DNA from: Micromonospora sp. NBC_01740
GTDB taxonomy: Bacteria > Actinomycetota > Actinomycetes > Mycobacteriales > Micromonosporaceae
Length of the DNA: 64,000 bases
Direction: 5' to 3'
NCBI RefSeq assembly: GCF_035920365.1
Contig: NZ_CP109150.1
Span: forward strand, 7,192,001 to 7,256,000
The notes below the pieces were generated by a model that worked only from the letters and a program-made list of their open reading frames with translations, was not told the DNA's origin and did not search any database. The position numbers and the translations under genes were made by a program. This document shows, piece by piece, positions 1 through 64,000 of this stretch. Numbering within the stretch: position 1 is the first letter of the stretch; every line of letters begins with the position of its first letter.

Positions 1-774
1 GACCCGCTCCCCCAGCCCGTCGAGCTTGCCGGCGAACGCCTCCTGTGACTCGGCGGCGAACCGCAGCTCGACGACCTCCCGGGTGGAGTGCCGGTCGATC
101 AGCGCCCGGGGCGAGCCCTCGGCGACGATCCGCCCGCCGTCCATGACGACCAGGCGGTCGCAGAGCTGCTCCGCCTCGTCCATGTAGTGCGTGGTGAGGA
201 CCAACGTGACGCCCTGCTGCTTGAGCCGGAACAGCCGCTCCCACACCAGGTGCCGGGCCTGCGGGTCGAGGCCGGTCGTCGGCTCGTCGAGCAGGACGAT
301 CTCGGGCTCGTTGACCAGCGCGCGGGCGATGGTCAGCCGCCGCTTCATGCCGCCGGAGAGCGGCTCCACCCTGCTGTCGGCCCGCTCGGTGAGCTGGACG
401 AAGTCGAGCAGCTCGGCGGCGCGCGCCCGGGCCACCCGGCGGGAGATGCCGAAGTAGCGCGCGTAGGTGGTCAGGTTCTCCTGGACGGTCAGCTCGGGAT
501 CCAGGTTGTCGAGCTGCGGGCAGACGCCGAGGCGGGCCCGGATCGCCGGCCCGTCGCGCACCGGATCCATGCCGAGGATGCGCAGCTCGCCGCCGCTGGG
601 CGGGGAGGTGCAGCCGATCATCCGCATGGTGGAGGACTTGCCGGCGCCATTGGGCCCGAGGAAGCCGAACGCCTCGCCGGCCCGCACCTCGACGTCGATG
701 CCGTCGACGGCGGTGAAGTCGCCGAACCGCTTCACCAGCGCCCGCGCCTGGATGAGTGGTGGAGCCGTGGTCAT
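1..774 (-). CDS. ABC transporter ATP-binding protein, DrrA/NodI-like (3' end outside window)
   Basis: This is the nucleotide-binding subunit of an ABC-2 type exporter. It starts at the ATG at 774 and reads off the left edge, so 258 codons are visible. Walker A (GPNGAGKS) lies at residues 40-47, the signature LSGGMKRRL near 139 and Walker B VLLDEPTTGLDP near 160. The switch histidine follows in TTHYMDEAEQLCDR. That last motif is typical of the DrrA/NodI family of drug and lipid exporters, in which the ATPase pairs with a six-helix ABC-2 permease. The partner permease would lie to the left, outside the window. The gene is divergent from the TRAP operon across a 430-bp spacer. Substrate unknown. 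Confidence 0.93.
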   Translation of the reverse strand, partial: MTTAPPLIQARALVKRFGDFTAVDGIDVEVRAGEAFGFLGPNGAGKSSTMRMIGCTSPPSGGELRILGMDPVRDGPAIRARLGVCPQLDNLDPELTVQENLTTYARYFGISRRVARARAAELLDFVQLTERADSRVEPLSGGMKRRLTIARALVNEPEIVLLDEPTTGLDPQARHLVWERLFRLKQQGVTLVLTTHYMDEAEQLCDRLVVMDGGRIVAEGSPRALIDRHSTREVVELRFAAESQEAFAGKLDGLGERV

Positions 775-1204
775 CGCCCGACCCTAACCTCCGGATCCGA
801 CACCTCCCACCGGGCCGGTTCCGACACCCCACCGGGTCCGGGCGGGTCCGTCGCCGGGGTGATAGGGGCCGGGGCGGTAGGGGTACAGGCGCCCTGGTCA
901 GGGCCCATCCGGCAACGGAGAGCGACGAAAACTACCCTGCGTCATGGCCTGGTGCGGCGCCGACGGCACGGCGACGGCCGCACGCGGGCGGGACGGAAAC
1001 GCGTTGCTACCGGACCAGAGTGGACGCATCGGATACGACCCGCTCCCGGCTTGCCGCATTCTTACCAATCAGGGCGCGCATCCTTCCGCATATCCGGACC
1101 CAATTACAGTCTCTCTGCGTAATCGCGAGTCCCAATTAATTACTGGCTGCAATCATGATCAGCAATGTTCCGCCCGGTATCTAATTCGCGTATCGTGCCC
1201 CCTC
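775..1204. promoter_or_regulatory. Divergent intergenic region with an AT-rich promoter island
   Basis: I see no gene in these 430 bp. The left half is ordinary GC-rich sequence with a 14-bp palindrome GCCCTGGTCAGGGC at 891-904. The right half, about 1040-1200, is far richer in A and T than its surroundings. It contains two direct copies of CCCAATTA, at 1099-1106 and 1131-1138, exactly 32 bp apart (about three helical turns). This island most likely carries the promoter and regulator sites of the TRAP/TAXI operon; that is inference. Confidence 0.5.
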
Positions 1205-3421
1205 GTGCCACCAGTGCGTTCCTCCGGCGAACCCGCCCCGCAGCCGTCCACCGTGGGCCCCGAGTCCACCCCGGATGGCGGTCCGGTCCCGTTGCCGCCC
1301 GAGACCGACAATCGGTCCGATCCGGACGGTGCCGCGCCCGATCCACGGGAACTCGCCGCGCAGTTCGAGGACGAAAAGCCCGGGCGGGAACTCTCCGGGC
1401 CGATCGGCGTGCTGGTCACCGGAACGACGTTGGCGATCGCGCTGCTCGCCCTCTGGCAGGTGTTCTACCCGCTGCCGCAGGGGAGCAAGTTCTACCTGGT
1501 CATCTTCCTGGCCGGCATCCTGCCGATGGTCTTCCTGGCGTACCCGGCGGATCTGCGCCTGCCCCGGCGGCTGCGCCGCACCGGCGCGACCGGGCCGGAC
1601 GACGCGGTCCCGGCGGAGCGCCCCGGGCGCCGGCGCCCCACCCTGCCGGACTGGATCCTGGCCGGCGCGGCGCTGGTCAGCTGCCTCTACCCGGTGCTGC
1701 CCGTCGACCTGGGCGACGGCGGCGGCGGGTACGACGCCTTCCTCGACCGGCAGGGCCTGCTCGTCGGCGTGGACGTGGCGATGGGCACCGTCCTGCTGCT
1801 CCTGCTGCTGGAGGCGTGCCGGCGCACCACCGGCTGGATCCTGCCGGCCGTCTGCGTGGTCTTCCTCGGCTACGGCTACTACGGCGGGCTGCTGCCCCAG
1901 TCCTGGCCGGTGGCCCACGCCGGCCTCGACTTCGGGCAGATCGTCGACGGCCTCTACAACTCCGACAGCGGCTTCTACGGCACCCCGCTCGACGTCGCGG
2001 CGACGTACATCGTGCTGTTCACCATCTACGGCGCGGTGCTGGACCTCTCCGGGGCCGGCCGGTTCTTCGTGGAGCTCTCCGCCGCCGCCTTCCGGCGCTC
2101 GCGCACGGCCGCCGGGCGCACCGCCGTCGCCTCCGGGTTCCTGCTCGGCACCGTCTCCGGCTCCGGCGCGGCGACGACCGTCAGCATCGGCGCGGTCACC
2201 TGGCCCGTGCTGCGCCGCGCCGGCTACCCGCCGGAGCGGGCGGGCGGCATGCTCGCCGCGGCCGGCGTCGGGGCGATCCTCTCCCCGCCCACCCTCGGCG
2301 CGGCAGCCTTCATCATCGCCGAGTACCTCGGTGTGTCGTACCTCCAGGTGCTCGGCTGGGCGACCGTCCCGACGGTGCTCTACTACCTCGGCATCCTCCT
2401 CGCGGTCGAGATCGACGCCCGCCGCTCGGGCGTGCGGCCGGTGGTCATCGACACGACCTCCGCCGGCCGGCTGCTGGCCCGGTTCGGCTACCACTTCCTC
2501 TCGCTCTTCGCGATCGTCGGGCTGCTGGCCGTCGGCTTCTCCGCGACGAAGGCCGTGGTGCTGGCCACCATCCTGGCCGCCGTGCTGTCCTTCCTCGACC
2601 GTCGGCACCGGCTCACCCCGCCCCGCCTGCTCGCCGCGCTCAGCGCCGGGGTGCGCGGGGTCCTCGCGGTGAGCGCGGTCTGCGCCGCCGCGGGCATCAT
2701 CACCGCCACCACCACCAAGACCGGCCTCGGCCCCCAGGCGGCGGCGCTGCTGGTCAGCGGGGCCCAGGCCGTCAGCTCGGAGCCGGCCGTGGTGCTGGCG
2801 CTCACCGCGCTGCTCGCCGCCGTCGCCCTCACCCTCCTCGGGCTGGCCGTGCCGGTCACCGCGTCGTTCGTGATCGGCTGGGTGATCATCGGCCCGGCCC
2901 TGCTGGACCTGGGCGTCACCGCGCCCGCCGCGGCGATGTTCGTCTTCTACTTCGCGGTGCTGTCCGAGGCGTCCCCGCCGACCGCGCTCGCCGCGGTCGC
3001 CGCCGCCGCGGTGACCGGCGGCCGGCTGGTGCCGACCATGTGGCAGACCCTGCGGTACGCCCTGCCGGCCTACCTCATCCCGCTCGCCTTCGTGGTCACC
3101 CCGACCGGGCTCGGGCTGCTCGGCATCGGGGGCCCGCAGCGGATAGCCGTCGCCGCGACGGTCGCCGCCCTCAGCGTCGCCGTGCTCGCGGTCGCGGCGG
3201 GCGGCTGGCTGCCCGGCGTCGGCCCGGCCGGCGCGCCGGAGCGGATCGTCGGCGCGCTCGCCGGGCTCACGCTGCTCTGGCTCGAACCCGTGCCCGTCGC
3301 GATCGGCGCCGCCCTGGCTGCCGTCATGGTGGCGGGCGTGCTCGTCAGACGCGGATCCGCCGGCCGGAACGGCGGGCCGTCAGCAGTACCAACGGTGAAC
3401 CATGGGGAGGAAAAACAGTGA
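1205..3421 (+). CDS. TRAP transporter fused permease, 4TM/12TM (TAXI type)
   Basis: This is the membrane subunit of a TAXI-type TRAP transporter, which uses an ion gradient to import an organic acid captured by an extracellular binding protein. After a hydrophilic N-terminal tail of about 75 residues there are many hydrophobic helices. Its small (DctQ-like) and large (DctM-like) parts are fused in one chain of about 738 residues. The glycine/alanine/serine-rich segment FLLGTVSGSGAATTVSIGAV and the later SEASPPTALA are hallmarks of the DctM family. The start is uncertain: GTG at 1205 or 1214 fits, neither has a clear ribosome-binding site, and the transcript may be leaderless. Its stop overlaps the start of the binding-protein gene (GTGA at 3418), so the two are translationally coupled. 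Confidence 0.9.
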   Translation: MPPVRSSGEPAPQPSTVGPESTPDGGPVPLPPETDNRSDPDGAAPDPRELAAQFEDEKPGRELSGPIGVLVTGTTLAIALLALWQVFYPLPQGSKFYLVIFLAGILPMVFLAYPADLRLPRRLRRTGATGPDDAVPAERPGRRRPTLPDWILAGAALVSCLYPVLPVDLGDGGGGYDAFLDRQGLLVGVDVAMGTVLLLLLLEACRRTTGWILPAVCVVFLGYGYYGGLLPQSWPVAHAGLDFGQIVDGLYNSDSGFYGTPLDVAATYIVLFTIYGAVLDLSGAGRFFVELSAAAFRRSRTAAGRTAVASGFLLGTVSGSGAATTVSIGAVTWPVLRRAGYPPERAGGMLAAAGVGAILSPPTLGAAAFIIAEYLGVSYLQVLGWATVPTVLYYLGILLAVEIDARRSGVRPVVIDTTSAGRLLARFGYHFLSLFAIVGLLAVGFSATKAVVLATILAAVLSFLDRRHRLTPPRLLAALSAGVRGVLAVSAVCAAAGIITATTTKTGLGPQAAALLVSGAQAVSSEPAVVLALTALLAAVALTLLGLAVPVTASFVIGWVIIGPALLDLGVTAPAAAMFVFYFAVLSEASPPTALAAVAAAAVTGGRLVPTMWQTLRYALPAYLIPLAFVVTPTGLGLLGIGGPQRIAVAATVAALSVAVLAVAAGGWLPGVGPAGAPERIVGALAGLTLLWLEPVPVAIGAALAAVMVAGVLVRRGSAGRNGGPSAVPTVNHGEEKQ

Positions 3422-4437
3422 GACGGATCAACATGCGGCTCGCCGCGGGGGTTGGCGCGCTGGCCCTCGTCGCCGCGGGCACCGCCGGCTGCGGAGGCCG
3501 TCAGGACGGCGCGACCAAGGACGACGCCGCCAGTGAGATCACCTGCAAGGTCACCGACAGCACCCGCGTCGGCATCGCCACCGGCAACGCCACCGGGGTC
3601 TACTACGTGGTCGGCAACGCCCTGGCCGGTCAGCTCTCCGGGGCGACCGAGGGCAAGCTGACCGGCACCGCCGCCGAGACCGGCGCCTCGGTGCAGAACA
3701 TCGAACAGCTCGTCGGCGGGCAGTACGACGTCGCCTTCTCGCTGTTCGACACGGCGGTCAACGCGGTGCAGGGCAAGGGCAGCTTCACGGCCCCGCAGCC
3801 CGTCGAGGCGCTCGCCCGGATCTACGACAACTACACGCAGGTCGTCGTCCGGGCCGACTCGGGAATCAACTCGGTCGCCGACATGAAGGGCAAGAAGATC
3901 TCCACCGGCTCCCCGAAGTCCGGCACCGAGGTCATCGCCAACCGGCTGCTGGAGGCCGCCGGCCTCGACGCGGCCAAGGACGTCCAGGCGCAGCGGCTCG
4001 ACCTGACCAAGAGCGTCGAGGGCGTCAAGGACGGCAGCGTCGACGGGCTGTTCTGGTCGGGCGGGGTGCCCACGGGCGGGCTGACCGACCTGTTCACCAC
4101 CGCCGGGGACAAGGTGAAGTTCATCGACATCACCCCGCTGCTGCCCAAGATGACCGAGCTCAACCCGGCGTACCAGGCCGGGACCATCGGCGCGGACGTC
4201 TACAAGACCGCCGCGGACACCCCGACCATCGTGGTGCCGAACGTGCTGCTGGTCCGCAAGGACCTCAACGCGAACGTGGCCTGCGCGATCACCCGGACGG
4301 TGTTCGACAAGAAGGACGCCCTGGCCCAGGCGAACCCGGCCGCCAAGGGCATCAGCCTGGACAACGCCCGCAAGACCGACCCCGTACCGCTGCACCGCGG
4401 CGCGGACAAGGCGTTGCAGGACCTCGGCGCACGCTGA
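3418..4437 (+). CDS. TAXI family TRAP solute-binding lipoprotein (first copy)
   Basis: This extracytoplasmic receptor delivers substrate to the TRAP permease encoded just upstream. The chain is 339 residues long. It has a basic start, a hydrophobic stretch and a lipobox-like AGTAGC, so it is probably a membrane-anchored lipoprotein. TAXI family motifs follow in order: IATGNATGVYYVVGNAL, ETGASVQNIEQL, DVAFSLFDTAVNAV, KKISTGSPKSGTEVIANRLL and TPTIVVPNVLLV. The GTG start at 3418 is supported by GGAGG at 3406-3410 and the four-base overlap with the permease stop. A close paralog lies at 7336-8304. Known TAXI proteins bind glutamate-like or other carboxylated ligands; the ligand here cannot be read from sequence. 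Confidence 0.94.
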   Translation: MRRINMRLAAGVGALALVAAGTAGCGGRQDGATKDDAASEITCKVTDSTRVGIATGNATGVYYVVGNALAGQLSGATEGKLTGTAAETGASVQNIEQLVGGQYDVAFSLFDTAVNAVQGKGSFTAPQPVEALARIYDNYTQVVVRADSGINSVADMKGKKISTGSPKSGTEVIANRLLEAAGLDAAKDVQAQRLDLTKSVEGVKDGSVDGLFWSGGVPTGGLTDLFTTAGDKVKFIDITPLLPKMTELNPAYQAGTIGADVYKTAADTPTIVVPNVLLVRKDLNANVACAITRTVFDKKDALAQANPAAKGISLDNARKTDPVPLHRGADKALQDLGAR

Positions 4438-4445
4438 TCCCCGGT

Positions 4446-4476
4446 GCCGGGTCCGGGCCTCGCGCCCGGGCCCGGC
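4446..4476 (+). terminator. 13-bp GC stem-loop between TAXI gene and sensor kinase gene
   Basis: The arms at 4446-4458 and 4464-4476 pair over 13 positions with one G-T wobble and a five-base loop. There is no T-run. Because it lies only nine bases after the TAXI stop and inside a same-strand gene cluster, it could be a partial terminator or an mRNA stabiliser. Either would keep the binding protein more abundant than the downstream kinase. Confidence 0.6.
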
Positions 4477-4505
4477 GCCTCCGACCCCCACCCCGGAGGG
4501 CCCGA

Positions 4506-6950
4506 GTGTCGCTCCCCACCCCCGGCCGCGTACGCCGGCACCACCGGCCCGCCGACCACACCGACCGGCTGTGGTCGGTACGCACCCAGCTGCTCGCGCC
4601 CATCCTGGTGGCCACGGTCGGCCTGGTGGTGCTGGGGGCGGCCCAGACCGCCACCGCCCTGGACGCCTCCGACGACGCGGACCGCGCCCGGGTGCTGGCC
4701 GGCACCGCGACGGCCACCGTGCGCCTGGTGCACGAGCTGGAACGGGAACTCGGCGAGACGGCGGCCCTCCGCCAGCGGGGCGGCAGCAGCGGACGGCCCC
4801 TCGTCGACGCGCAGCGGCGACGGGTCGACGCGTCCGTCGAGCGCTACCGCGGCGCCAGCCGGGACGCCCGCCGCGCCGCCCCCGACCTGCGCCAGGTGCT
4901 CGACGGCGCGGACGCGCAGCTCGGCCAGCTCGAACCGGCCCGCGGATCCGCGCTGGGCGGCACCACCGCCGACCCGGCCTACCTCTCGCTTGTCGAGTCG
5001 CTGCTCGCCGTCGCCGACGCGCTGCCGGCCCAGCTACGCGACCGCGAGCTGGCCAACGGGGCCCGGGAGGTGGCGGCCGTGGCCGCCCAGGAACACCTCG
5101 CCGCCGTGGAACGCGACCTGCTCCGCGCCGTCTTCGTGCGGGGCACGCTGGTGAACGGGGAACTGGTCCGCCTCGGCCAGTTGCGGGGCGCGCAGGAGCA
5201 GCGTCAGGCCGAGTTCTCCCGGATCGCCGGCCGGCCGGCGGCGGACGCGTACACCCGGCTGGTGGCCGGGACCGACGTCTCCACCGCCCGCCGGATGCGC
5301 GACAGCGCGCTCAACGTGGAGTCCGAGCCCGCCGGGCTGAGGACCGACGGCGACGCCTGGTACGTGGCCCAGAGCGGGGCCATCCGGCGGTACAACCTGC
5401 TCGGCCGGGAACTCTCCGAGGAGCTCGACCGCAAGGCCGCCGGGCTGGCCCGCGACGCCCAGCGGCGGGCCCTGGTCACCGGAGGCGCGACCACCGCCGT
5501 CGCGCTGGCGTCGTTGACCGCCGCCGTGCTGCTCGCCGTCCGCACCAGCCGTCGCCTGCGCCGGCTGCGGGTCGCGGCGCTCACCATGGCGCACCGCGAG
5601 CTGCCGGACCGGATCACCGCCATCGCCTCCGGTGACGGCGCGCCGACCGACGGCGCGGCCACCCGGCTGACCGCCGGCATCGGGCAGGGCCGGGACGAGA
5701 TCGCGCAGGTCGCCCAGGCCTTCGACACGGTGAACCGGGCCGCCCTGCGCCTGGCCGGCGAACAGGCCGAGGTGCGGATGGACGTGACCCGGATGGCCGA
5801 GGCCCTGGCCCGGCGCATCCGTACCCTGATCACCCGGCAGCTGCGGCTGCTCGACGAGTTCGAACGCGAGGAGACCGACCCGGACGCGCTGGCCCGGCTC
5901 TTCGCGCTGGACCACCTCGCCGCCCGCATGCGGCGCAACGGCGAGAACCTCCTCGTCCTCGCCGGCGGGGAGCCCGGCCGTACGCACGACGGCGCCCACC
6001 TGCTCGCCGACGTGGTGCGGGCGGCCGCCTCGGAGATCGAGGACTACCCGCGGGTGGAGGTCGACGTGCCGACCGCCGCGGTGCACGGGGCCGCCGTGGG
6101 CAACCTGGTCCACCTCCTCGCCGAGCTGCTGGAGAACGCCACCGTCTACTCCCCGCCGAACTCCCCGGTGCACGTCGACGGCCGGCGCACGATCGACGGC
6201 CTCACGTTGCGCGTACACGACCAGGGCATCGGCATCAGCGACAGCCGCCTCGCCTCGATCAACGAGCGGCTGCTCGCCCCCGCGATGCTCTCCAGCGCCT
6301 CCGCCGGCAGCATGGGCCTGCACGTGGTGGCCCACCTGGCGGCCCGGCACGGGGTGCGGGTGCAGCTGCACAACAGCGGCGCGGGCACCGTCGCGCAGGT
6401 GGAGATCCCGGAGTCGGCGCTGACCCGCGTCGAGGACGTCGCCCCGCGCTCCGCCCCGGAGGGACGTGCTCCCGCGCAGGCTGCCCCGCAGGTGCGCGCA
6501 CCTGCGCCGCCCGTGCGGACGGTGCCCGCGCCGGCGCCGCCCGTGCGTACGCACGCGCCGGTCGTCCCCGCCCAGACCGCCTGGTTCCGGCCCCGGACCG
6601 GGACCGGTGGTCCCGCCACCCTGCCCGACCTGACCAGCGTCCACCACGCGCCGACGATCACGCTCCCGGTGCTCGGCGCGCGCCCGACCGGGTCGGGTGG
6701 CGGGCCCGCGATGCCGCCGTCCCGTCCCGCGTCGGCCCCGCCCGCACCGCCTCCGCTCACCGGGGCCGGGCTGCCGCGCCGCACCCGGGGCGGCCAACTG
6801 CCGGCCGCGCTGCACGAGGCCCCGACGGCGCGGCCGGCGGGCGACCTGCTCGACCCCGAGGTCGTGCGGTCCCGGCTGTCCTCGCTCGCCGAGGGAGTGG
6901 CCGCGGCGACCCGACGTACCCAGACGACACCCCCCAGGAGAATCCCATGA
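4506..6950 (+). CDS. NIT-domain sensor histidine kinase (CvnA-like)
   Basis: This is a membrane sensor kinase of the actinobacterial nitrate/nitrite-sensing (NIT) type, 814 residues. A first membrane helix (about 27-50) is followed by a mostly helical extracellular sensor of about 270 residues, a second helix (about 320-345) and a HAMP-like linker. The phospho-acceptor-like region contains LDHLAARMRRN with H470. The ATPase domain has an N-box at N544 (ELLENATVYSPP) and a G1 box at D572 (DQGIGIS). The last 170 residues are a Pro/Ala-rich tail. The GTG start at 4506 follows GGAGGG. In Streptomyces conservons this protein (CvnA) is followed by roadblock, DUF742 and small GTPase genes. Here only the roadblock gene follows, then a TAXI receptor. 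No response regulator is nearby. Confidence 0.93.
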   Translation: MSLPTPGRVRRHHRPADHTDRLWSVRTQLLAPILVATVGLVVLGAAQTATALDASDDADRARVLAGTATATVRLVHELERELGETAALRQRGGSSGRPLVDAQRRRVDASVERYRGASRDARRAAPDLRQVLDGADAQLGQLEPARGSALGGTTADPAYLSLVESLLAVADALPAQLRDRELANGAREVAAVAAQEHLAAVERDLLRAVFVRGTLVNGELVRLGQLRGAQEQRQAEFSRIAGRPAADAYTRLVAGTDVSTARRMRDSALNVESEPAGLRTDGDAWYVAQSGAIRRYNLLGRELSEELDRKAAGLARDAQRRALVTGGATTAVALASLTAAVLLAVRTSRRLRRLRVAALTMAHRELPDRITAIASGDGAPTDGAATRLTAGIGQGRDEIAQVAQAFDTVNRAALRLAGEQAEVRMDVTRMAEALARRIRTLITRQLRLLDEFEREETDPDALARLFALDHLAARMRRNGENLLVLAGGEPGRTHDGAHLLADVVRAAASEIEDYPRVEVDVPTAAVHGAAVGNLVHLLAELLENATVYSPPNSPVHVDGRRTIDGLTLRVHDQGIGISDSRLASINERLLAPAMLSSASAGSMGLHVVAHLAARHGVRVQLHNSGAGTVAQVEIPESALTRVEDVAPRSAPEGRAPAQAAPQVRAPAPPVRTVPAPAPPVRTHAPVVPAQTAWFRPRTGTGGPATLPDLTSVHHAPTITLPVLGARPTGSGGGPAMPPSRPASAPPAPPPLTGAGLPRRTRGGQLPAALHEAPTARPAGDLLDPEVVRSRLSSLAEGVAAATRRTQTTPPRRIP

Positions 6951-7339
6951 CCCCATCCGAGAGCGCCGGCCTGGACTGGCTCCTGGCCAACTTCGCCGAA
7001 CAGGTGCCGGACGTGTCGCACGCCCTCGCGGTCTCCGGCGACGGGCTGCGGCTGGCGGCCTCGCCCCACCTCGCGCCCGACCAGGTGGACCAGCTCTCCG
7101 CCGTGATCAGCGGCCTGGCCAGCCTGACCGTCGGTGCCGCCCGGCTGATGTCGGCCGGCCGCGTACGCCAGCAGATCGTCGACATGGACGGCGGGGTGAT
7201 GCTGGTGATGGCGGTCGGCGAGCGCGCGCTCGTCGGGGTGCTCGCCGCGCCCGGCTGCGACCTCGGCCAGATCGGCTACGAGACCGCCATGCTGGTCCAG
7301 CGGGTGGCGGAGGCCCTGGAGCCGGCGGTCCGGGCGTGA
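6947..7339 (+). CDS. Roadblock/LC7 domain protein (CvnB-like)
   Basis: This is a 130-residue cytoplasmic protein of the roadblock/LC7 (MglB-like) family. Such proteins dimerise and in bacteria act on small GTPases or partner with NIT sensor kinases. The pattern LDWLLANFAEQVPDVSHALAV, then VSGDGLRLA and a C-terminal LGQIGYETAMLVQRV, is typical of CvnB. The start ATG overlaps the kinase stop (ATGA at 6947), with AGGAGA upstream. Its own stop overlaps the next gene's GTG. No CvnC (DUF742) or CvnD GTPase gene follows, which makes this an abbreviated conservon. Confidence 0.93.
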   Translation: MTPSESAGLDWLLANFAEQVPDVSHALAVSGDGLRLAASPHLAPDQVDQLSAVISGLASLTVGAARLMSAGRVRQQIVDMDGGVMLVMAVGERALVGVLAAPGCDLGQIGYETAMLVQRVAEALEPAVRA

Positions 7340-8304
7340 TCGGACGGTCCTCCCGGTTGCTGGCGGCCCTGCTGGCGACCGTGCTCGCCACCGGTTGCGG
7401 CGCGGCCGAGGCCGGGCCGCAACCCTGGCACGGTGGCCGGATCTTCCTCGCCACCGGCAACACCACAGGCGTCTACTACCAGCTCGGCGGCGGCTACGCG
7501 GACGTGATCAGCCGGCACCTGCCCGGCTACGAGGCACGGGCCGAGCCGACCGGCGCGTCGGTGGAGAACGTCAACCGGCTGGCCAGCGGCGACATGGAGA
7601 TCGCCTTCAGCCTCGCCGACACGGCGGCCGACGCCGTCGCGGGGCGCGGGGCCTTCGAGGGCCAGCCACAGCCGGTGCGGGCGTTGGCCCGGGTCTACAG
7701 CAACTACACCCACGTCATCGTCCGCGCCGACGCGAAGGTCACCAAGCTGTCGGGCCTGCGCGGGAAGCGGGTCTCCACCGGCTCGCCGAGGTCCGGCACG
7801 GACATCATCGCCGGGCGTCTGCTGACCGCCGCCGGCCTAGACCCGGACCGGGACGTCGTCCGGGCCACGCTCTCCCTGCCGGAGACCGTGAAGCGGATGC
7901 GGGCCGGCACGCTCGACGCGATGTTCTTCTCCGGCGGCCTGCCCACGCCGGGCATCGCCGACCTGCTGGCCAGCGCGCCCGGCAGATACGCGCTGCTGCC
8001 GATCGTCGACCTGATGGAGCCGCTCACCGCGCGCCACGGCTCGGTCTACACCACGGCGGAGCTGCCGAAGGAGGCCTACAAGACGAGGAGCGGCACGCCG
8101 ACGGTCACGGTGGCGAACGTCATCCTGGTCAGCGCCGACATGCCCGACCAGCTGGCGTACGACCTGACCCGGCTGCTCTTCGCCTACCAGGCCGACCTGG
8201 TGAAGGTGCACCCCGAGGCCGGCAACTTCACCCAGCAGAGCGCCTCGGGCACCGACCCGATCCCGCTGCACCCCGGGGCCGCGCGGTTCTACCAGCGCGG
8301 GTGA
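7336..8304 (+). CDS. TAXI family solute-binding lipoprotein (second copy)
   Basis: This is a 322-residue TAXI receptor with a clear lipobox (LATGC), so a lipoprotein. It matches the first TAXI protein at almost every conserved block: FLATGNTTGVYYQLGGGY, PTGASVENVNRL, EIAFSLADTAADAV, RVSTGSPRSGTDIIAGRLL, YKTRSGTPTVTVANVILV and TDPIPLHPGAARF. The GTG start at 7336 overlaps the roadblock stop, so it is translated with the signalling genes. No permease follows it. It could share the upstream TRAP permease, or act only as an extracellular ligand sensor for the neighbouring kinase. The second role is inference from position. Confidence 0.93.
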   Translation: MIGRSSRLLAALLATVLATGCGAAEAGPQPWHGGRIFLATGNTTGVYYQLGGGYADVISRHLPGYEARAEPTGASVENVNRLASGDMEIAFSLADTAADAVAGRGAFEGQPQPVRALARVYSNYTHVIVRADAKVTKLSGLRGKRVSTGSPRSGTDIIAGRLLTAAGLDPDRDVVRATLSLPETVKRMRAGTLDAMFFSGGLPTPGIADLLASAPGRYALLPIVDLMEPLTARHGSVYTTAELPKEAYKTRSGTPTVTVANVILVSADMPDQLAYDLTRLLFAYQADLVKVHPEAGNFTQQSASGTDPIPLHPGAARFYQRG

Positions 8305-8314
8305 CCCGCGCCGG

Positions 8315-8851
8315 TCAGACGTCCGCCGGGGCGGTGGCGGCGCGGGCCTCCGCCACGAGGCGGTCGGTCTCGGCGAGCACCTCGGGGTCGTCGGCCGGGG
8401 TGCCGGGGTCGAGACGGACCGTCCACGTGAGGCCGTCCACCCCCGGCACCCGGCGCGCCGCGACCCGGCCGGCGCCGCCGGGCACCGGGCGGTGCTGCGT
8501 GTACGCCACCGACCGGGTGACCCGCTCCCGCACCTGGTGCGGCAGCTCCCCGGGGTCGAGCAGCAGGTGGCTCTCGGCGGGGCCGTCGGCCACCACCAGG
8601 TAACCGTCGCGCTCGGCGGACGACTCGGCCGGGGTCACCGTGAGCTGCCGGCCGGACCAGACCGCCTTGAGGATGTCGTGCCAGCCCAGCCTCTCCGCCC
8701 GGCCGGGCAGCCAGAGGCCGAGGTTGCTGGCCACGACGACCCCGTCGCCCTGACCGTCGCCGACGGCGGCCCAGGCGAGCACCCGCTCCTCGGCGGCGAG
8801 CGGCGGCCGCTGGGCCGCGGGCAGCTTCGGCTTGCGGCGGAACAGTCCCAT
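8315..8851 (-). CDS. Conserved actinobacterial hypothetical protein next to dnaG
   Basis: A soluble 178-residue protein with no signal peptide or membrane helix. It begins MGLFRRKPKLP and has the segments VVVASNLGLWLPGR and RLGWHDILKAVWSGRQLTV. These resemble the strand pattern of PH-like domains, in which a tryptophan sits in an interface strand. The C-terminal half is acidic. The gene directly follows dnaG: its start is next to the dnaG stop (8851/8852), so they are probably co-transcribed. I do not recognise a function. It converges with the TAXI gene across only 10 bp. Confidence 0.8.
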   Translation of the reverse strand: MGLFRRKPKLPAAQRPPLAAEERVLAWAAVGDGQGDGVVVASNLGLWLPGRAERLGWHDILKAVWSGRQLTVTPAESSAERDGYLVVADGPAESHLLLDPGELPHQVRERVTRSVAYTQHRPVPGGAGRVAARRVPGVDGLTWTVRLDPGTPADDPEVLAETDRLVAEARAATAPADV

Positions 8852-10720
8852 CTACAGCCCTCCCGCGGCCTGCTCGCGCAACGCCCGGGCGTGCTGTTCC
8901 AGCGACAGCAGCTCCCCGAAGGCGGCGAAGTACTCGTCCTTGTTGTTGACCGGGTTGATCCGCTGGATCCGGGACTTGAGATCCCTGATCCGGCTGGTCA
9001 CCGAGCCGAACTGCAACCGGGCCATGGTGACCGAGACGTAGCGCGGGTCGGGCTCGCCGTCGATGCGCAGCGGCTCCACCGCCAGTTCACCGACGAGCGC
9101 CCGGGCGGCCAGGTCCTCGCAGGCGTCGCGGACCGACTCGATCCAGACCGCACCGCCGGTGGCCGTGGCGACCCCGCCGACCGCCGCGACGGCCGCCCGC
9201 ACCGCGACGTGCACGGGGTGCCGGTACTCCGACGCCTCGACCGCGTCGAACATCGGCCCGGCCAGCACCGGCTCCTGGAGGGCGAGCTTCAGCGCCTCCC
9301 GCTCGACCATCGACTGCGGGTTGTCGACGATCGGCTCCGCCGGGGCGGGCCGGGGCGCGGGCGGGGCGTCCCGGCCGGGTGCGGCCGAGGCGGCGGCGAG
9401 CACGGCCCGCTGCACCGGCTCGATCTCCATGCCGAGGTCGCCGGCGAGCTTGCGCACGTACTCCGGACGCTTCTCCCGGTCCTTGAGCTTGGCGACCAGC
9501 GGCGCGGCCCGGCGCATCGCCTCGACCCGGCCGTCGACGGTGTCGAGGTCGAAGCGGTTGATCACGTGCCGCAGCGCGAAGTCGACAAGCGGCTCGCGGC
9601 GGGCGACCAGGTCGCGAACGGCCAGGTCGCCCTTTGCCAGGCGCAGGTCGCAGGGATCCATGTTGTCGGGGCTGACCGCGATGAACGTACGCCCGACGAA
9701 GCGCTGGTCGTCCTCGAAGGCACGCAGGGCGGCCTTCTGGCCGGCGGCGTCCCCGTCGAAGGTGAAGATGATCTCGCCGGCCACGTCGTCGGTGTCCATC
9801 AGCAGCCGGCGCAGCACCCCGATGTGGTCCCCGCCGAACGCCGTGCCGCAGGTCGCCACGGCCGTCGGGACCCCGGCCAGGTGGCAGGCCATCACGTCGG
9901 TGTAGCCCTCGACCACGACCACCTTGCCCTGCTTGGCGATCTCCCGCTTGGCCTGGTCGATCCCGTAGAGGACGTGCGACTTCTTGTAGATCGGCGTCTC
10001 GGGGGTGTTCAGGTACTTCGGGCCGTCGTCGTCGTCGAAGAGCTTGCGGGCGCCGAAGCCGATCACGTCGCCGGTCAGGTCGCGGATCGGCCACATCAGC
10101 CGGCGGCGGAACCGGTCGATCAGCGTGCCGGAACGCGACGGGCGGGACAGCCCGGCGGTGACCAGCTCGTCGTGGCTGAAGCCCTGCTGGCGCAGGTGCT
10201 TGGTGAGCAGGTCCCAGGCGTCGGGCGCGAAGCCGCAGCCGTAGCGCTCGGCGGCGGCCCGGTCGAAGCCGCGCCGGGCCAGGAACTCCCGGGCCGGACG
10301 CGCGCCGGCGGTGGTGAGCTGGCCGCGGTAGAACTCCACGGCGGCGGCGTGCGCGGCGACGAGGCGCTGCCGCTGCCCCTGCTGGGGGCGCGGGCGCGGC
10401 GCGGCCGAGTCGTTCTCGACGTAGCGCAACTGGAGGCCGGCGCGGTCGGCGAGCCGCTCGACCGACTCGACGAAGCTGAGGTGCTCGGCGTCCATCAGGA
10501 ACTTGATCGCGTCGCCGCCGGCGCCGCAGCCGAAGCAGTACCAGACGTTACGGGCGGGCGAGACGTTGAACGACGGGCTCTTCTCGTCGTGGAACGGGCA
10601 CAGCCCCTTGAGGTTGCCGCTGCCGGCCGACCTCAGGGTCACCGTCTCGGAGATGACGTCGGCGATCGAGCTGCGTTCCCGGACCAGCGCGATGTCCTCG
10701 TCCCGGATCCGCCCAGCCAT
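8852..10720 (-). CDS. dnaG: DNA primase
   Basis: Synthesises RNA primers for the replication fork. It has 622 residues from the ATG at 10720 ([16 protein letters not shown]), the usual start in actinobacteria; upstream in-frame codons add no conserved residues. The CHC2 zinc finger uses C41, H44, C62 and C65 (CPFH and CFGC). The TOPRIM catalytic core shows E271 (VVEGYTDVM) and D322/D324 (FDGDAAG). The variable C-terminal region should bind the DnaB helicase. Gene order with dgt nearby resembles the mycobacterial dnaG-dgt block. Confident. Confidence 0.97.
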
Positions 10721-10858
10721 GTCCGCCACCCCCTCGGCGTACATCCTGCCCTGCCGCACCGACGCCGCGCCGCCGGGGGACGCCGCGTGTGGCGACCACC
10801 GCCGTCACCTCGGCGCTCGCGCCCGCGACGGCCGCCCCCGCCCGGCCGGGTCACGGCC

Positions 10859-10882
10859 ACCCGGCGCGGTGCCACGCCGGGT
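10859..10882 (-). terminator. Hairpin at the 3' end of the BCCT gene
   Basis: Perfect 8-bp arms ACCCGGCG (10859-10866) and CGCCGGGT (10875-10882) with an 8-base loop overlap the BCCT stop codon. It is a likely intrinsic terminator or 3' stabiliser without a T-run. The rest of the spacer to dnaG shows nothing else clear. Confidence 0.5.
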
Positions 10883-12516
10883 CAGCGCGGGCGCCGCAGG
10901 TAGCGCCGCACCGGCGGCGGGTCCTCCTCGTCGTACGACCGGGCCGCCCGGACGGCGGCGGCCAGGCCGGAGCGGCGGACCCGCGGCGGCGGGTTGACCG
11001 CCGGGTCCCGGGCCATGTCCCGGACCAGCGCGACGGCCAGGCCGAGCATCACCACCACGAAGGGCAGGGCGACGAGGATGGTCGCCTGTTGCAGCGCGTC
11101 CAGCCCGCCCACCAGCAGCAGTACGGCGGCGACCGCGCCGATCAGCACGCCCCAGACCACCACCAGCGCGCGGTGCGGGCGCAGCGCGCCCCGGGAGGTC
11201 AGCGAGCCGAGCACCAGGGACGCCGAGTCGGCGCTGGTGACGAAGTACAGCGCGATCAGCACCATGGCCAGCACGCTGGTCAGCGTCGCCAGCGGCAGTG
11301 CCCCCAGCAGGCCGAAGAGGGCCTGCTCGGTGCCCGCCCCGACGTCGGCGACCAGGTCCCGGGCGCCGGTGGCCTGCGCCCGCAGCCCGCTTCCGCCCAT
11401 CACCGCGAACCAGACCGCGCTGGCTCCGCTCGGCACCAGCAGCACCCCGACGACGAACTGCCGGACCGTGCGGCCCCGGGAGATGCGGGCGATGAAGGTG
11501 CCCACGAAGGGCGCCCAGGAGATCCACCACGCCCAGTAGAAGATCGTCCAGGAGCCGAGCCAGGACGGATCGGAGAAGGCGCCCGTGCGGGTCGACATGA
11601 AGACCAGGTTGCTGAGATAGTCGCCCACCGCGGCCGGCAGGACCTCCAGCGTGTAGATGGTCGGCCCGACCACGAAGACGAAGAGCATCAGCAGCACCGC
11701 CAGCAGCACGTTGGTGGTGGAGAGCCACTTGATGCCCCGGTGCAGCCCGGAGAAGGCGGAGATGACGAACGCCAGGGTGAGCGCGCCGATCACCACCAGT
11801 TCCACCGCGGTCGTGTCCGGAACACCCGCCACCAGGTCGAGACCGGCGGCGACCTGGAGCGCGCCGAGGCCGAGGCTCGTCGCCGAGCCGAACACGGTGG
11901 CGAAGACGGCCAGCAGGTCGATCGCCCGCCCGGCCGCGCCGTCGGCACGGTCCCCGAGCAGGGGGTGGAAGGCCGCCGAGATCCGGTTCTCCCGGCCCCT
12001 GCGGAAGGTCGAGTACGCCAGCGCGAGCGCGACGACGGCGTAGATCCCCCAGGGGTGCAGCGTCCAGTGGAAGAGGGTGTACTGCATCGCCGTGGCACCG
12101 GCCGCGCCGGTCTGCGGTGCGACGCCGGTGGCCGGCGGAGGCACGGCGTAGTGCTGGATGGGCTCGGCGACGGCGAAGAAGACCAGGCCGATCCCCATCC
12201 CGGCGCTGAACATCATGGCCACCCAGGCCAGCGTGCTGAACTCCGGTTCGTCGTCGTCGGCACCGAGCCGGATCCGGCCGAACCTCGTCGTCGCGATGAT
12301 CACCGAGAGCACCAGGAAGGCGTCGGCGGCCACCACGAAGAACCAGCCGAAGGTGTCGATGACCCAGGCCAGGCCCGACTCGCCGAAGCCGGCCAGGGAG
12401 CCCCGGGCCAGCACGCCCCACGCCACCACGGCCAGTACGCCGCCGACGCTGAGCGCCAACACCGTCCGGTCGATCCGGCCCACGGCCTGCGCCCGGTCCC
12501 GTACCTGCCCGCTCAT
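10882..12516 (-). CDS. BCCT family betaine/choline/carnitine transporter
   Basis: A 544-residue inner-membrane carrier with about twelve helices. The BCCT glycine motif [21 protein letters not shown] follows the second to third helix. The tryptophan-rich substrate segment is [20 protein letters not shown], followed by SRGRTVRQF. Family members import glycine betaine, choline, ectoine or carnitine, generally with sodium or protons, for osmotic protection. The cytoplasmic tail is short and arginine-rich (RRYLRRPR). The start ATG at 12516 follows a GGGGGTGG ribosome-binding site. An 8-bp inverted repeat lies directly upstream. Substrate not determined. Confidence 0.94.
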
Positions 12517-12524
12517 GGCCACCC

Positions 12525-12546
12525 CCTGCCCATCCTGCTGGGCAGG
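12525..12546 (-). promoter_or_regulatory. 8-bp inverted repeat upstream of the BCCT gene
   Basis: CCTGCCCA (12525-12532) and TGGGCAGG (12539-12546) are perfect arms separated by six bases. The repeat ends 9 bp before the BCCT start and touches its ribosome-binding site. It may be an operator or a leader hairpin that limits translation; it could also end the upstream siderophore-gene transcript. Confidence 0.5.
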
Positions 12547-12593
12547 AGGGCGGCACACGGCGATATCGGGCGAACCTGCCCGGCAGTGGTTGG

Positions 12594-13430
12594 TCAGGCG
12601 GGGACGGCGGCGGCCTCCTCGGCCTCCACCTGCCGCTTCCAGTCGGACTTGCTGGCCCGCCAGCCCTCGTCGTCCATGCCCCGGCGCCAGTAGCCGGAGA
12701 TGGAGAGCCGCTCGCGGGGAACGGCGTGCTCGACGCGGAGCAGGCGCCGCAGCTCCTTGACGAAGGTGGCCTCGCCGTGCACGAAGGCCTGCACGTCCCC
12801 GGGCGGGAACTCCAGGGCGCGGACGGCCGCGACCAGGGCCTCCCCGACCGGGCGGTCGCCCCGGTGCAGCCAGGTCAGGCGCACCGCGCCCGGGCTGGCC
12901 AGCGGCTGCTCCTCGGTCGGGTCGGCGACCTCGACGAAGACGGTGGCCGGGGCGCCGGCGGGCAGCCGCTCCAGGGCGGCGGCGATGGCCGGCAGCGCGC
13001 TCTCGTCGCCCACCAGCAGGTGCCAGTCGGCGTCGGGGCTGGGGGCGTACTCCCCGCCGGGGCCGACGAAGGGCACCGGGTCGCCGGGGCGCAGCGCGGC
13101 CGCCCACGGCCCGCCCAGCCCCACGTCACCGTGGTGCACGATGTCGACGGTCAGCTCGCCGGCCGACGCGTCCCAGGCCCGCACGGTGTACGCGCGCAGC
13201 CGGGGCCACTGCTCCCGGGGCAGGTCGCGGCGGAGCGCGTTGAGATCCGCCGGGATCGGGTACCGCGTCCCCGGCGCCGGGAAGACGATCTTGATGTAGT
13301 GGTCGGTGAACTCGCCCACCGGCAGGCCGGCCAGCTCCTCACCCCCGAGCACCAGCCGGACGACGTGGGGGGTGGGCCGCTCGGTGCGCAGTACCCGGGC
13401 GGTGGTGACCTTGATGGGGCGCTCCGTCAT
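12594..13430 (-). CDS. Siderophore-interacting FAD-binding reductase
   Basis: A 278-residue flavoprotein of the ViuB/SIP family that reduces ferric siderophores in the cytoplasm to release iron. The N-terminal FAD-binding barrel carries FTDHYIKIVFP and RAYTVRAWDASAGELTVDIVHHGD. The C-terminal NAD(P)H-like domain contains LLVGDESALPAIAAALE and ends SGYWRRGMDDEGWRASK, a typical SIP signature. It starts at the ATG at 13430, six bases from a palindromic iron box at 13436-13449. Expression is therefore probably repressed by an IdeR/DmdR-type regulator when iron is plentiful. No siderophore biosynthesis genes are in the window. Confidence 0.95.
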   Translation of the reverse strand: MTERPIKVTTARVLRTERPTPHVVRLVLGGEELAGLPVGEFTDHYIKIVFPAPGTRYPIPADLNALRRDLPREQWPRLRAYTVRAWDASAGELTVDIVHHGDVGLGGPWAAALRPGDPVPFVGPGGEYAPSPDADWHLLVGDESALPAIAAALERLPAGAPATVFVEVADPTEEQPLASPGAVRLTWLHRGDRPVGEALVAAVRALEFPPGDVQAFVHGEATFVKELRRLLRVEHAVPRERLSISGYWRRGMDDEGWRASKSDWKRQVEAEEAAAVPA

Positions 13431-13435
13431 GCCGG

Positions 13436-13449
13436 TTAGGCTAGCCTAA
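13436..13449 (-). promoter_or_regulatory. Iron box (IdeR/DmdR-type operator)
   Basis: TTAGGCTAGCCTAA is a perfect 14-bp palindrome. It matches the core of the actinobacterial iron-box consensus (TTAGGTTAGGCTAACCTAA). It lies 6 bp before the start codon of the siderophore-interacting reductase and contains the stop codon of dgt. Transcription must start within or very near the box, so repressor binding would block the promoter directly. Confidence 0.85.
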
Positions 13450-14747
13450 GTTCGCGCGCCTGCCCATCCCTGATCCCCCGTCGGCGGGTGCCCGCGCCCA
13501 CCGCGCACCACCCGCGCGTGCCAGGCGACAGCCGCCGGGTCGGTCAGCGAGGCCACCTGGTCGACCACCACCCGGAGCCGGGCCGCGTCGTCCGGCGCGG
13601 CCGACCAGAGCGGGGCGAAGACGGGATCCAGCCCGTCCGGTGCCCGGTCGGCCAGGGCGTGCACCAACTCCGCCAGCACCTCCCGCTGCCGCCGGTAGCG
13701 GTCCGCCGCGCCGGGGCGACGCATCACGTACCGCAGGGCGATGCCCTTGAGCAGCGCGCACTGCGCCCGGATCCGCCGGGGCACCACCAGGTCGGCGGCG
13801 TAGCGGCGGTGCGGCCGGGGACCGTACCGCGCCTGCGTGGCCGCCACCACCGTCGAGACGAAGCGGCCGGTCAGCACGCTGGTGGTGGCCTTCAGCGCCG
13901 CCTGCGCGCGGTGGCTGCCGTCGTAACCGGCCAGTGGGGCGAGCGCCGGGTCGTCGAGCAGCTCCAGCAGCACGTCGCCGAGGTCGGCCGGGGACTCGCC
14001 GGAGTACGCGGCGGCGACGTCGGCGCAGAGCGCGGCCCGCTCGTCGGGGTCGCGCAGCAGCGTACGCAGCGCCACGTACCCGCCGTGGATGCCGTCCTCG
14101 ACGTCGTGCACCGAGTACGCGACGTCGTCGGCCCAGTCCATCACCTGCGCCTCCAGGCAGCGCCGGTCGTCACCCGGGCCGCCCGTACGCAGCCAGGCAA
14201 AGAGCGGGAGGTCGTCGTCGTACACCCCGAACTTGCGCTGCTCTTGGCGGCGGGGCCACGGGTACTTGCTGACCGCGTCGAGCGATGCCCGGGTCAGGTT
14301 GAGGCCGGCGGACCGCCCGCCCGGGGCCACCACCTTGGCCTCCAGGCGGGTCAGCACCCGCAGCGTCTGCGCGTTGCCCTCGAAGCCGCCGCACCCGGCC
14401 GCGAGGTCGTCCAGCGCGTCCTCGCCGTTGTGCCCGAACGGCGGGTGACCGAGATCGTGGGCGAGCCCCGCGGTGTCGACCACGTCCGGGTCGCAGCCCA
14501 GCCGGGCCCCCATCTCGCGGGCGATCTGCGCGACCTCCAGCGAGTGGGTCAGCCGGGTACGCAGGAAGTCGTCGGTGCCGGCCGTGTGCACCTGGGTCTT
14601 CGCGGCCAGCCGCCGGAACGCCGCCGAGTGCAGCACCCGGGCGCGGTCCCGCTCGTACGCCGACCGCCCGTGACCGGTGTCCTTCGGCGGCTCGGCGACC
14701 CAGCGGGCGACGTCCGGATCGTCCGGCCCGGGAGGCTCAGTCCTCAC
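13446..14747 (-). CDS. dgt: Deoxyguanosinetriphosphate triphosphohydrolase-like protein
   Basis: An HD-domain dNTP triphosphohydrolase of 433 residues, hydrolysing dGTP to deoxyguanosine and triphosphate. Metal-binding motifs are visible: RLTHSLEVAQIAREM supplies the first histidine, and GLAHDLGHPPFGHNGEDAL supplies the HD pair and following histidines. A later aspartate lies in MDWADDVAYSVHDVEDG. It begins with GTG at 14747, overlapping the 3' end of the VOC gene by 11 bases, so the two are probably co-transcribed. Its stop codon lies inside the iron box of the next gene. The dnaG neighbourhood matches other actinobacteria. Confidence 0.95.
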   Translation of the reverse strand: MRTEPPGPDDPDVARWVAEPPKDTGHGRSAYERDRARVLHSAAFRRLAAKTQVHTAGTDDFLRTRLTHSLEVAQIAREMGARLGCDPDVVDTAGLAHDLGHPPFGHNGEDALDDLAAGCGGFEGNAQTLRVLTRLEAKVVAPGGRSAGLNLTRASLDAVSKYPWPRRQEQRKFGVYDDDLPLFAWLRTGGPGDDRRCLEAQVMDWADDVAYSVHDVEDGIHGGYVALRTLLRDPDERAALCADVAAAYSGESPADLGDVLLELLDDPALAPLAGYDGSHRAQAALKATTSVLTGRFVSTVVAATQARYGPRPHRRYAADLVVPRRIRAQCALLKGIALRYVMRRPGAADRYRRQREVLAELVHALADRAPDGLDPVFAPLWSAAPDDAARLRVVVDQVASLTDPAAVAWHARVVRGGRGHPPTGDQGWAGART

Positions 14748-15090
14748 GCTGCCGCAGCACGCAGAACTCGTTGCCCTCCGGATCGGCCAGCACGGTCCAC
14801 CCGCCGTCGCCCTGCCCCACGTCGACGTGCCGGGCCCCCATGTCGACCAGCCGCTCGACCTCGGCCTCCTGGTCGTCGGGACGCAGGTCGATGTGCAGCC
14901 GGTTCTTGGTCGTCTTGTCGTCGGTCACCGGCACGAAGACGATGCCCGGCAGCCGGTCGGCGGACCGGCGGATCTCCACCTCGTCCGGCTGCTCGGTGAC
15001 CACCTGGTAGCCCAGCGCCTCGGCCCACCAGCGGGCGAGCCGGGCGGGGTCCCGGGCGTCGACGGTCAGGCTCTCCCAGGCGCTGCTCAT
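14737..15090 (-). CDS. VOC family (glyoxalase/bleomycin-resistance fold) protein
   Basis: A 117-residue protein with the paired beta-alpha-beta-beta-beta pattern of the vicinal oxygen chelate superfamily. Motifs are VDARDPARLARWWAEALGY at the N terminus, NRLHIDLRP in the middle and DPEGNEFCVLRQ at the end. The start is placed at the ATG at 15090, because upstream in-frame codons give only arginine-rich sequence. Such proteins may be metal-dependent enzymes or binding proteins; the substrate is unknown. It is co-directional with dgt and overlaps it. Confidence 0.88.
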   Translation of the reverse strand: MSSAWESLTVDARDPARLARWWAEALGYQVVTEQPDEVEIRRSADRLPGIVFVPVTDDKTTKNRLHIDLRPDDQEAEVERLVDMGARHVDVGQGDGGWTVLADPEGNEFCVLRQRED

Positions 15091-15283
15091 GTCGATCAGG
15101 TTACGCCCGCGCGCCGCGAACGGCGCGCCGCCGGCGCGCGCCCGACGGCTACGCAACCTCCGAACAGTCGAGAGTTGTCGACCGATCGCCGTCGGTTACG
15201 GGATCGCGGTCCGGCATGGCCGCCGGTAGCGTTCCCAGCGCGGAACGTGACCAGACTGAGGGCCCGACGGTGGGGAGACGCCC

Positions 15284-15769
15284 GTGAACGCGGACACGAT
15301 GATGGGAACGGAACTGTCGGAGCTGCGCCGGCGCCGCCCGGAGGTGGCGGGCACGGTGCTGGCCGGGACCGACGGCCTGCTGATCTCCAGCGACCTGCCG
15401 ACGACGGACGCCACCCACCTGGCGGCGCTCGCGGCGGCGAGCTTCGGCCTCGGTCACCGGGTGGCCGACACCGTGCGGCACGGCGAGTTCCGGGAATCGG
15501 TGGTCCGCACCTCGACCGGCGCCGTCGTCACCTATCCCGCCGGGCGCAACGCCCTGTTGACGCTGGTCGCCGACGCCAGCGCCGACCTGGACGAGCTGCA
15601 CGCCGACGCGCGGGCGGTGGCCCGGCGCACCGGCTCGGTGCTGGACACCAGCCGCCTGATCGGGGCGGCGACGGTGCCCGAGGCACACGCCCGGCTCGCG
15701 GCCCGCACCTCGGGCGGCAGGCTGCCCCGGCGCGTCACCCCCCACGCCTGGCGCCGCCCGCCGGTCTGA
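15284..15769 (+). CDS. Roadblock/LC7 domain protein (orphan)
   Basis: A 161-residue protein with a roadblock/LC7-like fold. It has the segments RRPEVAGTVLAGTDGLLISSDL, then LAALAAASFGLGHRVAD, and a hydrophobic LLTLVADASADLDELH strand. It begins at a GTG after GGGGAGA. No sensor kinase or small GTPase gene is adjacent, unlike the copy at 6947, so it is an orphan. A role in protein-protein regulation is likely; the partner is unknown. It converges with ppdK across a strong palindromic terminator. Confidence 0.85.
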   Translation: MNADTMMGTELSELRRRRPEVAGTVLAGTDGLLISSDLPTTDATHLAALAAASFGLGHRVADTVRHGEFRESVVRTSTGAVVTYPAGRNALLTLVADASADLDELHADARAVARRTGSVLDTSRLIGAATVPEAHARLAARTSGGRLPRRVTPHAWRRPPV

Positions 15770-15776
15770 GCAACCC

Positions 15777-15805
15777 CCGGGAGTCGGTCCGCGACCGACT
15801 CCCGG
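15777..15805. terminator. Bidirectional terminator hairpin
   Basis: A perfect 13-bp stem (15777-15789 with 15793-15805) has only a three-base loop. It lies eight bases after the roadblock stop and about 95 bp beyond the ppdK stop. Being symmetric and between convergent genes, it can terminate both. Confidence 0.8.
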
Positions 15806-15900
15806 CCCACGGTGCGGTCGCGCCGGCACGGGCCGCCCGCACGGCAGCGGCGGCGGATTCCGCTCCCCCGGGTCCGCCGCCGGCCTGTCGTCCTCGCGCG

Positions 15901-18633
15901 TCAGCGGCTGTCGGAGCCGTCCGTCTCCACCGCCGCGCGGCCGGCCTCCAGCCGGGCGACGGGCACCCGGAAGGGGGAGCAGGACACGTAGTCCAGGCCG
16001 ACCTCGTGGAAGAAGTGCACCGACTCCGGGTCGCCCCCGTGCTCGCCGCAGACGCCGAGCTTCAGCTCCGGCCGGGCCGCCCGGCCCTCCTCCGCGGCGA
16101 TGCGCACCAGCCGGCCCACGCCGTCGCGGTCGATCGACTCGAACGGCGAGATGCCGAAGATGCCCAGCTCCAGGTAGCGCCAGAAGAACGCGCCCTCGAC
16201 GTCGTCGCGGGAGAACCCCCAGCCCATCTGGGTCAGGTCGTTGGTGCCGAAGGAGAAGAACTGCGCCGCCTCGGCGATCTGGCCGGCGGTCAGCGCCGCC
16301 CGGGGCACCTCGATCATCGTGCCGATCAGCACCTCGACGCCGCTGTCCCCGACCACCTCGGCGATGATCTTCTCGGCCTCGGCGCGGACCGTCTCCAGCT
16401 CCTGCACCGCGCCGACCAGGGGGACCATGATCTCCGGCCTGGCCACCGCGCCGCTGCGGGTGACGGTGACCGCGGCCTCCGCGATCGCCCGGACCTGCAT
16501 GGCGAACAGACCGGGGATGACCAGGCCGAGGCGGACGCCACGCAGGCCCAGCATCGGGTTCTCCTCGTGCATCCGCCGGACGGCGGCGAGCAGCGCCTCC
16601 TCCTGCGCCACGTCCTCGCCGCGCTCCTGGGCGACCGCCACGTTGACCGCGAGCTGCTCCAGCGGGGGCAGGAACTCGTGCAGCGGCGGGTCGATCAGCC
16701 GGACGGTGACGGGCATCCCGTCCATCTCCCGGAAGATCTCCTCGAAGTCGGCCCGCTGCAACGGGAGCAGCGCCGCCAGCGCGGCCTCGCGCTCGGTGTT
16801 GTCGCGGGCCAGGATCAGCCGCTCGACCAGCTCGCGCCGGTCGCCGAGGAACATGTGCTCGGTGCGGCACAGCCCGATGCCCTCCGCGCCGAAGCGCCGG
16901 GCCCGGGCGGCGTCCGCGCCGGTGTCGGCGTTCGTGCGGACGGCCAGCCGCCGCCTGGCGTCGGCGTGCGACATGATCCGGTGTACGGCCCGGACCAGCG
17001 GATTGTCGACGTGCTCGGGGTCGAGGCTGCCCTCGAAGTACTGCACCACCTCCGACGGCATGACCGGCACCTCGCCGAGGTAGACCTTGCCGGTGGTGCC
17101 GTCGATGGAGACGACATCGCCCTCGACGACGGTCTGCCCGCCGACGACGAACCGGCGCTGCGGGACGTTGACCTCGATCTCGTCGGCGCCGGAGACGCAG
17201 GTCTTGCCCATCCCCCGCGCCACCACGGCGGCGTGGCTGGTCTTGCCGCCGCGCGAGGTGAGGATGCCCTGGGCGGCGATCATGCCGTTGAGGTCGTCGG
17301 GGTTGGTCTCGCGCCGGACCAGGATCACCGACTCCCCCTCGGCGGCCAGTTCGACCGCGCGGGCGGAGGTGAAGACCACCTTGCCCGACGCCGCGCCCGG
17401 CGACGCCCCGATGCCCTTCGCCACCGGCTGGAACTCGTGGTCGAGCCGGAACCGGGGGAACATCAGCTGGGCGAGCTGCGCGCCGTTGACCCGGTGCAGC
17501 GCCTCGTCGAGGTCGATCAGGCCCTCGTCGACGAGCTGCCCGGCGATGACGAACGCCGCGGCGGCGGTGCGCTTGCCGACGCGGGTCTGGAGCATCCAGA
17601 GCTTGCCGCGCTCGATGGTGAACTCGATGTCGCAGAGGTCCCTGTAGTGACCCTCCAGCCGGGCCATGATGCCGAGCAGTTCGTCGTAGGACTTCTTGTC
17701 CAGCCGCTCCAGCTCCTGCAACGGCACGGTGTTGCGGATGCCCGCGACCACGTCCTCGCCCTGGGCGTTGGCCAGGTAGTCGCCGTAGATGCCCTGGGCG
17801 CCGCTGGCGGGGTCGCGGGTGAACGCGACGCCGGTGCCGGAGTCCGGGCCGAGGTTGCCGAAGACCATCGCCACCACGTTGACCGCCGTGCCCAGGTCGG
17901 CCGGGATCCGCTCCTGGCGGCGGTAGAGCACCGCGCGCTCGGCGTTCCACGACTCGAAGACCGCGCGGATGGCGAGGTCGAGCTGCTCGCGCGGCTCCTG
18001 CGGGAACTCCCGGCCGGTGTGCTTGAAGAAGATCTTCTTGTACGCGTCGACCAGCCCCCGCAGGTCGTCGGCGTCGAGGTCGAGGTCGTCGTGGGTGCCC
18101 TTGGCCCGCTTGGCGTCGTCGAGCGCGTGCTCGAACTCCTCGCCCGGCACCTCGCACACCGTCTTGCCGAACATCTGGATCAGGCGGCGGTAGGAGTCCC
18201 AGGCGAACCGGTCCGCGCCGCCGGAGGTCTGCGCGTCCGCGCCGCTGGCCTGTCGCGCGAGCCCCTGGACGCTGCGGTCGTTGAGGCCGACGTTGAGGAC
18301 GGTCTCCATCATGCCGGGCATGGAGAACTTGGCGCCGGAGCGGACGGACACCAGCAGCGGGTCCTCCGGGTCACCGAGGCGCTTGCCCATCGCCTGCTCC
18401 AGCGACGCGAGGTGCGCGGCGATCTGGTCGGCCAGGCCGTCCGGTTCCTCCCCGGTCGCGAGGTACGCCTTGCAGGCCTCCGTGGTGATCGTGAAGCCCG
18501 GTGGGACCGGCAGGCCGAGATTGGTCATCTCGGCCAGGTTGGCCCCCTTGCCACCGAGCAGTTCCTTGAGATCCTTGTTGCCCTCGGCGAAGGCGTACAC
18601 GTACTTGTGTTCCACCGTCTCCTGCTTTGCCAC
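15901..18633 (-). CDS. ppdK: Pyruvate, phosphate dikinase
   Basis: Interconverts ATP, phosphate and pyruvate with AMP, diphosphate and phosphoenolpyruvate, so it can serve glycolysis or gluconeogenesis. It has 910 residues, close to the family norm. The N-terminal ATP-grasp domain starts VYAFAEGNKDLKELLGGKGA. The phospho-carrier H467 lies in RGGKTSHAAVVARGMGKTCV. The C-terminal PEP/pyruvate barrel has the catalytic C862 in GVCGEHGGDP. The GTG start at 18633 follows GGGAGGG. It is transcribed alone. No ppdK regulatory-protein gene (DUF299) is in the window. Confidence 0.97.
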   Translation of the reverse strand: MAKQETVEHKYVYAFAEGNKDLKELLGGKGANLAEMTNLGLPVPPGFTITTEACKAYLATGEEPDGLADQIAAHLASLEQAMGKRLGDPEDPLLVSVRSGAKFSMPGMMETVLNVGLNDRSVQGLARQASGADAQTSGGADRFAWDSYRRLIQMFGKTVCEVPGEEFEHALDDAKRAKGTHDDLDLDADDLRGLVDAYKKIFFKHTGREFPQEPREQLDLAIRAVFESWNAERAVLYRRQERIPADLGTAVNVVAMVFGNLGPDSGTGVAFTRDPASGAQGIYGDYLANAQGEDVVAGIRNTVPLQELERLDKKSYDELLGIMARLEGHYRDLCDIEFTIERGKLWMLQTRVGKRTAAAAFVIAGQLVDEGLIDLDEALHRVNGAQLAQLMFPRFRLDHEFQPVAKGIGASPGAASGKVVFTSARAVELAAEGESVILVRRETNPDDLNGMIAAQGILTSRGGKTSHAAVVARGMGKTCVSGADEIEVNVPQRRFVVGGQTVVEGDVVSIDGTTGKVYLGEVPVMPSEVVQYFEGSLDPEHVDNPLVRAVHRIMSHADARRRLAVRTNADTGADAARARRFGAEGIGLCRTEHMFLGDRRELVERLILARDNTEREAALAALLPLQRADFEEIFREMDGMPVTVRLIDPPLHEFLPPLEQLAVNVAVAQERGEDVAQEEALLAAVRRMHEENPMLGLRGVRLGLVIPGLFAMQVRAIAEAAVTVTRSGAVARPEIMVPLVGAVQELETVRAEAEKIIAEVVGDSGVEVLIGTMIEVPRAALTAGQIAEAAQFFSFGTNDLTQMGWGFSRDDVEGAFFWRYLELGIFGISPFESIDRDGVGRLVRIAAEEGRAARPELKLGVCGEHGGDPESVHFFHEVGLDYVSCSPFRVPVARLEAGRAAVETDGSDSR

Positions 18634-18948
18634 CAGAGCCCTCCCACGCGCGCCGGTCCGACACTTAACGAAGGTTCAGTCGCTCTCATACCCCGGGACG
18701 GACCACCGGCAATCCCGGTGCCAAGCCGGCCGGTGGGCGAAGGCTAAGCGAACTTCGCGTGGCCCGGGACCGTTCGGTGACAATAGGCACAGCTATCACG
18801 ACTATCCGCGTTCGTACCGGTTTTTGGGAACGCTTCCACGCGCACGATCACGCATTTCCGGCTCCGCCTCGTATTCTTGGCCGCACGCTTTTCGGTGAAC
18901 CTCACCTTTGCCATAACCGCCGCAAATACACCCCTCGGAGCCGACGCC
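18634..18948. other. Divergent intergenic region ppdK / hexosaminidase
   Basis: These 315 bp hold the promoters of two divergent genes. The right half (18770-18935) is comparatively AT-rich and contains the CebR-like palindrome at 18825-18838. In-frame TTG (18877) and GTG (18895) codons also exist as alternative hexosaminidase starts. I see no separate gene. Confidence 0.6.
18825..18838 (+). promoter_or_regulatory. CebR-like LacI-family operator candidate
   Basis: TGGGAACGCTTCCA matches the Streptomyces CebR operator consensus TGGGAGCGCTCCCA at 12 of 14 positions. It lies about 110 bp before the chosen hexosaminidase start, in an AT-rich promoter region. LacI-family control by a sugar is plausible. 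No LacI-type gene is in the window. Confidence 0.5.
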
Positions 18949-20883
18949 GTGCCAGCCGTTCCCACCGCCGCCCCGGAGCCGCTCGACCCGTCCCGCGCCG
19001 CCGGGGTGGACGAGCGGGAGCCCGGCCACCGCGCCCTACCGGTCCACGAACCGGCCGCCGCCGAGCTGGCCCGGGCGGCGACCCGGGCCGCCGACGACCT
19101 GCTCACCCCGCCGCCCGGGACCGCCGACGACCTGCCCGTCACGCCGCCCGCAACCACCGACGACCTACTCACCCCGCCGCCCGGGACCGCCGACGACCTG
19201 CCCGTCACGCCGGCCCGGGTCCGGCTGGGCGACGTCGTGCCCGCCCCGGAGCGGGTCACGCCGGTCCCGGGCGCCGACTTCGTCCTCACGCCCGACGCGG
19301 CGATCCGGGTGAACGGCGACGACGACGCCCGCGCCGTCGCCGGACAGCTGGCCGCCCTGCTCCGGCCGGCCACCGGCTACCCGCTGCCGGTGACCGACGC
19401 CACCCGACCGGAGCCGGCCGGCGGCATCACCCTGACGCTGGCCGTCTCCGCCGACCTCGGCCCGGAGGGCTACCGGCTCGACGTGACGCCCGACGGCGTA
19501 CGGATCGAGGCCGCCACCCCGGCCGGGCTCTTCCACGGCGTGCAGACGCTGCGGCAACTCCTGCCCGCCGCCATCGAGAGCGCGGTGCCGGTCGCCGAGC
19601 ACTGGGCGCTGCCCGGCGGTTCGATCACCGACCGGCCCCGGTTCCCCTACCGGGGGGCGATGCTCGACGTGGCCCGGCACTTCTTCGGCGTACCGGACGT
19701 GCTGCGGGTGATCGACCACCTGGCCCGCTACAAGCTCAACCACCTGCACCTGCACCTCACCGACGACCAGGGCTGGCGGATCGCGATCGACTCCTGGCCC
19801 CGGCTGGCGGAGGTCGGCGGGGCGGGCGAGGTGGGCGGCGGCCCGGGCGGGCACTACACGCGCGACGACTACCGGCGGATCGTCGCCTACGCCGCCGAGC
19901 GGCACGTCACCGTGGTGCCGGAGATCGACCTGCCGGGCCACACCAACGCCGCGCTGACCGCGTACGGCGAGTTGGCCCCGGACGGCACCGCGCCGCCGCC
20001 GTACACCGGCACCGAGGTCGGCTTCAGCTACGTCGACCCCACCAACGAGCGGACGTACGAGTTCGTCGCCGACGTGCTGGGCGAGATCGCGGCGCTCACC
20101 CCCGGGCCGTGGCTGCACATCGGGGGCGACGAGGCGTTCAAGGTACGTCCCGACGCGTACGCGGCCTTCGTCGAGCGGACCCAGCGCATCGTCGCCGGAA
20201 CCGGCAAGACGGCGGTGGGCTGGCACCAGATCGCGCCCGTCGCGCACGCCGAGGGGCGGGTGCTCCAGTGGTGGGGCACCAAGGGCGAGGACCCGGTCAC
20301 GGCGGACGCCGTCCACCGGGGGGCGCGGCTCGTCCTCTCCCCCGGCAACCACGCCTACCTCGACATGAAGTACGCCCCGGACACCCCCATCGGGCACGAC
20401 TGGGCCGGCCTGATCGACGTGCGGCGGGCGTACGACTGGGATCCCGGCACCCACGTGGCCGGCGTGCCGGCCGACGCGGTGCTGGGCGTGGAGGCGCCGC
20501 TGTGGACCGAGTCGGTCACCTCGCGGGCCGAGGTCGAGTTCATGCTCTTCCCGCGCCTGCCCGCGATCGCCGAGCTGGGCTGGTCGCCCCGCGCGACGCA
20601 CGACTGGGCCGGGTTCCGCGACCGGCTGGCAGGGCACGGCCCGCGCTGGGCCGCGGCCGGCATGGCCTTCCACCGCTCACCGGAGATCCCCTGGCCCGCC
20701 GAGCGGCCAGCTCCCGCCGAGCGGCAGGCGGCGATCCCCACCCAAGCCGCGCATCCGACTCCCACCGGGCCGCGCACGGCGGTCCCCACCCAGACCGACC
20801 AGCCAACTCCCACCAGGCCGCGCACGGCGGCCCCCATCCAAACCAACCCCGAGGAGGCCTCCGCGCCAGGCCCGTCCGCCTGA
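18949..20883 (+). CDS. GH20 beta-N-acetylhexosaminidase with repeat-rich tails
   Basis: Removes terminal N-acetylglucosamine/galactosamine residues from chito-oligosaccharides or glycans. The GTG start at 18949 follows GGAG at 18937 and gives 644 residues. Residues about 50-90 are two copies of a 22-residue Pro/Asp repeat. A GH20b-like N-domain then leads to the barrel: ARYKLNHLHLHLTDDQGWRI, VVPEIDLPGHTNAAL and the catalytic pair D394-E395 in HIGGDEAF. The last 60 residues are a Pro/Thr tail with 16-residue repeats. With this start no signal peptide is present; the TTG at 18877 would add a weakly hydrophobic segment. A LacI-type operator candidate is upstream. Confidence 0.92.
   Translation: MPAVPTAAPEPLDPSRAAGVDEREPGHRALPVHEPAAAELARAATRAADDLLTPPPGTADDLPVTPPATTDDLLTPPPGTADDLPVTPARVRLGDVVPAPERVTPVPGADFVLTPDAAIRVNGDDDARAVAGQLAALLRPATGYPLPVTDATRPEPAGGITLTLAVSADLGPEGYRLDVTPDGVRIEAATPAGLFHGVQTLRQLLPAAIESAVPVAEHWALPGGSITDRPRFPYRGAMLDVARHFFGVPDVLRVIDHLARYKLNHLHLHLTDDQGWRIAIDSWPRLAEVGGAGEVGGGPGGHYTRDDYRRIVAYAAERHVTVVPEIDLPGHTNAALTAYGELAPDGTAPPPYTGTEVGFSYVDPTNERTYEFVADVLGEIAALTPGPWLHIGGDEAFKVRPDAYAAFVERTQRIVAGTGKTAVGWHQIAPVAHAEGRVLQWWGTKGEDPVTADAVHRGARLVLSPGNHAYLDMKYAPDTPIGHDWAGLIDVRRAYDWDPGTHVAGVPADAVLGVEAPLWTESVTSRAEVEFMLFPRLPAIAELGWSPRATHDWAGFRDRLAGHGPRWAAAGMAFHRSPEIPWPAERPAPAERQAAIPTQAAHPTPTGPRTAVPTQTDQPTPTRPRTAAPIQTNPEEASAPGPSA
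19093..19212 (+). repeat. In-frame 66-bp tandem repeat in hexosaminidase N terminus
   Basis: Two copies start at 19093 and 19159. They encode DDLLTPPPGTADDLPVTPP followed by ATT, then the same block again up to PVTPA. The copies are nearly identical at DNA level, so this is a recent duplication. The product would be an acidic, proline-rich flexible linker. Confidence 0.9.
20731..20847 (+). repeat. In-frame 48-bp tandem repeat in hexosaminidase C terminus
   Basis: Sixteen-residue units start at 20731 and 20779, with a partial third at 20827. Their pattern is A-x-P-T-Q-x-x-x-P-T-P-T-x-P-R-T. They form a Pro/Thr-rich tail after the catalytic barrel. The repeat unit differs from the N-terminal one. 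Confidence 0.88.
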
Positions 20884-21009
20884 CGCCCGCGCCCAACGCC
20901 CCCATCCCCGCCGCGGTGGCGGTCGCCGCCGCCATCGCGGTCGTCACCGGGTCACCTGGCTCACCCCGGTTACCGGATCACCCGGGTTCACGGGTCACCC
21001 AGGTCCACC

Positions 21010-21041
21010 GGATCAACGGATCAACGGATCAACGGATCACC
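21010..21041. repeat. Four tandem 8-bp repeats
   Basis: The unit GGATCAAC occurs at 21010, 21018 and 21026, and the fourth copy at 21034 is GGATCACC. The repeats abut the hairpin element at 21045-21098. Such arrays vary by slippage. Confidence 0.9.
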
Positions 21042-21044
21042 GGT

Positions 21045-21098
21045 GGAGATCTTGGTACGAGATGGCCCCTGGAGGGGCGGTTTCTAACCAAGATCTCC
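21045..21098. repeat. 54-bp palindromic hairpin element (element E)
   Basis: The arms GGAGATCTTGGT (21045-21056) and ACCAAGATCTCC (21087-21098) pair perfectly over 12 bp. The 30-base interior also pairs end to end, including a GCCCC/GGGGC stem, so the whole element folds into one long hairpin. It lies about 160 bp after the hexosaminidase stop and may terminate that transcript, or be a dispersed structured repeat. Confidence 0.8.
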
Positions 21099-21212
21099 GG
21101 TAGAAGCCCAGCGGACGGACGCGAGAGTGGGCACCGACGGGGTGTGGCCCGCCGTGCCCGGCGCAGGGACGGGGCGGTGGCGGTCGCCGCTGCCGTCGCG
21201 GTCGCGGTCACC

Positions 21213-21266
21213 GTGACGGTCACGGGTGCCGTGGCGGTCACGGGCGCCGCGACGGTCACGGGTGCC
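21213..21266. repeat. Three tandem 18-bp repeats
   Basis: The units at 21213, 21231 and 21249 share the pattern GNGNCGGTCACGGGNGCC. They sit within a longer run of alternating GTC/GCG triplets from 21177 to 21290. They look like low-complexity sequence, not a gene. Confidence 0.8.
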
Positions 21267-21410
21267 GTCGCCATCGCCGTCGCGGATGCCTCTCGATCTC
21301 GGGGTCAGGGCGGTTTCGCCTGACGCGTCACGCAGGGCACGTACCGCCGGTTGCCGGGGTGCCCATTGCTGGCGGGCGCGCGGACAGGCGGCACGGATGC
21401 GCTCCTCGGG

Positions 21411-21552
21411 GCGCTGTCGAGCTGATGTCGTAGACGATTCAGCGGTGCCGTCCGTTCCGGGCCGGAGAGGCGTGGGGATTGGGCGCGGAAAGAAGTCGCG
21501 GTTCGTGCCGTCGGGGCAGCGTGAGTCGTTTACGACATCAGCTCGACAGCGC
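21411..21552. repeat. 142-bp element with 31-bp inverted termini (element D)
   Basis: The left terminus 21411-21441 and the right terminus 21522-21552 are inverted copies matching at 29 of 31 positions. Their shared core is GAGCTGATGTCGTA. The 80-bp centre carries GTGCCGTC near both ends. No transposase or ORF lies inside. It resembles a non-autonomous MITE-like or structured RNA element. Confidence 0.85.
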
Positions 21553-21945
21553 GCTCGCCGCCCCATGCTGCACCCGACGACCGACGGCGGCAGACTGCGA
21601 CGGGCTGCGACGGGCTGTGGAGTCGTGGGAGTTTTGTCCGCTTCGAAGTGTCCGAGTCCGTGCCTGGATGTCCGTCGCCGTCCGGTGCGTCCCGTGGCCG
21701 GCGCCACCTCAGCGGCGGAATCGTGGGCCGGTGCGGGCCGTTGAACATGGCATACCCACGGCGCCTCCCCCGCGCGCCACGGTGGCCCGACCGGCCGGCG
21801 GAATGACTGGCCGACCCGGGTCGTTGAGACATCCCGGACGCCCGAGCAGGCCCCCCACCGCCGGAGCGATCCGTTCTGACTTCCCCCTCGCGGCACGCCG
21901 CTCCCCCGCGCGTCCGCGTACCCCCGATCGAAAGGTGCTGCCATC

Positions 21946-22596
21946 ATGCGTACCGACATCCTGCGTAAGACCGCTCTGACCGCTGCCGGGCTCGCCTTCA
22001 CCGGCGGCGCCATCGCCGGCCCCGTCACCACCGCCCTCGCCGCCCCCACCACCCCCGTGTCGGCCTCGGTCGCACAGGACCGCAAGGGTGGCGAGCGCGA
22101 ACTCGGCGTGCGCTACGAGGCACAGCCCAACTTCTACTACTGCGGCCCCGCCGCCGCCCGCAACGCCCTCAGCGTGCAGGGCAAGAACATCGACGTCGAC
22201 GGCATGGCCCAGCGCATGGGCACCACCGAAGCCGGCACCAACTCCATCAACGACATCACCCCCGTCCTCAACAAGGAGACCGGCAAGGACGCCTACCAGT
22301 CGGTGGAGATCCCCGGCGCCAAGGCCGACGACAAGCAGACCGACAAGCTACGCGGCGACATCGTCACCGCCATCGACGAAGGCCACGCCATCGTCGCCAA
22401 CATCGCCGGCACCGCCACCGACACCGACGGCACCACCCACTCCTTCGAGGGCGGGCACTACATCAGCGTCGTCGGCTACCGCGACAACGGCAACACCGTC
22501 ACCATCGCCGACTCCGCCAACCCCAACCAGGCCTCCTACCGCATGAGCGTCGACAACCTCGCCGACTGGATCGCCACCCGCGGCTACACCGCCTGA
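21946..22596 (+). CDS. Secreted C39-like cysteine peptidase
   Basis: A 216-residue exported protein of the peptidase C39-like fold. The signal peptide covers about residues 1-33, with cleavage near ALAA. The catalytic cysteine C66 lies in NFYYCGPAAARNAL. H171 lies in EGGHYISVVGY and D189 in TIADSAN, giving a papain-like Cys-His-Asp arrangement. Free C39-like domains differ from those fused to bacteriocin exporters, and no ABC transporter or leader peptide gene is adjacent. It could cleave extracellular peptides or wall-linked proteins. The ATG follows GAAAGGTG. A strong intrinsic terminator lies 70 bp downstream. Confidence 0.88.
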   Translation: MRTDILRKTALTAAGLAFTGGAIAGPVTTALAAPTTPVSASVAQDRKGGERELGVRYEAQPNFYYCGPAAARNALSVQGKNIDVDGMAQRMGTTEAGTNSINDITPVLNKETGKDAYQSVEIPGAKADDKQTDKLRGDIVTAIDEGHAIVANIAGTATDTDGTTHSFEGGHYISVVGYRDNGNTVTIADSANPNQASYRMSVDNLADWIATRGYTA

Positions 22597-22667
22597 CCCC
22601 ACAGCGACACACCAACACACCACCCAGCACCGCGCACCACCCAGCGACAGGCGCACCACACAGCGAC

Positions 22668-22699
22668 AAGGGCCGACCCCCACAAGGGGCCGGCCCTTT
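22668..22699 (+). terminator. Intrinsic terminator of the C39-like peptidase gene
   Basis: AAGGGCCG (22668-22675) pairs with CGGCCCTT (22691-22698). An inner CCCC/GGGG extends the stem, and a TTTC run follows. Just upstream is a roughly 20-bp direct repeat around CGCACCAC and CAGCGACA. Confidence 0.85.
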
Positions 22700-22800
22700 C
22701 GTCGTCTTCACCTTCACCCAGCATCCGCAGCCGGGCAGGCCGGGGCCGAGCCGCAGCCGGGAGCGCCGAGGCAGCCGAGGCCCGGGTGGCGGCCGAGGGC

Positions 22801-23973
22801 TCAGCCGCCCGAGTCAGCCAGTTCGGCGCCCTCCGGGACGGTGTCGTCGTCGCGGCTGGCCAGCCAGCCGTCCGGCAGGAAGACCTTGCCGGGCGAGTTG
22901 GTGCGGCCGCGCGGCTGGCCCAAGGTGGCCACGGGAAAGGGCTCGGTCGGGTCCAGCTTGCCGAGCAGGTCGTCGAGCTGGGCCAGGCTCTCGATCATGG
23001 CCAGCTCGCGGCGCAGCTCGCTGCCGACCGGGAAGCCCTTGAGGTACCAGGCGACGTGCTTGCGGAAGTCGGTGCAGCCGTCCCGCTCGCCCCGGGCGGG
23101 GGTACGGGAGCCGGCGGTGAACTGGTCGACCAGCAGTTCGGCGTGACGGCGCATCGTCCGCGCCACCTCGCCGAGGGTGGGCAGGCGGCGTTCCGGGCGG
23201 CCGTCGAACGCGGCCTCCAGGTCGGCGAAGAGCCACGGTCGACCCAGGCAGCCCCGGCCGATCACCACCCCGTCGACGCCCGTGTGCGCCACCATCCGCA
23301 GCGCGTCGTCGGCCTCCCAGATGTCGCCGTTGCCGAGCACCGGCACGTCGAGGGCCTGCTTGAGCGTCGCGATGGCGTCCCAGTCCGCCGTGCCGGAGTA
23401 GCGCTGCGCGGCCGTACGCCCGTGCAGGGCGACCGACGCCACGCCCGCGTCCTGGGCGGCGAGGCCCGCTTCGACGTACGTCAGGTGGTCGTCGTCGATG
23501 CCCTTGCGCATCTTGACCGTGACCGGCACCCCGGCGGGCGACGCGGCGTCCACCGCGGCCCTGACCAGCCGCGCGAAGAGCCGGCGGCGCCACGGCAGCG
23601 CCGAGCCGCCGCCCTTGCGGGTGACCTTGGGAACCGGGCAGCCGAAGTTGAGGTCGATGTGGTCGGCGAGGTCCTTCTCCACCACGATCCGCACGGCGGC
23701 GGCGGTGATCTCGGGGTCGGTGCCGTAGAGCTGGAGGCTGCGGGGCCGCTCGTCGTCGCCGAACGCGATCATGCGCAGCGTCTTCGGGTTCCGCTCGACC
23801 AGCGCGACGGTGGTGATCATCTCGCAGACGTAGATGCCGCCGCCCTGCTCCCGGCAGAGCTGCCGGAAGCCGACGTTGGTGATGCCGGCCATCGGCGCGA
23901 GCACCACCGGCGGCCACACCTCGTGCCGCCCGATGGTCAACGGGCGCAGTGCGGGAACGGTCGGCGCGGTCAC
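22801..23973 (-). CDS. dusB: tRNA-dihydrouridine synthase
   Basis: An FMN-dependent enzyme that reduces uridine in the tRNA D-loop. It has 390 residues from the GTG at 23973. Family motifs are VVLAPMAGITNVGFRQLCRE at the N terminus, LNFGCPVPKVTRKGGGSAL carrying the catalytic cysteine, VKMRKGIDDDHLTY, LHGRTAAQRYSG and VLGNGDIWEADDAL. The C-terminal helical domain follows. It lies 60 bp downstream of glyS on the same strand, probably in one transcript. Confidence 0.96.
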   Translation of the reverse strand: MTAPTVPALRPLTIGRHEVWPPVVLAPMAGITNVGFRQLCREQGGGIYVCEMITTVALVERNPKTLRMIAFGDDERPRSLQLYGTDPEITAAAVRIVVEKDLADHIDLNFGCPVPKVTRKGGGSALPWRRRLFARLVRAAVDAASPAGVPVTVKMRKGIDDDHLTYVEAGLAAQDAGVASVALHGRTAAQRYSGTADWDAIATLKQALDVPVLGNGDIWEADDALRMVAHTGVDGVVIGRGCLGRPWLFADLEAAFDGRPERRLPTLGEVARTMRRHAELLVDQFTAGSRTPARGERDGCTDFRKHVAWYLKGFPVGSELRRELAMIESLAQLDDLLGKLDPTEPFPVATLGQPRGRTNSPGKVFLPDGWLASRDDDTVPEGAELADSGG

Positions 23974-24033
23974 CGGACAAGTGTACGGGCCCCAGCCGGC
24001 GCAACTTCCGCACCGGCCGGGGCCCGCCGCAGC

Positions 24034-25413
<1,380 letters not shown>

Positions 25414-25527
25414 GTTTCCTCCTACGCCGACTGGCGGTCGGCGGGGACGCGGTAAGGACGGAAGGAACAGTTCGGGACAACGGTACGACCCGTGCCGTCC
25501 CGGGCCCAGCAGAATACCGGGGGCGGG

Positions 25528-26103
25528 TCAGCTCACCCCGCACACCTCCATGCCGCCGGTCTGCTGGTCCTGCCCGAGGGTGACCTCCTGCCGGTCCTGC
25601 CGGCCGCCCGTGTAGGTGACGTCGACGGGCACGGTGAGGGAGACGGCGTCCACGTCGCCCACCCGGAAGGTCGCGATCTGCGGCTCGGCGGCCACCCGGC
25701 GCTCGAACTCGCGGCGTGACTCGCGCCGCTGCGCGTCGTCGCAGAGCTGGTCGTACGCCGCGCCGTACTTCCGCTCCACCAGTGCGCGGTAGTAGTCGGT
25801 GGAGACGGTGCGTCCCTGCTCGCGCACGGCCTGCACCCCGGTCACGGCCAGGCCCACCACGGCCGCGCCGCCACCGCCGCAGCAGAGCAGCACGGCGAGC
25901 GCCCCGGCGCCCAGCCCGAGCCAGAGCCGGGTGTTGCGCCCCTCGGTGGGGGGCGCCGCGAACGGCGGGGTGACCCCCGGCCCGGCCGGCGGGGCGGGCA
26001 CGCCCGGGTCCGCCGGCGGGCCGGGCACGGCGGGCGGCTGCGCCCCCTGCTGGCCGGGCGACGGAGGGTACGCCGGCGGGGTCGCCGGTCCGGGAGCGGT
26101 CAT
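25528..26103 (-). CDS. Membrane-anchored hypothetical protein with Pro-rich N terminus
   Basis: A 191-residue protein. The first 55 residues are Pro/Ala/Gly-rich and cytoplasmic. One helix follows (about 60-85, LWLGLGAGALAVLLCCGGGG), then an extracellular domain of about 100 residues with two cysteines (QLCDDA and EVCGVS). The domain has the size and pattern of NTF2/DUF4878-like lipoprotein domains: TDYYRALVERKYGAAYDQLC, then strands ending in VPVDVTYTGG. Function unknown. It is transcribed toward glyS. Confidence 0.8.
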   Translation of the reverse strand: MTAPGPATPPAYPPSPGQQGAQPPAVPGPPADPGVPAPPAGPGVTPPFAAPPTEGRNTRLWLGLGAGALAVLLCCGGGGAAVVGLAVTGVQAVREQGRTVSTDYYRALVERKYGAAYDQLCDDAQRRESRREFERRVAAEPQIATFRVGDVDAVSLTVPVDVTYTGGRQDRQEVTLGQDQQTGGMEVCGVS

Positions 26104-26127
26104 GCAAGCAATGTAGTGCCCACGGGC

Positions 26128-26469
26128 TCAGCGGTAAGGACCAGCGGCCCGATCGCTGGCGGCCGCGACGACGTCCCCGCCCGGGGCGGCGGTGGCGAGC
26201 GCCTCGTACGCCGACGGTTCGTCGAGCGACTCGGCGAGCAGCGGCACAGCGGTGATCTTGACGTCGAAGCCGCCCAGGGCCCGCCGGTAGGTGCCGACCG
26301 ACTCCCACTCGGTGACCAGGCACCAGTGCCGGGGGTCGTCCAGCGCCCGGACCAGTTGGCCGCGCAGGTAACCGGGGCGGGCCGCGAGGGCGGCGAGGGC
26401 GGCGTGCGCCCGCTCGGTGAACTCGTCGGCGACATCGACGTCCACCACGAACCGGTTCGTCACCAGCAC
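26128..26469 (-). CDS. Antibiotic biosynthesis monooxygenase-like (ABM) protein
   Basis: A 113-residue ferredoxin-like alpha-beta barrel protein. VTNRFVVDVDVADEFTERAH is followed by ALAARPGYLRGQLVRALDDP and then WCLVTEWESVGTYRRALGGF, the ABM/DUF3291-type pattern. It starts at the GTG at 26469 with GGAGGAA six bases upstream. Family members include quinone-forming monooxygenases and heme-degrading enzymes, but no substrate is suggested here. It lies back to back with the small membrane-protein gene. Confidence 0.83.
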   Translation of the reverse strand: MLVTNRFVVDVDVADEFTERAHAALAALAARPGYLRGQLVRALDDPRHWCLVTEWESVGTYRRALGGFDVKITAVPLLAESLDEPSAYEALATAAPGGDVVAAASDRAAGPYR

Positions 26470-26496
26470 GGGGTTCCTCCTCGTAGAGTCTGTGGG

Positions 26497-26754
26497 ATGC
26501 AGCGTACGCAGAGCCGGATGCCGGCCCGGTTGGCCCGGGCGAACCCGACGACGGTGTTCCTGGTCACCCTCGTGCTGGTGCTTGTCGCGTTCTTCACCCC
26601 CGGCGTGGTCGGCGGGTTGTTGACCCTGCTGCTCGCCGCGGCCGTGGCCGCGCTGCTGGTCACCACCTGGTCGGTGCAGACGGCGCCGACCCGGGTGATC
26701 CGGCTGGTGGCGCTCACCCTGCTGGTCACCGCGGGCCTGGTGAAGCTGCTCTGA
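26497..26754 (+). CDS. Small two-helix membrane protein
   Basis: An 85-residue protein with a short basic N terminus (MQRTQSRMPARLAR) and two or three hydrophobic segments: TVFLVTLVLVLVAFFTPGVV, LLTLLLAAAVAALLV and the C-terminal VALTLLVTAGLVKLL. It is conserved in actinobacteria as far as I recognise, with no known function. The start at 26497 is only 27 bp from the divergent ABM gene start, so the promoters overlap. Confidence 0.78.
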   Translation: MQRTQSRMPARLARANPTTVFLVTLVLVLVAFFTPGVVGGLLTLLLAAAVAALLVTTWSVQTAPTRVIRLVALTLLVTAGLVKLL

Positions 26755-26773
26755 CATGCAAGCATGCGTTTTT

Positions 26774-26792
26774 GACAATCATTATCGTTGTC
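26774..26792 (+). promoter_or_regulatory. Zur-box-like operator
   Basis: GACAATCATTATCGTTGTC is a 19-bp imperfect palindrome, 7 of 9 pairs symmetric. It is AT-rich in a GC-rich region and ends 16 bp before the znuA start. Its AATCATT core resembles actinobacterial Zur boxes. A short hairpin CATGC-AA-GCATG just upstream is followed by a T-run and may end the preceding gene. Confidence 0.8.
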
Positions 26793-26808
26793 GCGGAGAG
26801 TTCATGGC

Positions 26809-27771
26809 ATGAACATCCGCTCCGCCCCGCGCACCCTGGCCGTCGCCGCCACCGCCCTGCTCGCCCTGGGTGGCGTCACGGCCTGTTCCGACGACGGCAC
26901 GACCGGCGCCGATCCGCAGCGGGTCGACGTGGTGGCCGCCTTCTACCCGTTGCAGTTCCTCGCCGAGCGCATCGGCGGCGACGCGGTGAAGGTGAGCAAC
27001 CTGGTCAAGCCCGGGGCGGAGCCGCACGACCTGGAACTGAACCCGGGCCAGGTCGGCCAGGTCGCCGAGGCGGAGCTGGTCGTGCTCCTCAAGGGCTTCC
27101 AGCCGGCGCTGGACGAGGCCGTCGAGCAGAACGCCAAGGAGCGCGCGTTCGACGTGTCGACCGTGCAGCCGCTGCTTGACGCCGCCGCGGGCGGCCACGA
27201 CCACGAGGGCGGGGAGCACGCCCACCCCGAGGAGCCCGGCCACGAGGAGGGCGGCGCCAAGGACCCGCACCTCTGGCTGGACCCGACCCGCCTCGCCACG
27301 GTCGGCGACAAGCTCGCCGAGCGGCTCGGCCGGGCCGACCCGGACCGCGCCGCCGACTACACGGCCCGCGCCAAGGCGCTGCGCGTCGAGCTGGAGAAGC
27401 TGGACGCCGAGTTCACGGCCGGGCTGAAGACCTGCCAGCGGCGGGAGATCGTGGTGAGCCACACCGCCTTCGGCTACCTGACCGGGCGCTACCAGCTGGA
27501 GCAGATCGGTATCACCGGGCTCAGCCCCGACAACGAGCCGTCCCCGCAGCGCCTGGCCCAGGTCGCCCAGGAGGCCCGGGAGCACAAGGCCACCACGATC
27601 TTCTTCGAGACGCTGGTCAGCCCGAAGGTGGCCGAGACCATCGCCGCCGAGGTCGGCGCGAAGACCGCGGTGCTGGACCCCCTGGAGGGGCTGTCCACCG
27701 GCGGCGGCGACTACCTTTCGGTCATGCGCACCAACCTTGCCACCCTGCGAACGGCGCTGAGCTGCTCGTGA
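26809..27771 (+). CDS. znuA: Zinc ABC transporter substrate-binding lipoprotein ZnuA
   Basis: A cluster A-I metal receptor of 320 residues. The lipobox is GVTAC (LALGGVTAC). The first ligand region is [15 protein letters not shown] His/Glu-rich flexible loop (about 125-150, with [10 protein letters not shown]) is typical of zinc ZnuA proteins. The later regions [18 protein letters not shown] and FFETLVSP complete the site. The ATG at 26809 is preferred because further upstream codons fall in the Zur box. It overlaps znuC by four bases (GTGA). Confidence 0.95.
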
Positions 27772-28529
27772 CATCCCCAGTCATCACCGTCGCGCACGGA
27801 GTGGTCGGCTACGACGGCCGCCCCGTGCTGCGCGACGTCTCGCTGACCGTGACCGCCGGCGAGGTGGTCGCGGTGCTCGGCGCCAACGGCTCCGGCAAGT
27901 CCACCCTGATCCGCGCCGCGCTCGGCCTGGTGCCGCTCAGCTCCGGGTCGGTCACCCTCTTCGACCGTCCGTTGCGCCGCTTCCGGCAGTGGCACCGGAT
28001 CGGGTACGTCCCGCAGCGCCTCGGCGCCGGCAGCGGCGTACCGGCCACCGTCCGCGAGGTGGTGGCCTCCGGCCGGCTCGCCCGGCGCGGGGTGCTGCGC
28101 CCGGCCGGGGCGGCGGACCGGGCGGCGGTGACCGCCGCGCTGGAGGCCGTCGGGCTCGCCGACCGGGCCCGCGATCCCGTGGCCACCCTCTCCGGCGGGC
28201 AGCAGCAGCGCACCCTGATCGCCCGGGCGCTGGCCGGCCAGCCGGAGCTGCTGGTCCTCGACGAGCCGACCGCCGGGGTCGACGCCGCCAGCCAGGAGGC
28301 GTTCGCCGGCGCGCTGCACGCCTTCGTCGCCGGTGGCGGCACGGTGCTGCTGGTGGCCCACGAGCTCGGGCCGCTGCGGCCGCTGATCAGCCGGGCGGTC
28401 GTCGTACACCAGGGTGGGATCTGCCACGACGGCGCGGTGCCCGAGCCCGCCGGCCACCACGCGGAGCCCGACCACGACCACGTGCACCCGCACGGTCCCG
28501 ACGAGCCCGCCGGGCTGTGGAGCAGCTGA
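27768..28529 (+). CDS. znuC: Zinc ABC transporter ATP-binding protein ZnuC
   Basis: The ATPase of the zinc importer, 253 residues. Walker A is GANGSGKST near residue 40, the signature is [15 protein letters not shown], Walker B is [12 protein letters not shown], and the switch histidine is in LVAHELG. The C-terminal tail is His-rich ([15 protein letters not shown]) and could hold metal. The GTG start overlaps the znuA stop, and znuB begins two bases after its own stop. Confidence 0.96.
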
Positions 28530-28530
28530 G

Positions 28531-29397
28531 ATGGAACTCTTCCAGTACCCCTACATGCAGCGGGCCCTGATCGGCGCGCTGATCATCGGCCTGGCCGCCC
28601 CGGCGCTCGGCATCTACCTGGTGCAGCGGAAGCTCGCCCTGATCGGCGACGGGGTCGGGCACGTGGCGCTCACCGGCGTCGGCGCGGGCCTGCTGCTCAA
28701 CCGCTCCCCCGTGCTCGTCGCGGTGGCCGTGGCGACCGCTGGCGCGATCACCATCGAGCTGGTCCGCGCCCGCGGGCGCACCTCCGGCGACCTGGCTCTG
28801 GCCCTGCTCTTCTACGGCGGCATCGCCGGCGGCGTGACGCTGGTCGGGCTCTCCGACAGCACCAGCGCCAACCTCAACGCCTACCTGTTCGGGTCGCTGA
28901 CCACGATCTCCCCGCAGGACCTGACCACCATCGCGGTGCTCGGCATCGCGATCGGGGTGACCATGCTGGCGCTGCGCCCGGCCCTCTTCGCGGTCTGCCA
29001 CGACGAGGAGTACGCCCGCGTCTCCGGCCTGCCGGTGCGCACGCTCAACCTGCTGCTCGCCGTGGCCACCGCCGTCACGGTGACGATCGCCATGCGGGCC
29101 GTCGGGGTGCTGCTGATCAGCGCGCTGATGGTGGTGCCGGTGGCCACCGCGCAGCAGGTGACCCGGGGGTTCCGCAGCACGATGGCGGCGGCGATGGCGC
29201 TCGGGCTCTTCGCCGCCGGCTCCGGGGTCTGGGTGGCCGCGAACGCCGACACCGCCCCCGGCGCCTCGGTGGTGCTGATGGCGATCGCCTCGTTCGGGGT
29301 GGTCGCGGTCCTCGGCGCGGCGTGGCGGATGCTGCGCCGGCGGCGCACCCCCGCCGCCGCGCCCACGCCGGAGCCGCACGAGGTCGTGCTCCACTGA
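28531..29397 (+). CDS. znuB: Zinc ABC transporter permease ZnuB
   Basis: The ABC-3 type membrane subunit, 288 residues with about eight helices. It starts MELFQYPYMQRALIGALIIG. The loop VQRKLALIGDGVGHVALTGVGAG is typical of ZnuB/MntB. DEEYARVSGLPVRTLNLLLA and AVGVLLISALMVVPVATAQQ follow. It completes the znuA-znuC-znuB operon repressed, I infer, by the Zur encoded just downstream. Confidence 0.96.
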   Translation: MELFQYPYMQRALIGALIIGLAAPALGIYLVQRKLALIGDGVGHVALTGVGAGLLLNRSPVLVAVAVATAGAITIELVRARGRTSGDLALALLFYGGIAGGVTLVGLSDSTSANLNAYLFGSLTTISPQDLTTIAVLGIAIGVTMLALRPALFAVCHDEEYARVSGLPVRTLNLLLAVATAVTVTIAMRAVGVLLISALMVVPVATAQQVTRGFRSTMAAAMALGLFAAGSGVWVAANADTAPGASVVLMAIASFGVVAVLGAAWRMLRRRRTPAAAPTPEPHEVVLH

Positions 29398-29440
29398 TCC
29401 TGGTCAGCGCCGTGTCAGTGGGATTGGTTACCGTTACACG

Positions 29441-29740
29441 GTGACCGACGGATCAGGCTACGACGCCTTCGAGGGCGCGAGCGAGCTGCTGCGTGCCCTC
29501 TCGGCACCGATCCGGCTGGCCATCGTCAGCGAGCTCGCCGAGGGCGAGCGCTGCGTGCACGAGCTGGTCGACAAGCTCGGCGCCGCCCAGCCGCTGGTCT
29601 CCCAGCACCTGCGGGTGCTGCGGGGCGCCGGCGTGGTGCGCGGTTCCCGGCGGGGTCGCGAGATCGCGTACGCGCTGGTCGACGAGCACGTCGCACACAT
29701 CGTGGCCGACGCGGTGAGCCACGCCGGGGAGGGATCATGA
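29441..29740 (+). CDS. ArsR/SmtB-type zinc-responsive repressor
   Basis: A 99-residue winged-helix repressor. The recognition helix region is AAQPLVSQHLRVLRGAGVV, followed by a wing RGSRRGREIAYAL. The C-terminal helix carries D81, H83, H94 and E97, with exactly the D-x-H-x10-H-x2-E spacing of the alpha-5 zinc site in SmtB. Zinc should release it from DNA. It starts with GTG at 29441 and may be leaderless. It overlaps the Zur gene by four bases, as in the smtB-zur pair of mycobacteria. Confidence 0.93.
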   Translation: MTDGSGYDAFEGASELLRALSAPIRLAIVSELAEGERCVHELVDKLGAAQPLVSQHLRVLRGAGVVRGSRRGREIAYALVDEHVAHIVADAVSHAGEGS

Positions 29741-30135
29741 TCATGGCGGGTTCCACGGTCCGCAACACCCGGCAGCGCTCGGCGGTGAGCGCGCTGCTCG
29801 GCGAGCTGGAGGGCTTCCACAGCGCGCAGGAGCTGCACGCGATGCTGCGCGAGCGCGGCGAGCGGGTCGGGCTGACCACCGTCTACCGCACGCTCCAGGG
29901 GCTCGCCGACACGGGCGAGATCGACGTGATGCGCCCGCCGGGCGGCGAGCACCTCTACCGCCGGTGCAGCGAGGGCCACCACCACCACCTGGTCTGCCGG
30001 ACCTGCGGCCGCACCGTGGAGGTGGCGGGGCCGACGGTGGAGAGCTGGGCCGAGCGGGTGGCGGCGAAGCACGGCTACGCCGACGTCAGCCACACCCTGG
30101 AGATCTTCGGCACCTGCCCGGCCTGCGCGAGCTGA
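29737..30135 (+). CDS. zur: Fur-family zinc uptake regulator
   Basis: A 132-residue Fur-family repressor. The DNA-binding domain is RNTRQRSAVSALLGELEGFH and VGLTTVYRTLQGLADTGEID. The HHHHLVCRTCG segment supplies regulatory histidines and the first CxxC. The terminal CPAC is the second CxxC of the structural zinc site. Position next to znuACB, the Zur-like box and the ArsR partner all support Zur and not Fur. The ATG overlaps the arsR stop (ATGA). Confidence 0.94.
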   Translation: MIMAGSTVRNTRQRSAVSALLGELEGFHSAQELHAMLRERGERVGLTTVYRTLQGLADTGEIDVMRPPGGEHLYRRCSEGHHHHLVCRTCGRTVEVAGPTVESWAERVAAKHGYADVSHTLEIFGTCPACAS

Positions 30136-30251
30136 CCCCGCCCGTAGCGCCGTCCGCCGGGCCCCCGTTGCGTCGGCGCCCGCCGTCCGCCGGGCTGAGT
30201 GCCGTCGTTCGCGCCGTGCCAGGGGCCCGCGCACGTGGCACGCTGTCCGGC

Positions 30252-30857
30252 GTGAAGATCTACGCCGATCGTTTCCCGACCGCCGTCCGACAGTTGATCA
30301 CCGACCTGCTCGTCGTCGCCTGGGTGTACGGCGCGATCCGTGGCGCGCTGTGGCTGCACGACCTGGTCCAGAAGCTCGCCGTACCCGGGCAGAAGCTGGA
30401 GGGGGCCGGCGGCGGCCTGGCCGACAACCTGGCCGACGCCGGCGGCAAGGTCGGCCGGGTGCCGCTGGTCGGTGACGAGCTGACCGCGCCGTTCGAGCGG
30501 GCCGCCACCGCCGCCCGCTCGCTGGCCGAGGCGGGGCGCGACCAGCAGGAACTGGTCGACCAGCTCGCCCTCGCGCTGGCCGTCGCCGTGCTGGTCTTCC
30601 CGCTCGGCCTGGTGCTCTTCGGCTGGCTGCCGCTACGGGTGCGCTGGATGCGCCGGGCCGGCTCGGCCGCGAAGCTGGCCGCCGCGCCCGCCGGCCGGGA
30701 CCTGCTCGCCCTGCGCGCGCTGGCCACCCAGCCGCTGGGGCGACTGACCCGGATCGCCCCCGACGTGGCCGAGTCGTGGCGGCGCGGCGACGACGCCACC
30801 GTCGACGCCCTCGCCGCCCTGGAACTACGCCACCTCGGCCTACGCCCCGGTCGCTGA
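30252..30857 (+). CDS. Two-helix membrane protein of unknown function
   Basis: A 201-residue protein. It starts VKIYADRFPTAVRQLITDLL and has one hydrophobic stretch near 17-38 and another at about 110-135 (LALALAVAVLVFPLGLVLFG). Between them is a small Gly/Ala-rich extracytoplasmic region. The cytoplasmic tail is Arg/Ala-rich and includes LLALRALATQPLGRLTRIAP. It resembles uncharacterised actinobacterial membrane proteins. A 7-bp inverted repeat (CGTGCCA at 30215, TGGCACG at 30236) lies just before the GTG start and may be an operator. Confidence 0.8.
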   Translation: MKIYADRFPTAVRQLITDLLVVAWVYGAIRGALWLHDLVQKLAVPGQKLEGAGGGLADNLADAGGKVGRVPLVGDELTAPFERAATAARSLAEAGRDQQELVDQLALALAVAVLVFPLGLVLFGWLPLRVRWMRRAGSAAKLAAAPAGRDLLALRALATQPLGRLTRIAPDVAESWRRGDDATVDALAALELRHLGLRPGR

Positions 30858-30922
30858 CCCCCTGCCTCACCTCCCCCACCCCACCCCGGCCCCGCCCGCC
30901 CGGCCCGGCCCGCCCGGCCCGG

Positions 30923-30993
30923 CGATCATGCAGTTATGGTGACCGGAACGGCCGCTTTAGCCCCTTTTGTCAGGCACCACAACTGCATGATCG
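30923..30993. repeat. 71-bp palindromic element (element A)
   Basis: The arms 30923-30941 and 30975-30993 are 19 bp long and match at 18 positions. The sequence begins CGATCATGCAGTT and ends AACTGCATGATCG. The centre is 33 bp and contains CGGAACG. C-rich sequence precedes and G-rich sequence follows, so outer pairing is also possible. It lies between convergent genes and matches element B at 43228-43298 in arm length, centre length and arm sequence. Confidence 0.9.
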
Positions 30994-31028
30994 ACGCCAG
31001 GGTGAGAGGGCGGGGCGGGGAGGGCTGG

Positions 31029-33128
31029 TCAGGAGGAGGGTGGGGGCGGGGGTGGGATGCGGCGGCGGGTGTCGGCGGCGGTGGACGGGCCGGGCGACCA
31101 AGGGGCCACCCAGGGGAGGTCGTCGGCGGGGGTGATCACGCCGTCCTCCAGGGCGGCGTAGCGCCCGGCCAGGATCCGCTTCGCGGCGGCCGTGTCGACG
31201 GAGTCGGTGTTGTCCCACAGGGCGGTGAAGAGCGCGTCGACGCGGACCCGGGCCTGCCGGCAGAACAGGTCGGCCAGCTCGACGTTCTCGGGGCGGGTGT
31301 CCCGCTCGGCGTAGGCGCGCACGCAGACCGCGGACATCGCGAACAGCTCCGCGCCGATGTCCACCACCCGGCCGAGGAACGCCTGCTTGCGCTCCATCTT
31401 GCCCTGCCAGCGGGACATCGCGTAGAACGTCGAGCGGGCCAGCTTGCGCGAGGCGCGCTCCACCTGCCGCAGGTGGCCGGCGAGCGGGCCGAACTCGGCG
31501 TACGCCGACGGGCGCTGTCCCCTGCCGACGGCGAGGGTCGGCAGCCACTTCGCGTAGAAGGCGCCGGCCCGCGCCCCGGCCTTCGCCTTGCGGCCGAGCC
31601 CGGCGTCCGGGTCGATGATGTCACCGGCGACGGACAGGTGCGCGTCGACCGCCTCCCGGGCGATGAGCAGGTGCATGATCTCGGTGGAGCCCTCGAAGAT
31701 GCGGTTGATCCGCAGGTCGCGCAGCAGTTGCTCGACGGCGGCCGGTCGCTCGCCCCGCGCGGCGAGGGAGTCGGCCGTCTCGTAGCCGCGACCGCCCCGG
31801 ATCTGCACCAGTTCGTCGGCGATCTTCCAGGCCATCTCACTGGCGTAGAGCTTGACCAGCGCCGCCTCGATCCGGATGTCGTTACGGTCGTCGTCGGCGA
31901 GCAGGCAGCAGAGGTCCAGCATGGTCTCCATGCCGTACGTCGTCGCGGCGATGAAGGACAGCTTCTGGGCCACCGCCTCGTGCTCGCCCACGGGCCGGCC
32001 CCACTGCACCCGGTCGACGGCCCACTCCCGGGCCACGTTCAGCGCCCACTTGCCGGCGCCGACACACATCGCCGGCAGCGACAGCCGCCCGGTGTTCAGG
32101 GTGGTCAGCGCGATCTTCAGGCCCTTGCCCTCGCCACCGATGACGTTCTCCTTCGGTACGAAGACGTCGTGGAAGCGGGTCAGGCTGTTCTCCAGGCCAC
32201 GCAGGCCGATGAAGGCGTTGCGCCGTTCGACCGTGATGCCCTCGGTGTCGCCCTCGACGACGAAGGCGGTGATCCCGCCGCGCCGCCCCTCGGCGGCGGG
32301 CACCCGGGCCATCACCACGAGCAGGGAGGCGACGGTGCCGTTGGTGGCCCACAGCTTCACGCCGTTGAGGCGGTAGCCGGTGCCGTCGGGCGTGGGCTCG
32401 GCGGTGGTGGCCAGTCGGGCCGGGTCGGAGCCGACGTCCGGCTCGGTGAGCAGGAACGCGGAGACCTCACCGGCGGCGAGCCGGGGCAGGAAGCGCTGCT
32501 TCTGCTCGGCGGTGCCGAACATCTTCAGCGGTTGCGGCACCCCGATCGACTGGTGCGCCGAGAGCAGCGCGCCGATCGCCGGGCTGACCGAGCCGGCCAG
32601 CATGAGCGCCCGGCAGTAGTGCAGGTTGCTGAGCCCGAGCCCGCCGTACGACCGGTCGATCTTCATGCCGAACGCGCCGAGCCGGGCCATTCCTTGGAAC
32701 ACCTCGTCCGGGATGGACGCGTCCCGCTCGATCGCGGCACCGTCCACGTCGGAGGTGAGGAATTCTCGGAACCGGCCGAGGAACTCGTCGGCGCGGGCGA
32801 CGTCCGCCGGGTCGGAGCGCGGCCAAGGGTTGATCAGGTCGAGCCGGAACCGGCCGAGGAAGAGTTCCTTGCCGAAGCTGGGACGATCCCAGGTGGACTC
32901 CCGGGCCGCCTCGGCGACCTGTCGGGCCTCCTTCTCGGAGACCTGACCGGCCTCGGTCGGCAGGGGCCCGGCCGCACCGGCCGCGGGCGGGGCGTCGGCG
33001 GCCGCAGGCGCATTGCCGGCGGTCGCGGGCGGGGTGTCGGCGGCGGCAGGCGGGGCGTCGGCCGACGGCGGCGGCTGGTCGGCGCCTGATCCGTCGGGCG
33101 CGGGTCGGCTGTTGTGTGTCGCGGTCAC
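31029..33128 (-). CDS. Acyl-CoA dehydrogenase family protein
   Basis: A flavoenzyme of 699 residues, longer than the 380-residue classic type. It oxidises acyl-CoA thioesters in beta-oxidation or a related pathway. An Ala/Pro-rich N-terminal tail (about 70 residues) precedes the core. Motifs are SYGGLGLSNLHYCRAL, AFLLTEPDVGSDPARL (FAD/substrate contact), RLNGVKLWATNG and QIRGGRGYETADSL. The C-terminal extension of about 150 residues is like that of the long FadE enzymes. The GTG at 33128 follows GAGGGGG. A 29-bp palindrome lies upstream. Confidence 0.93.
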   Translation of the reverse strand: MTATHNSRPAPDGSGADQPPPSADAPPAAADTPPATAGNAPAAADAPPAAGAAGPLPTEAGQVSEKEARQVAEAARESTWDRPSFGKELFLGRFRLDLINPWPRSDPADVARADEFLGRFREFLTSDVDGAAIERDASIPDEVFQGMARLGAFGMKIDRSYGGLGLSNLHYCRALMLAGSVSPAIGALLSAHQSIGVPQPLKMFGTAEQKQRFLPRLAAGEVSAFLLTEPDVGSDPARLATTAEPTPDGTGYRLNGVKLWATNGTVASLLVVMARVPAAEGRRGGITAFVVEGDTEGITVERRNAFIGLRGLENSLTRFHDVFVPKENVIGGEGKGLKIALTTLNTGRLSLPAMCVGAGKWALNVAREWAVDRVQWGRPVGEHEAVAQKLSFIAATTYGMETMLDLCCLLADDDRNDIRIEAALVKLYASEMAWKIADELVQIRGGRGYETADSLAARGERPAAVEQLLRDLRINRIFEGSTEIMHLLIAREAVDAHLSVAGDIIDPDAGLGRKAKAGARAGAFYAKWLPTLAVGRGQRPSAYAEFGPLAGHLRQVERASRKLARSTFYAMSRWQGKMERKQAFLGRVVDIGAELFAMSAVCVRAYAERDTRPENVELADLFCRQARVRVDALFTALWDNTDSVDTAAAKRILAGRYAALEDGVITPADDLPWVAPWSPGPSTAADTRRRIPPPPPPSS

Positions 33129-33182
33129 GGCGGCCCCCTCGAACCTCGGTCCGGATGCGTCAACGTGCTCGACGAACAGCAC

Positions 33183-33211
33183 GCTACCCCCGGGTGTTAC
33201 CCAGGGGTAGC
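33183..33211 (-). promoter_or_regulatory. 29-bp palindrome upstream of the acyl-CoA dehydrogenase gene
   Basis: GCTACCCC (33183-33190) pairs with GGGGTAGC (33204-33211), and GGGT/ACCC continues inside after one mismatch, leaving a GTT centre. It lies 55 bp before the start, just downstream of an AT-rich patch that could be a -10 region. It is either a repressor operator or the terminator of the DUF6328 gene. Confidence 0.55.
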
Positions 33212-33243
33212 GATTGGTAAATATCGAGCCGTGTCGACCTTCG

Positions 33244-33747
33244 TCAGTCGCTGAGGGACCGTGGCTCATTCTCGTCGTCGTCGTCGGTGTCGTCGTCGCC
33301 CCAGTTGCGGCGGGAGAACGGCAGGAACGCCCAGAAGGTGAGGAACCAGAGGCCGGTGAGGCCGCTGAGCACCAGGGCGATGCTCCGGTCCAGCACGAAG
33401 TCGGTGATCAGCAGCACCGCGCTGACCATCGAGATCAGCATGAAGGCGAGCCCGCCGCTGGCCATCCGGTGGGCGAACCGGACCAGCTCCGGCTTGCGGC
33501 CCTGCCGGAACAGCGCGCGGTGGAACGCCACCGGAGAGATGATCATCGCGGTGGCCGCGGCCGCGGCCAGCAACGCGACGATGTAGACGTCCTTCTGGAA
33601 GCCACTCGTACGGGTGAAGCCATTGCTGAACGGCAGGGTGAGCAGGAACGCGAAGAGGATCTGCACGCCGGTCTGGGCGACCCGAAGCTCCTGGAGCAGG
33701 TCGGCGAAGTTGCGCTGCCAGCGCTGCTTCTCGGTTTCCTTGGACAC
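33244..33747 (-). CDS. DUF6328-like four-helix membrane protein
   Basis: A 167-residue integral membrane protein. A cytoplasmic N terminus (RWQRNFADLLQELRVAQTGV) leads into four hydrophobic segments: ILFAFLLTLPF, IVALLAAAAATAMII, LAFMLISMVSAVLLI and IALVLSGLTGLWFLTFWAFL. The tail is very acidic (DDDTDDDDENE). It matches my recollection of the DUF6328 family; no function is known. The GTG start follows GGAGGTAGC. Confidence 0.83.
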   Translation of the reverse strand: MSKETEKQRWQRNFADLLQELRVAQTGVQILFAFLLTLPFSNGFTRTSGFQKDVYIVALLAAAAATAMIISPVAFHRALFRQGRKPELVRFAHRMASGGLAFMLISMVSAVLLITDFVLDRSIALVLSGLTGLWFLTFWAFLPFSRRNWGDDDTDDDDENEPRSLSD

Positions 33748-33900
33748 ACGCTACCTCCGGTCAGACGGTACTGCCGGCGGGGGCGGCCGGCGGCAGCATC
33801 GCTGATGCCCCACCCGTCGACGCGCGAAACCGACTCACGTCACTGTCTGACGCGCCGGTTCCGTATCGACCATGATGCGGCCGACCGTAGCCACAACCCG

Positions 33901-34665
33901 TCAGGAGCCGCGGCGGATCCGGCCCGCGTACCGGGCCTCGAGGGCGTTGTTGTGCTCGTCGCCCCCGGCGATGTTGGCCGACAGGTAGACCGGGGGCCGC
34001 TCCCCCGCCGCCAGCAGCCGCGCCACCACCTCGACGGTGATCTGCTGCGCCAGTAGCGCCGCGGTGATCGACGAGACCGCGCCGACCGCACCGCCCCCGG
34101 GCAGTGGCAGCGTCGCGTCGCCGTACGGGGCGCCGTTGTCGAGCACCACGTCGGCGAAGTCGGCGAGCTTGCGTCCCGACGGGTGGCGCGAGGTCATCTG
34201 CCCGGAGTGCTGCGCCGAGGTGATCGCGACCAGCCCGTGGCCCTTCTCCCTGACCAGCGACGCGAACTCCACCATGGCGCCGTTCACGCCGGAGTTGGAG
34301 GCGAGCACGAAGACGTCCCGGGGGCTGACGGGAGCCAGCTCGTAGAGACGGTGCGCCACCGACGGGTCGCGCTCCAGCAGCGGCCCGAGCACGTCGGCCG
34401 GGGCGCCACCGCGCAGCACCAGGTCCCGCAGGGCGATGCGGTTCGTCGGGACCAGCCCGCCGGCCCGCCCGGCGATCTCCATGGCCAGCGCCTCGGAGTG
34501 GCCGGTGCCGAACGCGTGGACCACGCCGTCGGCGCGTACCGCCTCGGCGATCAGGTCGGCGGCCCGCCCCACCGCCTCGCGCTGGCTCTCGGCGACCCGG
34601 TGCATCGTGTCGGTCACCACGGCCAGGAAGTCCTCGGCCTTCACCGTCGTGTCTGCTCGGTCCAT
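33901..34665 (-). CDS. SIS domain sugar-phosphate-binding protein (UPF0309-like)
   Basis: A 254-residue cytoplasmic protein with one SIS (sugar isomerase) domain. The phosphosugar-binding loop is HAFGTGHSEALAMEIAGRAG. A second serine-rich loop VFVLASNSGVNGAMVEFA and the segment AITSAQHSGQMTSRHPSG follow. The C-terminal part EHNNALEARYAGRI is typical of the UPF0309 family. Family members bind or isomerise phosphosugars. No sugar operon is adjacent, so the substrate is unclear. The ATG has GGAGGTACGAC in front. Confidence 0.88.
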   Translation of the reverse strand: MDRADTTVKAEDFLAVVTDTMHRVAESQREAVGRAADLIAEAVRADGVVHAFGTGHSEALAMEIAGRAGGLVPTNRIALRDLVLRGGAPADVLGPLLERDPSVAHRLYELAPVSPRDVFVLASNSGVNGAMVEFASLVREKGHGLVAITSAQHSGQMTSRHPSGRKLADFADVVLDNGAPYGDATLPLPGGGAVGAVSSITAALLAQQITVEVVARLLAAGERPPVYLSANIAGGDEHNNALEARYAGRIRRGS

Positions 34666-34721
34666 GTCGTACCTCCGTCAGGGGTGGGCCCGGCGTCCGC
34701 CGGCCGGTGTCGCGGGGAAGG

Positions 34722-35552
34722 TCAGACCGGGTCGTGCACCCGGGCCAGGATCGCCTCGGCCAGCGCGGCGGGCGCCTCGTCGGGGATCCAGTGGCTCACC
34801 CGGGGCAGCTCGACGAAGCGGTAGTCGGCGGTCACGTGCTCGGCGCACGCCTCGGCGGCGGTCCGGCCGATCGCGATGTCGCGACCGCTCCACACGTACG
34901 TGGTCGGCACCGCCACCGGCCCGGTGGCGGCCAGGTCCCGGCGGGACATCGCGCGGTACCAGTTCAGGGCGGCGGTCAGCGCGCCCGGCTCGCGCATCGG
35001 GTCCGCGTACGCGGCCACCCGCGCGTCGTCGCCGACCCCGTGCAGCATCCGGCGCAGCCCGGTCGCGCCCAGCACCAGCAGCGCCTTCTCCGCCGTGCCC
35101 GGCTTGCGGAACACCGTCATGTACGCCGAGCGCGCCTTCTGCCCCGCGTCCTCGGCCAGCGCCCACGCCATGGCGGCGGGGTGCGGCACGGAGACCGCGG
35201 TCAGCGTGCGGACCCGCTCGGGATGGTGGGCCGCGACGGCCCAGGCGACGACCGCGCCCCAGTCGTGCCCCACCAGGTGCGCCGCGTCGACGCCCAACGC
35301 GTCGAGTACGCCCACCGCGTCGGCGACCAGTTCCGGCAGCCGGTACGCCTCGACCGCCTCGGGCCGCGCGCCCGGCGAGTAGCCGCGCTGGTCCGGCGCG
35401 TACGTGCGCAGGCCCGCGGCGTGCAGCGCGGGCACCACGTCGTCGAACTCCCCGCCGTGCTGGGGGAAGCCGTGCAGCAGCAGGACGGGCGTGCCGCCCT
35501 CCGGTCCGCCGACACGGACGTCGAACGTGAACCCCCGGGCCTCGATCCGCAT
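34722..35552 (-). CDS. Alpha/beta hydrolase, epoxide-hydrolase-like
   Basis: A 276-residue soluble enzyme. The oxyanion motif is LLHGFPQHG. The nucleophile is D97 in VGHDWGA, an aspartate as in epoxide hydrolases and haloalkane dehalogenases, not a serine. The cap domain is helical, with WYRAMSRR. The acid is in VWSGRDIAIG and the catalytic histidine in RVSHWIPDE near the end. Two cap tyrosines expected for epoxide opening are plausible (YMTVFRK, WYRAM). The ATG at 35552 gives the usual length. Confidence 0.88.
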   Translation of the reverse strand: MRIEARGFTFDVRVGGPEGGTPVLLLHGFPQHGGEFDDVVPALHAAGLRTYAPDQRGYSPGARPEAVEAYRLPELVADAVGVLDALGVDAAHLVGHDWGAVVAWAVAAHHPERVRTLTAVSVPHPAAMAWALAEDAGQKARSAYMTVFRKPGTAEKALLVLGATGLRRMLHGVGDDARVAAYADPMREPGALTAALNWYRAMSRRDLAATGPVAVPTTYVWSGRDIAIGRTAAEACAEHVTADYRFVELPRVSHWIPDEAPAALAEAILARVHDPV

Positions 35553-35608
35553 GATCGTGAGCCTACCCAGCGCCGCACCTGGCCGCCCGGGACTGCCGGG
35601 CCCACCTG

Positions 35609-36415
35609 TCACTCGTACTGTTGCCGGGGGACGGGCACCTGCCGCCAGGACTCCACGTCCAGGTAGGGAATCTCGGCGTCGTTGACCGGGTCGCGGGCGA
35701 TGCGGTCGCTGTAGCGGCCCGTCACCTCGATCCAGGTGTCGTCGGCGAGCCCGTCGGGGGCCGCGCCGGTCAGGCCCAGCTTGACCGGCCGCCCGTCGGC
35801 GGCGCAGCAGGAGAGCACCATCCGGGCCAGCAGCGGCCGGCCGTCGGGGCCGGTGGTGACGAAGCCGGTCAGCTGGACCCGGCGCTCGCCGATCGAGGTG
35901 CCCCGGTCGAACAGGGCCCGGGAGGCGTAGTCGAGCACGGTCACCCGCACCGGGTCGCCGGCGGGCAGCGGCGGATAGTCGGACGGCTGCTGCCGGGTGG
36001 TGACGGCGGTGCCGGCCTGCCCGGCCGCGTACGAGCCCAGGGCCGGCGGGGCGACCAGCAGCAGGCCCAGCACGGGCAGGATCAGCAGCCAGCCGACCCG
36101 CGGCTCGTGGTGGCCGTGCCCGTCGTCACCGCCGTGCCCGTCGTAGCCGTCGCCGTGAGCCTCGGGGCCGGGTGTGCGCCGGGGCCGCCACCCACCGGCC
36201 GGGCCGTCGTGGTGGCCGGCGGGCGTGCGCCGCAGGAGCGGGCGCAGCTCGTAGAAGAGGGTCATGACCGCAGCGGCCACCAGCAGCAGGCCGGCGGCGA
36301 TCAGGAAGGGCCGCAGCCCCTCCTTGACGTAGCGCAGGTGCAGGTCGGTGAGGCTGGCCCGGACCACCGCGCCGCCGAGCAGCAGCAGGACGACGGCCTG
36401 CGCCTGCCGGTTCAC
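35609..36415 (-). CDS. TIGR03943/YcgQ-like membrane protein
   Basis: A 268-residue protein that partners a YraQ-type permease. It has two N-terminal helices (about 6-20 and 35-57) and a third near 115-140. The loop between the second and third is His/Gly/Asp-rich (HGDGYDGHGGDDGHGHHEP) and could bind metal. The extracytoplasmic C-terminal domain contains LSCCAADGRPVKLGL and IEVTGRYSDRIARDP, as in YcgQ-family proteins. The GTG at 36415 overlaps the stop of the permease gene by four bases. Confidence 0.88.
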   Translation of the reverse strand: MNRQAQAVVLLLLGGAVVRASLTDLHLRYVKEGLRPFLIAAGLLLVAAAVMTLFYELRPLLRRTPAGHHDGPAGGWRPRRTPGPEAHGDGYDGHGGDDGHGHHEPRVGWLLILPVLGLLLVAPPALGSYAAGQAGTAVTTRQQPSDYPPLPAGDPVRVTVLDYASRALFDRGTSIGERRVQLTGFVTTGPDGRPLLARMVLSCCAADGRPVKLGLTGAAPDGLADDTWIEVTGRYSDRIARDPVNDAEIPYLDVESWRQVPVPRQQYE

Positions 36416-37470
36416 AGCAGCACCGCCCCGGTCACGGCGGCCACCGCGACGGCCACCGCGAAGGTGGTCGGGGCGAACCGCAGCGCGAACCGCCGGCCGA
36501 AGACTCCGGCCTGCATCGAGATGAGCTTGAGGTCGACCATCGGCCCCACCACCAGGAAGACCAGTCGGGAGGTCAGCGAGAACTGCGACAGCGAGGCGGC
36601 GACGAAGGCGTCCGCCTCGGAGCAGAGGGAGAGCAGCACGGCGAGCGCGGCCAGCGCGAGCACCGACAGCACCGGCTCGTCGGCGAGGGTCTGCAACCAG
36701 CGCTCCGGCACCACGACGTTGATCGTGGCGGCAGCCGCCGCGCCGATCACCAGGAACCCGCCGGCGTGCGTGACGTCGTGCCGGACCGCCCCCCAGAACG
36801 CCCGCCCGCGCGGGCCGCCGTCCAGCTCCGGCCGGCGCGGCAGCCGGATCCAGTCGGCCCGGCCGAGGCGCAGCCACAGCCAGCCCATGACCATCGCCAC
36901 GAGCAGGCTCGCGACGGCCCGGCCGAGGACCATCGCCGGGTCGTCGGGGAAGGCCACGGCGGTGGCGGTCAGCACGATCGGGTTGATCGCCGGGGCGGCG
37001 AGCAGGAACGCCAACGCGGCGGCCGGGGTGACCCCGCGCCGGATCAGCGACCCGGCGATCGGCACCGCCCCGCACTCGCAGCCGGGCAGCACCACGCCGG
37101 CCGCGCTGGCCACCGGCACCGCGAGCGCGGGGTGACGCGGCAGCGCCCGGGCCCAGAACGACCGGGGCACGAAGACGGCGATCACCGCGGAGAGCAGCAC
37201 CCCGAAGACCAGGAACGGCACCGCCTGCACCATGACCGAGACGAAGACGGTGGTCCAGGTCTGCAAGCGGGGCGCGGAGAGGGCCCGGGCGAGCGGCTCG
37301 CGGAAGACGACCAGCAGGATCAGCAGGCCGGCGAGGACCTCCACCGACCCGACCCGCCGGTCCGGGCCGCGGGGCGCCGCCGGCTTCTCCTCGCGTACGC
37401 CCGGGGCGGCCACGCCCACCGCGCCCGGGTGCGACCCGTCCGGCGCGCGGCGGTCAGCCTCGGATGTCAC
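36412..37470 (-). CDS. YraQ/DUF318 family permease
   Basis: A 352-residue permease with about eight to ten helices after a hydrophilic tail of about 45 residues. The characteristic motif is VVLPGCECGAVPIAGSL, with two cysteines in a helix-breaking loop. ALAFLLAAPAINPIVL, LLSLCSEADAFVAASLSQF and FLVVGPMVDLKLISM follow. The GTG at 37470 removes an unconserved upstream stretch. The substrate is unproven; the cysteines and the partner's His-rich loop suggest a metal or a thiol-reactive solute. It is divergent from the thiamine operon. Confidence 0.9.
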   Translation of the reverse strand: MTSEADRRAPDGSHPGAVGVAAPGVREEKPAAPRGPDRRVGSVEVLAGLLILLVVFREPLARALSAPRLQTWTTVFVSVMVQAVPFLVFGVLLSAVIAVFVPRSFWARALPRHPALAVPVASAAGVVLPGCECGAVPIAGSLIRRGVTPAAALAFLLAAPAINPIVLTATAVAFPDDPAMVLGRAVASLLVAMVMGWLWLRLGRADWIRLPRRPELDGGPRGRAFWGAVRHDVTHAGGFLVIGAAAAATINVVVPERWLQTLADEPVLSVLALAALAVLLSLCSEADAFVAASLSQFSLTSRLVFLVVGPMVDLKLISMQAGVFGRRFALRFAPTTFAVAVAVAAVTGAVLL

Positions 37471-37561
37471 GTACGTGTCCCTCTGCCGGATTCCCAGTGG
37501 CCGCCCGAGAGTACCGGGCCGGAATCGACGCCGTCGATCGACTGCGCTGGTGAGCTGCGGA

Positions 37562-37600
37562 AAGATCACTTTGCCCGATGATCTTCAAAGGTGTTAGCGT
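37562..37600. promoter_or_regulatory. Promoter of the thiamine operon with overlapping inverted repeat
   Basis: TTGCCC (37571-37576) and TAGCGT (37595-37600) are a plausible -35/-10 pair with an 18-bp spacer, leading into the riboswitch. AAGATCA (37562-37568) and TGATCTT (37579-37585) are perfect arms that bracket the -35. This may be an operator affecting both divergent units. The region is less GC-rich than its surroundings. Confidence 0.55.
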
Positions 37601-37617
37601 CGGGCCACAACTTCACA

Positions 37618-37705
<88 letters not shown>

Positions 37706-37792
37706 GGTCGACCTCCAGCCGCGTCGACGTCCGGCACGTTCCGGGCGCGGCGTGCGTCTTCTCCTGGTTCTCGTTAGGGACTGGGAGCAATC

Positions 37793-38386
37793 ATGCGAGA
37801 CAACAACACCGCCACCCGGTGGCGTACCGTCGATGTCGTCGTCGCGGCCGTGATCGCGGTGGCCTTCGGCGTCATCTTCTGGGCCTGGGGCCTGCTGTGG
37901 CGGGCCGTCGACCCGGCGTTCGCGTTCTTCCCCGCCAGCCAGGCGATCATGTACGGCGTGTGGCTGGTCCCGGCCGTCCTCGGCGGTCTGGTGATCCGCA
38001 AGCCCGGCGCGGCGCTCTTCTGCGAGGCGGTGGCGGCGACGGTCTCCGCGCTGCTCGGCTCGGAGTGGGGCGGCGTCACCATCGTCCAGGGCCTGATCCA
38101 GGGGCTCGGCGCCGAGTTGGCCTTCGCCGCGTTCCGGTACCGCTCGTTCCGGCTGCCCACCGCGCTGATCGCGGGCGCGCTGACCGGCCTCGGCGCGGCC
38201 CTGTTCGACTTCTTCGTCTGGAACAGCGAGTACGCCCTGGGCAGCTACCGCATCCCGTACGCCCTCCTCACCATCGTCAGCGCCACGATCGTCGCGGGTG
38301 CCGGCGGCTGGGCCCTGACCCGCGCCCTGGCCACCACGGGCGCCCTGGACCGCTTCCCCGCCGCCCGAGACCGCACCCCAATCTGA
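37793..38386 (+). CDS. ykoE: ECF transporter S component, thiamine/HMP-specific YkoE
   Basis: The substrate-binding membrane subunit of an ECF importer, 197 residues with five to six helices. It starts MRDNNTATRWRTVDVVVAAV and contains AFGVIFWAWGLLW, QAIMYGVWLVPAVLGGLVIRKPGAALFCEAVAA (split over two helices) and EWGGVTIVQGLIQGLGAELAF. These are hallmarks of the YkoE family, which takes up thiamine or hydroxymethylpyrimidine. The TPP riboswitch directly upstream supports this. GGGAG precedes the ATG. Confidence 0.95.
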   Translation: MRDNNTATRWRTVDVVVAAVIAVAFGVIFWAWGLLWRAVDPAFAFFPASQAIMYGVWLVPAVLGGLVIRKPGAALFCEAVAATVSALLGSEWGGVTIVQGLIQGLGAELAFAAFRYRSFRLPTALIAGALTGLGAALFDFFVWNSEYALGSYRIPYALLTIVSATIVAGAGGWALTRALATTGALDRFPAARDRTPI

Positions 38387-38448
38387 CCCACCCCCTCTCC
38401 CCACCCACCCCCCTCTCCCCACCCACCCACCCACCCCCACGACCCGGC

Positions 38449-38513
38449 GCGTTGATCATGAAGTTGTTGCCACGACACGCCGTGCCGAACGACAACAACC
38501 TCATGATCAACGC
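38449..38513. repeat. 65-bp palindromic element (element C)
   Basis: The arms 38449-38469 and 38493-38513 are 21 bp long with one mismatch. They contain GTTGATCATGA at the outside and GTTGTTG at the inside. The 23-bp centre has CACGCCGTG. It shares the TGATCATG core and AGTTGT pattern with elements A and B but has different length. A 60-bp C-rich run precedes it and a G-rich run follows. It lies between ykoE and ykoD. Confidence 0.88.
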
Positions 38514-38543
38514 CCGCGGGCGGGCAGGAAGGAAGGGGGCGGC

Positions 38544-39959
38544 GTGGGGGCGGTGACGTTGCGGGGGTTCGGGTGGCGGCATGCCGGACGGCGGGCCTGG
38601 GCCGTGCGCGGGGTGGACCTGCGCGTCGAGGTTGGCGAGCGGGTGCTGCTGCTGGGGCCCTCCGGGGCCGGCAAGAGCACGCTGCTCGCCGCGCTGGCCG
38701 GGCTGCTGCCCGAGGACTCGGGCGAGCAGGAGGGCACCGTCGAGATCGACGGGCTCGACCCTCGCAAGGGCCGGGAGCGGGTCGGCATCGTCTTTCAGGA
38801 CCCGCAGACCCAGCTCGTGATGGCCCGCAGCGGCGACGACGTGGCGTTCGGGTTGGAGAACCGCGGCACCCCCGCCGGGGAGATCTGGCCCCGCGTCGAC
38901 GAGGCGCTGGCTCGGGTCGGTTTCCCGTACCCCCGGGACCGCCACACGGCCGCGCTCTCCGGCGGCGAGCAGCAGCGGCTCGCCCTGGCCGGGGTGCTGG
39001 CCCTGCGCCCCGGCCTGCTGCTGCTCGACGAGCCGACCGCCAACCTCGACCCGACCGGCGCGGCGCTGATCCGGGCGGCGGTGGCCGGCGCGCTCGACGC
39101 CGACACCACGCTGATCCTGGTCGAACACCGCGTCGCCGAGTCGTTGCCCCTGGTCGACCGGGTGGTCGTGCTCGAACCCGGCGGCGGCGTCCGCGCCGAC
39201 GGCACGCCCGAGGCCGTCTTCGGTACGCACGGCGACGCGCTCGCCGACGAGGGCGTCTGGGTGCCCGGCCGCCCGGTACCGCCCCGCCACGCGACCGCGC
39301 CGCCCGGCGACGTGTTGCTCACCGCCGACCGGCTCGGCCTGCCGCCCCGGCTGGCCCCCGTCGACCTGGCGGTACGCGCCGGCGAGGCGCTCGCCGTCGT
39401 CGGGCCCAACGGGGCCGGCAAGTCGACCCTCGCCCTGCTGCTGGGCGGCCTGCTCAAGCCCGGGGCCGGCCGGATCGCGGCGACGACGGCACTGGCCGGT
39501 GGCGACGCCCGCACGCCCCCGCACCGCTGGCGCGCCCCGGCACTGGCCCGCCGGATCGGCTCGGTCTTCCAGGACCCGGAGCACCAGTTCGTCACCAACA
39601 CCGTCTTCGACGAGCTGGCGCTCGGCCCGCGCCGCACCGGCCAGCCCGAGACGGCGGTCCGGACCACCGTCGACACCCTGCTGTCCCGGCTGCGGTTGAC
39701 GAAACTCGCCGCCGCCAACCCGTACACCCTCTCCGGCGGGGAGGCGCGGCGGCTGAGCGTGGCGACCGCCCTGGCCACCGCGCCCCGCCTGCTCGTCTGC
39801 GACGAACCGACCTTCGGCCAGGACCGGCGGACCTGGCTGGAGCTGGTGGACCTCTTCGCCGAGCTGCGCGACGCCGGGCACGGCCTGGTCGCCGTCACCC
39901 ACGACCCGGAGTTCGTCGCCGCCCTGGCAGATCGCCGCCTCACCCTGGAGCGCCCGTGA
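38544..39959 (+). CDS. ykoD: ECF transporter double ATPase YkoD
   Basis: A 471-residue protein with two fused ABC ATPase domains, energising the thiamine/HMP importer. Domain 1 has GPSGAGKST near residue 42, LSGGEQQRLALAGVLAL and LLLDEPTANLDP. Domain 2 has GPNGAGKST near residue 288, LSGGEARRLSVATALA and LLVCDEPTFGQD. The Q-loop segments FQDPQTQLV and FQDPEHQFV are typical of ECF A components. The start GTG lies behind element C, without a strong ribosome-binding site. Its stop begins a tandem duplication leading to ykoC. Confidence 0.94.
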   Translation: MGAVTLRGFGWRHAGRRAWAVRGVDLRVEVGERVLLLGPSGAGKSTLLAALAGLLPEDSGEQEGTVEIDGLDPRKGRERVGIVFQDPQTQLVMARSGDDVAFGLENRGTPAGEIWPRVDEALARVGFPYPRDRHTAALSGGEQQRLALAGVLALRPGLLLLDEPTANLDPTGAALIRAAVAGALDADTTLILVEHRVAESLPLVDRVVVLEPGGGVRADGTPEAVFGTHGDALADEGVWVPGRPVPPRHATAPPGDVLLTADRLGLPPRLAPVDLAVRAGEALAVVGPNGAGKSTLALLLGGLLKPGAGRIAATTALAGGDARTPPHRWRAPALARRIGSVFQDPEHQFVTNTVFDELALGPRRTGQPETAVRTTVDTLLSRLRLTKLAAANPYTLSGGEARRLSVATALATAPRLLVCDEPTFGQDRRTWLELVDLFAELRDAGHGLVAVTHDPEFVAALADRRLTLERP

Positions 39960-40083
39960 CCAGCGACCGAACCGCCGCACCGGTCACCCACCCGGACCGT
40001 CGCCCCGCCCTGGGGGCGGGCGTGACCAGCCCGAACGCCGCACCGGTCACCCACCCGGATCGCCGCCGCGCCCTGGGGCGGGC
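39956..40083 (+). repeat. Tandem duplication between ykoD and ykoC
   Basis: Units 39956-40021 (66 bp) and 40022-40083 (62 bp) both begin GTGACCAGC and share CGCCGCACCGGTCACCCACC. Both end in a GCCC...GGGCGGGC hairpin, and ykoC then begins GTGATCAG, like a third unit start. The unit carries the ykoD stop and a GTG that mimics the ykoC start. It looks like a recent duplication of the gene junction. Confidence 0.85.
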
Positions 40084-40884
40084 GTGATCAGTTTCGAGCC
40101 GGTCGCCGCGCCGGAGGCGTTGCTGGCCCGGCGCAACCCGGTGGCCAAGCTCGCCGCGGCGCTGGTGTTCTCGTTCATCCTGATCGCCACCCTGGACCCG
40201 GTGGCCCCGGCCATCGCGATCGCCGTCGAGTTGGCCCTGCTGCCGCTGTTCGGGGTCCGTTTCCGGGTGTTGGCGCGGCGGGCCTGGCCGCTGCTCGTCG
40301 GCGCGGTCGGCGTGGTGGTGACGCTGGTGCTCTTCGCCGCCGAGCGCTCCGGCCGGGTCCTGGTCGAGGCCGGCCCGGTGGTGGTCACCTCCGGGGTGCT
40401 GCTCACCGCGCTCGGCCTGGTGCTGCGCATGTTCGCGGTGGCGCTGCCCGGCGTGATCGTCTTCGCCACCACCGACCCGACCGACCTGGCGGACGCGCTG
40501 ATCCAGAACGCGAAGGCACCGGCCCGGTTCGCCATCGGGGCGCTGGCCGCGTTCCGGCTCGTGCCGCTGCTGGGGCAGGAGTGGCAGATGATCTCCATGG
40601 CGCGTCGCGCCCGGGGGGTCGAGGCCGGCCGCAACCCGCTGGCGAAACTTCGGCTGTTCGTGTCGACGGCCTTCGCGCTGCTCGTCGGGGCGATCCGCCG
40701 GGGCACCCGGCTGGCCGTGGCGATGGACGCCCGGGGCTTCGACGCCGGGGTCCCGCGCACCGTCGCCCGGCGACAGCGCTTCGTCGCCGCCGACGGCCTG
40801 CTGATCGCCGGCGCGGCGGTGCTCGCCGGGGCCGCGCTGACCGTCAGCGTGCTGCTCGGCACCTTCCGCCCGCTGATCGGCTGA
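40084..40884 (+). CDS. ykoC: ECF transporter transmembrane (T) component YkoC
   Basis: The 266-residue T component that couples the ATPases to the S component. It has about five helices. The coupling motifs MARRARGVEAGRNP and AMDARGFDAGVPRT are the two A-R-G type signatures that contact the ATPases. The N terminus is FEPVAAPEALLARRNPVAKL. It is the last gene of the TPP-regulated operon. The GTG start at 40084 lies at the end of the duplicated junction, with only a weak GGGGCGGG site. Confidence 0.93.
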   Translation: MISFEPVAAPEALLARRNPVAKLAAALVFSFILIATLDPVAPAIAIAVELALLPLFGVRFRVLARRAWPLLVGAVGVVVTLVLFAAERSGRVLVEAGPVVVTSGVLLTALGLVLRMFAVALPGVIVFATTDPTDLADALIQNAKAPARFAIGALAAFRLVPLLGQEWQMISMARRARGVEAGRNPLAKLRLFVSTAFALLVGAIRRGTRLAVAMDARGFDAGVPRTVARRQRFVAADGLLIAGAAVLAGAALTVSVLLGTFRPLIG

Positions 40885-41002
40885 CGCCGCCCGTTGATCG
40901 GCGGGCGGGCCCGGGTGGAGGCGCCGACCGGGCGCGCAGCGGGCTGGTCGTCCGGCGAGCGGGCCGGGCGGAGGCGCATGCCCGGGTGGTCGGGCGCGGG
41001 CG

Positions 41003-41041
41003 GGCCGGGTGGAGTCGCCGGTGACGACGCTCCACCCGGCC
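41003..41041. terminator. Bidirectional terminator between ykoC and the 78-residue ORF
   Basis: A perfect 12-bp stem, GGCCGGGTGGAG (41003-41014) with CTCCACCCGGCC (41030-41041), has a 15-base loop. It lies between convergent genes. A second 7-bp hairpin, CCGCCCG/CGGGCGG, follows ykoC directly at about 40888-40911. Confidence 0.75.
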
Positions 41042-41048
41042 GGCACCG

Positions 41049-41285
41049 TCAGCTGCGCCGGAAGGCGTACCGGCGGGCCTGCCCGGCCTTCTGGCCGCGC
41101 AGCGGGCCGGAGCGGCCGGCGCCGGAGACCGGCGGACCGGCCTTCGGCGCCGTCGGTCGGTCGACCGGCAGCGCCGGCACGACCGGCGCGACCGCCACCT
41201 CGTCGAGGTTGACGGGCGTCAGGTCCGCGACGGACGGCGTGGGGACGGTGGTACGGGACTTCTTCGGGTTGCGCCTGGCGGGCAT
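41049..41285 (-). CDS. Small basic hypothetical protein
   Basis: A 78-residue ORF starting MPARRNPKKSRTTVPTPS and ending GQKAGQARRYAFRRS. It is highly basic at both ends, with a Pro/Val-rich centre. There are no membrane helices or cysteines. The GGAGG seven bases before the ATG and the strong terminator after the stop support a real gene. The composition suggests a nucleic-acid- or ribosome-associated protein, which is only inference. I do not recognise a family. Confidence 0.62.
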   Translation of the reverse strand: MPARRNPKKSRTTVPTPSVADLTPVNLDEVAVAPVVPALPVDRPTAPKAGPPVSGAGRSGPLRGQKAGQARRYAFRRS

Positions 41286-41750
41286 CCGGTGCCTCCTCGG
41301 TCTGCGGGCCCTGCCGCACCGGAACGACGTCCGGTGACCGGGGCCCGCCTCGTTCGGCGACCGTCGCGCGACGGTCGGGCGGGATCGGGACAGCTGCCCG
41401 GGATCGGCCACGAGGAGCACCGCCGTTCGACGGCAGGTGCGGAATGCGGACGCCCGGGAGCACGCGGACCCGCGGCGATGCGGCGGCGGGTCGGCTCGGA
41501 AGTGGGGCGTCAGTTGCGCATGCCCACACGCTAGCCGCCCGACCGGTCGCGCGCACCCGAATTACCGGCGGGGATCCGCAGCCGGTCGGTAGGGCCCCGC
41601 GGAGGCCGCCCGGCGCCGGATCGTCGGCCGGCCCCCGCGCCCTTCAGGACGACAGCCACGTGGCGGTGACGGGGTGCCCGACACGCTCTCCGGGCCGCCC
41701 CGCAGGCGATACGGTCGCACCGGCGGGTGTCGACGGCGGAGGGTGGACGG
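41286..41750. other. Divergent spacer before gnd
   Basis: These 465 bp separate the 78-residue ORF from gnd. Open frames exist on both strands but lack ribosome-binding sites and motifs. I see no tRNA-like or riboswitch-like fold. It presumably contains promoters for both genes. Near 41515 the minus strand has ATGCGCAACTGA, a minimal ORF of no clear meaning. Confidence 0.5.
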
Positions 41751-43193
41751 ATGGCCGGGCGGGCGACGGCACGGATCGGCGTGACCGGGCTGGCGGTGAT
41801 GGGCCGGAACCTGGCCCGCAACCTGGCCCGCAACGGTTTCGCCGTGGCGGTGCACAACCGGTCGCCGGAGCGCACCCGCAGCCTCGTCGCGGAGCACGGG
41901 GACGAGGGGACGTTCCTGCCCGCCGAGTCGATGGCCGACTTCGTCGCGTCGCTGGAGCGGCCCCGGGCGGTCATCGTGATGGTCAAGGCGGGCGGCCCCA
42001 CCGACGCCGTGGTCGACGAACTGGTCCCGCTGCTCGACGCGGGCGACATCGTCGTGGACTGCGGCAACGCGCACTTCGCCGACACCCGCCGGCGGGAGGA
42101 GGCGCTACGGGCCCACGGCCTGCACTTCGTCGGCACCGGCGTCTCCGGTGGCGAGGAGGGCGCCCTGCGCGGCCCGAGCATCATGCCGGGCGGATCCGCG
42201 GAGTCGTACCGCACGCTCGGGCCGATCTTCGAGCGGATCGCCGCCCAGGTGGACGGGGTGCCGTGCTGCCGGCACATCGGGCCGGACGGCGCCGGGCACT
42301 TCGTCAAGATGGTGCACAACGGCATCGAGTACGCCGACATGCAGCTCATCGCGGAGGCGTACGACCTGCTGCGGGCCGGACTGGGCGCGCAGCCGGCGGA
42401 GATCGCGGAAATCTTCCGTGGCTGGAACTCCGGCGAGCTGGAGTCCTTCCTGATCGAGATCACCGCCGACGTGCTGGCGCACACCGACGCGGCCACCGGG
42501 CGGGCGTTCGTGGACGTCGTGCTGGACCGCGCCGAGCAGAAGGGCACCGGCCGCTGGACGGTGCAGAGCGCGCTCGACCTGGGCATCCCCATCACCGGCA
42601 TCGCCGAGGCGACCTTCGCCCGCTCGCTCTCCGGGCACGCCGACCAGCGCGAGGCGGCCCGGCGGGCGTTTCCGGACGCGGACGCGACCTGGCGGGTCGA
42701 GGACCCCGACGGCTTCGTCGAGGACGTCCGCCGCGCCCTGCTCGCCTCGAAGATCGTCGCGTACGCGCAGGGCTTCGACCACATCCGCGCCGGCTCCCGC
42801 GAGTACGACTGGGGCATCGACCTGGGCGGCACCGCGACGATCTGGCGGGGCGGCTGCATCATCCGGGCCCGCTTCCTCGACCGCATCCGCCAGGCGTACG
42901 ACGAGCGGCCCGACCTGCCGACGCTGCTGGTGGCGCCGTGGTTCGCGGACACCGTGAACGACGGCGTGCCGAGCTGGCGGCGGGTGGTGGCCGACGCGGC
43001 GCGGGCGGGCGTGCCGGCTCCGGCGTTCGCCTCGTCGCTGGCGTACTTCGACGCGCTGCGCGCCCAGCGGCTGCCGGCCGCCCTGATCCAGGCGCTGCGG
43101 GACAACTTCGGGGCGCACACCTACCAGCGCGTGGACCACGAGGGCACCTTCCACACCCGCTGGCCCACCGACCGCACCGAAACCAAAACCTGA
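41751..43193 (+). CDS. gnd: 6-phosphogluconate dehydrogenase, NADP-dependent, decarboxylating
   Basis: Oxidises 6-phosphogluconate to ribulose 5-phosphate in the pentose phosphate pathway, giving NADPH. It has 480 residues from the ATG at 41751, which follows GGAGGG. The nucleotide-binding motif is GVTGLAVMGRNLARN. VDCGNAHFADTRRR, GTGVSGGEEGALRGPSIMPGG (split here by family alignments) and the catalytic HFVKMVHNGIEYADMQ are all present. The C-terminal tail HEGTFHTRWP is the dimer-swapped substrate contact. The length fits the long GndA form. Element B lies 35 bp after the stop. Confidence 0.96.
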   Translation: MAGRATARIGVTGLAVMGRNLARNLARNGFAVAVHNRSPERTRSLVAEHGDEGTFLPAESMADFVASLERPRAVIVMVKAGGPTDAVVDELVPLLDAGDIVVDCGNAHFADTRRREEALRAHGLHFVGTGVSGGEEGALRGPSIMPGGSAESYRTLGPIFERIAAQVDGVPCCRHIGPDGAGHFVKMVHNGIEYADMQLIAEAYDLLRAGLGAQPAEIAEIFRGWNSGELESFLIEITADVLAHTDAATGRAFVDVVLDRAEQKGTGRWTVQSALDLGIPITGIAEATFARSLSGHADQREAARRAFPDADATWRVEDPDGFVEDVRRALLASKIVAYAQGFDHIRAGSREYDWGIDLGGTATIWRGGCIIRARFLDRIRQAYDERPDLPTLLVAPWFADTVNDGVPSWRRVVADAARAGVPAPAFASSLAYFDALRAQRLPAALIQALRDNFGAHTYQRVDHEGTFHTRWPTDRTETKT

Positions 43194-43227
43194 CCCCCAC
43201 CCAAACCCAAACCCCCGACCCGCGAGC

Positions 43228-43298
43228 CGATCATGCACTTCTGGTGGTCGGAACGCCCCGGTGTGGGGCTTTCGCGGGGCACCACGACTGCATGATCG
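43228..43298. repeat. 71-bp palindromic element (element B)
   Basis: The arms 43228-43246 and 43280-43298 match at 16 of 19 positions, starting CGATCATGCA and ending TGCATGATCG. The centre is 33 bp with CGGAACG and a GCCCC/GGGGC stem. An outer 11-bp pair, CCCCCGACCCG before and CGGGTCGGGGG after, extends the fold. Size and arm sequence match element A. It lies between convergent genes. Confidence 0.9.
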
Positions 43299-43342
43299 AC
43301 GAACGGGTCGGGGGTGGGGTCAGGTCACGACTGGGTTTTGGG

Positions 43343-43528
43343 TCAGAAGAAGCGGCGGCGCTTCGCCTTCTGGGGGCGGAGCATGTCGGCGCCCTTGGTG
43401 AGCAGGCGGCTCACCCCGGTCGGGCCGCGGCGGGCCTCCAGCGTGTGGCTGAGCCGGCGCGCGCCCGCCGCCGCCAACGGCACGGCGACGGCCATCATCG
43501 CCCACTGGGCAATACGCTTCTGGATCAT
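43343..43528 (-). CDS. Small basic hypothetical protein
   Basis: A 61-residue ORF, MIQKRIAQWAMMAVAVPLAA at the start and KAKRRRFF at the end. A short hydrophobic segment (about 8-22) is followed by a basic tail. GGAGGTGAACCCAC precedes the ATG. It converges with gnd across element B. It could be a single-helix membrane peptide with a cytoplasmic basic tail. I do not recognise a family. Confidence 0.65.
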   Translation of the reverse strand: MIQKRIAQWAMMAVAVPLAAAGARRLSHTLEARRGPTGVSRLLTKGADMLRPQKAKRRRFF

Positions 43529-43592
43529 GTGGGTTCACCTCCGTCGGTGGCTGCTGACCACCGTGGTACCCCGTACGACCGGGCGGTAAGCC

Positions 43593-44408
43593 TCAGGCGG
43601 GCGGCGGGGCGACCGGGTTGGGCAGCGCGCCGCCGAAGCGACGGTCCCGCTGCGCGTACAGCTCGCAGGCGTACCAGAGGTGGCGGCGGTCGAAGTCGGG
43701 CCAGAGCGTGTCGAGGAAGATCAGCTCGGCGTACGCGGTCTGCCAGAGCAGGAAGTTCGAGATCCGCTCCTCGCCGGAGGGACGCAGAAACAGGTCCACC
43801 TCGGGAATCTCCGGGTGGTAGAGGTACTTCGCGACGGTCTTCTCGTTGACCTTCCCGGGGTCCAGCCGGCCCGCCGCCACGTCGCGGGCGATGGCGGCGG
43901 CGGCATCGGCGATCTCGGCCTGACCGCCGTAGTTGACGCAGAACTGGAGGGTCAGCGTCGAGTTGCCCCGGGACATCTCCTCCGCCGTCTGCAACTCGGA
44001 GATGACGCTCTTCCAGAGCCGGCCGGCCCGGCCGGACCAGACCACCCGCACCCCCAGGTCGACCAGCTGGTCACGGCGGCGGCGGATGACGTCGCGGTTG
44101 AAGCCCATCAGGAACCGGACCTCGTCCGGCGAGCGCCGCCAGTTCTCGGTGGAGAAGGCGTACGCCGACAGGTAGGGGATGCCCAGCTCGATGGCGCCCT
44201 CGACCGTGTCGAAGAGGGAGAACTCCCCCGCCTCGTGGCCCTTGGTGCGGGGCAGCCCGCGATCCTTGGCCCACCGGCCGTTGCCGTCCATCACCACGGC
44301 GACGTGCTTCGGCACCGCGTCGGCGGGCAGCGCCGGCGGCCGGGCGCCCGACGGGTGCGGAGTCGGCGGCACCGGCTCGCGACGGCCGGCCCTCATCGAT
44401 CGGATCAC
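43593..44408 (-). CDS. uppS: Isoprenyl transferase (undecaprenyl diphosphate synthase family)
   Basis: A cis-prenyltransferase that makes the polyprenyl diphosphate carrier for cell-wall precursors, 271 residues. D41 in [10 protein letters not shown] binds the diphosphate and magnesium. [45 protein letters not shown] and [20 protein letters not shown] follow. The GTG at 44408 overlaps the recO stop and has GGGGGAG in front, so it is preferred to the ATG at 44396. The recO-uppS order matches mycobacteria. Confidence 0.96.
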
Positions 44409-45247
44409 TCGGTTCTCCCCCTGTTCACGCCGTCCGCACCGGACCCGGCGCCAGGCGACGGCGGGACCGGGCCGGCCCCCGGGGCGCCCCGGTCGACCAG
44501 CGGCAGCGAGCGTAGCGCGCGCTCCAGGTGCCACTGCAGGTGTGCCGCGACCAGCCCGCTGCACTCCCGGCGTACGCCGGTCTCGGTGGCGTCGGCGACC
44601 CGCCAGTCGCCGCTGGTCAGCGCGGACATCAGGTCGATGGTGGCCGGGGCGGGATGGGCCGCGCCGGGCGGCCGGCAGTCCGGGCAGACCGCGCCACCCG
44701 CCGGTACGGAGAACGCCCGGTGCCGCCCCGGCGTGCCGCAGACGGCGCAGGCGGTCAGCGCCGGCGCCCAGCCGGCGAGCGTCATGCCCCGCAGCAGGTA
44801 CGCGTCGAGCACCAGGGTGGTGGCGTGGCTGCCCTCGGCGAGCGCCCGCAGCGCGCCCAGGGTGAGCTGGAACAGCCGCAGCGAGGGCTCCCGTTCGACG
44901 GGGGTGAGCCGCTCGGCGGTCTCGGCGATCGCGTTGGCCGCCGTGTAGCGGGGATAGTCGCCGAGGAACCGCTTGCCGTAGAGGTCGATGCCCTCGACCT
45001 GGCTGACCGTGTGCAGCGAGCTGCCCAGGTTGCCCTTCGGGTCGCCGGCGAGCTGGAGGTCGACGTGACCGAACGGCTCCAGCCGGGCCCCGAACTTGCT
45101 GGTGGTGCGGCGGATCCCCCGGGCCACCGCGCGGAGCCGACCGTGCCGGCGGGTGAGCAGGGTGATGATCCGGTCGGACTCGCCGAGCTTCTGCGCACGC
45201 AGGACCACCGCGTCGTCGCGGTAGAGCTGTCGGCGGTACCCGGCCAT
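44405..45247 (-). CDS. recO: DNA repair protein RecO
   Basis: A recombination mediator that helps load RecA with RecR, 280 residues. It has an N-terminal OB fold ([38 protein letters not shown]) and a helical middle ([15 protein letters not shown]). The C-terminal zinc site has CAVCG and CPDC. The ATG at 45247 gives the standard N terminus. It overlaps uppS by four bases. It is divergent from the DUF4097 lipoprotein gene. Confidence 0.96.
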
Positions 45248-45347
45248 CGGACCATTCTCTCTCGGGGTGCGGAATCAGGGTCAGCTCGGGGTGTCCGCGC
45301 GCGGAACCCCGATGCGCGGGGGCCGTCACGCCTCGTAGCGTGCTCGC

Positions 45348-46178
45348 ATGGCTCTGCACCGCACCGCCGCCGCGCTCGCTGCGGCCACCACCCTGATCGT
45401 CGCCGCCGGGTGCGACAACCTGTCCTTCCGCCGGCTCGACTACGACAACACCGAGGCGGTCCGGATCAGCAGCATCCGGGTGCTCCCGGGGGCCGGCGAC
45501 GTGACCGTCCGCGCCATCGGCGCGCAGGACGAGGTGCGGATCAAGCGGGTGGTGCGCTACCAGGGCGGTCAGCCCGACGCGACGTACGAGATCAAGGGCG
45601 GCGAACTGGTGCTGGACACCGACTGCGGTTCCCGGTGCAGCATCTCCTACGAGGTCACCGCCCCGGACGGGGTGAGCGTGAAGGGCGAGACCGGCTCCGG
45701 TGACGTCGACCTGAGCAGGGTGGGCCCGGTGGAGATGCGGCTCGGCTCGGGCAACATCCGGGTGACCGCCTCCAGCGGCCCCGTACGCGCGGAGACCGGC
45801 TCCGGCAACATCCAGGTGGCCGGCGCCGGCGGGCCCGTACGCGCCCAGACCGGCTCCGGCAACGTCGAGGTCGACGAGGTCGCCGCCGCGGTCACGCTGC
45901 GTACCTCGTCGGGCGACATCACCGGCCACCGCCTCGGCGGCGGGGTGGACGCGGAGACGGGCTCGGGGGACATCGCCGTCGACCTCACGACGCCCGCCTC
46001 GGCGCGGGTGCACGCCTCCAGCGGGAGCGTCGATCTGGTCGTGCCGGCGGGCCGCTACCGGGTCCGCTCCAACACCGACGGCGGCGACGCCGAACTGGGC
46101 GTCACCGACGACCCGTCCGCCACGCTGGTGCTCGACCTCTCCACCGGCAGCGGCGACATCAGGGTCACCCAGCGTTGA
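45348..46178 (+). CDS. DUF4097-type beta-helix lipoprotein
   Basis: A 276-residue lipoprotein (lipobox VAAGC). After about 80 residues the chain is a series of short repeats with the pattern E/D-T-G-S-G-(D/N)-I, for example [36 protein letters not shown] and [12 protein letters not shown]. These repeats form a right-handed beta-solenoid in DUF4097 proteins. Its role is unknown; related proteins occur with membrane stress systems. Its 3' end overlaps the convergent acyltransferase gene by 14 bases. Confidence 0.9.
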
Positions 46179-47331
46179 TCTCGACGGTCTCCGGCTCCCG
46201 CGCGGCCCGGGGCGCCGGCACCACCGCCCGCCCGCTGACCGGTCCACCGGCCCTGCCGTCGACCCCGTGCCGGGTGGCCGGTCCGCCGGTCCTGCCGTCG
46301 GCGGCCGCGTCGACGGTGGCCGGGCCGGGGCGGGCACGGCCCGGGACCAGCTCCGGCGGCCTGCGGGCGGCCACGTCCTCCACCCAGCCGACGAGGGCGG
46401 TCACCGCCGCGACCAGCGCGAAGACCAGCGCCACCCGGATCGCCAGGCCGAGCGGGTCCTGGTGCGACCAGCCCACCACGTCGACCAGCGGGGTGAGCGC
46501 CACCACGAACGGCATGTGCCACAGGTAGACGGTGAGCGCCCGCCGGTTGAACATGGTCACCACCCGGCCGAACGCGGCGCTGCGGTCCACCCAGGGTGCG
46601 CTCGCCGGACCCCGACCGAGCAGCACGAGGACGAAGGCCGCCGACCAGAGGGCGTTGCCCAGGGGGTTGTCGTTCAGGTCGTACCCGCGCGGTCCGGGGT
46701 GGGTGACGATCCAGGCGGCCCCGGCGGCGGCGAGGGCCAGCGCGACCGGGACCAGCACCCGGTTGGCGAGGCGGCGCAGCATGCCGGCCTGGTGGGCGAA
46801 GCCGAGCAGCCAGGCCCCGAAGTAGAGCCCGAACTGGTGCAGCGCCACCGGCAGCGCCGGGAGCAGGCCCAGTTCGGCCGCCGCGAGCAGGGCGTACGGG
46901 GCGATCAGGGTGGGCACCGGGGCCCGCCGGAACAGCCAGAGGGCCACCGGCGAGGCGAGCACGAACCAGAGGTAGTCGCGCAGGTACCAGATCACGCTGA
47001 GTGCGATCGCGCCCCAGCCGTTGGCGGGCGGGTCGGCGATGGGGAAGAGCCAGAGCAGCACCTTAGGGCTCAGCGGCAACCCGGTGAGCAGCATGGCCGG
47101 CACGAAGACGGCGGCGAGCACCCACAGCGACGGCAGCAGGCGCCGCAGCCGGCGCACGACCGCTCCCGGCCCCCACCGGTGCAGTGAGGCCGCCATCAGC
47201 GAGCCGGCGAGCGCGAACATCACCGACATCGCCGGGAAGACGAGGGTCAGCGTGGCCCAACCGGTGACGTGGTAGACGACGACTCGAACGATGGCCAGGA
47301 AGCGGAGCAGGTCCAGGTATCGGTTTCGCAT
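46165..47331 (-). CDS. Membrane acyltransferase family 3 protein
   Basis: A 388-residue integral membrane protein of the acyltransferase-3 type. It starts [21 protein letters not shown], with the R and H that are conserved in the family, followed by about ten helices. [20 protein letters not shown] and [19 protein letters not shown] are typical. A Pro/Arg-rich cytoplasmic tail of about 70 residues ends the chain. Such enzymes acylate sugars or wall polymers. The substrate is unknown. Confidence 0.9.
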
Positions 47332-47473
47332 CAGCCTGCATCTATGTCCGGGGATACGGGGGCTGTCTTACCCCCTACCCTCCGGGCCGAGCACGCCAAA
47401 CAGAAGAGAACCCACCAGAAGGTGACATCTTCCATACGTCCGACCGATACCGATCATGCGTCGGACGGGCTCT

Positions 47474-47500
47474 GGGCCGGGACGCGGCGCGTCCCGGCCC
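47474..47500 (-). terminator. Terminator of the era operon
   Basis: A perfect 12-bp stem, GGGCCGGGACGC (47474-47485) with GCGTCCCGGCCC (47489-47500), has a three-base loop. It begins seven bases after the era stop. There is no T-run, as is usual in high-GC actinobacteria. Confidence 0.82.
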
Positions 47501-47506
47501 CTGGCG

Positions 47507-48403
47507 TCAGAAGCCCAGCTTGCGCAGCTGCTTCGGATCCCGCTGCCAGTCCTTCGCCACCCGGACGTGCAGGTCGAGGTAGACCCGGGTGCCGAGCAGC
47601 TCCTCGATCTGCCGGCGGGCGGTGGTGCCGACGTGCTTGAGCCGGCTCGCCCGGTGGCCGATCACGATCGCCTTCTGGCTGGGGCGCTCGACGTAGACAT
47701 CGGCGTAGATCTTCATGAGCCGGCCCTCGGGGACCATCTCCTCGACGACCACCGCGATGGAGTGCGGCAGCTCGTCGCGGACGCCCTCCAGGGCGGCCTC
47801 CCGGATCAGCTCGGCGACCAGCACCTGCTCCGGGTCGTCGGTGAGCATGTCGTCGGGGTAGAGCTGCGGCGACTCGGGCAGGTAGCCGGTCATCACGTCG
47901 ACCAGGGTGTCCACCTGGTGCCCGGAGACCGCGCTGACCGGCACCACCTCGGCGAACTCACCCAGCTCGCTGACCGCGAGCAGTTGCTCGGCCAGCCGCT
48001 TGCGGTCCACCAGGTCGGTCTTCGTGACCACCGCCAGCACGGTGGCCTTCAACTCGGCCAGCTCGCCGGTGATGAACCGGTCGCCCCGCCCGATCGGCTC
48101 GTCCGCCGGAATGCAGAGGCCGATCACGTCGACCTCGCTCCAGGTCTGCCGGACCAGGTCGTTGAGGCGCTCGCCGAGCAGCGTACGGGGGCGGTGCAGG
48201 CCCGGGGTGTCGACCAGCACGAGCTGGGACTCCGGGCGGTGCAGGACGGCCCGGATGATGTGCCTGGTCGTCTGCGGCTTGTTCGAGGTGATGGCGATCT
48301 TCTGCCCGACGATCGCGTTGGTCAGCGTCGACTTGCCGGCGTTCGGCCGGCCGACGAAACAGGCGAACCCGGCCCGGTAGGGGCGCGGCTGGAGATCGCT
48401 CAC
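47507..48403 (-). CDS. era: GTPase Era
   Basis: A ribosome-assembly GTPase that binds 16S rRNA during 30S maturation, 298 residues. G1 is GRPNAGKST (18-26), G3 is VDTPGLH, G4 is TKTD. The C-terminal KH domain has VIGHRASRLKHVGTTARRQI. The GTG at 48403 overlaps the stop of the degenerate deaminase gene by four bases. Last gene of the phoH-ybeY-CNNM-Cdd-era operon, with a strong terminator after it. Confidence 0.97.
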   Translation of the reverse strand: MSDLQPRPYRAGFACFVGRPNAGKSTLTNAIVGQKIAITSNKPQTTRHIIRAVLHRPESQLVLVDTPGLHRPRTLLGERLNDLVRQTWSEVDVIGLCIPADEPIGRGDRFITGELAELKATVLAVVTKTDLVDRKRLAEQLLAVSELGEFAEVVPVSAVSGHQVDTLVDVMTGYLPESPQLYPDDMLTDDPEQVLVAELIREAALEGVRDELPHSIAVVVEEMVPEGRLMKIYADVYVERPSQKAIVIGHRASRLKHVGTTARRQIEELLGTRVYLDLHVRVAKDWQRDPKQLRKLGF

Positions 48404-48786
48404 TCGACCACCGTGCCGAGGACGGACCCGTCCGGGGCGGCCACGTGGATCGGCGCGTCCGCGGCGAGGTCGCGTACCGCCGCGTGCCCCGCGCCGTCCA
48501 GCGTCGACGCCTCGGTGACCACCACGGCCGCCTCCAGCCGGGTCGCGCCGGCCGCCACCGCCGAGGCCACCGCGAGCTGGAGCGCGGTGATCGTCAACGA
48601 CGGCAGCGACACGCTGGCCGCCGCGTACGTCCGACCGTCCTGGTCGCGGACCGCCGCGCCCTCCACGGCGCCCACCCGGCCACGCGCGCCCCGCGCCAGG
48701 ACGACCAGCTTGCCGTCCTCGGCGCTCAGCTCGACCGGGTCGGACGGGGTGGGCCGGGCGGCCGGTACGGCGGGTGACTCAGGCAT
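48400..48786 (-). CDS. Cytidine-deaminase-like protein lacking catalytic motifs
   Basis: A 128-residue protein in the position of the small conserved gene between the CBS-domain gene and era in mycobacteria (Rv2365c). The segment [34 protein letters not shown] aligns with the cytidine deaminase core by eye, but the usual zinc motifs (C/H-A-E and P-C-x-x-C) are missing. It is probably a non-catalytic relative that serves in rRNA or ribosome context. The ATG at 48786 lies four bases after the CNNM stop, and its stop overlaps era. Confidence 0.75.
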
Positions 48787-50167
48787 CGGCGGGTTGCCTC
48801 TCCTCGGATCGGTTCGTGTCGTCCCGGGGCTCGGCGTGCTCGCCACGCCCCGGGCCGTTCTGCGTGTCGGTCGACTCCGCCCGGTTCACCAGCACGGTGT
48901 CGATCCGGTTGCGTCGGCCGGTGGTGCCCTCGGCGACCAGCTGGAGCCCGGCGACCTCGACATGCGCCCCGGGGATCGGGACCCGGCCCAGGGACTGGGC
49001 CAGCAGGCCGCCGACGGTCTCCACCTCGTCGGTGGGGAGGTCGGTGTCGAACAGCTCGCCCAGATCCTCCACCGGGAGCCGCGCGGTCACCCGCACCGCC
49101 CCGTCGTCGAGGTGCTCGACCGGCGGGCGCTCGACATCGTACTCGTCGGTGATCTCACCGACGATCTCCTCCAGGATGTCCTCGATGGTGACCAGCCCGC
49201 CGGTGCCGCCGTACTCGTCGACGACGATGACCAGGTGGTTGCGGGCGGCCTGCATCTCCGAGAGCAGGTCGTCGACCGGCTTGGACTCGGGCACGAAGGT
49301 GGCGGGGCGCATCAGCTCGGCGACCGGGAGCTGCCGGTCCTCCGGGGCACCGCCCTGGGTCCGCCGGATCAGGTCCTTGAGGTAGAGCACGCCGAGCACG
49401 TCGTCGACGCTCTCGCCGATGACCGGGATGCGGGAGAAACCGGAGCGCAGGAAGAGCGCCAACGCCTGGGAGAGCGTCTTGCGCTCCTCGATCCACACCA
49501 TCTCGGTACGCGGCACCATCACCTCCCGGGCGATGGTGTCGCCGAGCGCGAAGACCGAGTGGATCATCTGCCGCTCGCCGTGCTCCACGACACCGCGCTG
49601 CTCGGCCAGGTCGACCAGCTCGCGCAGCTCCACCTGGGTGGCGAACGGGCCCTCCCGGAAGCCCCGGCCCGGCGTGACCGCGTTGCCGATCAGGATCAGC
49701 AGCGAGGCGAGCGGGTTGAGCGCCCGGCCCAGCCAGCGGACCAGCGGGGCGACGGACCGCCCGACCACGTACGCGTGCTGCCGGCCGATGGTCCGGGGAC
49801 CGACCCCGACCACCACGAAGCTGATCACGGTCATCGCGCCGGCGGTGACCAGCGCCGCGCGCCAGCCCGCGCCGAAGGTGTCGACCGCGACCAGCGCCAC
49901 CAGGGTGGTGGCGGTCAGCTCGGCGAGCAGCCGCAGCAGGAGCAGGAGGTTGAGGTGGCGGACCACGTCCCCGGCGACGGCCTGGAGCGTGCGTGCGCCC
50001 CGCGCGCCGTCGCGGGCCAGCTCGGCGGCACGGGCGGGCGAGACCGCGGCGAGGGCCGCCTCGGTCATGGCGATGAGGCCGGCCAGCACCACCAGGCCGG
50101 CCGCGAAGACCAGCAGTTGCAGGTCGGGCAGGCCGGTGGCGGCGGCCGCCAGTGTCGGGGTGGCCAT
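48779..50167 (-). CDS. CNNM/hemolysin-type membrane protein with CBS domains
   Basis: About 462 residues. The N-terminal CNNM domain has four hydrophobic segments and the motif [21 protein letters not shown] paired CBS domain follows, with [20 protein letters not shown] and [22 protein letters not shown]. The C-terminal CorC/HlyC domain carries [20 protein letters not shown]. Family members move or sense magnesium or cobalt. The ATG at 50167 shares one base with the ybeY stop (TGATG); a GTG at 50170 is an alternative. Confidence 0.93.
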
Positions 50168-50640
50168 CACCGGGACCGGGTCGACCGCCAGCTCGCCAGC
50201 AGCCGGGCCTGGAGAGCGAACATCTCCCGTTCCTCCTCCGGCTCGGCGTGGTCGTAGCCGAGCAGGTGCAGCACCCCGTGCACGGTGAGCAGGTGCAGCT
50301 CGTCGGCGGCGGCGTGACCGGCGGTGGCCGCCTGCTTGGCCGCCACCTCCGGGCAGAGCACGATGTCGCCGAGCAGTGCGGGCTCGCCGCCGGCGGCGGA
50401 CGTCTCACCGGGCCCGTGGTCGACGCTGCCCTCGTCCATGGGGAAGGCGAGCACGTCGGTGGGGCCGTCGCCGCCCATCCAGCGGTGGTTGAGCTCGGTC
50501 ATGTAGTCGATGTCGACCAGCAGCACGGACAGCTCGGCGAGGGGGTTGACCCCCATCTCGTCGAGGGCGTGCCGGGCCACGGCGAGCACGGCGTCGGTGT
50601 CGACGTCGACACCCGACTCGTTGGCGATCTCGATGGACAA
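50167..50640 (-). CDS. ybeY: Endoribonuclease YbeY
   Basis: A zinc metallohydrolase used in 16S rRNA 3' maturation and ribosome quality control, 157 residues. The zinc motif is [12 protein letters not shown] (H-x3-H-x5-H). The conserved [11 protein letters not shown] and [15 protein letters not shown] are present. The start is TTG at 50640, supported by GAGGGAAG and family length. It sits between phoH and the CNNM gene, the usual order. Confidence 0.95.
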
Positions 50641-50655
50641 CAGTCTTCCCTCGGT

Positions 50656-51711
<1,056 letters not shown>

Positions 51712-51877
51712 AGGTCGGGCCGAGGGGCCCTGCGCACCTGCTCTCGATCTCGGCGCCGGCCTGCTGGCGCGACGCGCTGACGTTACTGCCATCTTATCTT
51801 TCCAACAGCGGTGGCACCCTGCCCATTTCCGCGCGTGGGGCACGAGCGGACCGGTCACCTCTTCCGCGGCCGGGGCG

Positions 51878-51911
51878 GACCGGACGGGGCGGGTCCTCGG
51901 CCCGTCCGGTC
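51878..51911 (-). terminator. Terminator of the serine hydrolase gene
   Basis: The perfect 11-bp arms GACCGGACGGG (51878-51888) and CCCGTCCGGTC (51901-51911) have a 12-base loop. It begins eight bases after the hydrolase stop and separates that gene from phoH. Confidence 0.78.
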
Positions 51912-51918
51912 GCGCGCG

Positions 51919-53295
51919 TCAGGAGCCGGCTCGGAAGTCGTACCGCTCGAAGGTCTCCTGGTGCCGGGTGAACCGGTAGGTCGCCCAGTGCATCCGCACC
52001 ACCGTGCCGTGCTCGTCCCGGGTCAGCCGGAGCAGCTCCCCCGCCTCCCGGCCGGAGACCGTGCGGAACACGTCCGGCCGGTCCGGCAGCGCGACGAAGA
52101 CCGACGGCGGCTTGCCGGCCGGATCGTCCGCGCCCCGGGCCCGCAGCTCGCCGTCGTGCCAGGAGAAGACGTACTCGAAACCCTCCCCCCACCAGCGGCC
52201 GAGCAGCCCGCGTACGCCCTCGGGGGCGGGCGGGCCCGGCTGCCACGGTGTGACGTCGGCGGGGTCGTGCTCGACCGCAGCGGCCAGCAGCCGGTGCGGC
52301 AGGTCGAGGACCTCGCCGGCGGTGCCGGAGGAGCCCAGCACCGCGACGCCCATCGCGCCGGGGGTGCCTTCCCCGCCCCGCCGTCCGTAGACGCTGGCCA
52401 GGAAGCCGGGCATCGCGCCGTAGTGCCCGACGTGCATGATCCGTTCGCCCTGCGGCACCAGGATCAGGCCGAGCCCGAAGCCGTCGGCCCAGAGCGTCTC
52501 GTCGGTGACCGTCGCCGGCCAGCGCATCTCCTCCAGCGTGGCCGGGGCCAGCACCGCGCCGGCCGGGTCCAGCGCCGCCGGGTCGGCGAGGAAGGCCGCC
52601 CAGCGGGCCATGTCGGAGGCGGTGCTCCAGAGCTGCGCCGCCGGGCCGACCGCCCCGAAGTCGGTCGGCGGCTCGGGGCGTGCCTCGTCGGAGTAGGCGT
52701 CGACCAGGAACCCCGTCGCGGCGTGCGGCCCGGGTTCCGTCGAGGTCCCGGCCAGCCCCAGCGGGGTCAGCACCCGCTCGGCGAGCACCTCCGCCCAGGT
52801 GCCGCCCCGCAGGTGGCCGACGAGCCGGCCGAGCAGCGCCATGCCGAGGTTCGAGTAGTGGTAGCGGCGGCCCGGGGGCAGCACCCGCTCGGCCCGGGCC
52901 AGGTCGGCGACCAGCCCGTCGGCGTCCGGCATGCGCAGGGTGTCCCAGACGTCGCCGTACGGCTCGCGTTGCAGGCCGGCGGTGTGCGACAGCAGCCGGC
53001 GCACCGTCAGCTCGCCGTGAGCCGGCGGGTCCAGGTGCCGGCCCAGGGGGTCGTCGAGGTCCAGCAGGCCGTCGTCGCGGCACTGGAGGGTCAGCACGGC
53101 GGTGAGCGTCTTCGTGACCGACCCGATCCGGAACCGGGTGCCCGGCCCCAGCTCGGTGTCGTTGCCGGTCCCGCCGACGGCGCACGTCCAGAGCGGGCGG
53201 TCCGCCCGGTGCAGGGCCGCCGACACCGCCGGCACCCGGGCCTGCGCCTGGACCGTCCGGACCATCCGCGACAGGCGGTCGTCGACCACCGTCAC
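51919..53295 (-). CDS. Serine hydrolase, beta-lactamase/DD-peptidase fold
   Basis: A 458-residue enzyme of the class C beta-lactamase/AmpH-like superfamily. The nucleophile motif is S59-V-T-K62 in RIGSVTKTL. The second motif is YHYSNLGMALLG (Y-S-N). The third is HVGHYGAMPGFLAS. A C-terminal domain of about 110 residues follows, ending RYDFRAGS. No signal peptide is seen, so it may be cytoplasmic and act as an esterase or peptidase. The GTG overlaps the HIT stop by four bases. Confidence 0.92.
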   Translation of the reverse strand: MTVVDDRLSRMVRTVQAQARVPAVSAALHRADRPLWTCAVGGTGNDTELGPGTRFRIGSVTKTLTAVLTLQCRDDGLLDLDDPLGRHLDPPAHGELTVRRLLSHTAGLQREPYGDVWDTLRMPDADGLVADLARAERVLPPGRRYHYSNLGMALLGRLVGHLRGGTWAEVLAERVLTPLGLAGTSTEPGPHAATGFLVDAYSDEARPEPPTDFGAVGPAAQLWSTASDMARWAAFLADPAALDPAGAVLAPATLEEMRWPATVTDETLWADGFGLGLILVPQGERIMHVGHYGAMPGFLASVYGRRGGEGTPGAMGVAVLGSSGTAGEVLDLPHRLLAAAVEHDPADVTPWQPGPPAPEGVRGLLGRWWGEGFEYVFSWHDGELRARGADDPAGKPPSVFVALPDRPDVFRTVSGREAGELLRLTRDEHGTVVRMHWATYRFTRHQETFERYDFRAGS

Positions 53296-53651
53296 GCGAG
53301 GTTCCGGGCCAGCATCGGGCCCAGTGGCGCCCCGCCGAGCACGTGCGCGTGCACGTGGAAGACCTCCTGGCCGCCGTACGCGCCGGTGTTGAACATCAGC
53401 CGGAAGCCGTCGCCGAGCAGTCCCTCGTCCTCGGCCACGGCGGCGGCCGTGGCGAGCACCTCCCCGGCCAGCGCCGGATCGCCCTGGGCGAGCGCCGCCA
53501 CGTCGGCGTAGTGCTCCTTCGGGATGACCAGCACGTGCACCGGCGCCTTCGGGTCGATGTCGCGGAAGGCGAGCGTGGTGGCGGTTTCCCGGACGATCGT
53601 GGCCGGGATCTCCCCGGCGACGATGCGGCAGAAGAGGCAGTCGGTTCCCAT
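53292..53651 (-). CDS. HIT family nucleotide hydrolase
   Basis: A 119-residue histidine-triad protein that hydrolyses nucleoside phosphoramidates or AMP conjugates. CLFCRIVAGEIPATIV is the standard N terminus, with the CxxC pair. The triad is H99-V-H101-A-H103 in EVFHVHAHVLGG. The ATG at 53651 is the family start. It overlaps the serine hydrolase gene and is divergent from the SDR gene, with element F between them. Confidence 0.95.
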   Translation of the reverse strand: MGTDCLFCRIVAGEIPATIVRETATTLAFRDIDPKAPVHVLVIPKEHYADVAALAQGDPALAGEVLATAAAVAEDEGLLGDGFRLMFNTGAYGGQEVFHVHAHVLGGAPLGPMLARNLA

Positions 53652-53662
53652 GCGGGGCAGTG

Positions 53663-53712
53663 TAAGGAAGGGCACCTGTCAACGCCTTCGGTAGCGGAAG
53701 GGTCCCTTCCTC
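53663..53712. repeat. Palindromic GGAAGGG element (element F)
   Basis: AGGAAGGG (53665-53672) and CCCTTCCT (53704-53711) are inverted arms about 30 bp apart. Inside, CCTTC (53685-53689) can pair with GAAGG (53697-53701), and GAAGGGTCCCTTC is itself a palindrome. It lies between the divergent HIT and SDR starts, so it is in both 5' regions. I recall similar AAGGGCCCTT repeats in Micromonospora genomes; a genome search is needed to confirm. Confidence 0.7.
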
Positions 53713-53732
53713 GCACCGGGGGTGGGCCAGGC

Positions 53733-54506
53733 ATGATGGCCGGCGTGACTTCACGGGCGGTACTGGTGACGGGAGCCTCGCGCGGCATCGGGCGGGCGGT
53801 GGCGACCGCGTTCGCGGCAGGCGGCGACCGGGTGGCGATCCACCACCGGGACTCGGCGGAACTGGCCGGGGGGCTGCGCGCCGAACTGCCCGGCGAGGGG
53901 CACGTCGTGGTCCGCGCCGACCTCACCGACCCGGACGCCGTACGGGCCATGGTCGACGAGGCGGCCGGCCTGCTCGGCGGGCTCGACGTGCTGGTCAACA
54001 ACGCCGGCGTGTACGGCGAGCGGGACGCCCCGCACCCGGTCTTCGGCGCCTCCTACGAGCAGTGGCGCGCGCAGTGGCGGCAGGTGCTGGAGACCAACCT
54101 GACCGGCGCGGGCAACGTCATCTGGTGCGCCGCGCAGCACATGCGCGACCGGGGCGGCCGGATCGTCAACGTCTCCTCCCGGGGTGCCTTCCGGGGCGAG
54201 CCGGAGCAGCCGGCGTACGGGGCGAGCAAGGCGGGGCTGAACGCGCTGGGGCAGTCGCTGGCGGTGGCCCTCGCCCCGTACGGCATCACGATCGCGACGG
54301 TCGCCCCGGGCTTCGTGGAGACCGACATGACCACCGGACACCTGAGCGGGGAGCGGGGCGCCGCGATCCGGGCGCAGAGCCCGTTCAACCGGGTGGCCCG
54401 CCCCGAGGAGATCGCCGCCGCCGTGCACTGGCTCGCCTCCCCGCAGGCGGAGTGGGCCTCCGGCACCATCGTCGACCTCAACGGCGCCTCCTACCTGCGC
54501 AGCTGA
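53733..54506 (+). CDS. SDR family oxidoreductase
   Basis: A classical short-chain dehydrogenase of 257 residues. The cofactor loop is LVTGASRGIGRAVA. NNAG is in DVLVNNAGVYGERD. The catalytic serine is in NVSSRGAFRG and Y-x3-K is YGASKAGLN. VAPGFVETDM and GTIVDLNGASYLRS end the fold. It resembles FabG-type ketoreductases; the substrate is unknown. The ATG at 53733 is preferred, with 53736 and 53745 as alternatives. Confidence 0.92.
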   Translation: MMAGVTSRAVLVTGASRGIGRAVATAFAAGGDRVAIHHRDSAELAGGLRAELPGEGHVVVRADLTDPDAVRAMVDEAAGLLGGLDVLVNNAGVYGERDAPHPVFGASYEQWRAQWRQVLETNLTGAGNVIWCAAQHMRDRGGRIVNVSSRGAFRGEPEQPAYGASKAGLNALGQSLAVALAPYGITIATVAPGFVETDMTTGHLSGERGAAIRAQSPFNRVARPEEIAAAVHWLASPQAEWASGTIVDLNGASYLRS

Positions 54507-54580
54507 CCGGCTTCGTTCCTCAACAAACTCCCAGCGTGGCGGGGGTGACGGTGGGCAGTGCCGGGGTAAGGGTTGCCGGC

Positions 54581-55489
54581 ATGACGGACAGCGTGCTGGA
54601 CCTCACCGACGACTACCAGGTGGTCGACGGTCACGACGACGATCCCGTACTGCTGCGCCCGGACGGCAGCCCGGTGGACACCTGGCGGGAGGACTACCCG
54701 TACGACGAGCGCATGGAGCGCACGGAGTACGACCACCACAAGCGGCTGCTCCAGATCGAGCTGCTGAAGCTCCAGGACTGGATCCGGGAGTCCGGCGAGC
54801 GGCTCGTGATCCTCTTCGAGGGGCGCGACGCGGCCGGCAAGGGCGGGACGATCAAGCGCTTCATGGAGCACCTCAATCCGCGCGGCGCGTCGGTGGTGGC
54901 CCTCGCCAAGCCGAACGAGCGGGAGTCCACCCAGTGGTACTTCCAGCGGTGGCTCGGGCACCTGCCGGCGGCCGGCGAGATCGTGCTGTTCGACCGGTCC
55001 TGGTACAACCGCGCCGGGGTGGAGCGGGTGATGGGCTTCTGCACCCGCAAGGAGTACCTCGAGTTCCTCCGCCAGGCCCCCGAACTGGAGAGGATGCTGG
55101 TGCGCTCGGGCATCCGCCTGGTCAAGTTCTGGTTCTCGGTGTCCCAGAACGAACAGCGCACCCGGTTCGCCGTCCGCCAGGTGGACCCGGTGCGGCAGTG
55201 GAAGCTCTCCGACATGGACATCGCCTCGCTCGACAAGTGGGACGAGTACACCGAGGCCAAGGAGGCGATGTTCTTCTACACGGACACCGCCGACGCACCG
55301 TGGACGGTGCTGAAGAGCAACGACAAGAAGCGGGCCCGGATCGAGGCGATGCGCCACGTGCTGAGCCGCTTCGACTACCACGACAAGGACCACGAGGTGG
55401 TCGGCGTACCGGACCCGCTGATCATCGGCCCGGCCGGGCTGGACCTGGACCCGGAGGAGCAGACGGTGCACGTCTTTCCCAGGCTCTGA
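54581..55489 (+). CDS. ppk2: Polyphosphate kinase 2
   Basis: A PPK2 family enzyme of 302 residues that transfers phosphate between polyphosphate and nucleotides. The Walker A motif is FEGRDAAGKGGTIKRF. The lid has KPNERESTQWYFQRW. The Walker B-like motif is IVLFDRSWYNRAGVE. KFWFSVSQNEQRTRF and WTVLKSNDKKRARI follow. It is a single-domain type. A hydrophilic 40-residue N-terminal region precedes the core. Next gene on the same strand after the SDR, with 74 bp between. Confidence 0.95.
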   Translation: MTDSVLDLTDDYQVVDGHDDDPVLLRPDGSPVDTWREDYPYDERMERTEYDHHKRLLQIELLKLQDWIRESGERLVILFEGRDAAGKGGTIKRFMEHLNPRGASVVALAKPNERESTQWYFQRWLGHLPAAGEIVLFDRSWYNRAGVERVMGFCTRKEYLEFLRQAPELERMLVRSGIRLVKFWFSVSQNEQRTRFAVRQVDPVRQWKLSDMDIASLDKWDEYTEAKEAMFFYTDTADAPWTVLKSNDKKRARIEAMRHVLSRFDYHDKDHEVVGVPDPLIIGPAGLDLDPEEQTVHVFPRL

Positions 55490-55515
55490 CCCCCGCCGGA
55501 CGCGCGCCCCGACCA

Positions 55516-55541
55516 CGCTGGCCGAGATGCCCTGGCCAGCG
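55516..55541 (+). terminator. Terminator-like hairpin after ppk2
   Basis: CGCTGGCC (55516-55523) and GGCCAGCG (55534-55541) are perfect 8-bp arms. It starts 26 bases after the ppk2 stop. Confidence 0.65.
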
Positions 55542-55653
55542 ACGGTCAAGGACGAGGCCCGCACCGCTGGTGACCGACCCGTCGGGCCGCGGCCTCCGGG
55601 CCGGAGGTCACCGTCGTCGCGGTCAGCCCACAGCAGGGTACGAAAGGATCTGT

Positions 55654-55670
55654 CCTGTATCGAATACAGG
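55654..55670 (-). terminator. Hairpin after the ABC permease gene
   Basis: CCTGTAT (55654-55660) and ATACAGG (55664-55670) are perfect arms with a CGA loop. It begins 13 bases beyond the permease stop. It is AT-richer than other hairpins here, like the rest of this cassette. Confidence 0.65.
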
Positions 55671-55682
55671 CTGGCTCACGAT

Positions 55683-56648
55683 TCAGTGCAGCCGGAGTGT
55701 CCGGCGCACCGTGACGACGAGCAGGACGACAGCGCCGCCGACCAGCAGGAGGGCCTGGAGCGACTGGAACAACCAGAATCGACTGGCTGGATGGACGTCG
55801 AAGGCCGCCTGGTATCCCTTGGCGAGCAGGCAGTCTTGTTCGGCGAGTTCGGCCCGGCTCGACGACGGGTCGACGCCGGCGGCGGGTGGGCACACGCTGG
55901 ACAGCGAGCCGTCCGCCACCCGGCCGTCCGGGGCCACCCGCATCTCGGCGACGATGACGTCCCCGTTGGCGATGAGAGCGTCCCGGCTCACGCCGACCTG
56001 CCGGTCCGGCTTGGCGTAGAGGTCGTGACTGACGATGACCGCAGGGATGGCAACGGCGATCACCGCCACGGTGACCGCCATGGCCGGCACGGTGCGGCGC
56101 AGGATGGCGCTGGCGGCGGCGCCGACTGCGAATGCGAAGAGCCACCACGCGGCAGGCGCGAGGCCGACGATGTTGAACTTGCCGGGGTTGGTGAAGGAGG
56201 AGTCAGGGAAGGCACCCTCGAACACCGCGTTCCACCGACCGACCATCACCGCCAGGGCTGCCCCGGCGACCACGACGGCCACGCACAGCAGGCCGAGCTT
56301 GGCGAGGATCCAGCGTAGCGTCGTCACGGACTGGGTCCAGGCCATGCGGAACGTGCCGCGCTCCATCTCCCGAGCCACGAGGGGCGCACCCCAGAAGGCA
56401 CCGATCAGTGCCGGTCCCACCAGGGGCAGGTAGCCGAAGACCTGGTAGACGGCGTGGTAACGGTCGAACATCCCGCGGTTGAAGTCGTGACACACCGGCG
56501 ACGATCCCGGGCAGCCGTCGGGAGCGTGGCCTGCCGCCCACGAGGTGGCTTCGAGGGCGGAGACCAGGAGTATCCCGCCGAGCAGAATCAACGCCCCGAA
56601 CGTGACCAGCAGCTGGGCGCGGTGCTGACGGTAGGTCAGCCAGACCAT
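55683..56648 (-). CDS. ABC-type transport permease of the YtrA-regulated cassette
   Basis: A 321-residue integral membrane protein with about six helices. It starts MVWLTYRQHRAQLLVTFGAL, and REMERGTFRMAWTQSVTTLRW is the conserved cytoplasmic loop of this actinobacterial permease group. A large extracytoplasmic region lies between the last two helices (SRDALIANGDVIVAEMRV). GGAG precedes the ATG at 56648. It pairs with the ATPase gene 13 bp upstream. The substrate is unknown; YtrA-type operons often respond to cell-wall antibiotics. Confidence 0.9.
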   Translation of the reverse strand: MVWLTYRQHRAQLLVTFGALILLGGILLVSALEATSWAAGHAPDGCPGSSPVCHDFNRGMFDRYHAVYQVFGYLPLVGPALIGAFWGAPLVAREMERGTFRMAWTQSVTTLRWILAKLGLLCVAVVVAGAALAVMVGRWNAVFEGAFPDSSFTNPGKFNIVGLAPAAWWLFAFAVGAAASAILRRTVPAMAVTVAVIAVAIPAVIVSHDLYAKPDRQVGVSRDALIANGDVIVAEMRVAPDGRVADGSLSSVCPPAAGVDPSSSRAELAEQDCLLAKGYQAAFDVHPASRFWLFQSLQALLLVGGAVVLLVVTVRRTLRLH

Positions 56649-56661
56649 CTTGCTCTCCTTC

Positions 56662-57639
56662 TCAGTTCGCCCGGACGATGTTGGGGCGGGGCAGCGCTGC
56701 GGCGTCGGGGTCACGCAGGTAGGTCAGGACGAGGTCCTCGAGGGACAGGGGACGTTCGGTCCACCGCTGGTCCGCAACGGCACCGGCGCCGCGGACCAGC
56801 ATCGTGGCCTGCCGGCCGGTGCTGCTACGGGCGACGACGGGCAACTGGGCGGCCACCGCCTCGGCGCTGTCCGCCGGACCGGTCAGTAGCCGGTGCTCGG
56901 AGAGCAGGTCGTCGATGTCCCCGCTGACCTGCACACGGCCGCCGTTGAGAACGACCAACCAGTCGCAGGTGCCCGCAAGGTCGGGCACCACGTGCGAGGA
57001 GAGCAGGACGGTCATGCCCGTCTCCGCCACGGCGGACATCAGGCTGCTCGTCACGTCGTGTCGGGCCAGGGGGTCCAGGTCGGCGAGCGGCTCGTCCAGC
57101 ACCAGCAGGTCGGGCCGCTTGGCGATCGCCAGGGTGAGCGCCACCTGGGTCTGCTGGCCGCCGGAGAGCCTCGCCACCCGCCGGTCGAGCGGGATCCTCA
57201 ACTCGTCGAGCCTGCCGCGGGCCAGGTCGTCGTCCCAGTTCGGATTCATCACCCGGCCGAACCGCATCATCTCCGCGACGGTGAAACCGTCGTAGAGAGG
57301 CTTCTCCTGGGCCAGGAACGCGATCCGGGACAGCGCGGCGCCGTCGCGTCCCACCGTCGTGCCGAAGACGCGGACCGACCCCCGAGTGGGTTGCAGCAAT
57401 CCGACGATCATGTGGAGGAAGGTCGTCTTGCCCGCTCCGTTGGGGCCGACCAGCGCGGCGACCCGACCGGCCGGTACGGCCACCGAACACTCGCGCAGCG
57501 CCCAGGTACGGCGGTACTGCTTGCCGAGCCCGGTCGCCTCCAGCGCATTGCCCTCCCGTCGCGCATGGGCCGGATGCTCCTCCGGAGACCTGCCCAGTCC
57601 TGGCATGTTCACGACCACCGCATCCTCACTCGTCCTCAC
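56662..57639 (-). CDS. ABC transporter ATPase of the YtrA-regulated cassette
   Basis: A 325-residue ATPase. Walker A is GPNGAGKTTFLHM near residue 68. The signature is LSGGQQTQVALTLA. Walker B is LLVLDEPLADLDP, and the switch histidine is in LLSSHVVPDL. A C-terminal extension of about 90 residues may be regulatory. The GTG at 57639 overlaps the GntR stop by four bases, so the three genes form one transcript. Confidence 0.93.
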   Translation of the reverse strand: MRTSEDAVVVNMPGLGRSPEEHPAHARREGNALEATGLGKQYRRTWALRECSVAVPAGRVAALVGPNGAGKTTFLHMIVGLLQPTRGSVRVFGTTVGRDGAALSRIAFLAQEKPLYDGFTVAEMMRFGRVMNPNWDDDLARGRLDELRIPLDRRVARLSGGQQTQVALTLAIAKRPDLLVLDEPLADLDPLARHDVTSSLMSAVAETGMTVLLSSHVVPDLAGTCDWLVVLNGGRVQVSGDIDDLLSEHRLLTGPADSAEAVAAQLPVVARSSTGRQATMLVRGAGAVADQRWTERPLSLEDLVLTYLRDPDAAALPRPNIVRAN

Positions 57640-58025
57640 GCCGACCGCCGGAACGAATCCATCAACACCGACGCGAACAGCGCCTCCACGTCCTCCTGGT
57701 CCAGGCCGGCGCGGCGGGCCTGGCCGACCCAGGCGGACAGCTGGGCGGCGAGTCGGGCCTGCTCACCCGCGTCGGCGGTCCGCAGCGACCGACGGACGAA
57801 CGTGCCCTGCCCCGGGCGGCCGATGGCGAGGCCCTCCCGCTCGAGCTCCCGGTATGCCTTGAGCACCGTGTTGGGGTTGATCGCCAACCGCGCCACCACC
57901 TCCTTGGCGGTGGGAAGCTTGTCGCCGGGTTGAAGAACCCCTAGCCGGAGCGCGTGTTTCACCTGGTGGACGAGCTGTAGATAGGTGGAGACCCCGGACC
58001 CACGATCCAGATGGAACTCGATCAA
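57636..58025 (-). CDS. GntR family regulator, YtrA type
   Basis: A 129-residue repressor. The winged helix is KLPTAKEVVARLAINPNTVL and KAYRELEREGLAIGRPGQGT. Only a short C-terminal helical tail follows, as in the YtrA subfamily, and not an effector domain. It starts with TTG at 58025, preceded by GGGGGCGGAG. A perfect 28-bp operator is eight bases upstream, so it controls itself and the ABC genes. Confidence 0.92.
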   Translation of the reverse strand: MIEFHLDRGSGVSTYLQLVHQVKHALRLGVLQPGDKLPTAKEVVARLAINPNTVLKAYRELEREGLAIGRPGQGTFVRRSLRTADAGEQARLAAQLSAWVGQARRAGLDQEDVEALFASVLMDSFRRSA

Positions 58026-58032
58026 CTCCGCC

Positions 58033-58060
58033 CCCTTTCACTATTTCAATAGTGAAAGGG
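58033..58060 (-). promoter_or_regulatory. Perfect YtrA-type operator
   Basis: CCCTTTCACTATT (58033-58045) and AATAGTGAAAGGG (58048-58060) are perfect inverted arms separated by TC. The AT-rich centre contrasts with the GC-rich surroundings. It touches the ribosome-binding site, so repressor binding would block transcription start or elongation. Confidence 0.88.
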
Positions 58061-58310
58061 TGAAGGGGTGAGGGGGCCCTGTCAAGCCACTCCGACGGAT
58101 CGGCAGTGACTCGCCGCGATCACGCGGGCGTGACGCCTCCGCCGACCACCGGAATGCGCGACAGCCCTGGCACGATGGCGGTGCTGCGGCGCTGAGCCCC
58201 CGAGGCGTTCACGTCGCCGCCGAGAGCGGCCCGGCGCACGGGGATGAGCGCAGATCCGAGACAAGATGGGGCCGGCCGGCGCCCCCGATGCGGCTGCGGC
58301 GTACCGACGG
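58061..58310. other. Spacer between ytrA-type gene and rsmE
   Basis: These 250 bp contain part of the ytrA promoter near 58061-58080. I see no gene, fold or repeat in the rest. Confidence 0.5.
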
Positions 58311-59045
58311 TCACCAGTGGCCGAGGCGGGTGGCCAGGACACTGAGGGCGGCCACCCCGGCGGTGGACGTACGCAGCACCGAGGGCCCCAGCCGCACCGG
58401 CCGGGCGCCGGCCTCGGCGAAGGCGGTCAGCTCGGCCGGGGCGATGCCGCCCTCCGGGCCGACGACCAGCACGATCTCACCGGCGGCGGGCAGCTCGACG
58501 GTGGTCAGCCGCTCCCGCGCCTCCTCGTGCAGGACGAACGTCGCGGCGGCGCCCGCGATCCGGCGGGCCACCGTCGCGGTGGACTCGTCGGGGGCGCCGG
58601 CCACCACCGGCAGCCACGACCGGCGGGCCTGCTTCGCCGCCTCGCGGGCCGTCGCCACCCACTTCTCCCGGGCCCGGGCGCCCCGGTCGCCGCGCCACTG
58701 CGCCACCGAGCGTGACGCAGCCCAGGGCACGATCTCGTCCACCCCGACCTCGGTCATCGCCTGCACGGCCAGCTCGCCCCGGTCGCCCTTGGCGATGCCC
58801 TGCACCACGACGAGCCGGGGGACGGCCGCGTCGACGTACCCCCGGGAGATGACGTCGAGTTCGAGGCTGCCCCGGCCGACGGCCGTGACCACCGCGGACG
58901 CGGTGCCGCCCCGGCCGTCGGCGAGCAGGAGTTCCTCGCCGACGCGCAGTCGTTGCACCGTGGCGGCGTGGTGCCCCTCGGGGCCGCCCAGGGTGAGCTG
59001 GTCGGCGGTGGGCAGCGACTCGACCAGGAACAGCGGCGCGGACAC
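58311..59045 (-). CDS. rsmE: 16S rRNA (uracil(1498)-N3)-methyltransferase
   Basis: A SPOUT methyltransferase of 244 residues. The N-terminal PUA-like domain has GPEGHHAATVQRLRVGEELLL. The SAM-binding knot is VVGPEGGIAPAELTAFAEAG and RLGPSVLRTSTAGVAAL. GIAKGDRGELAVQAMTEVGV is also typical. The GTG at 59045 lies 47 bp after the dnaJ stop. The rsmE-dnaJ-hrcA order is conserved in actinobacteria. Confidence 0.96.
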   Translation of the reverse strand: MSAPLFLVESLPTADQLTLGGPEGHHAATVQRLRVGEELLLADGRGGTASAVVTAVGRGSLELDVISRGYVDAAVPRLVVVQGIAKGDRGELAVQAMTEVGVDEIVPWAASRSVAQWRGDRGARAREKWVATAREAAKQARRSWLPVVAGAPDESTATVARRIAGAAATFVLHEEARERLTTVELPAAGEIVLVVGPEGGIAPAELTAFAEAGARPVRLGPSVLRTSTAGVAALSVLATRLGHW

Positions 59046-59092
59046 GACGATCAGGCTAGCCGCCCCGGCGGACGCCGGGGCGGTCAGGCCGC

Positions 59093-60238
59093 TCAGGCGT
59101 GGCCGTTGAAGGCGTCGCGCATCCGGGAGAAGAAGCCGCCCTGCTTGGTGAGCTCGGCGACCTCCTCGCCCCGGGTCTTGGCGAAGTCGCGCAGCATCTT
59201 CTCCTGGTCGGCGTCGAGCTTGGTGGGGGTGCGCACGTCGAGGTGGACGTAGAGGTCGCCTCGGCCGGTGCCACGCAGGTGCGGCACGCCCCGGGCGCGC
59301 AGCCGCAGCGTGCTGCCCGGCTGGGTGCCGGCCTTGACGTCGACCGTCTCCTCGCTGTCCAGCGTCTTGATGGTCAGCCGGGTGCCGAGGGCCGCCGCGG
59401 TCATCGGCACCGTGACCCGGCAGTGCAGGTCGTCGCCCTTGCGGGAGTAGACGTCGTGCGGCCGCTCGTGGATCTCCACGTAGAGGTCGCCGGCCGTGCC
59501 GCCGCCCGGGCCGACCTCACCCTGCTGGGCGAGGCGGATGCGCATGCCGTCCTCGACACCGGCCGGGATCTTGACGGTCAGCGAACGGCGGGTGCGGACG
59601 CGGCCGTCGCCGGCGCAGGTCGGGCACGGGTGCGGGATGGTGGTGCCGTAGCCCTGGCAGACCGTGCACGGCCGGGCGGAGACCACCTGGCCGAGGAAGG
59701 TGCGCTGCACGGACTGCACCTCGCCCCGGCCGGCGCACGCCTCACAGGTGGCCAGGTGGGTGCCGGCCGCCGTGCCGGCGCCGGAGCAGGTGGTGCAGAG
59801 CACGGCGGTGTCGACGGTGATCGGCGCCTCGACGCCGAACGCGGTCTCGTGCAGGTCCAGCTCCAGCCGCAGGATGGCGTCGGCGCCGGGCCGGGTACGC
59901 GGTCGCGGACCCCGCGAACCGCCGGCCGCGCCGCCGAAGAACGCGTCCATGATGTCCTGGAAGCCGACGAACGGCCCGGCGCCGCCGGGGCCGCCCGGGC
60001 CACCCGCACCCCCGCCCCCGGGGGCGAGCGGGTCACCGCCCAGGTCGACGATCTGCCGTTTCCGGTCGTCCGAGAGGACCTCGTACGCGGCGTTGATGTC
60101 CTTGAACTTCTCCTGGGCCTCCGGATCCGGATTCACGTCCGGGTGGAACTGCCGCGCCAGCTTGCGGTAGGCGCGCTTGATCTCGTCGTCGGAGGCTTCC
60201 CGGCTCACGCCGAGAATGCCGTAGTAGTCCCTGGCCAC
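59093..60238 (-). CDS. dnaJ: Chaperone protein DnaJ (DnaJ2)
   Basis: The Hsp40 co-chaperone of DnaK, 381 residues. The J domain has HPD at 32-34. A short Gly-rich linker follows. Four zinc repeats are present: [24 protein letters not shown] and CPTCAGDG. The C-terminal substrate domains contain [15 protein letters not shown]. The GTG at 60238 gives the usual [11 protein letters not shown]; an ATG at 60256 would add six residues. It belongs to the HrcA/CIRCE operon. Confidence 0.96.
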
Positions 60239-60311
60239 TGCGTTCCGTGTCCTCATGTTCGTCTCGCGTTGCGCCGGTCGGCGGCCGGAGCCGGCCGTCG
60301 GCCCTGACTGG

Positions 60312-61334
60312 TCAGTTCTGGGCCAGCAGCTCGCCCACGTAGCGTGCCACGGCCCGCACCGTGGCGATGGTGCCGGGGTAGTCCATCCGGGTCGGCCCCA
60401 GCACGCCGAGGCCGCCGACGCTGGTCGCGCCCGGCCCGTAGCCGGTGCTGACCACCGAGGCGGCGCGCAGGTTGTCGATCTCGTTCTCGTCGCCGATCAG
60501 CACCCGCGTCGTGCTCGGCTCCGCCTCGCCGATGAGCTTGAGCATGACGACCTCCTCCTCCAGCGCCTCCAGGATGGGGCGCAGGGAGCCCTGGAAGTCG
60601 AGCAGGCCGCCGCGGGTGAGGTTGGCCGTCCCGGCCAGCGCGATCCGCTCCTCGTGCCGCTCGATCAGCGTCTCCAGCAGCACGGTGGAGAGGGTGGTCA
60701 TGGCCGGGCGCAGGTGGGGCACCGACTCCTCGACGAGCGCCTGCACCAGCGGCGGGGTCTCCGACAGTCGGGTGCCGACCAGCTTCTCGTTGACCAGCCG
60801 GCGCAGGTCCGTGACGTCGTCGGCGGGGATCGGCGCGGGCAGCTCGACCAGCCGCTGCTCGACCCGGCCGGTGTCGGCGATCATGACCAGCATCAGCCGG
60901 GTGGTGGAGATCGGCACCAGCTCCAGGTGACGCACCGAGGAACGGGCCAGGCTCGGGTACTGCACGACGGCGACCTGCCGGGTGAGTTGCGCCAGCAGCC
61001 GGACGGTGCGGTGCACCACGTCGTCGAGGTCGACGGCGCCGACCAGGAAACGCTCGATCGCCCGGCGCTCGGCCGGGCTGAGCGGCTTCACCCGGGACAG
61101 CCGGTCCACGAAGAGCCGGTAGCCCCGGTCGGTGGGCACCCGGCCGGCACTGGTGTGCGGCTGGCGGATGTAGCCCTCCTCCTCCAGCACGGCCATGTCG
61201 TTGCGGACGGTCGCCGGTGAGACCCCCAGCTGGTGCCGCTCGACAAGCGCCTTGCTGCCGACGGGCTCCTGCGTGGCGACGTAGTCCTCGACGATCGCGC
61301 GCAGCACGGCGAGCTTGCGGTCGTCGAGACCCAT
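60312..61334 (-). CDS. hrcA: Heat-inducible transcription repressor HrcA
   Basis: A 340-residue repressor of class I heat-shock genes that binds CIRCE. The N-terminal winged helix is [20 protein letters not shown] and [25 protein letters not shown]. The GAF-like core and dimerisation region follow, with [19 protein letters not shown] and [20 protein letters not shown]. The ATG at 61334 follows GGAGGTGGGGAGG. Own CIRCE lies 57 bp upstream, so it is autoregulated. Confidence 0.97.
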
Positions 61335-61390
61335 CCTCCCCACCTCCTGTCGCACGTCGGCCCCGGCACGCGGGGGGCCGGGGCGGGCTG

Positions 61391-61417
61391 CTGGCACTCG
61401 ACTGTAGCGAGTGCCAG
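61391..61417 (-). promoter_or_regulatory. CIRCE operator
   Basis: CTGGCACTC (61391-61399) and GAGTGCCAG (61409-61417) are perfect arms with a nine-base spacer, as in the CIRCE consensus TTAGCACTC-N9-GAGTGCTAA. The outer bases are CTG where the consensus has TTA. It lies 57 bp before hrcA. Confidence 0.95.
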
Positions 61418-61578
61418 TCTACGTCGGCGGGGCCGCCCGCGCGATGATCGACCTGGGGTGATCAGTCCGATCGGCGACCGCGCGGGCCCACCCGACGCCC
61501 CCGTGGGGCCGGTGTTCCGGGCGTCCCGGCCGGTGTCGCGCTGGTGCCGCCTTGCCGGCTGCCCCTACCGTGACCTTC

Positions 61579-62277
61579 ATGACTGAACCACCTCGCCCTC
61601 CCGGAGCGGGGGACCCCGGCTTCCCGCCGGACCCGACCGCCCCGTCGGGGGTTCCCGGCCCCGCCGGCTCCGGCGACCCCACCGCACCACTGTCCGGGGC
61701 ACCGGGCCCGGGCAGCCATCCTCCACCCGGTGGCTATCCGCCGCCCACCGGTGACCAGCCGCCGTCGGGCGGCTACCCTCCGCCCGGCGACTACCCACCG
61801 CCCGGTGGCTATCCCCCGCCCGGCGACTACCCGCCGCCCGGGGGCTACGGACCGCCCGGCGGCTACGGAGCGCCGGGGGCCGGCTATCCGACCGGTGGCG
61901 GCTACGGACCGCCGACGGGCGGCTACGCCAGCAACGAGGACAAGAACTGGGCCCTGATCGCCCACTTCGGCGGCGCGGCCGGCGTGATCGTCGGCGGCGG
62001 CATGCTCGGCTGGCTGGCGCCGCTCATCGCGCTGATGGTCCGGGGGCAGCAGTCGCCGACCGCCCGGGCGCACGCCGCCGCGGCGCTGAACTTCCAGCTC
62101 ACCTGGACGATCGTCGGGGTGCTGAGCTGGGTGGTCACGCTGATCACCTGCGGGGTGCTGTTCTTCGTCCCCATGCTCGTCTGGCTGGTGCCGCTGATCT
62201 TCGGCATCATCGGCGGGCTCAAGGCCAACGAGGGCGTGCTCTACCGCTACCCGCTGACCTACACCTTCACCAAGTGA
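61579..62277 (+). CDS. DUF4870 membrane protein with PPPG(G/D)Y repeats
   Basis: A 232-residue protein. The first 115 residues are a cytoplasmic Pro/Gly/Tyr-rich tail with repeated PPPGGY and PPPGDY. The DUF4870 domain follows: EDKNWALIAHFGGAAGVIVG, ARAHAAAALNFQLTW and three hydrophobic segments (FFVPMLVWLVPLIFGIIGGL). Conserved residues include A-H-A-A-x-x-N-F. The function is unknown. The ATG at 61579 is divergent from hrcA. Confidence 0.9.
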   Translation: MTEPPRPPGAGDPGFPPDPTAPSGVPGPAGSGDPTAPLSGAPGPGSHPPPGGYPPPTGDQPPSGGYPPPGDYPPPGGYPPPGDYPPPGGYGPPGGYGAPGAGYPTGGGYGPPTGGYASNEDKNWALIAHFGGAAGVIVGGGMLGWLAPLIALMVRGQQSPTARAHAAAALNFQLTWTIVGVLSWVVTLITCGVLFFVPMLVWLVPLIFGIIGGLKANEGVLYRYPLTYTFTK

Positions 62278-62280
62278 CCC

Positions 62281-62306
62281 GGGTCGGCCGCTCCCCCGGC
62301 CGGCCC
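62281..62306. terminator. Bidirectional terminator between the DUF4870 gene and hemW
   Basis: A 10-bp stem with one G-T wobble (62281-62290 with 62297-62306) has a six-base loop. It begins three bases after the DUF4870 stop. It lies between convergent genes 40 bp apart. Confidence 0.75.
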
Positions 62307-62317
62307 CGGCACGCGGC

Positions 62318-63541
62318 TCAGGGCAGCAGGTCGCGGACGACCGCGTCGGCGAGCAGCCGGCCCCGCAGGGTCAGCACGGCCCGGCCGGCCGCGTGCTCGT
62401 CGGCGGCCAGCAGCCCGTCGGCGAGGGCCCGCGCGGCGCCGGCCCGACCGGCGTCGTCGAGGGCGTCCAGGGGCAGCCCGGAGGCGAGGCGCAGTCGGAG
62501 CATGACGTCCTCCATGTGCGCCTCGTCGGCCGTGAGCACCTCGCGGGCCAGGCCGGGCGACTCGCCGCCGGCGAGCCGCTTCGCGTACGTCGTGGGGTGC
62601 TTGACGTTCCACCAGCGCACGCCGCCGACGTGGCTGTGCGCCCCCGGGCCGAGGCCCCACCAGTCGGCGCCGGTCCAGTAGAGCAGGTTGTGCCGGCACC
62701 GGGCCGCCTCGTCGCGGGCCCAGTTCGACACCTCGTACCAGGAGAGGCCGGCCGCGCCGAGGGCGGCCTCCGCGGCGAGGTAGCGGTCCGCGGCGACGTC
62801 GTCGGAGGGGTACGGCAGCTCGCCGCGCCGCATCCGGGCGGCCAGCCGCGTGCCGTCCTCCACGATCAGGGCGTACGCGCTGACGTGGTCCACCCCGGCG
62901 GCGACGACCTGGTCGAGGGAGGCGGCGAAGTCCGCCTCGGTCTCCCCCGGCGTGCCGTAGATCAGGTCCAGGTTGACGTGGTCGAACCCGGCGTCGCGGG
63001 CCTCGCGGGCGGCGGCGACGGCCCGGCCGGCGCTGTGCGTGCGGTCGAGGATCGCCAGCACCCCCGGCGCGGCGGACTGCATGCCCAGCGAGATCCGGGT
63101 GTAGCCGGCGGCCCGCAGCGCCTTCAGCGACTCGGGCGTGACCGATTCCGGATTGGCCTCGGTGGTCACCTCGGCGCCGGGCGCGAGCCCCCAGGTGCGG
63201 TCGATGCCGTCGAGGATCCGCGCCAGGTCGTCGGCGGGGAGCAGGGTCGGGGTGCCGCCGCCGACGAAGACCGTGTCCACCCGGGGCGGGGGCGCGTCGC
63301 CCAGCACCCGGCGGGCGAGCGCCAGCTCGGCCAGCACGGTGTCGGCGTAGTCCTCCCGGCCCGCCCCGCCGCCCAGTTCGGCGGCCGTGTACGTGTTGAA
63401 GTCGCAGTAGCCGCAGCGGCTGGCGCAGAACGGCACGTGCACGTACACGCCGAAGCCGCGCGCGCCGACGGCTCGGGTGGCGGTGGCGGGCAGCGAGCCG
63501 TCGACGGGGACGGTTTCGCCTTCTGGAAGGACGCCGGGCAT
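62318..63541 (-). CDS. hemW: Radical SAM protein HemW (heme chaperone)
   Basis: A HemN-like radical SAM protein of 407 residues, now regarded as a heme-transfer chaperone in many bacteria. The cluster motif is C39-x3-C43-x2-C46 in VPFCASRCGYCDFNTY. GGGTPTLLP, TEANPESVTPESL, RISLGMQSAAPGVL and NLDLIYGTPGET follow. The HemW C-terminal domain has LGPGAHSHVGGVRWWNVKHP. The start ATG at 63541 is only 19 bp from the divergent enoyl-CoA hydratase start. It is near hrcA-dnaJ as in many genomes. Confidence 0.95.
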   Translation of the reverse strand: MPGVLPEGETVPVDGSLPATATRAVGARGFGVYVHVPFCASRCGYCDFNTYTAAELGGGAGREDYADTVLAELALARRVLGDAPPPRVDTVFVGGGTPTLLPADDLARILDGIDRTWGLAPGAEVTTEANPESVTPESLKALRAAGYTRISLGMQSAAPGVLAILDRTHSAGRAVAAAREARDAGFDHVNLDLIYGTPGETEADFAASLDQVVAAGVDHVSAYALIVEDGTRLAARMRRGELPYPSDDVAADRYLAAEAALGAAGLSWYEVSNWARDEAARCRHNLLYWTGADWWGLGPGAHSHVGGVRWWNVKHPTTYAKRLAGGESPGLAREVLTADEAHMEDVMLRLRLASGLPLDALDDAGRAGAARALADGLLAADEHAAGRAVLTLRGRLLADAVVRDLLP

Positions 63542-63560
63542 GGCCACTAGTGTGCCCGGC

Positions 63561-64000
63561 ATGACCTCTCCAGACGTGCTCGTGCGGGTCGCCACGGCCC
63601 GTGGGGTGACCACCCTCACCCTGGACAGCCCGCACAATCGCAACGCGCTCTCCACGCCGCTGATGACCCAGCTGCTGGCCGGCCTCGCCGAGGCGGTCGC
63701 CGACGACGCCGTACGCGTGGTCGTGCTCGACCACGCGGGCCCGGTCTTCTGTTCCGGCGCCGACCTGAAGGAGACGGCCGCCGCGTACGCCAGCGGGAGC
63801 GTGCCGGCCGGGATGCTCGGCGACGTGCTCGCGGCGGTCTGGGAGTGCCCGAAGCCGGTGGTGGCGAAGGTGGCCGGCCCGGCCCGGGCGGGCGGCCTCG
63901 GTCTCATCGCGGCGGCCGACCTGGCGGTGTGCGCGCGGGAGGCGACGTTCGCCTTCACCGAGGTGCGGATCGGCGTGGTGCCGGCGGTCATCTCCGCGAC
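63561..64000 (+). CDS. Enoyl-CoA hydratase/isomerase family protein (3' end outside window)
   Basis: About 146 codons of a crotonase-fold protein. The N terminus is MTSPDVLVRVATARGVTTLT, followed by LDSPHNRNALSTPLM. The oxyanion-hole segments are FCSGADLKE and GPARAGGLGLIAAADLAVC. TFAFTEVRIGVVPAVIS follows, and the frame stays open at the right edge. The catalytic glutamate positions cannot be judged fully. It is divergent from hemW. Confidence 0.92.
   Translation, partial: MTSPDVLVRVATARGVTTLTLDSPHNRNALSTPLMTQLLAGLAEAVADDAVRVVVLDHAGPVFCSGADLKETAAAYASGSVPAGMLGDVLAAVWECPKPVVAKVAGPARAGGLGLIAAADLAVCAREATFAFTEVRIGVVPAVISA

Follow-up and report, generated by a model that had tools for sequence, protein, structure and literature searches.

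F71, a REPIN-like family of hairpin repeats in excess between convergent genes in Micromonospora

Two 71-bp inverted repeats, A and B, in the 64-kb stretch of DNA analysed (the window) are copies of an old, dispersed Micromonospora hairpin-repeat family, F71, which has a REPIN-like architecture and a variable, occasionally inverted centre. The family occurs in two lengths and is in excess at convergent 3′ ends; there is about an even chance that it is an old REPIN-like family kept at 3′ ends as bidirectional terminators lacking a U tract or as RNA-capping hairpins, the termination step being our interpretation of the sequence. If true, the REPIN design of conserved ends, near-fixed length and free centre would be possible without a RAYT, in an actinobacterial genus, and the 3′-end hairpins of Micromonospora would come from a small set of interchangeable repeat families; F71 copies would also be testable candidate bidirectional terminators for the genus, and the repeats probably cause breaks in draft assemblies.

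Elements A and B

30252..30857, plus strand: 201-aa open reading frame with no Pfam match, conserved in relatives, convergent neighbour of A
30858..30922, plus strand: C-rich tract before A
30923..30993, no strand assigned: F71 element A, inverted repeat with 18/19 arm positions paired
30994..31028, plus strand: G-rich tract after A
31029..33182, minus strand: acyl-CoA dehydrogenase-like gene, convergent neighbour of A
41751..43193, plus strand: gnd (6-phosphogluconate dehydrogenase), convergent neighbour of B
43194..43227, plus strand: C-rich tract before B
43228..43298, no strand assigned: F71 element B, inverted repeat with 16/19 arm positions paired
43299..43342, plus strand: G-rich tract after B
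43343..43528, minus strand: small open reading frame before uppS, conserved in relatives, convergent neighbour of B
43593-44315, minus strand: uppS, beyond the small open reading frame next to B

The original prediction held the two elements to be equal in size, and each indeed measures 71 bp with 19-bp arms and a 33-bp centre; A keeps 18 of 19 arm pairs, as claimed, while the arms of B are more mismatched (16/19, both counts Watson-Crick). The convergent setting proposed for both agrees with the gene ends (30857/31029 for A, 43193/43343 for B), and the C-rich tract before and G-rich tract after each element are real. The motif CGGAACG does start at position 22 in both A and B, but it is absent from the 31-copy consensus and is not a feature of the family. 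Genes were called with a custom codon-usage caller trained on the window, and the Pfam check covered ten window proteins.

In a search of G000, the 7.3-Mb genome carrying A and B, the model R1 matches A with E 5e-18 and B with E 8.6e-17; counterparts of both are found in the nearest relative, G102 (loci L240 for A and L244 for B), and in Micromonospora sp. C31 (L075 for each). Predicted RNA folds reach -33 to -41 kcal/mol, and the z values for the two strands of A and B range from -4.6 to -8.1. Runs of T are missing after both elements, whichever strand is read, so neither has the form of a U-tailed intrinsic terminator; an Rfam search of the window at the gathering score returned a TPP riboswitch only, with no match to A or B.

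The F71 and F57 family

The genome-wide search for further copies suggested with the original prediction was run, and the model R1 finds F71 at 36 places in G000; the objection that no further copies exist thus falls away. That the elements form a structured repeat family under some constraint is supported, and they lie well outside chance by the RNA-fold z values above and by the exact end pair, which with a gap of 35-65 allowed gives 24 genome copies, 22 of them precisely 71 bp, against 0 for a reversed-pattern control. A second class of 57 bp, F57, also occurs in G000, with one copy in the window; the common end pattern has 64 matches in G000 and 0 in the control, and among the matches listed 48 of 50 have a length of 57 or 71 bp. 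The ends of the family are inverted and conserved (YGATCWWG...) and the total length is near-fixed at these two values; the arms of F71 are conserved and the centres variable. The 31 aligned copies share the termini CGATCATG...CATGATCG, as the search patterns required, and none bears a terminal GTAG or CGTC tag. Solo half-ends with 0-1 mismatch were not found in G000, where all 59 half-site matches at that level belong to complete pairs.

Arm covariation within G000 is nil, with 294 Watson-Crick cells against 292.1 ± 2.4 when shuffled. An extended stem formed by the F71 flanks was rejected (self-complementarity 10.7 versus 10.1 ± 0.47 with swapped partners), and so was an autonomous element bounded by F71 ends at a distance of 1-2 kb, since no such pair exists among the 0-1-mismatch half-sites.

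Inheritance and decay in relatives

A model built from G000 arms detects F71 at E <= 1e-8 in 19 of 25 genomes of the genus and in none of 16 from other genera, a search by which other arm dialects may be undercounted; these dialects vary from genome to genome, and the two arms have mostly changed together. Between G000 and G102 the family is inherited vertically: 18 of the 19 F71 places fetched from G102 pair one-to-one with places in G000, and the places are therefore considered inherited, with no jumping, excision or recent transposition seen in this comparison. Among the 18 pairs one centre is inverted in place, and length is not rigid, as six G102 copies measure 68, 70 (four) or 72 bp. Aligned positions differ at 8.9% in arms, 24.7% in centres and 21.6% in flanks, an arm constraint that is inflated because the arms served to find both sets and because a fetched G102 partner is missing for 13 of the 31 G000 loci. 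At seven stem positions both sides differ between the two genomes, and five of these still pair in G102.

Small numbers suggest that F71 is better preserved at convergent ends. In G102 the mean number of arm departures from consensus is 2.5 in convergent (10 pairs), 5.4 in codirectional (five) and 4 in divergent pairs (two). This contrast is weakened by one codirectional pair (L007, arm partly deleted), which carries much of it, and by the convergent copies being closer to consensus in G000 too (1.1 versus 2.4 and 2.5 for the other contexts). Decay is seen at one divergent site in G102 and G041.

The F57 copy and its orthologous site

37614..37719, plus strand: TPP riboswitch upstream of ykoE, at the head of the genes around the F57 copy
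37793-38386: ykoE, after the riboswitch
38453..38509, no strand assigned: F57 element with type i arms TGATCATGAAGTTGTTG, 16/17 paired, between codirectional ykoE and ykoD
38613-39959: ykoD-like gene, after the F57 copy
40084-40884: cbiQ-like gene, after the ykoD-like gene

The names ykoE and ykoD are what we take these genes to be; Pfam matches in the riboswitch-led genes are ABC_cobalt, ABC_tran and CbiQ. Among 81 loci with the orthologous gap, 52 carry an intact GATC-ended hairpin there, and 50 of these 52 retain a 54/55-bp core. The stem covaries at this one site: 97.4% of cells are paired (85.1% shuffled), 62 cells show a double change (20.1 shuffled) and covariation is 0.375 (0.150 shuffled), each reached by 0 of 500 shuffles, values that relatedness alone can lift above shuffles. 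Two of the five covariation measures are unexceptional, namely pairs with a double change (7 versus 6.1, 182/500) and further pair types (20 versus 17.6, 44/500). The 52 elements comprise three types plus one odd, and type hardly follows the gene tree; 18 changes of hairpin type are counted on the ykoE tree, where the shuffled mean is 19.7 and the least possible 3. In M. trifolii, visual inspection suggests that the flanking sequence changes some 10 bp or less from the element; no clean insertion with target duplication was seen there.

Gene context and proposed role

The excess of F71 at convergent 3′ ends comes from 31 of the 36 G000 copies examined, of which 30 were classified: 17 lie in convergent, 7 in codirectional and 6 in divergent gaps, against a background of 115 convergent gaps in 960 (relatives and window). 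That survey, confined to one region of the genome at 81 loci, finds strong hairpins, whatever their sequence, in 55/115 convergent, 84/683 codirectional and 0/162 divergent gaps; shuffled gaps yield 0, 2 and 0, respectively. The position after genes, together with the hairpins, makes a role for F71 in termination or RNA processing plausible. The C/G skew was considered as a direction-bound (rut) terminator signal and rejected, being equally strong at divergent sites (0.52/0.48, n = 6).

In the proposed mechanism the arms would pair to form a hairpin with as many as 19 bp, transcribed from either side after a C-rich stretch, which may end or cap the mRNAs of both converging genes; it would act as a bidirectional terminator without a U tract, possibly Rho-assisted, or as a block to exonucleases. 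Copies elsewhere, such as those in divergent gaps, would be tolerated and decay, and the family may have spread as cargo of a MITE, as is observed in other species. Against the terminator reading stand the 6 of 30 copies between divergent genes, the F57 copy of the window, which lies between codirectional genes behind one riboswitch, the absent U tract, the 33-nt loop, the arms that do not covary within G000 and the altered lengths in G102; termination alone also leaves the sequence-conserved arms unexplained.

Alternative explanations

The original prediction also proposed a REP-like mobile element and a search for a RAYT-type transposase; the REPIN architecture stands, but present-day mobility in this lineage does not, with 18 of 19 G102 places paired and no RAYT link. 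That F71 is an active REP/REPIN element mobilised by a RAYT (Y1 transposase) is very unlikely, even with conserved inverted ends, variable spacer, fixed length and hairpin like those in the account of REPINs in PMC3116915, a patchy copy number (19/25 genomes) and one full-length Y1_Tnp in the F71-rich genome G002. The search for a partner transposase found no partnership, as Y1 genes adjoin tnpB-like genes or are absent: G000 has one truncated IS200/605-type Y1_Tnp match (PF01797), and the matches of G000 and G002 adjoin 382- and 400-aa tnpB-like open reading frames, an IS200/605 arrangement in which tnpB was recognised by eye. The F71-rich genomes G007, G008, G012 and G024 have no Y1_Tnp, whereas G009, G016 and G020, with no F71 in the distribution search, carry one each; GATCWWGNNNTT ends like those of F71 are absent from all six Y1 loci examined, and the lack of GTAG/CGTC tags and of 0-1-mismatch solo ends also counts against a RAYT. 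A hairpin exchange system is quite unlikely, in which certain 3′ ends stay filled by a YGATCWWG-ended hairpin while its type is swapped and its centre flipped, the ends being sites for a putative non-Y1 recombination or transposition enzyme; it is drawn from the 18 type changes on the ykoE tree, the flank change in M. trifolii and the one inverted centre.

The palindrome may also represent two inverted half-sites at fixed spacing for a hypothetical dimeric DNA-binding protein (a nucleoid factor or gyrase-like site), a tentative possibility that fits the clustering of lengths at 57 and 71 bp, the occurrence of complete pairs only, the uncompensated arm changes within G000, the genome-specific dialects and the excess between convergent genes, where supercoils build up. 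It is opposed by the ykoE-ykoD stem covariation, though a symmetric site change would look alike, by the unrelated GC-rich hairpins that occupy the corresponding gaps in other species and by the altered length of 6/18 G102 copies. It is unlikely that the copies are neutral relics of an extinct mobile element, with template-switch palindrome correction keeping the arms alike and flipping the centre; the decay in G102 and G041, the centre inverted in place (1/18), the six altered lengths and the seven two-sided stem changes all accord with this, but the convergent excess and the ykoE-ykoD gap, which remains filled in most loci, do not, and correction within a palindrome cannot explain an arm sequence common to different loci.

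Comparison with known systems

REPINs, described from Pseudomonas fluorescens SBW25 as REP doublets forming hairpins, share with F71 two conserved inverted ends, a less conserved spacer, a hairpin, extragenic location and compensatory changes, and their spacer length matters, with 71 bp between the first bases of two 16-mers in GI (PMC3116915). As far as that account goes, F71 differs in that no RAYT, GTAG tag or 0-1-mismatch solo end was found with it, and in its 36 copies, its places common to near relatives and its YGATCWWG-ended classes of 57 and 71 bp. CGTC-tagged REP families are likewise palindromic, lie mostly in convergent or codirectional gaps and seemingly have no dedicated transposase, but have 8-9 bp stems, 4-5 bp loops and the CGTC tag; the main text of their description does not mention Micromonospora, Streptomyces or actinobacteria (PMC3733652). 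Paired DNA uptake sequences acting as terminators in Neisseria and Pasteurellaceae resemble F71 as a repeated motif whose inverted pairs form gene-end hairpins; these motifs are described as 9-11 nt long, generally with at least 1,000 per genome, and have T-rich tails (PMC1852404), whereas F71 has 0-1-mismatch arms in complete pairs only and no T tail. Within literature covering palindromic, miniature inverted or stem-loop repeats of Micromonospora and Micromonosporaceae and actinobacterial REP/RAYT systems, subscription papers being mostly outside its scope, no account of F71 was found.

Of 1,427 3′ ends mapped in Streptomyces clavuligerus, 353 consist of a strong stem-loop that lacks a U tract, a class compared in that study with I-shaped terminators (PMC8269248). 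Like F71 these are strong, U-tract-less stem-loops of a GC-rich actinobacterium, with the transcript ends of F71 a matter of prediction; as presented there, they have short loops and are not a fixed-length repeat family with conserved arms, and the reported C/G enrichment belongs to the U-rich class, not the U-lack class.

Copies carried by MITEs

F71 is itself an inverted repeat, and terminal inverted repeats are a mark of MITEs; the duplication comparison covered one divergent F71 site, which against six other genomes showed no clean junction or target duplication. The element rides on a MITE in G008 and partly in G024. The MITE of G008 was rejected as the source of F71 in G000, its left and right parts being unmatched in the G000 loci examined. 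Near-identical F72 copies in G008 looked like a burst of recent F71 transposition, a candidate dismissed as 16 of 17 aligned copies sit in the MITE, which is ~208 bp long with 16-bp inverted ends and carries F72; both ends were located for 15 copies, and in 12 of them the 10-bp flanks agree at no fewer than 8 of 10 positions.

Elements A and B and their repeat family

Elements A and B were described from the sequence as 71-bp palindromes with 19-bp arms and 33-bp centres, each between convergent genes, and this description holds; 18 of 19 arm positions are paired in A, as first counted, and 16 of 19 in B, and the two carry the same base at 53 of 71 positions. They belong to the longer class of a repeat family (F71), and the window also holds a copy of the shorter, 57-bp class (F57).

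30923-30993, element A, flanked by a + strand gene (end at 30857) and by an acyl-CoA dehydrogenase-like - strand gene (end at 31029)
38453-38509, F57 element, in the gap separating a ykoE-like from a ykoD-like gene, with a TPP riboswitch upstream
43228-43298, element B, between gnd (+ strand, ending at 43193) and a small - strand ORF ending at 43343, ahead of uppS

Folded as RNA, element A reaches -33.3 kcal/mol from the + strand and -41.0 kcal/mol from the - strand, and B -39.0 (+) and -39.4 (-) kcal/mol; a U tract is absent. The window further contains, at 35609-37419 (-), an ArsP_1 permease gene with a 4-bp overlap with a DUF1980 gene, a pair without a match in many related loci.

The repeat family proposed from A and B is real, with two length classes genome-wide and controls of 0. 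Further copies were found in the genome (G000; 7,317,348 bp) by a two-end pattern with a gap of 35-65, which gave 24 matches (22 of exactly 71 bp, one of 70, one of 72) and 0 in the reversed control. A looser end pattern gave 56 matches in two length classes, with 55 and ~69 bp between GATC ends, or 57 and 71 bp once the outermost bases are counted. When GATCWWG ends were allowed and every length from 46 to 76 permitted, 64 matches were obtained (control 0); among the 50 listed, 48 measure 55 or 68-70 bp and the others are one of 52 and one of 64 bp, the last of which has unpaired arms and is probably due to chance. A covariance model of 31 F71 copies gave at least 36 separate places for F71 (70-72 bp in 34, 68 and 69 bp in the other two) and 7 of the 57-bp class; its first pass scored the best 150 of 10,775 candidates, so that decayed F71 copies may have escaped it. 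Each of the 59 half-site matches with 0-1 mismatch belongs to a complete pair.

Oriented copies share a centre consensus of CCCCGCRAAAG beside one arm and CGCCC beside the other; the rest of the centre is approximately random in G000. Arm variation within G000 is mostly one-sided (294 Watson-Crick arm cells versus 292.1 +/- 2.4 with right arms shuffled), and changes between genomes mostly affect both arms in step: GATCATGCAG arms predominate in G000 and G007, GATCTTGGAG arms in G019 (3 copies) and G021 (4), and GATCATGGAG...CTCCATGATC arms in G012, G024 and also G008, where a single MITE inflates the list. Hybrid elements with unlike arms are also present.

Gene context and function

Of 36 F71 loci, 31 were examined: the neighbouring genes converge at 17, are codirectional at 7 and diverge at 6, with 1 locus unclear; seven loci of the 57-bp class comprise two convergent and five codirectional. 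Gaps 40-500 bp long were surveyed in the window and in 80 loci of relatives; a strong hairpin, whatever its sequence, is present in 55/115 convergent, 84/683 codirectional and 0/162 divergent gaps, versus 0, 2 and 0 after dinucleotide shuffling. As a class, then, hairpins are a mark of 3' ends; the divergent copies mean that F71 also sits where ending the annotated neighbours is impossible.

The C-rich tract before and G-rich tract after the elements were correctly recognized: the 40 bp before/after F71 are skewed by 0.45/0.46 at convergent, 0.34/0.44 at codirectional and 0.52/0.48 at divergent sites, fading across 120-160 bp. Comparison gaps, with composition taken 36-76 bp from the gap middle, show 0.11/0.01 (15 convergent), 0.04/0.04 (137 codirectional) and 0.00/-0.07 (81 divergent) without a strong hairpin, and 0.16/0.19 (10 convergent) and 0.41/0.31 (17 codirectional) with one; the C-to-G skew is tied to the element, not to gene direction. 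The switch is centred on the G000 F71 elements regardless of how the neighbouring genes point, in the window for example at 30858-31028 and 43194-43342.

The best-supported role for F71 would be that of a bidirectional 3'-end hairpin for convergent genes, acting by termination or by 3'-end protection; given the divergent copies and the sequence specificity of the arms, F71 may alternatively have a DNA-binding role. Of 1,427 3' ends mapped in Streptomyces clavuligerus, 353 are reported as highly structured without a U tract (PMC8269248), and paired uptake sequences described as terminators offer a functional analogy (PMC1852404). A survey of stem-loop families covers Mycobacterium and Corynebacterium (PMC2267715); no paper describing F71-type repeats was found in the literature on Micromonospora palindromic or stem-loop repeats and actinobacterial REPs.

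Conservation at the ykoE-ykoD site

An intact GATC-ended element lies just 3' of ykoE in 52/81 loci (80 related and the window), with cores of 55 (29), 54 (21), 42 (1) and 56 bp (1). In the 29 elements of 55 bp, tested against 500 shuffles that kinship among sequences can beat without structure, paired stem cells (97.4% vs 85.1%), cells altered on both sides (62 vs 20.1) and covariation (0.375 vs 0.150; at most 0.085 in slid controls) were each equalled in 0/500; the numbers of doubly changed pairs (7 vs 6.1, 182/500) and of further pair types (20 vs 17.6, 44/500) were unexceptional. The arms define three types of element (two placed by hand, one odd), and together these require 18 changes on the ykoE tree (minimum possible 3; mean 19.7 in shuffles, 36/200 of which went as low). 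Type i is clustered (4 vs 5.8, as low in 5/500), and types ii (14 vs 17.0, 44/500) and iii (13 vs 13.5, 232/500) hardly so; two close species whose ykoE genes are 96.3% identical, M. saelicesensis (L107) and M. trifolii (L108), carry different types within similar flanks. By eye, the site holds an unrelated GC palindrome in M. radicis and M. zingiberis, a remnant resembling the left arm in Salinispora loci, and no element in Actinoplanes loci. Contigs end within 180 nt after the ykoE stop in 14/80 loci (L086, L093, L097, L098, L100, L109, L112, L113, L114, L119, L127, L128, L142, L148); the hairpin may break draft assemblies.

Inheritance and mobility

F71 is present in 19/25 same-genus genomes (0 to 72 matches, both strands counted) and in 0/16 genomes from other genera of the order. 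In G102, the nearest relative among 121 genomes (98% at a 200-aa probe), sequence was fetched for 19 of 22 F71-like places (E <= 1e-4); 18 have one-to-one counterparts among the G000 F71 loci over >1.4 kb, the 19th (L255) matches the same G000 locus as L256 (86% over 991 bp), and no new place was seen among them. The 18 pairs differ at 60/673 arm, 145/588 centre and 674/3114 aligned flank positions, a comparison that overstates arm constraint because copies were found by their arms. Six of the 18 copies in G102 are not of the G000 length (70 bp in four, 72 in one, 68 in one), and in one pair (L246/L032) the centre is inverted in place. Mean arm departures from consensus are 1.7 in G000 and 3.5 in G102. 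The fetched partners represent 10/17 convergent, 5/7 codirectional and 2/6 divergent loci plus the unclear one; departures in G102 are 2.5, 5.4 (including 11 at L007, mainly a lost arm end) and 4, respectively, and in the same G000 copies 1.1, 2.4 and 2.5. The copies of G102 and G041 at the divergent site L008 are decayed, G000 alone has an intact one among 22 loci scanned (8 opposite-strand loci left out), and no clean insertion junction was seen in the loci compared.

The suggestion of a REP-like mobile element stands as to architecture, which F71 shares with REPINs, paired REP repeats forming a hairpin (PMC3116915); the 71-bp distance between ends also recurs in the SBW25 GI group (PMC3116915). 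Unlike REPINs as described there, F71 yielded no RAYT partner, GTAG tag, solo remnants or recent movement when these were looked for. CGTC-tagged REPs are likewise described without a known transposase, but have short stems, unlike F71 (PMC3733652). The RAYT-type transposase was sought by genome searches for the Y1 domain PF01797, which gave no match in G001, G007, G008, G012, G019, G021, G024, G041 or G102 and one each in G002, G006, G009, G016 and G020; that of F71-rich G002 adjoins a tnpB-like ORF. The sole G000 match, a truncated IS200/605-type TnpA (C1:92570-92782, L031), adjoins a 382-aa TnpB-like ORF, and none of the six Y1 loci has F71-like ends.

Carriage by another element is seen in G008, where, in 20 fetched stretches, 16 of 17 aligned copies of the 72-bp form lie inside a ~208-bp MITE with 16-bp ends (CAACACCGTTGCGTTA); its insertions (L169-L185) are mostly within another palindromic repeat, CAAGATCGTGCTCGATCC...GGATCGAGCACGATCTTG, with near-identical 10-bp flanks in 12/15 copies. 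Among 20 stretches fetched from G024, five match the right part of this MITE beside F71, and in six another hairpin (CGATCTTGC...) lies at a distance of 14-25 bp.

Sites A and B in relatives

F71 occupies the gaps of sites A and B in few relatives' loci (e.g. both in L075, B in L076, whose gnd gap holds F71 and a GC hairpin together); many loci have other hairpins there, among them families TGATACCTCAGAGGCAT, GGCATCTCGCGGTATCC and CGATCTTGCAGTT and single GC-rich stems. In the M. saelicesensis group, site A carries an insert 3' of the 201-aa gene in L107, L108, L112, L113, L114 and L121, absent in L106, L092 and L096; a repeated CGCTGAGGTC/CGTTAAGGTC-like stretch flanks the insert, and the hairpins it contains mostly differ from species to species. 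A recurrent 3'-end hairpin, GGGGCCCC...GCGTTAA...GGGGCCC, is found at site A in L081, L104, L110, L117 and L145.
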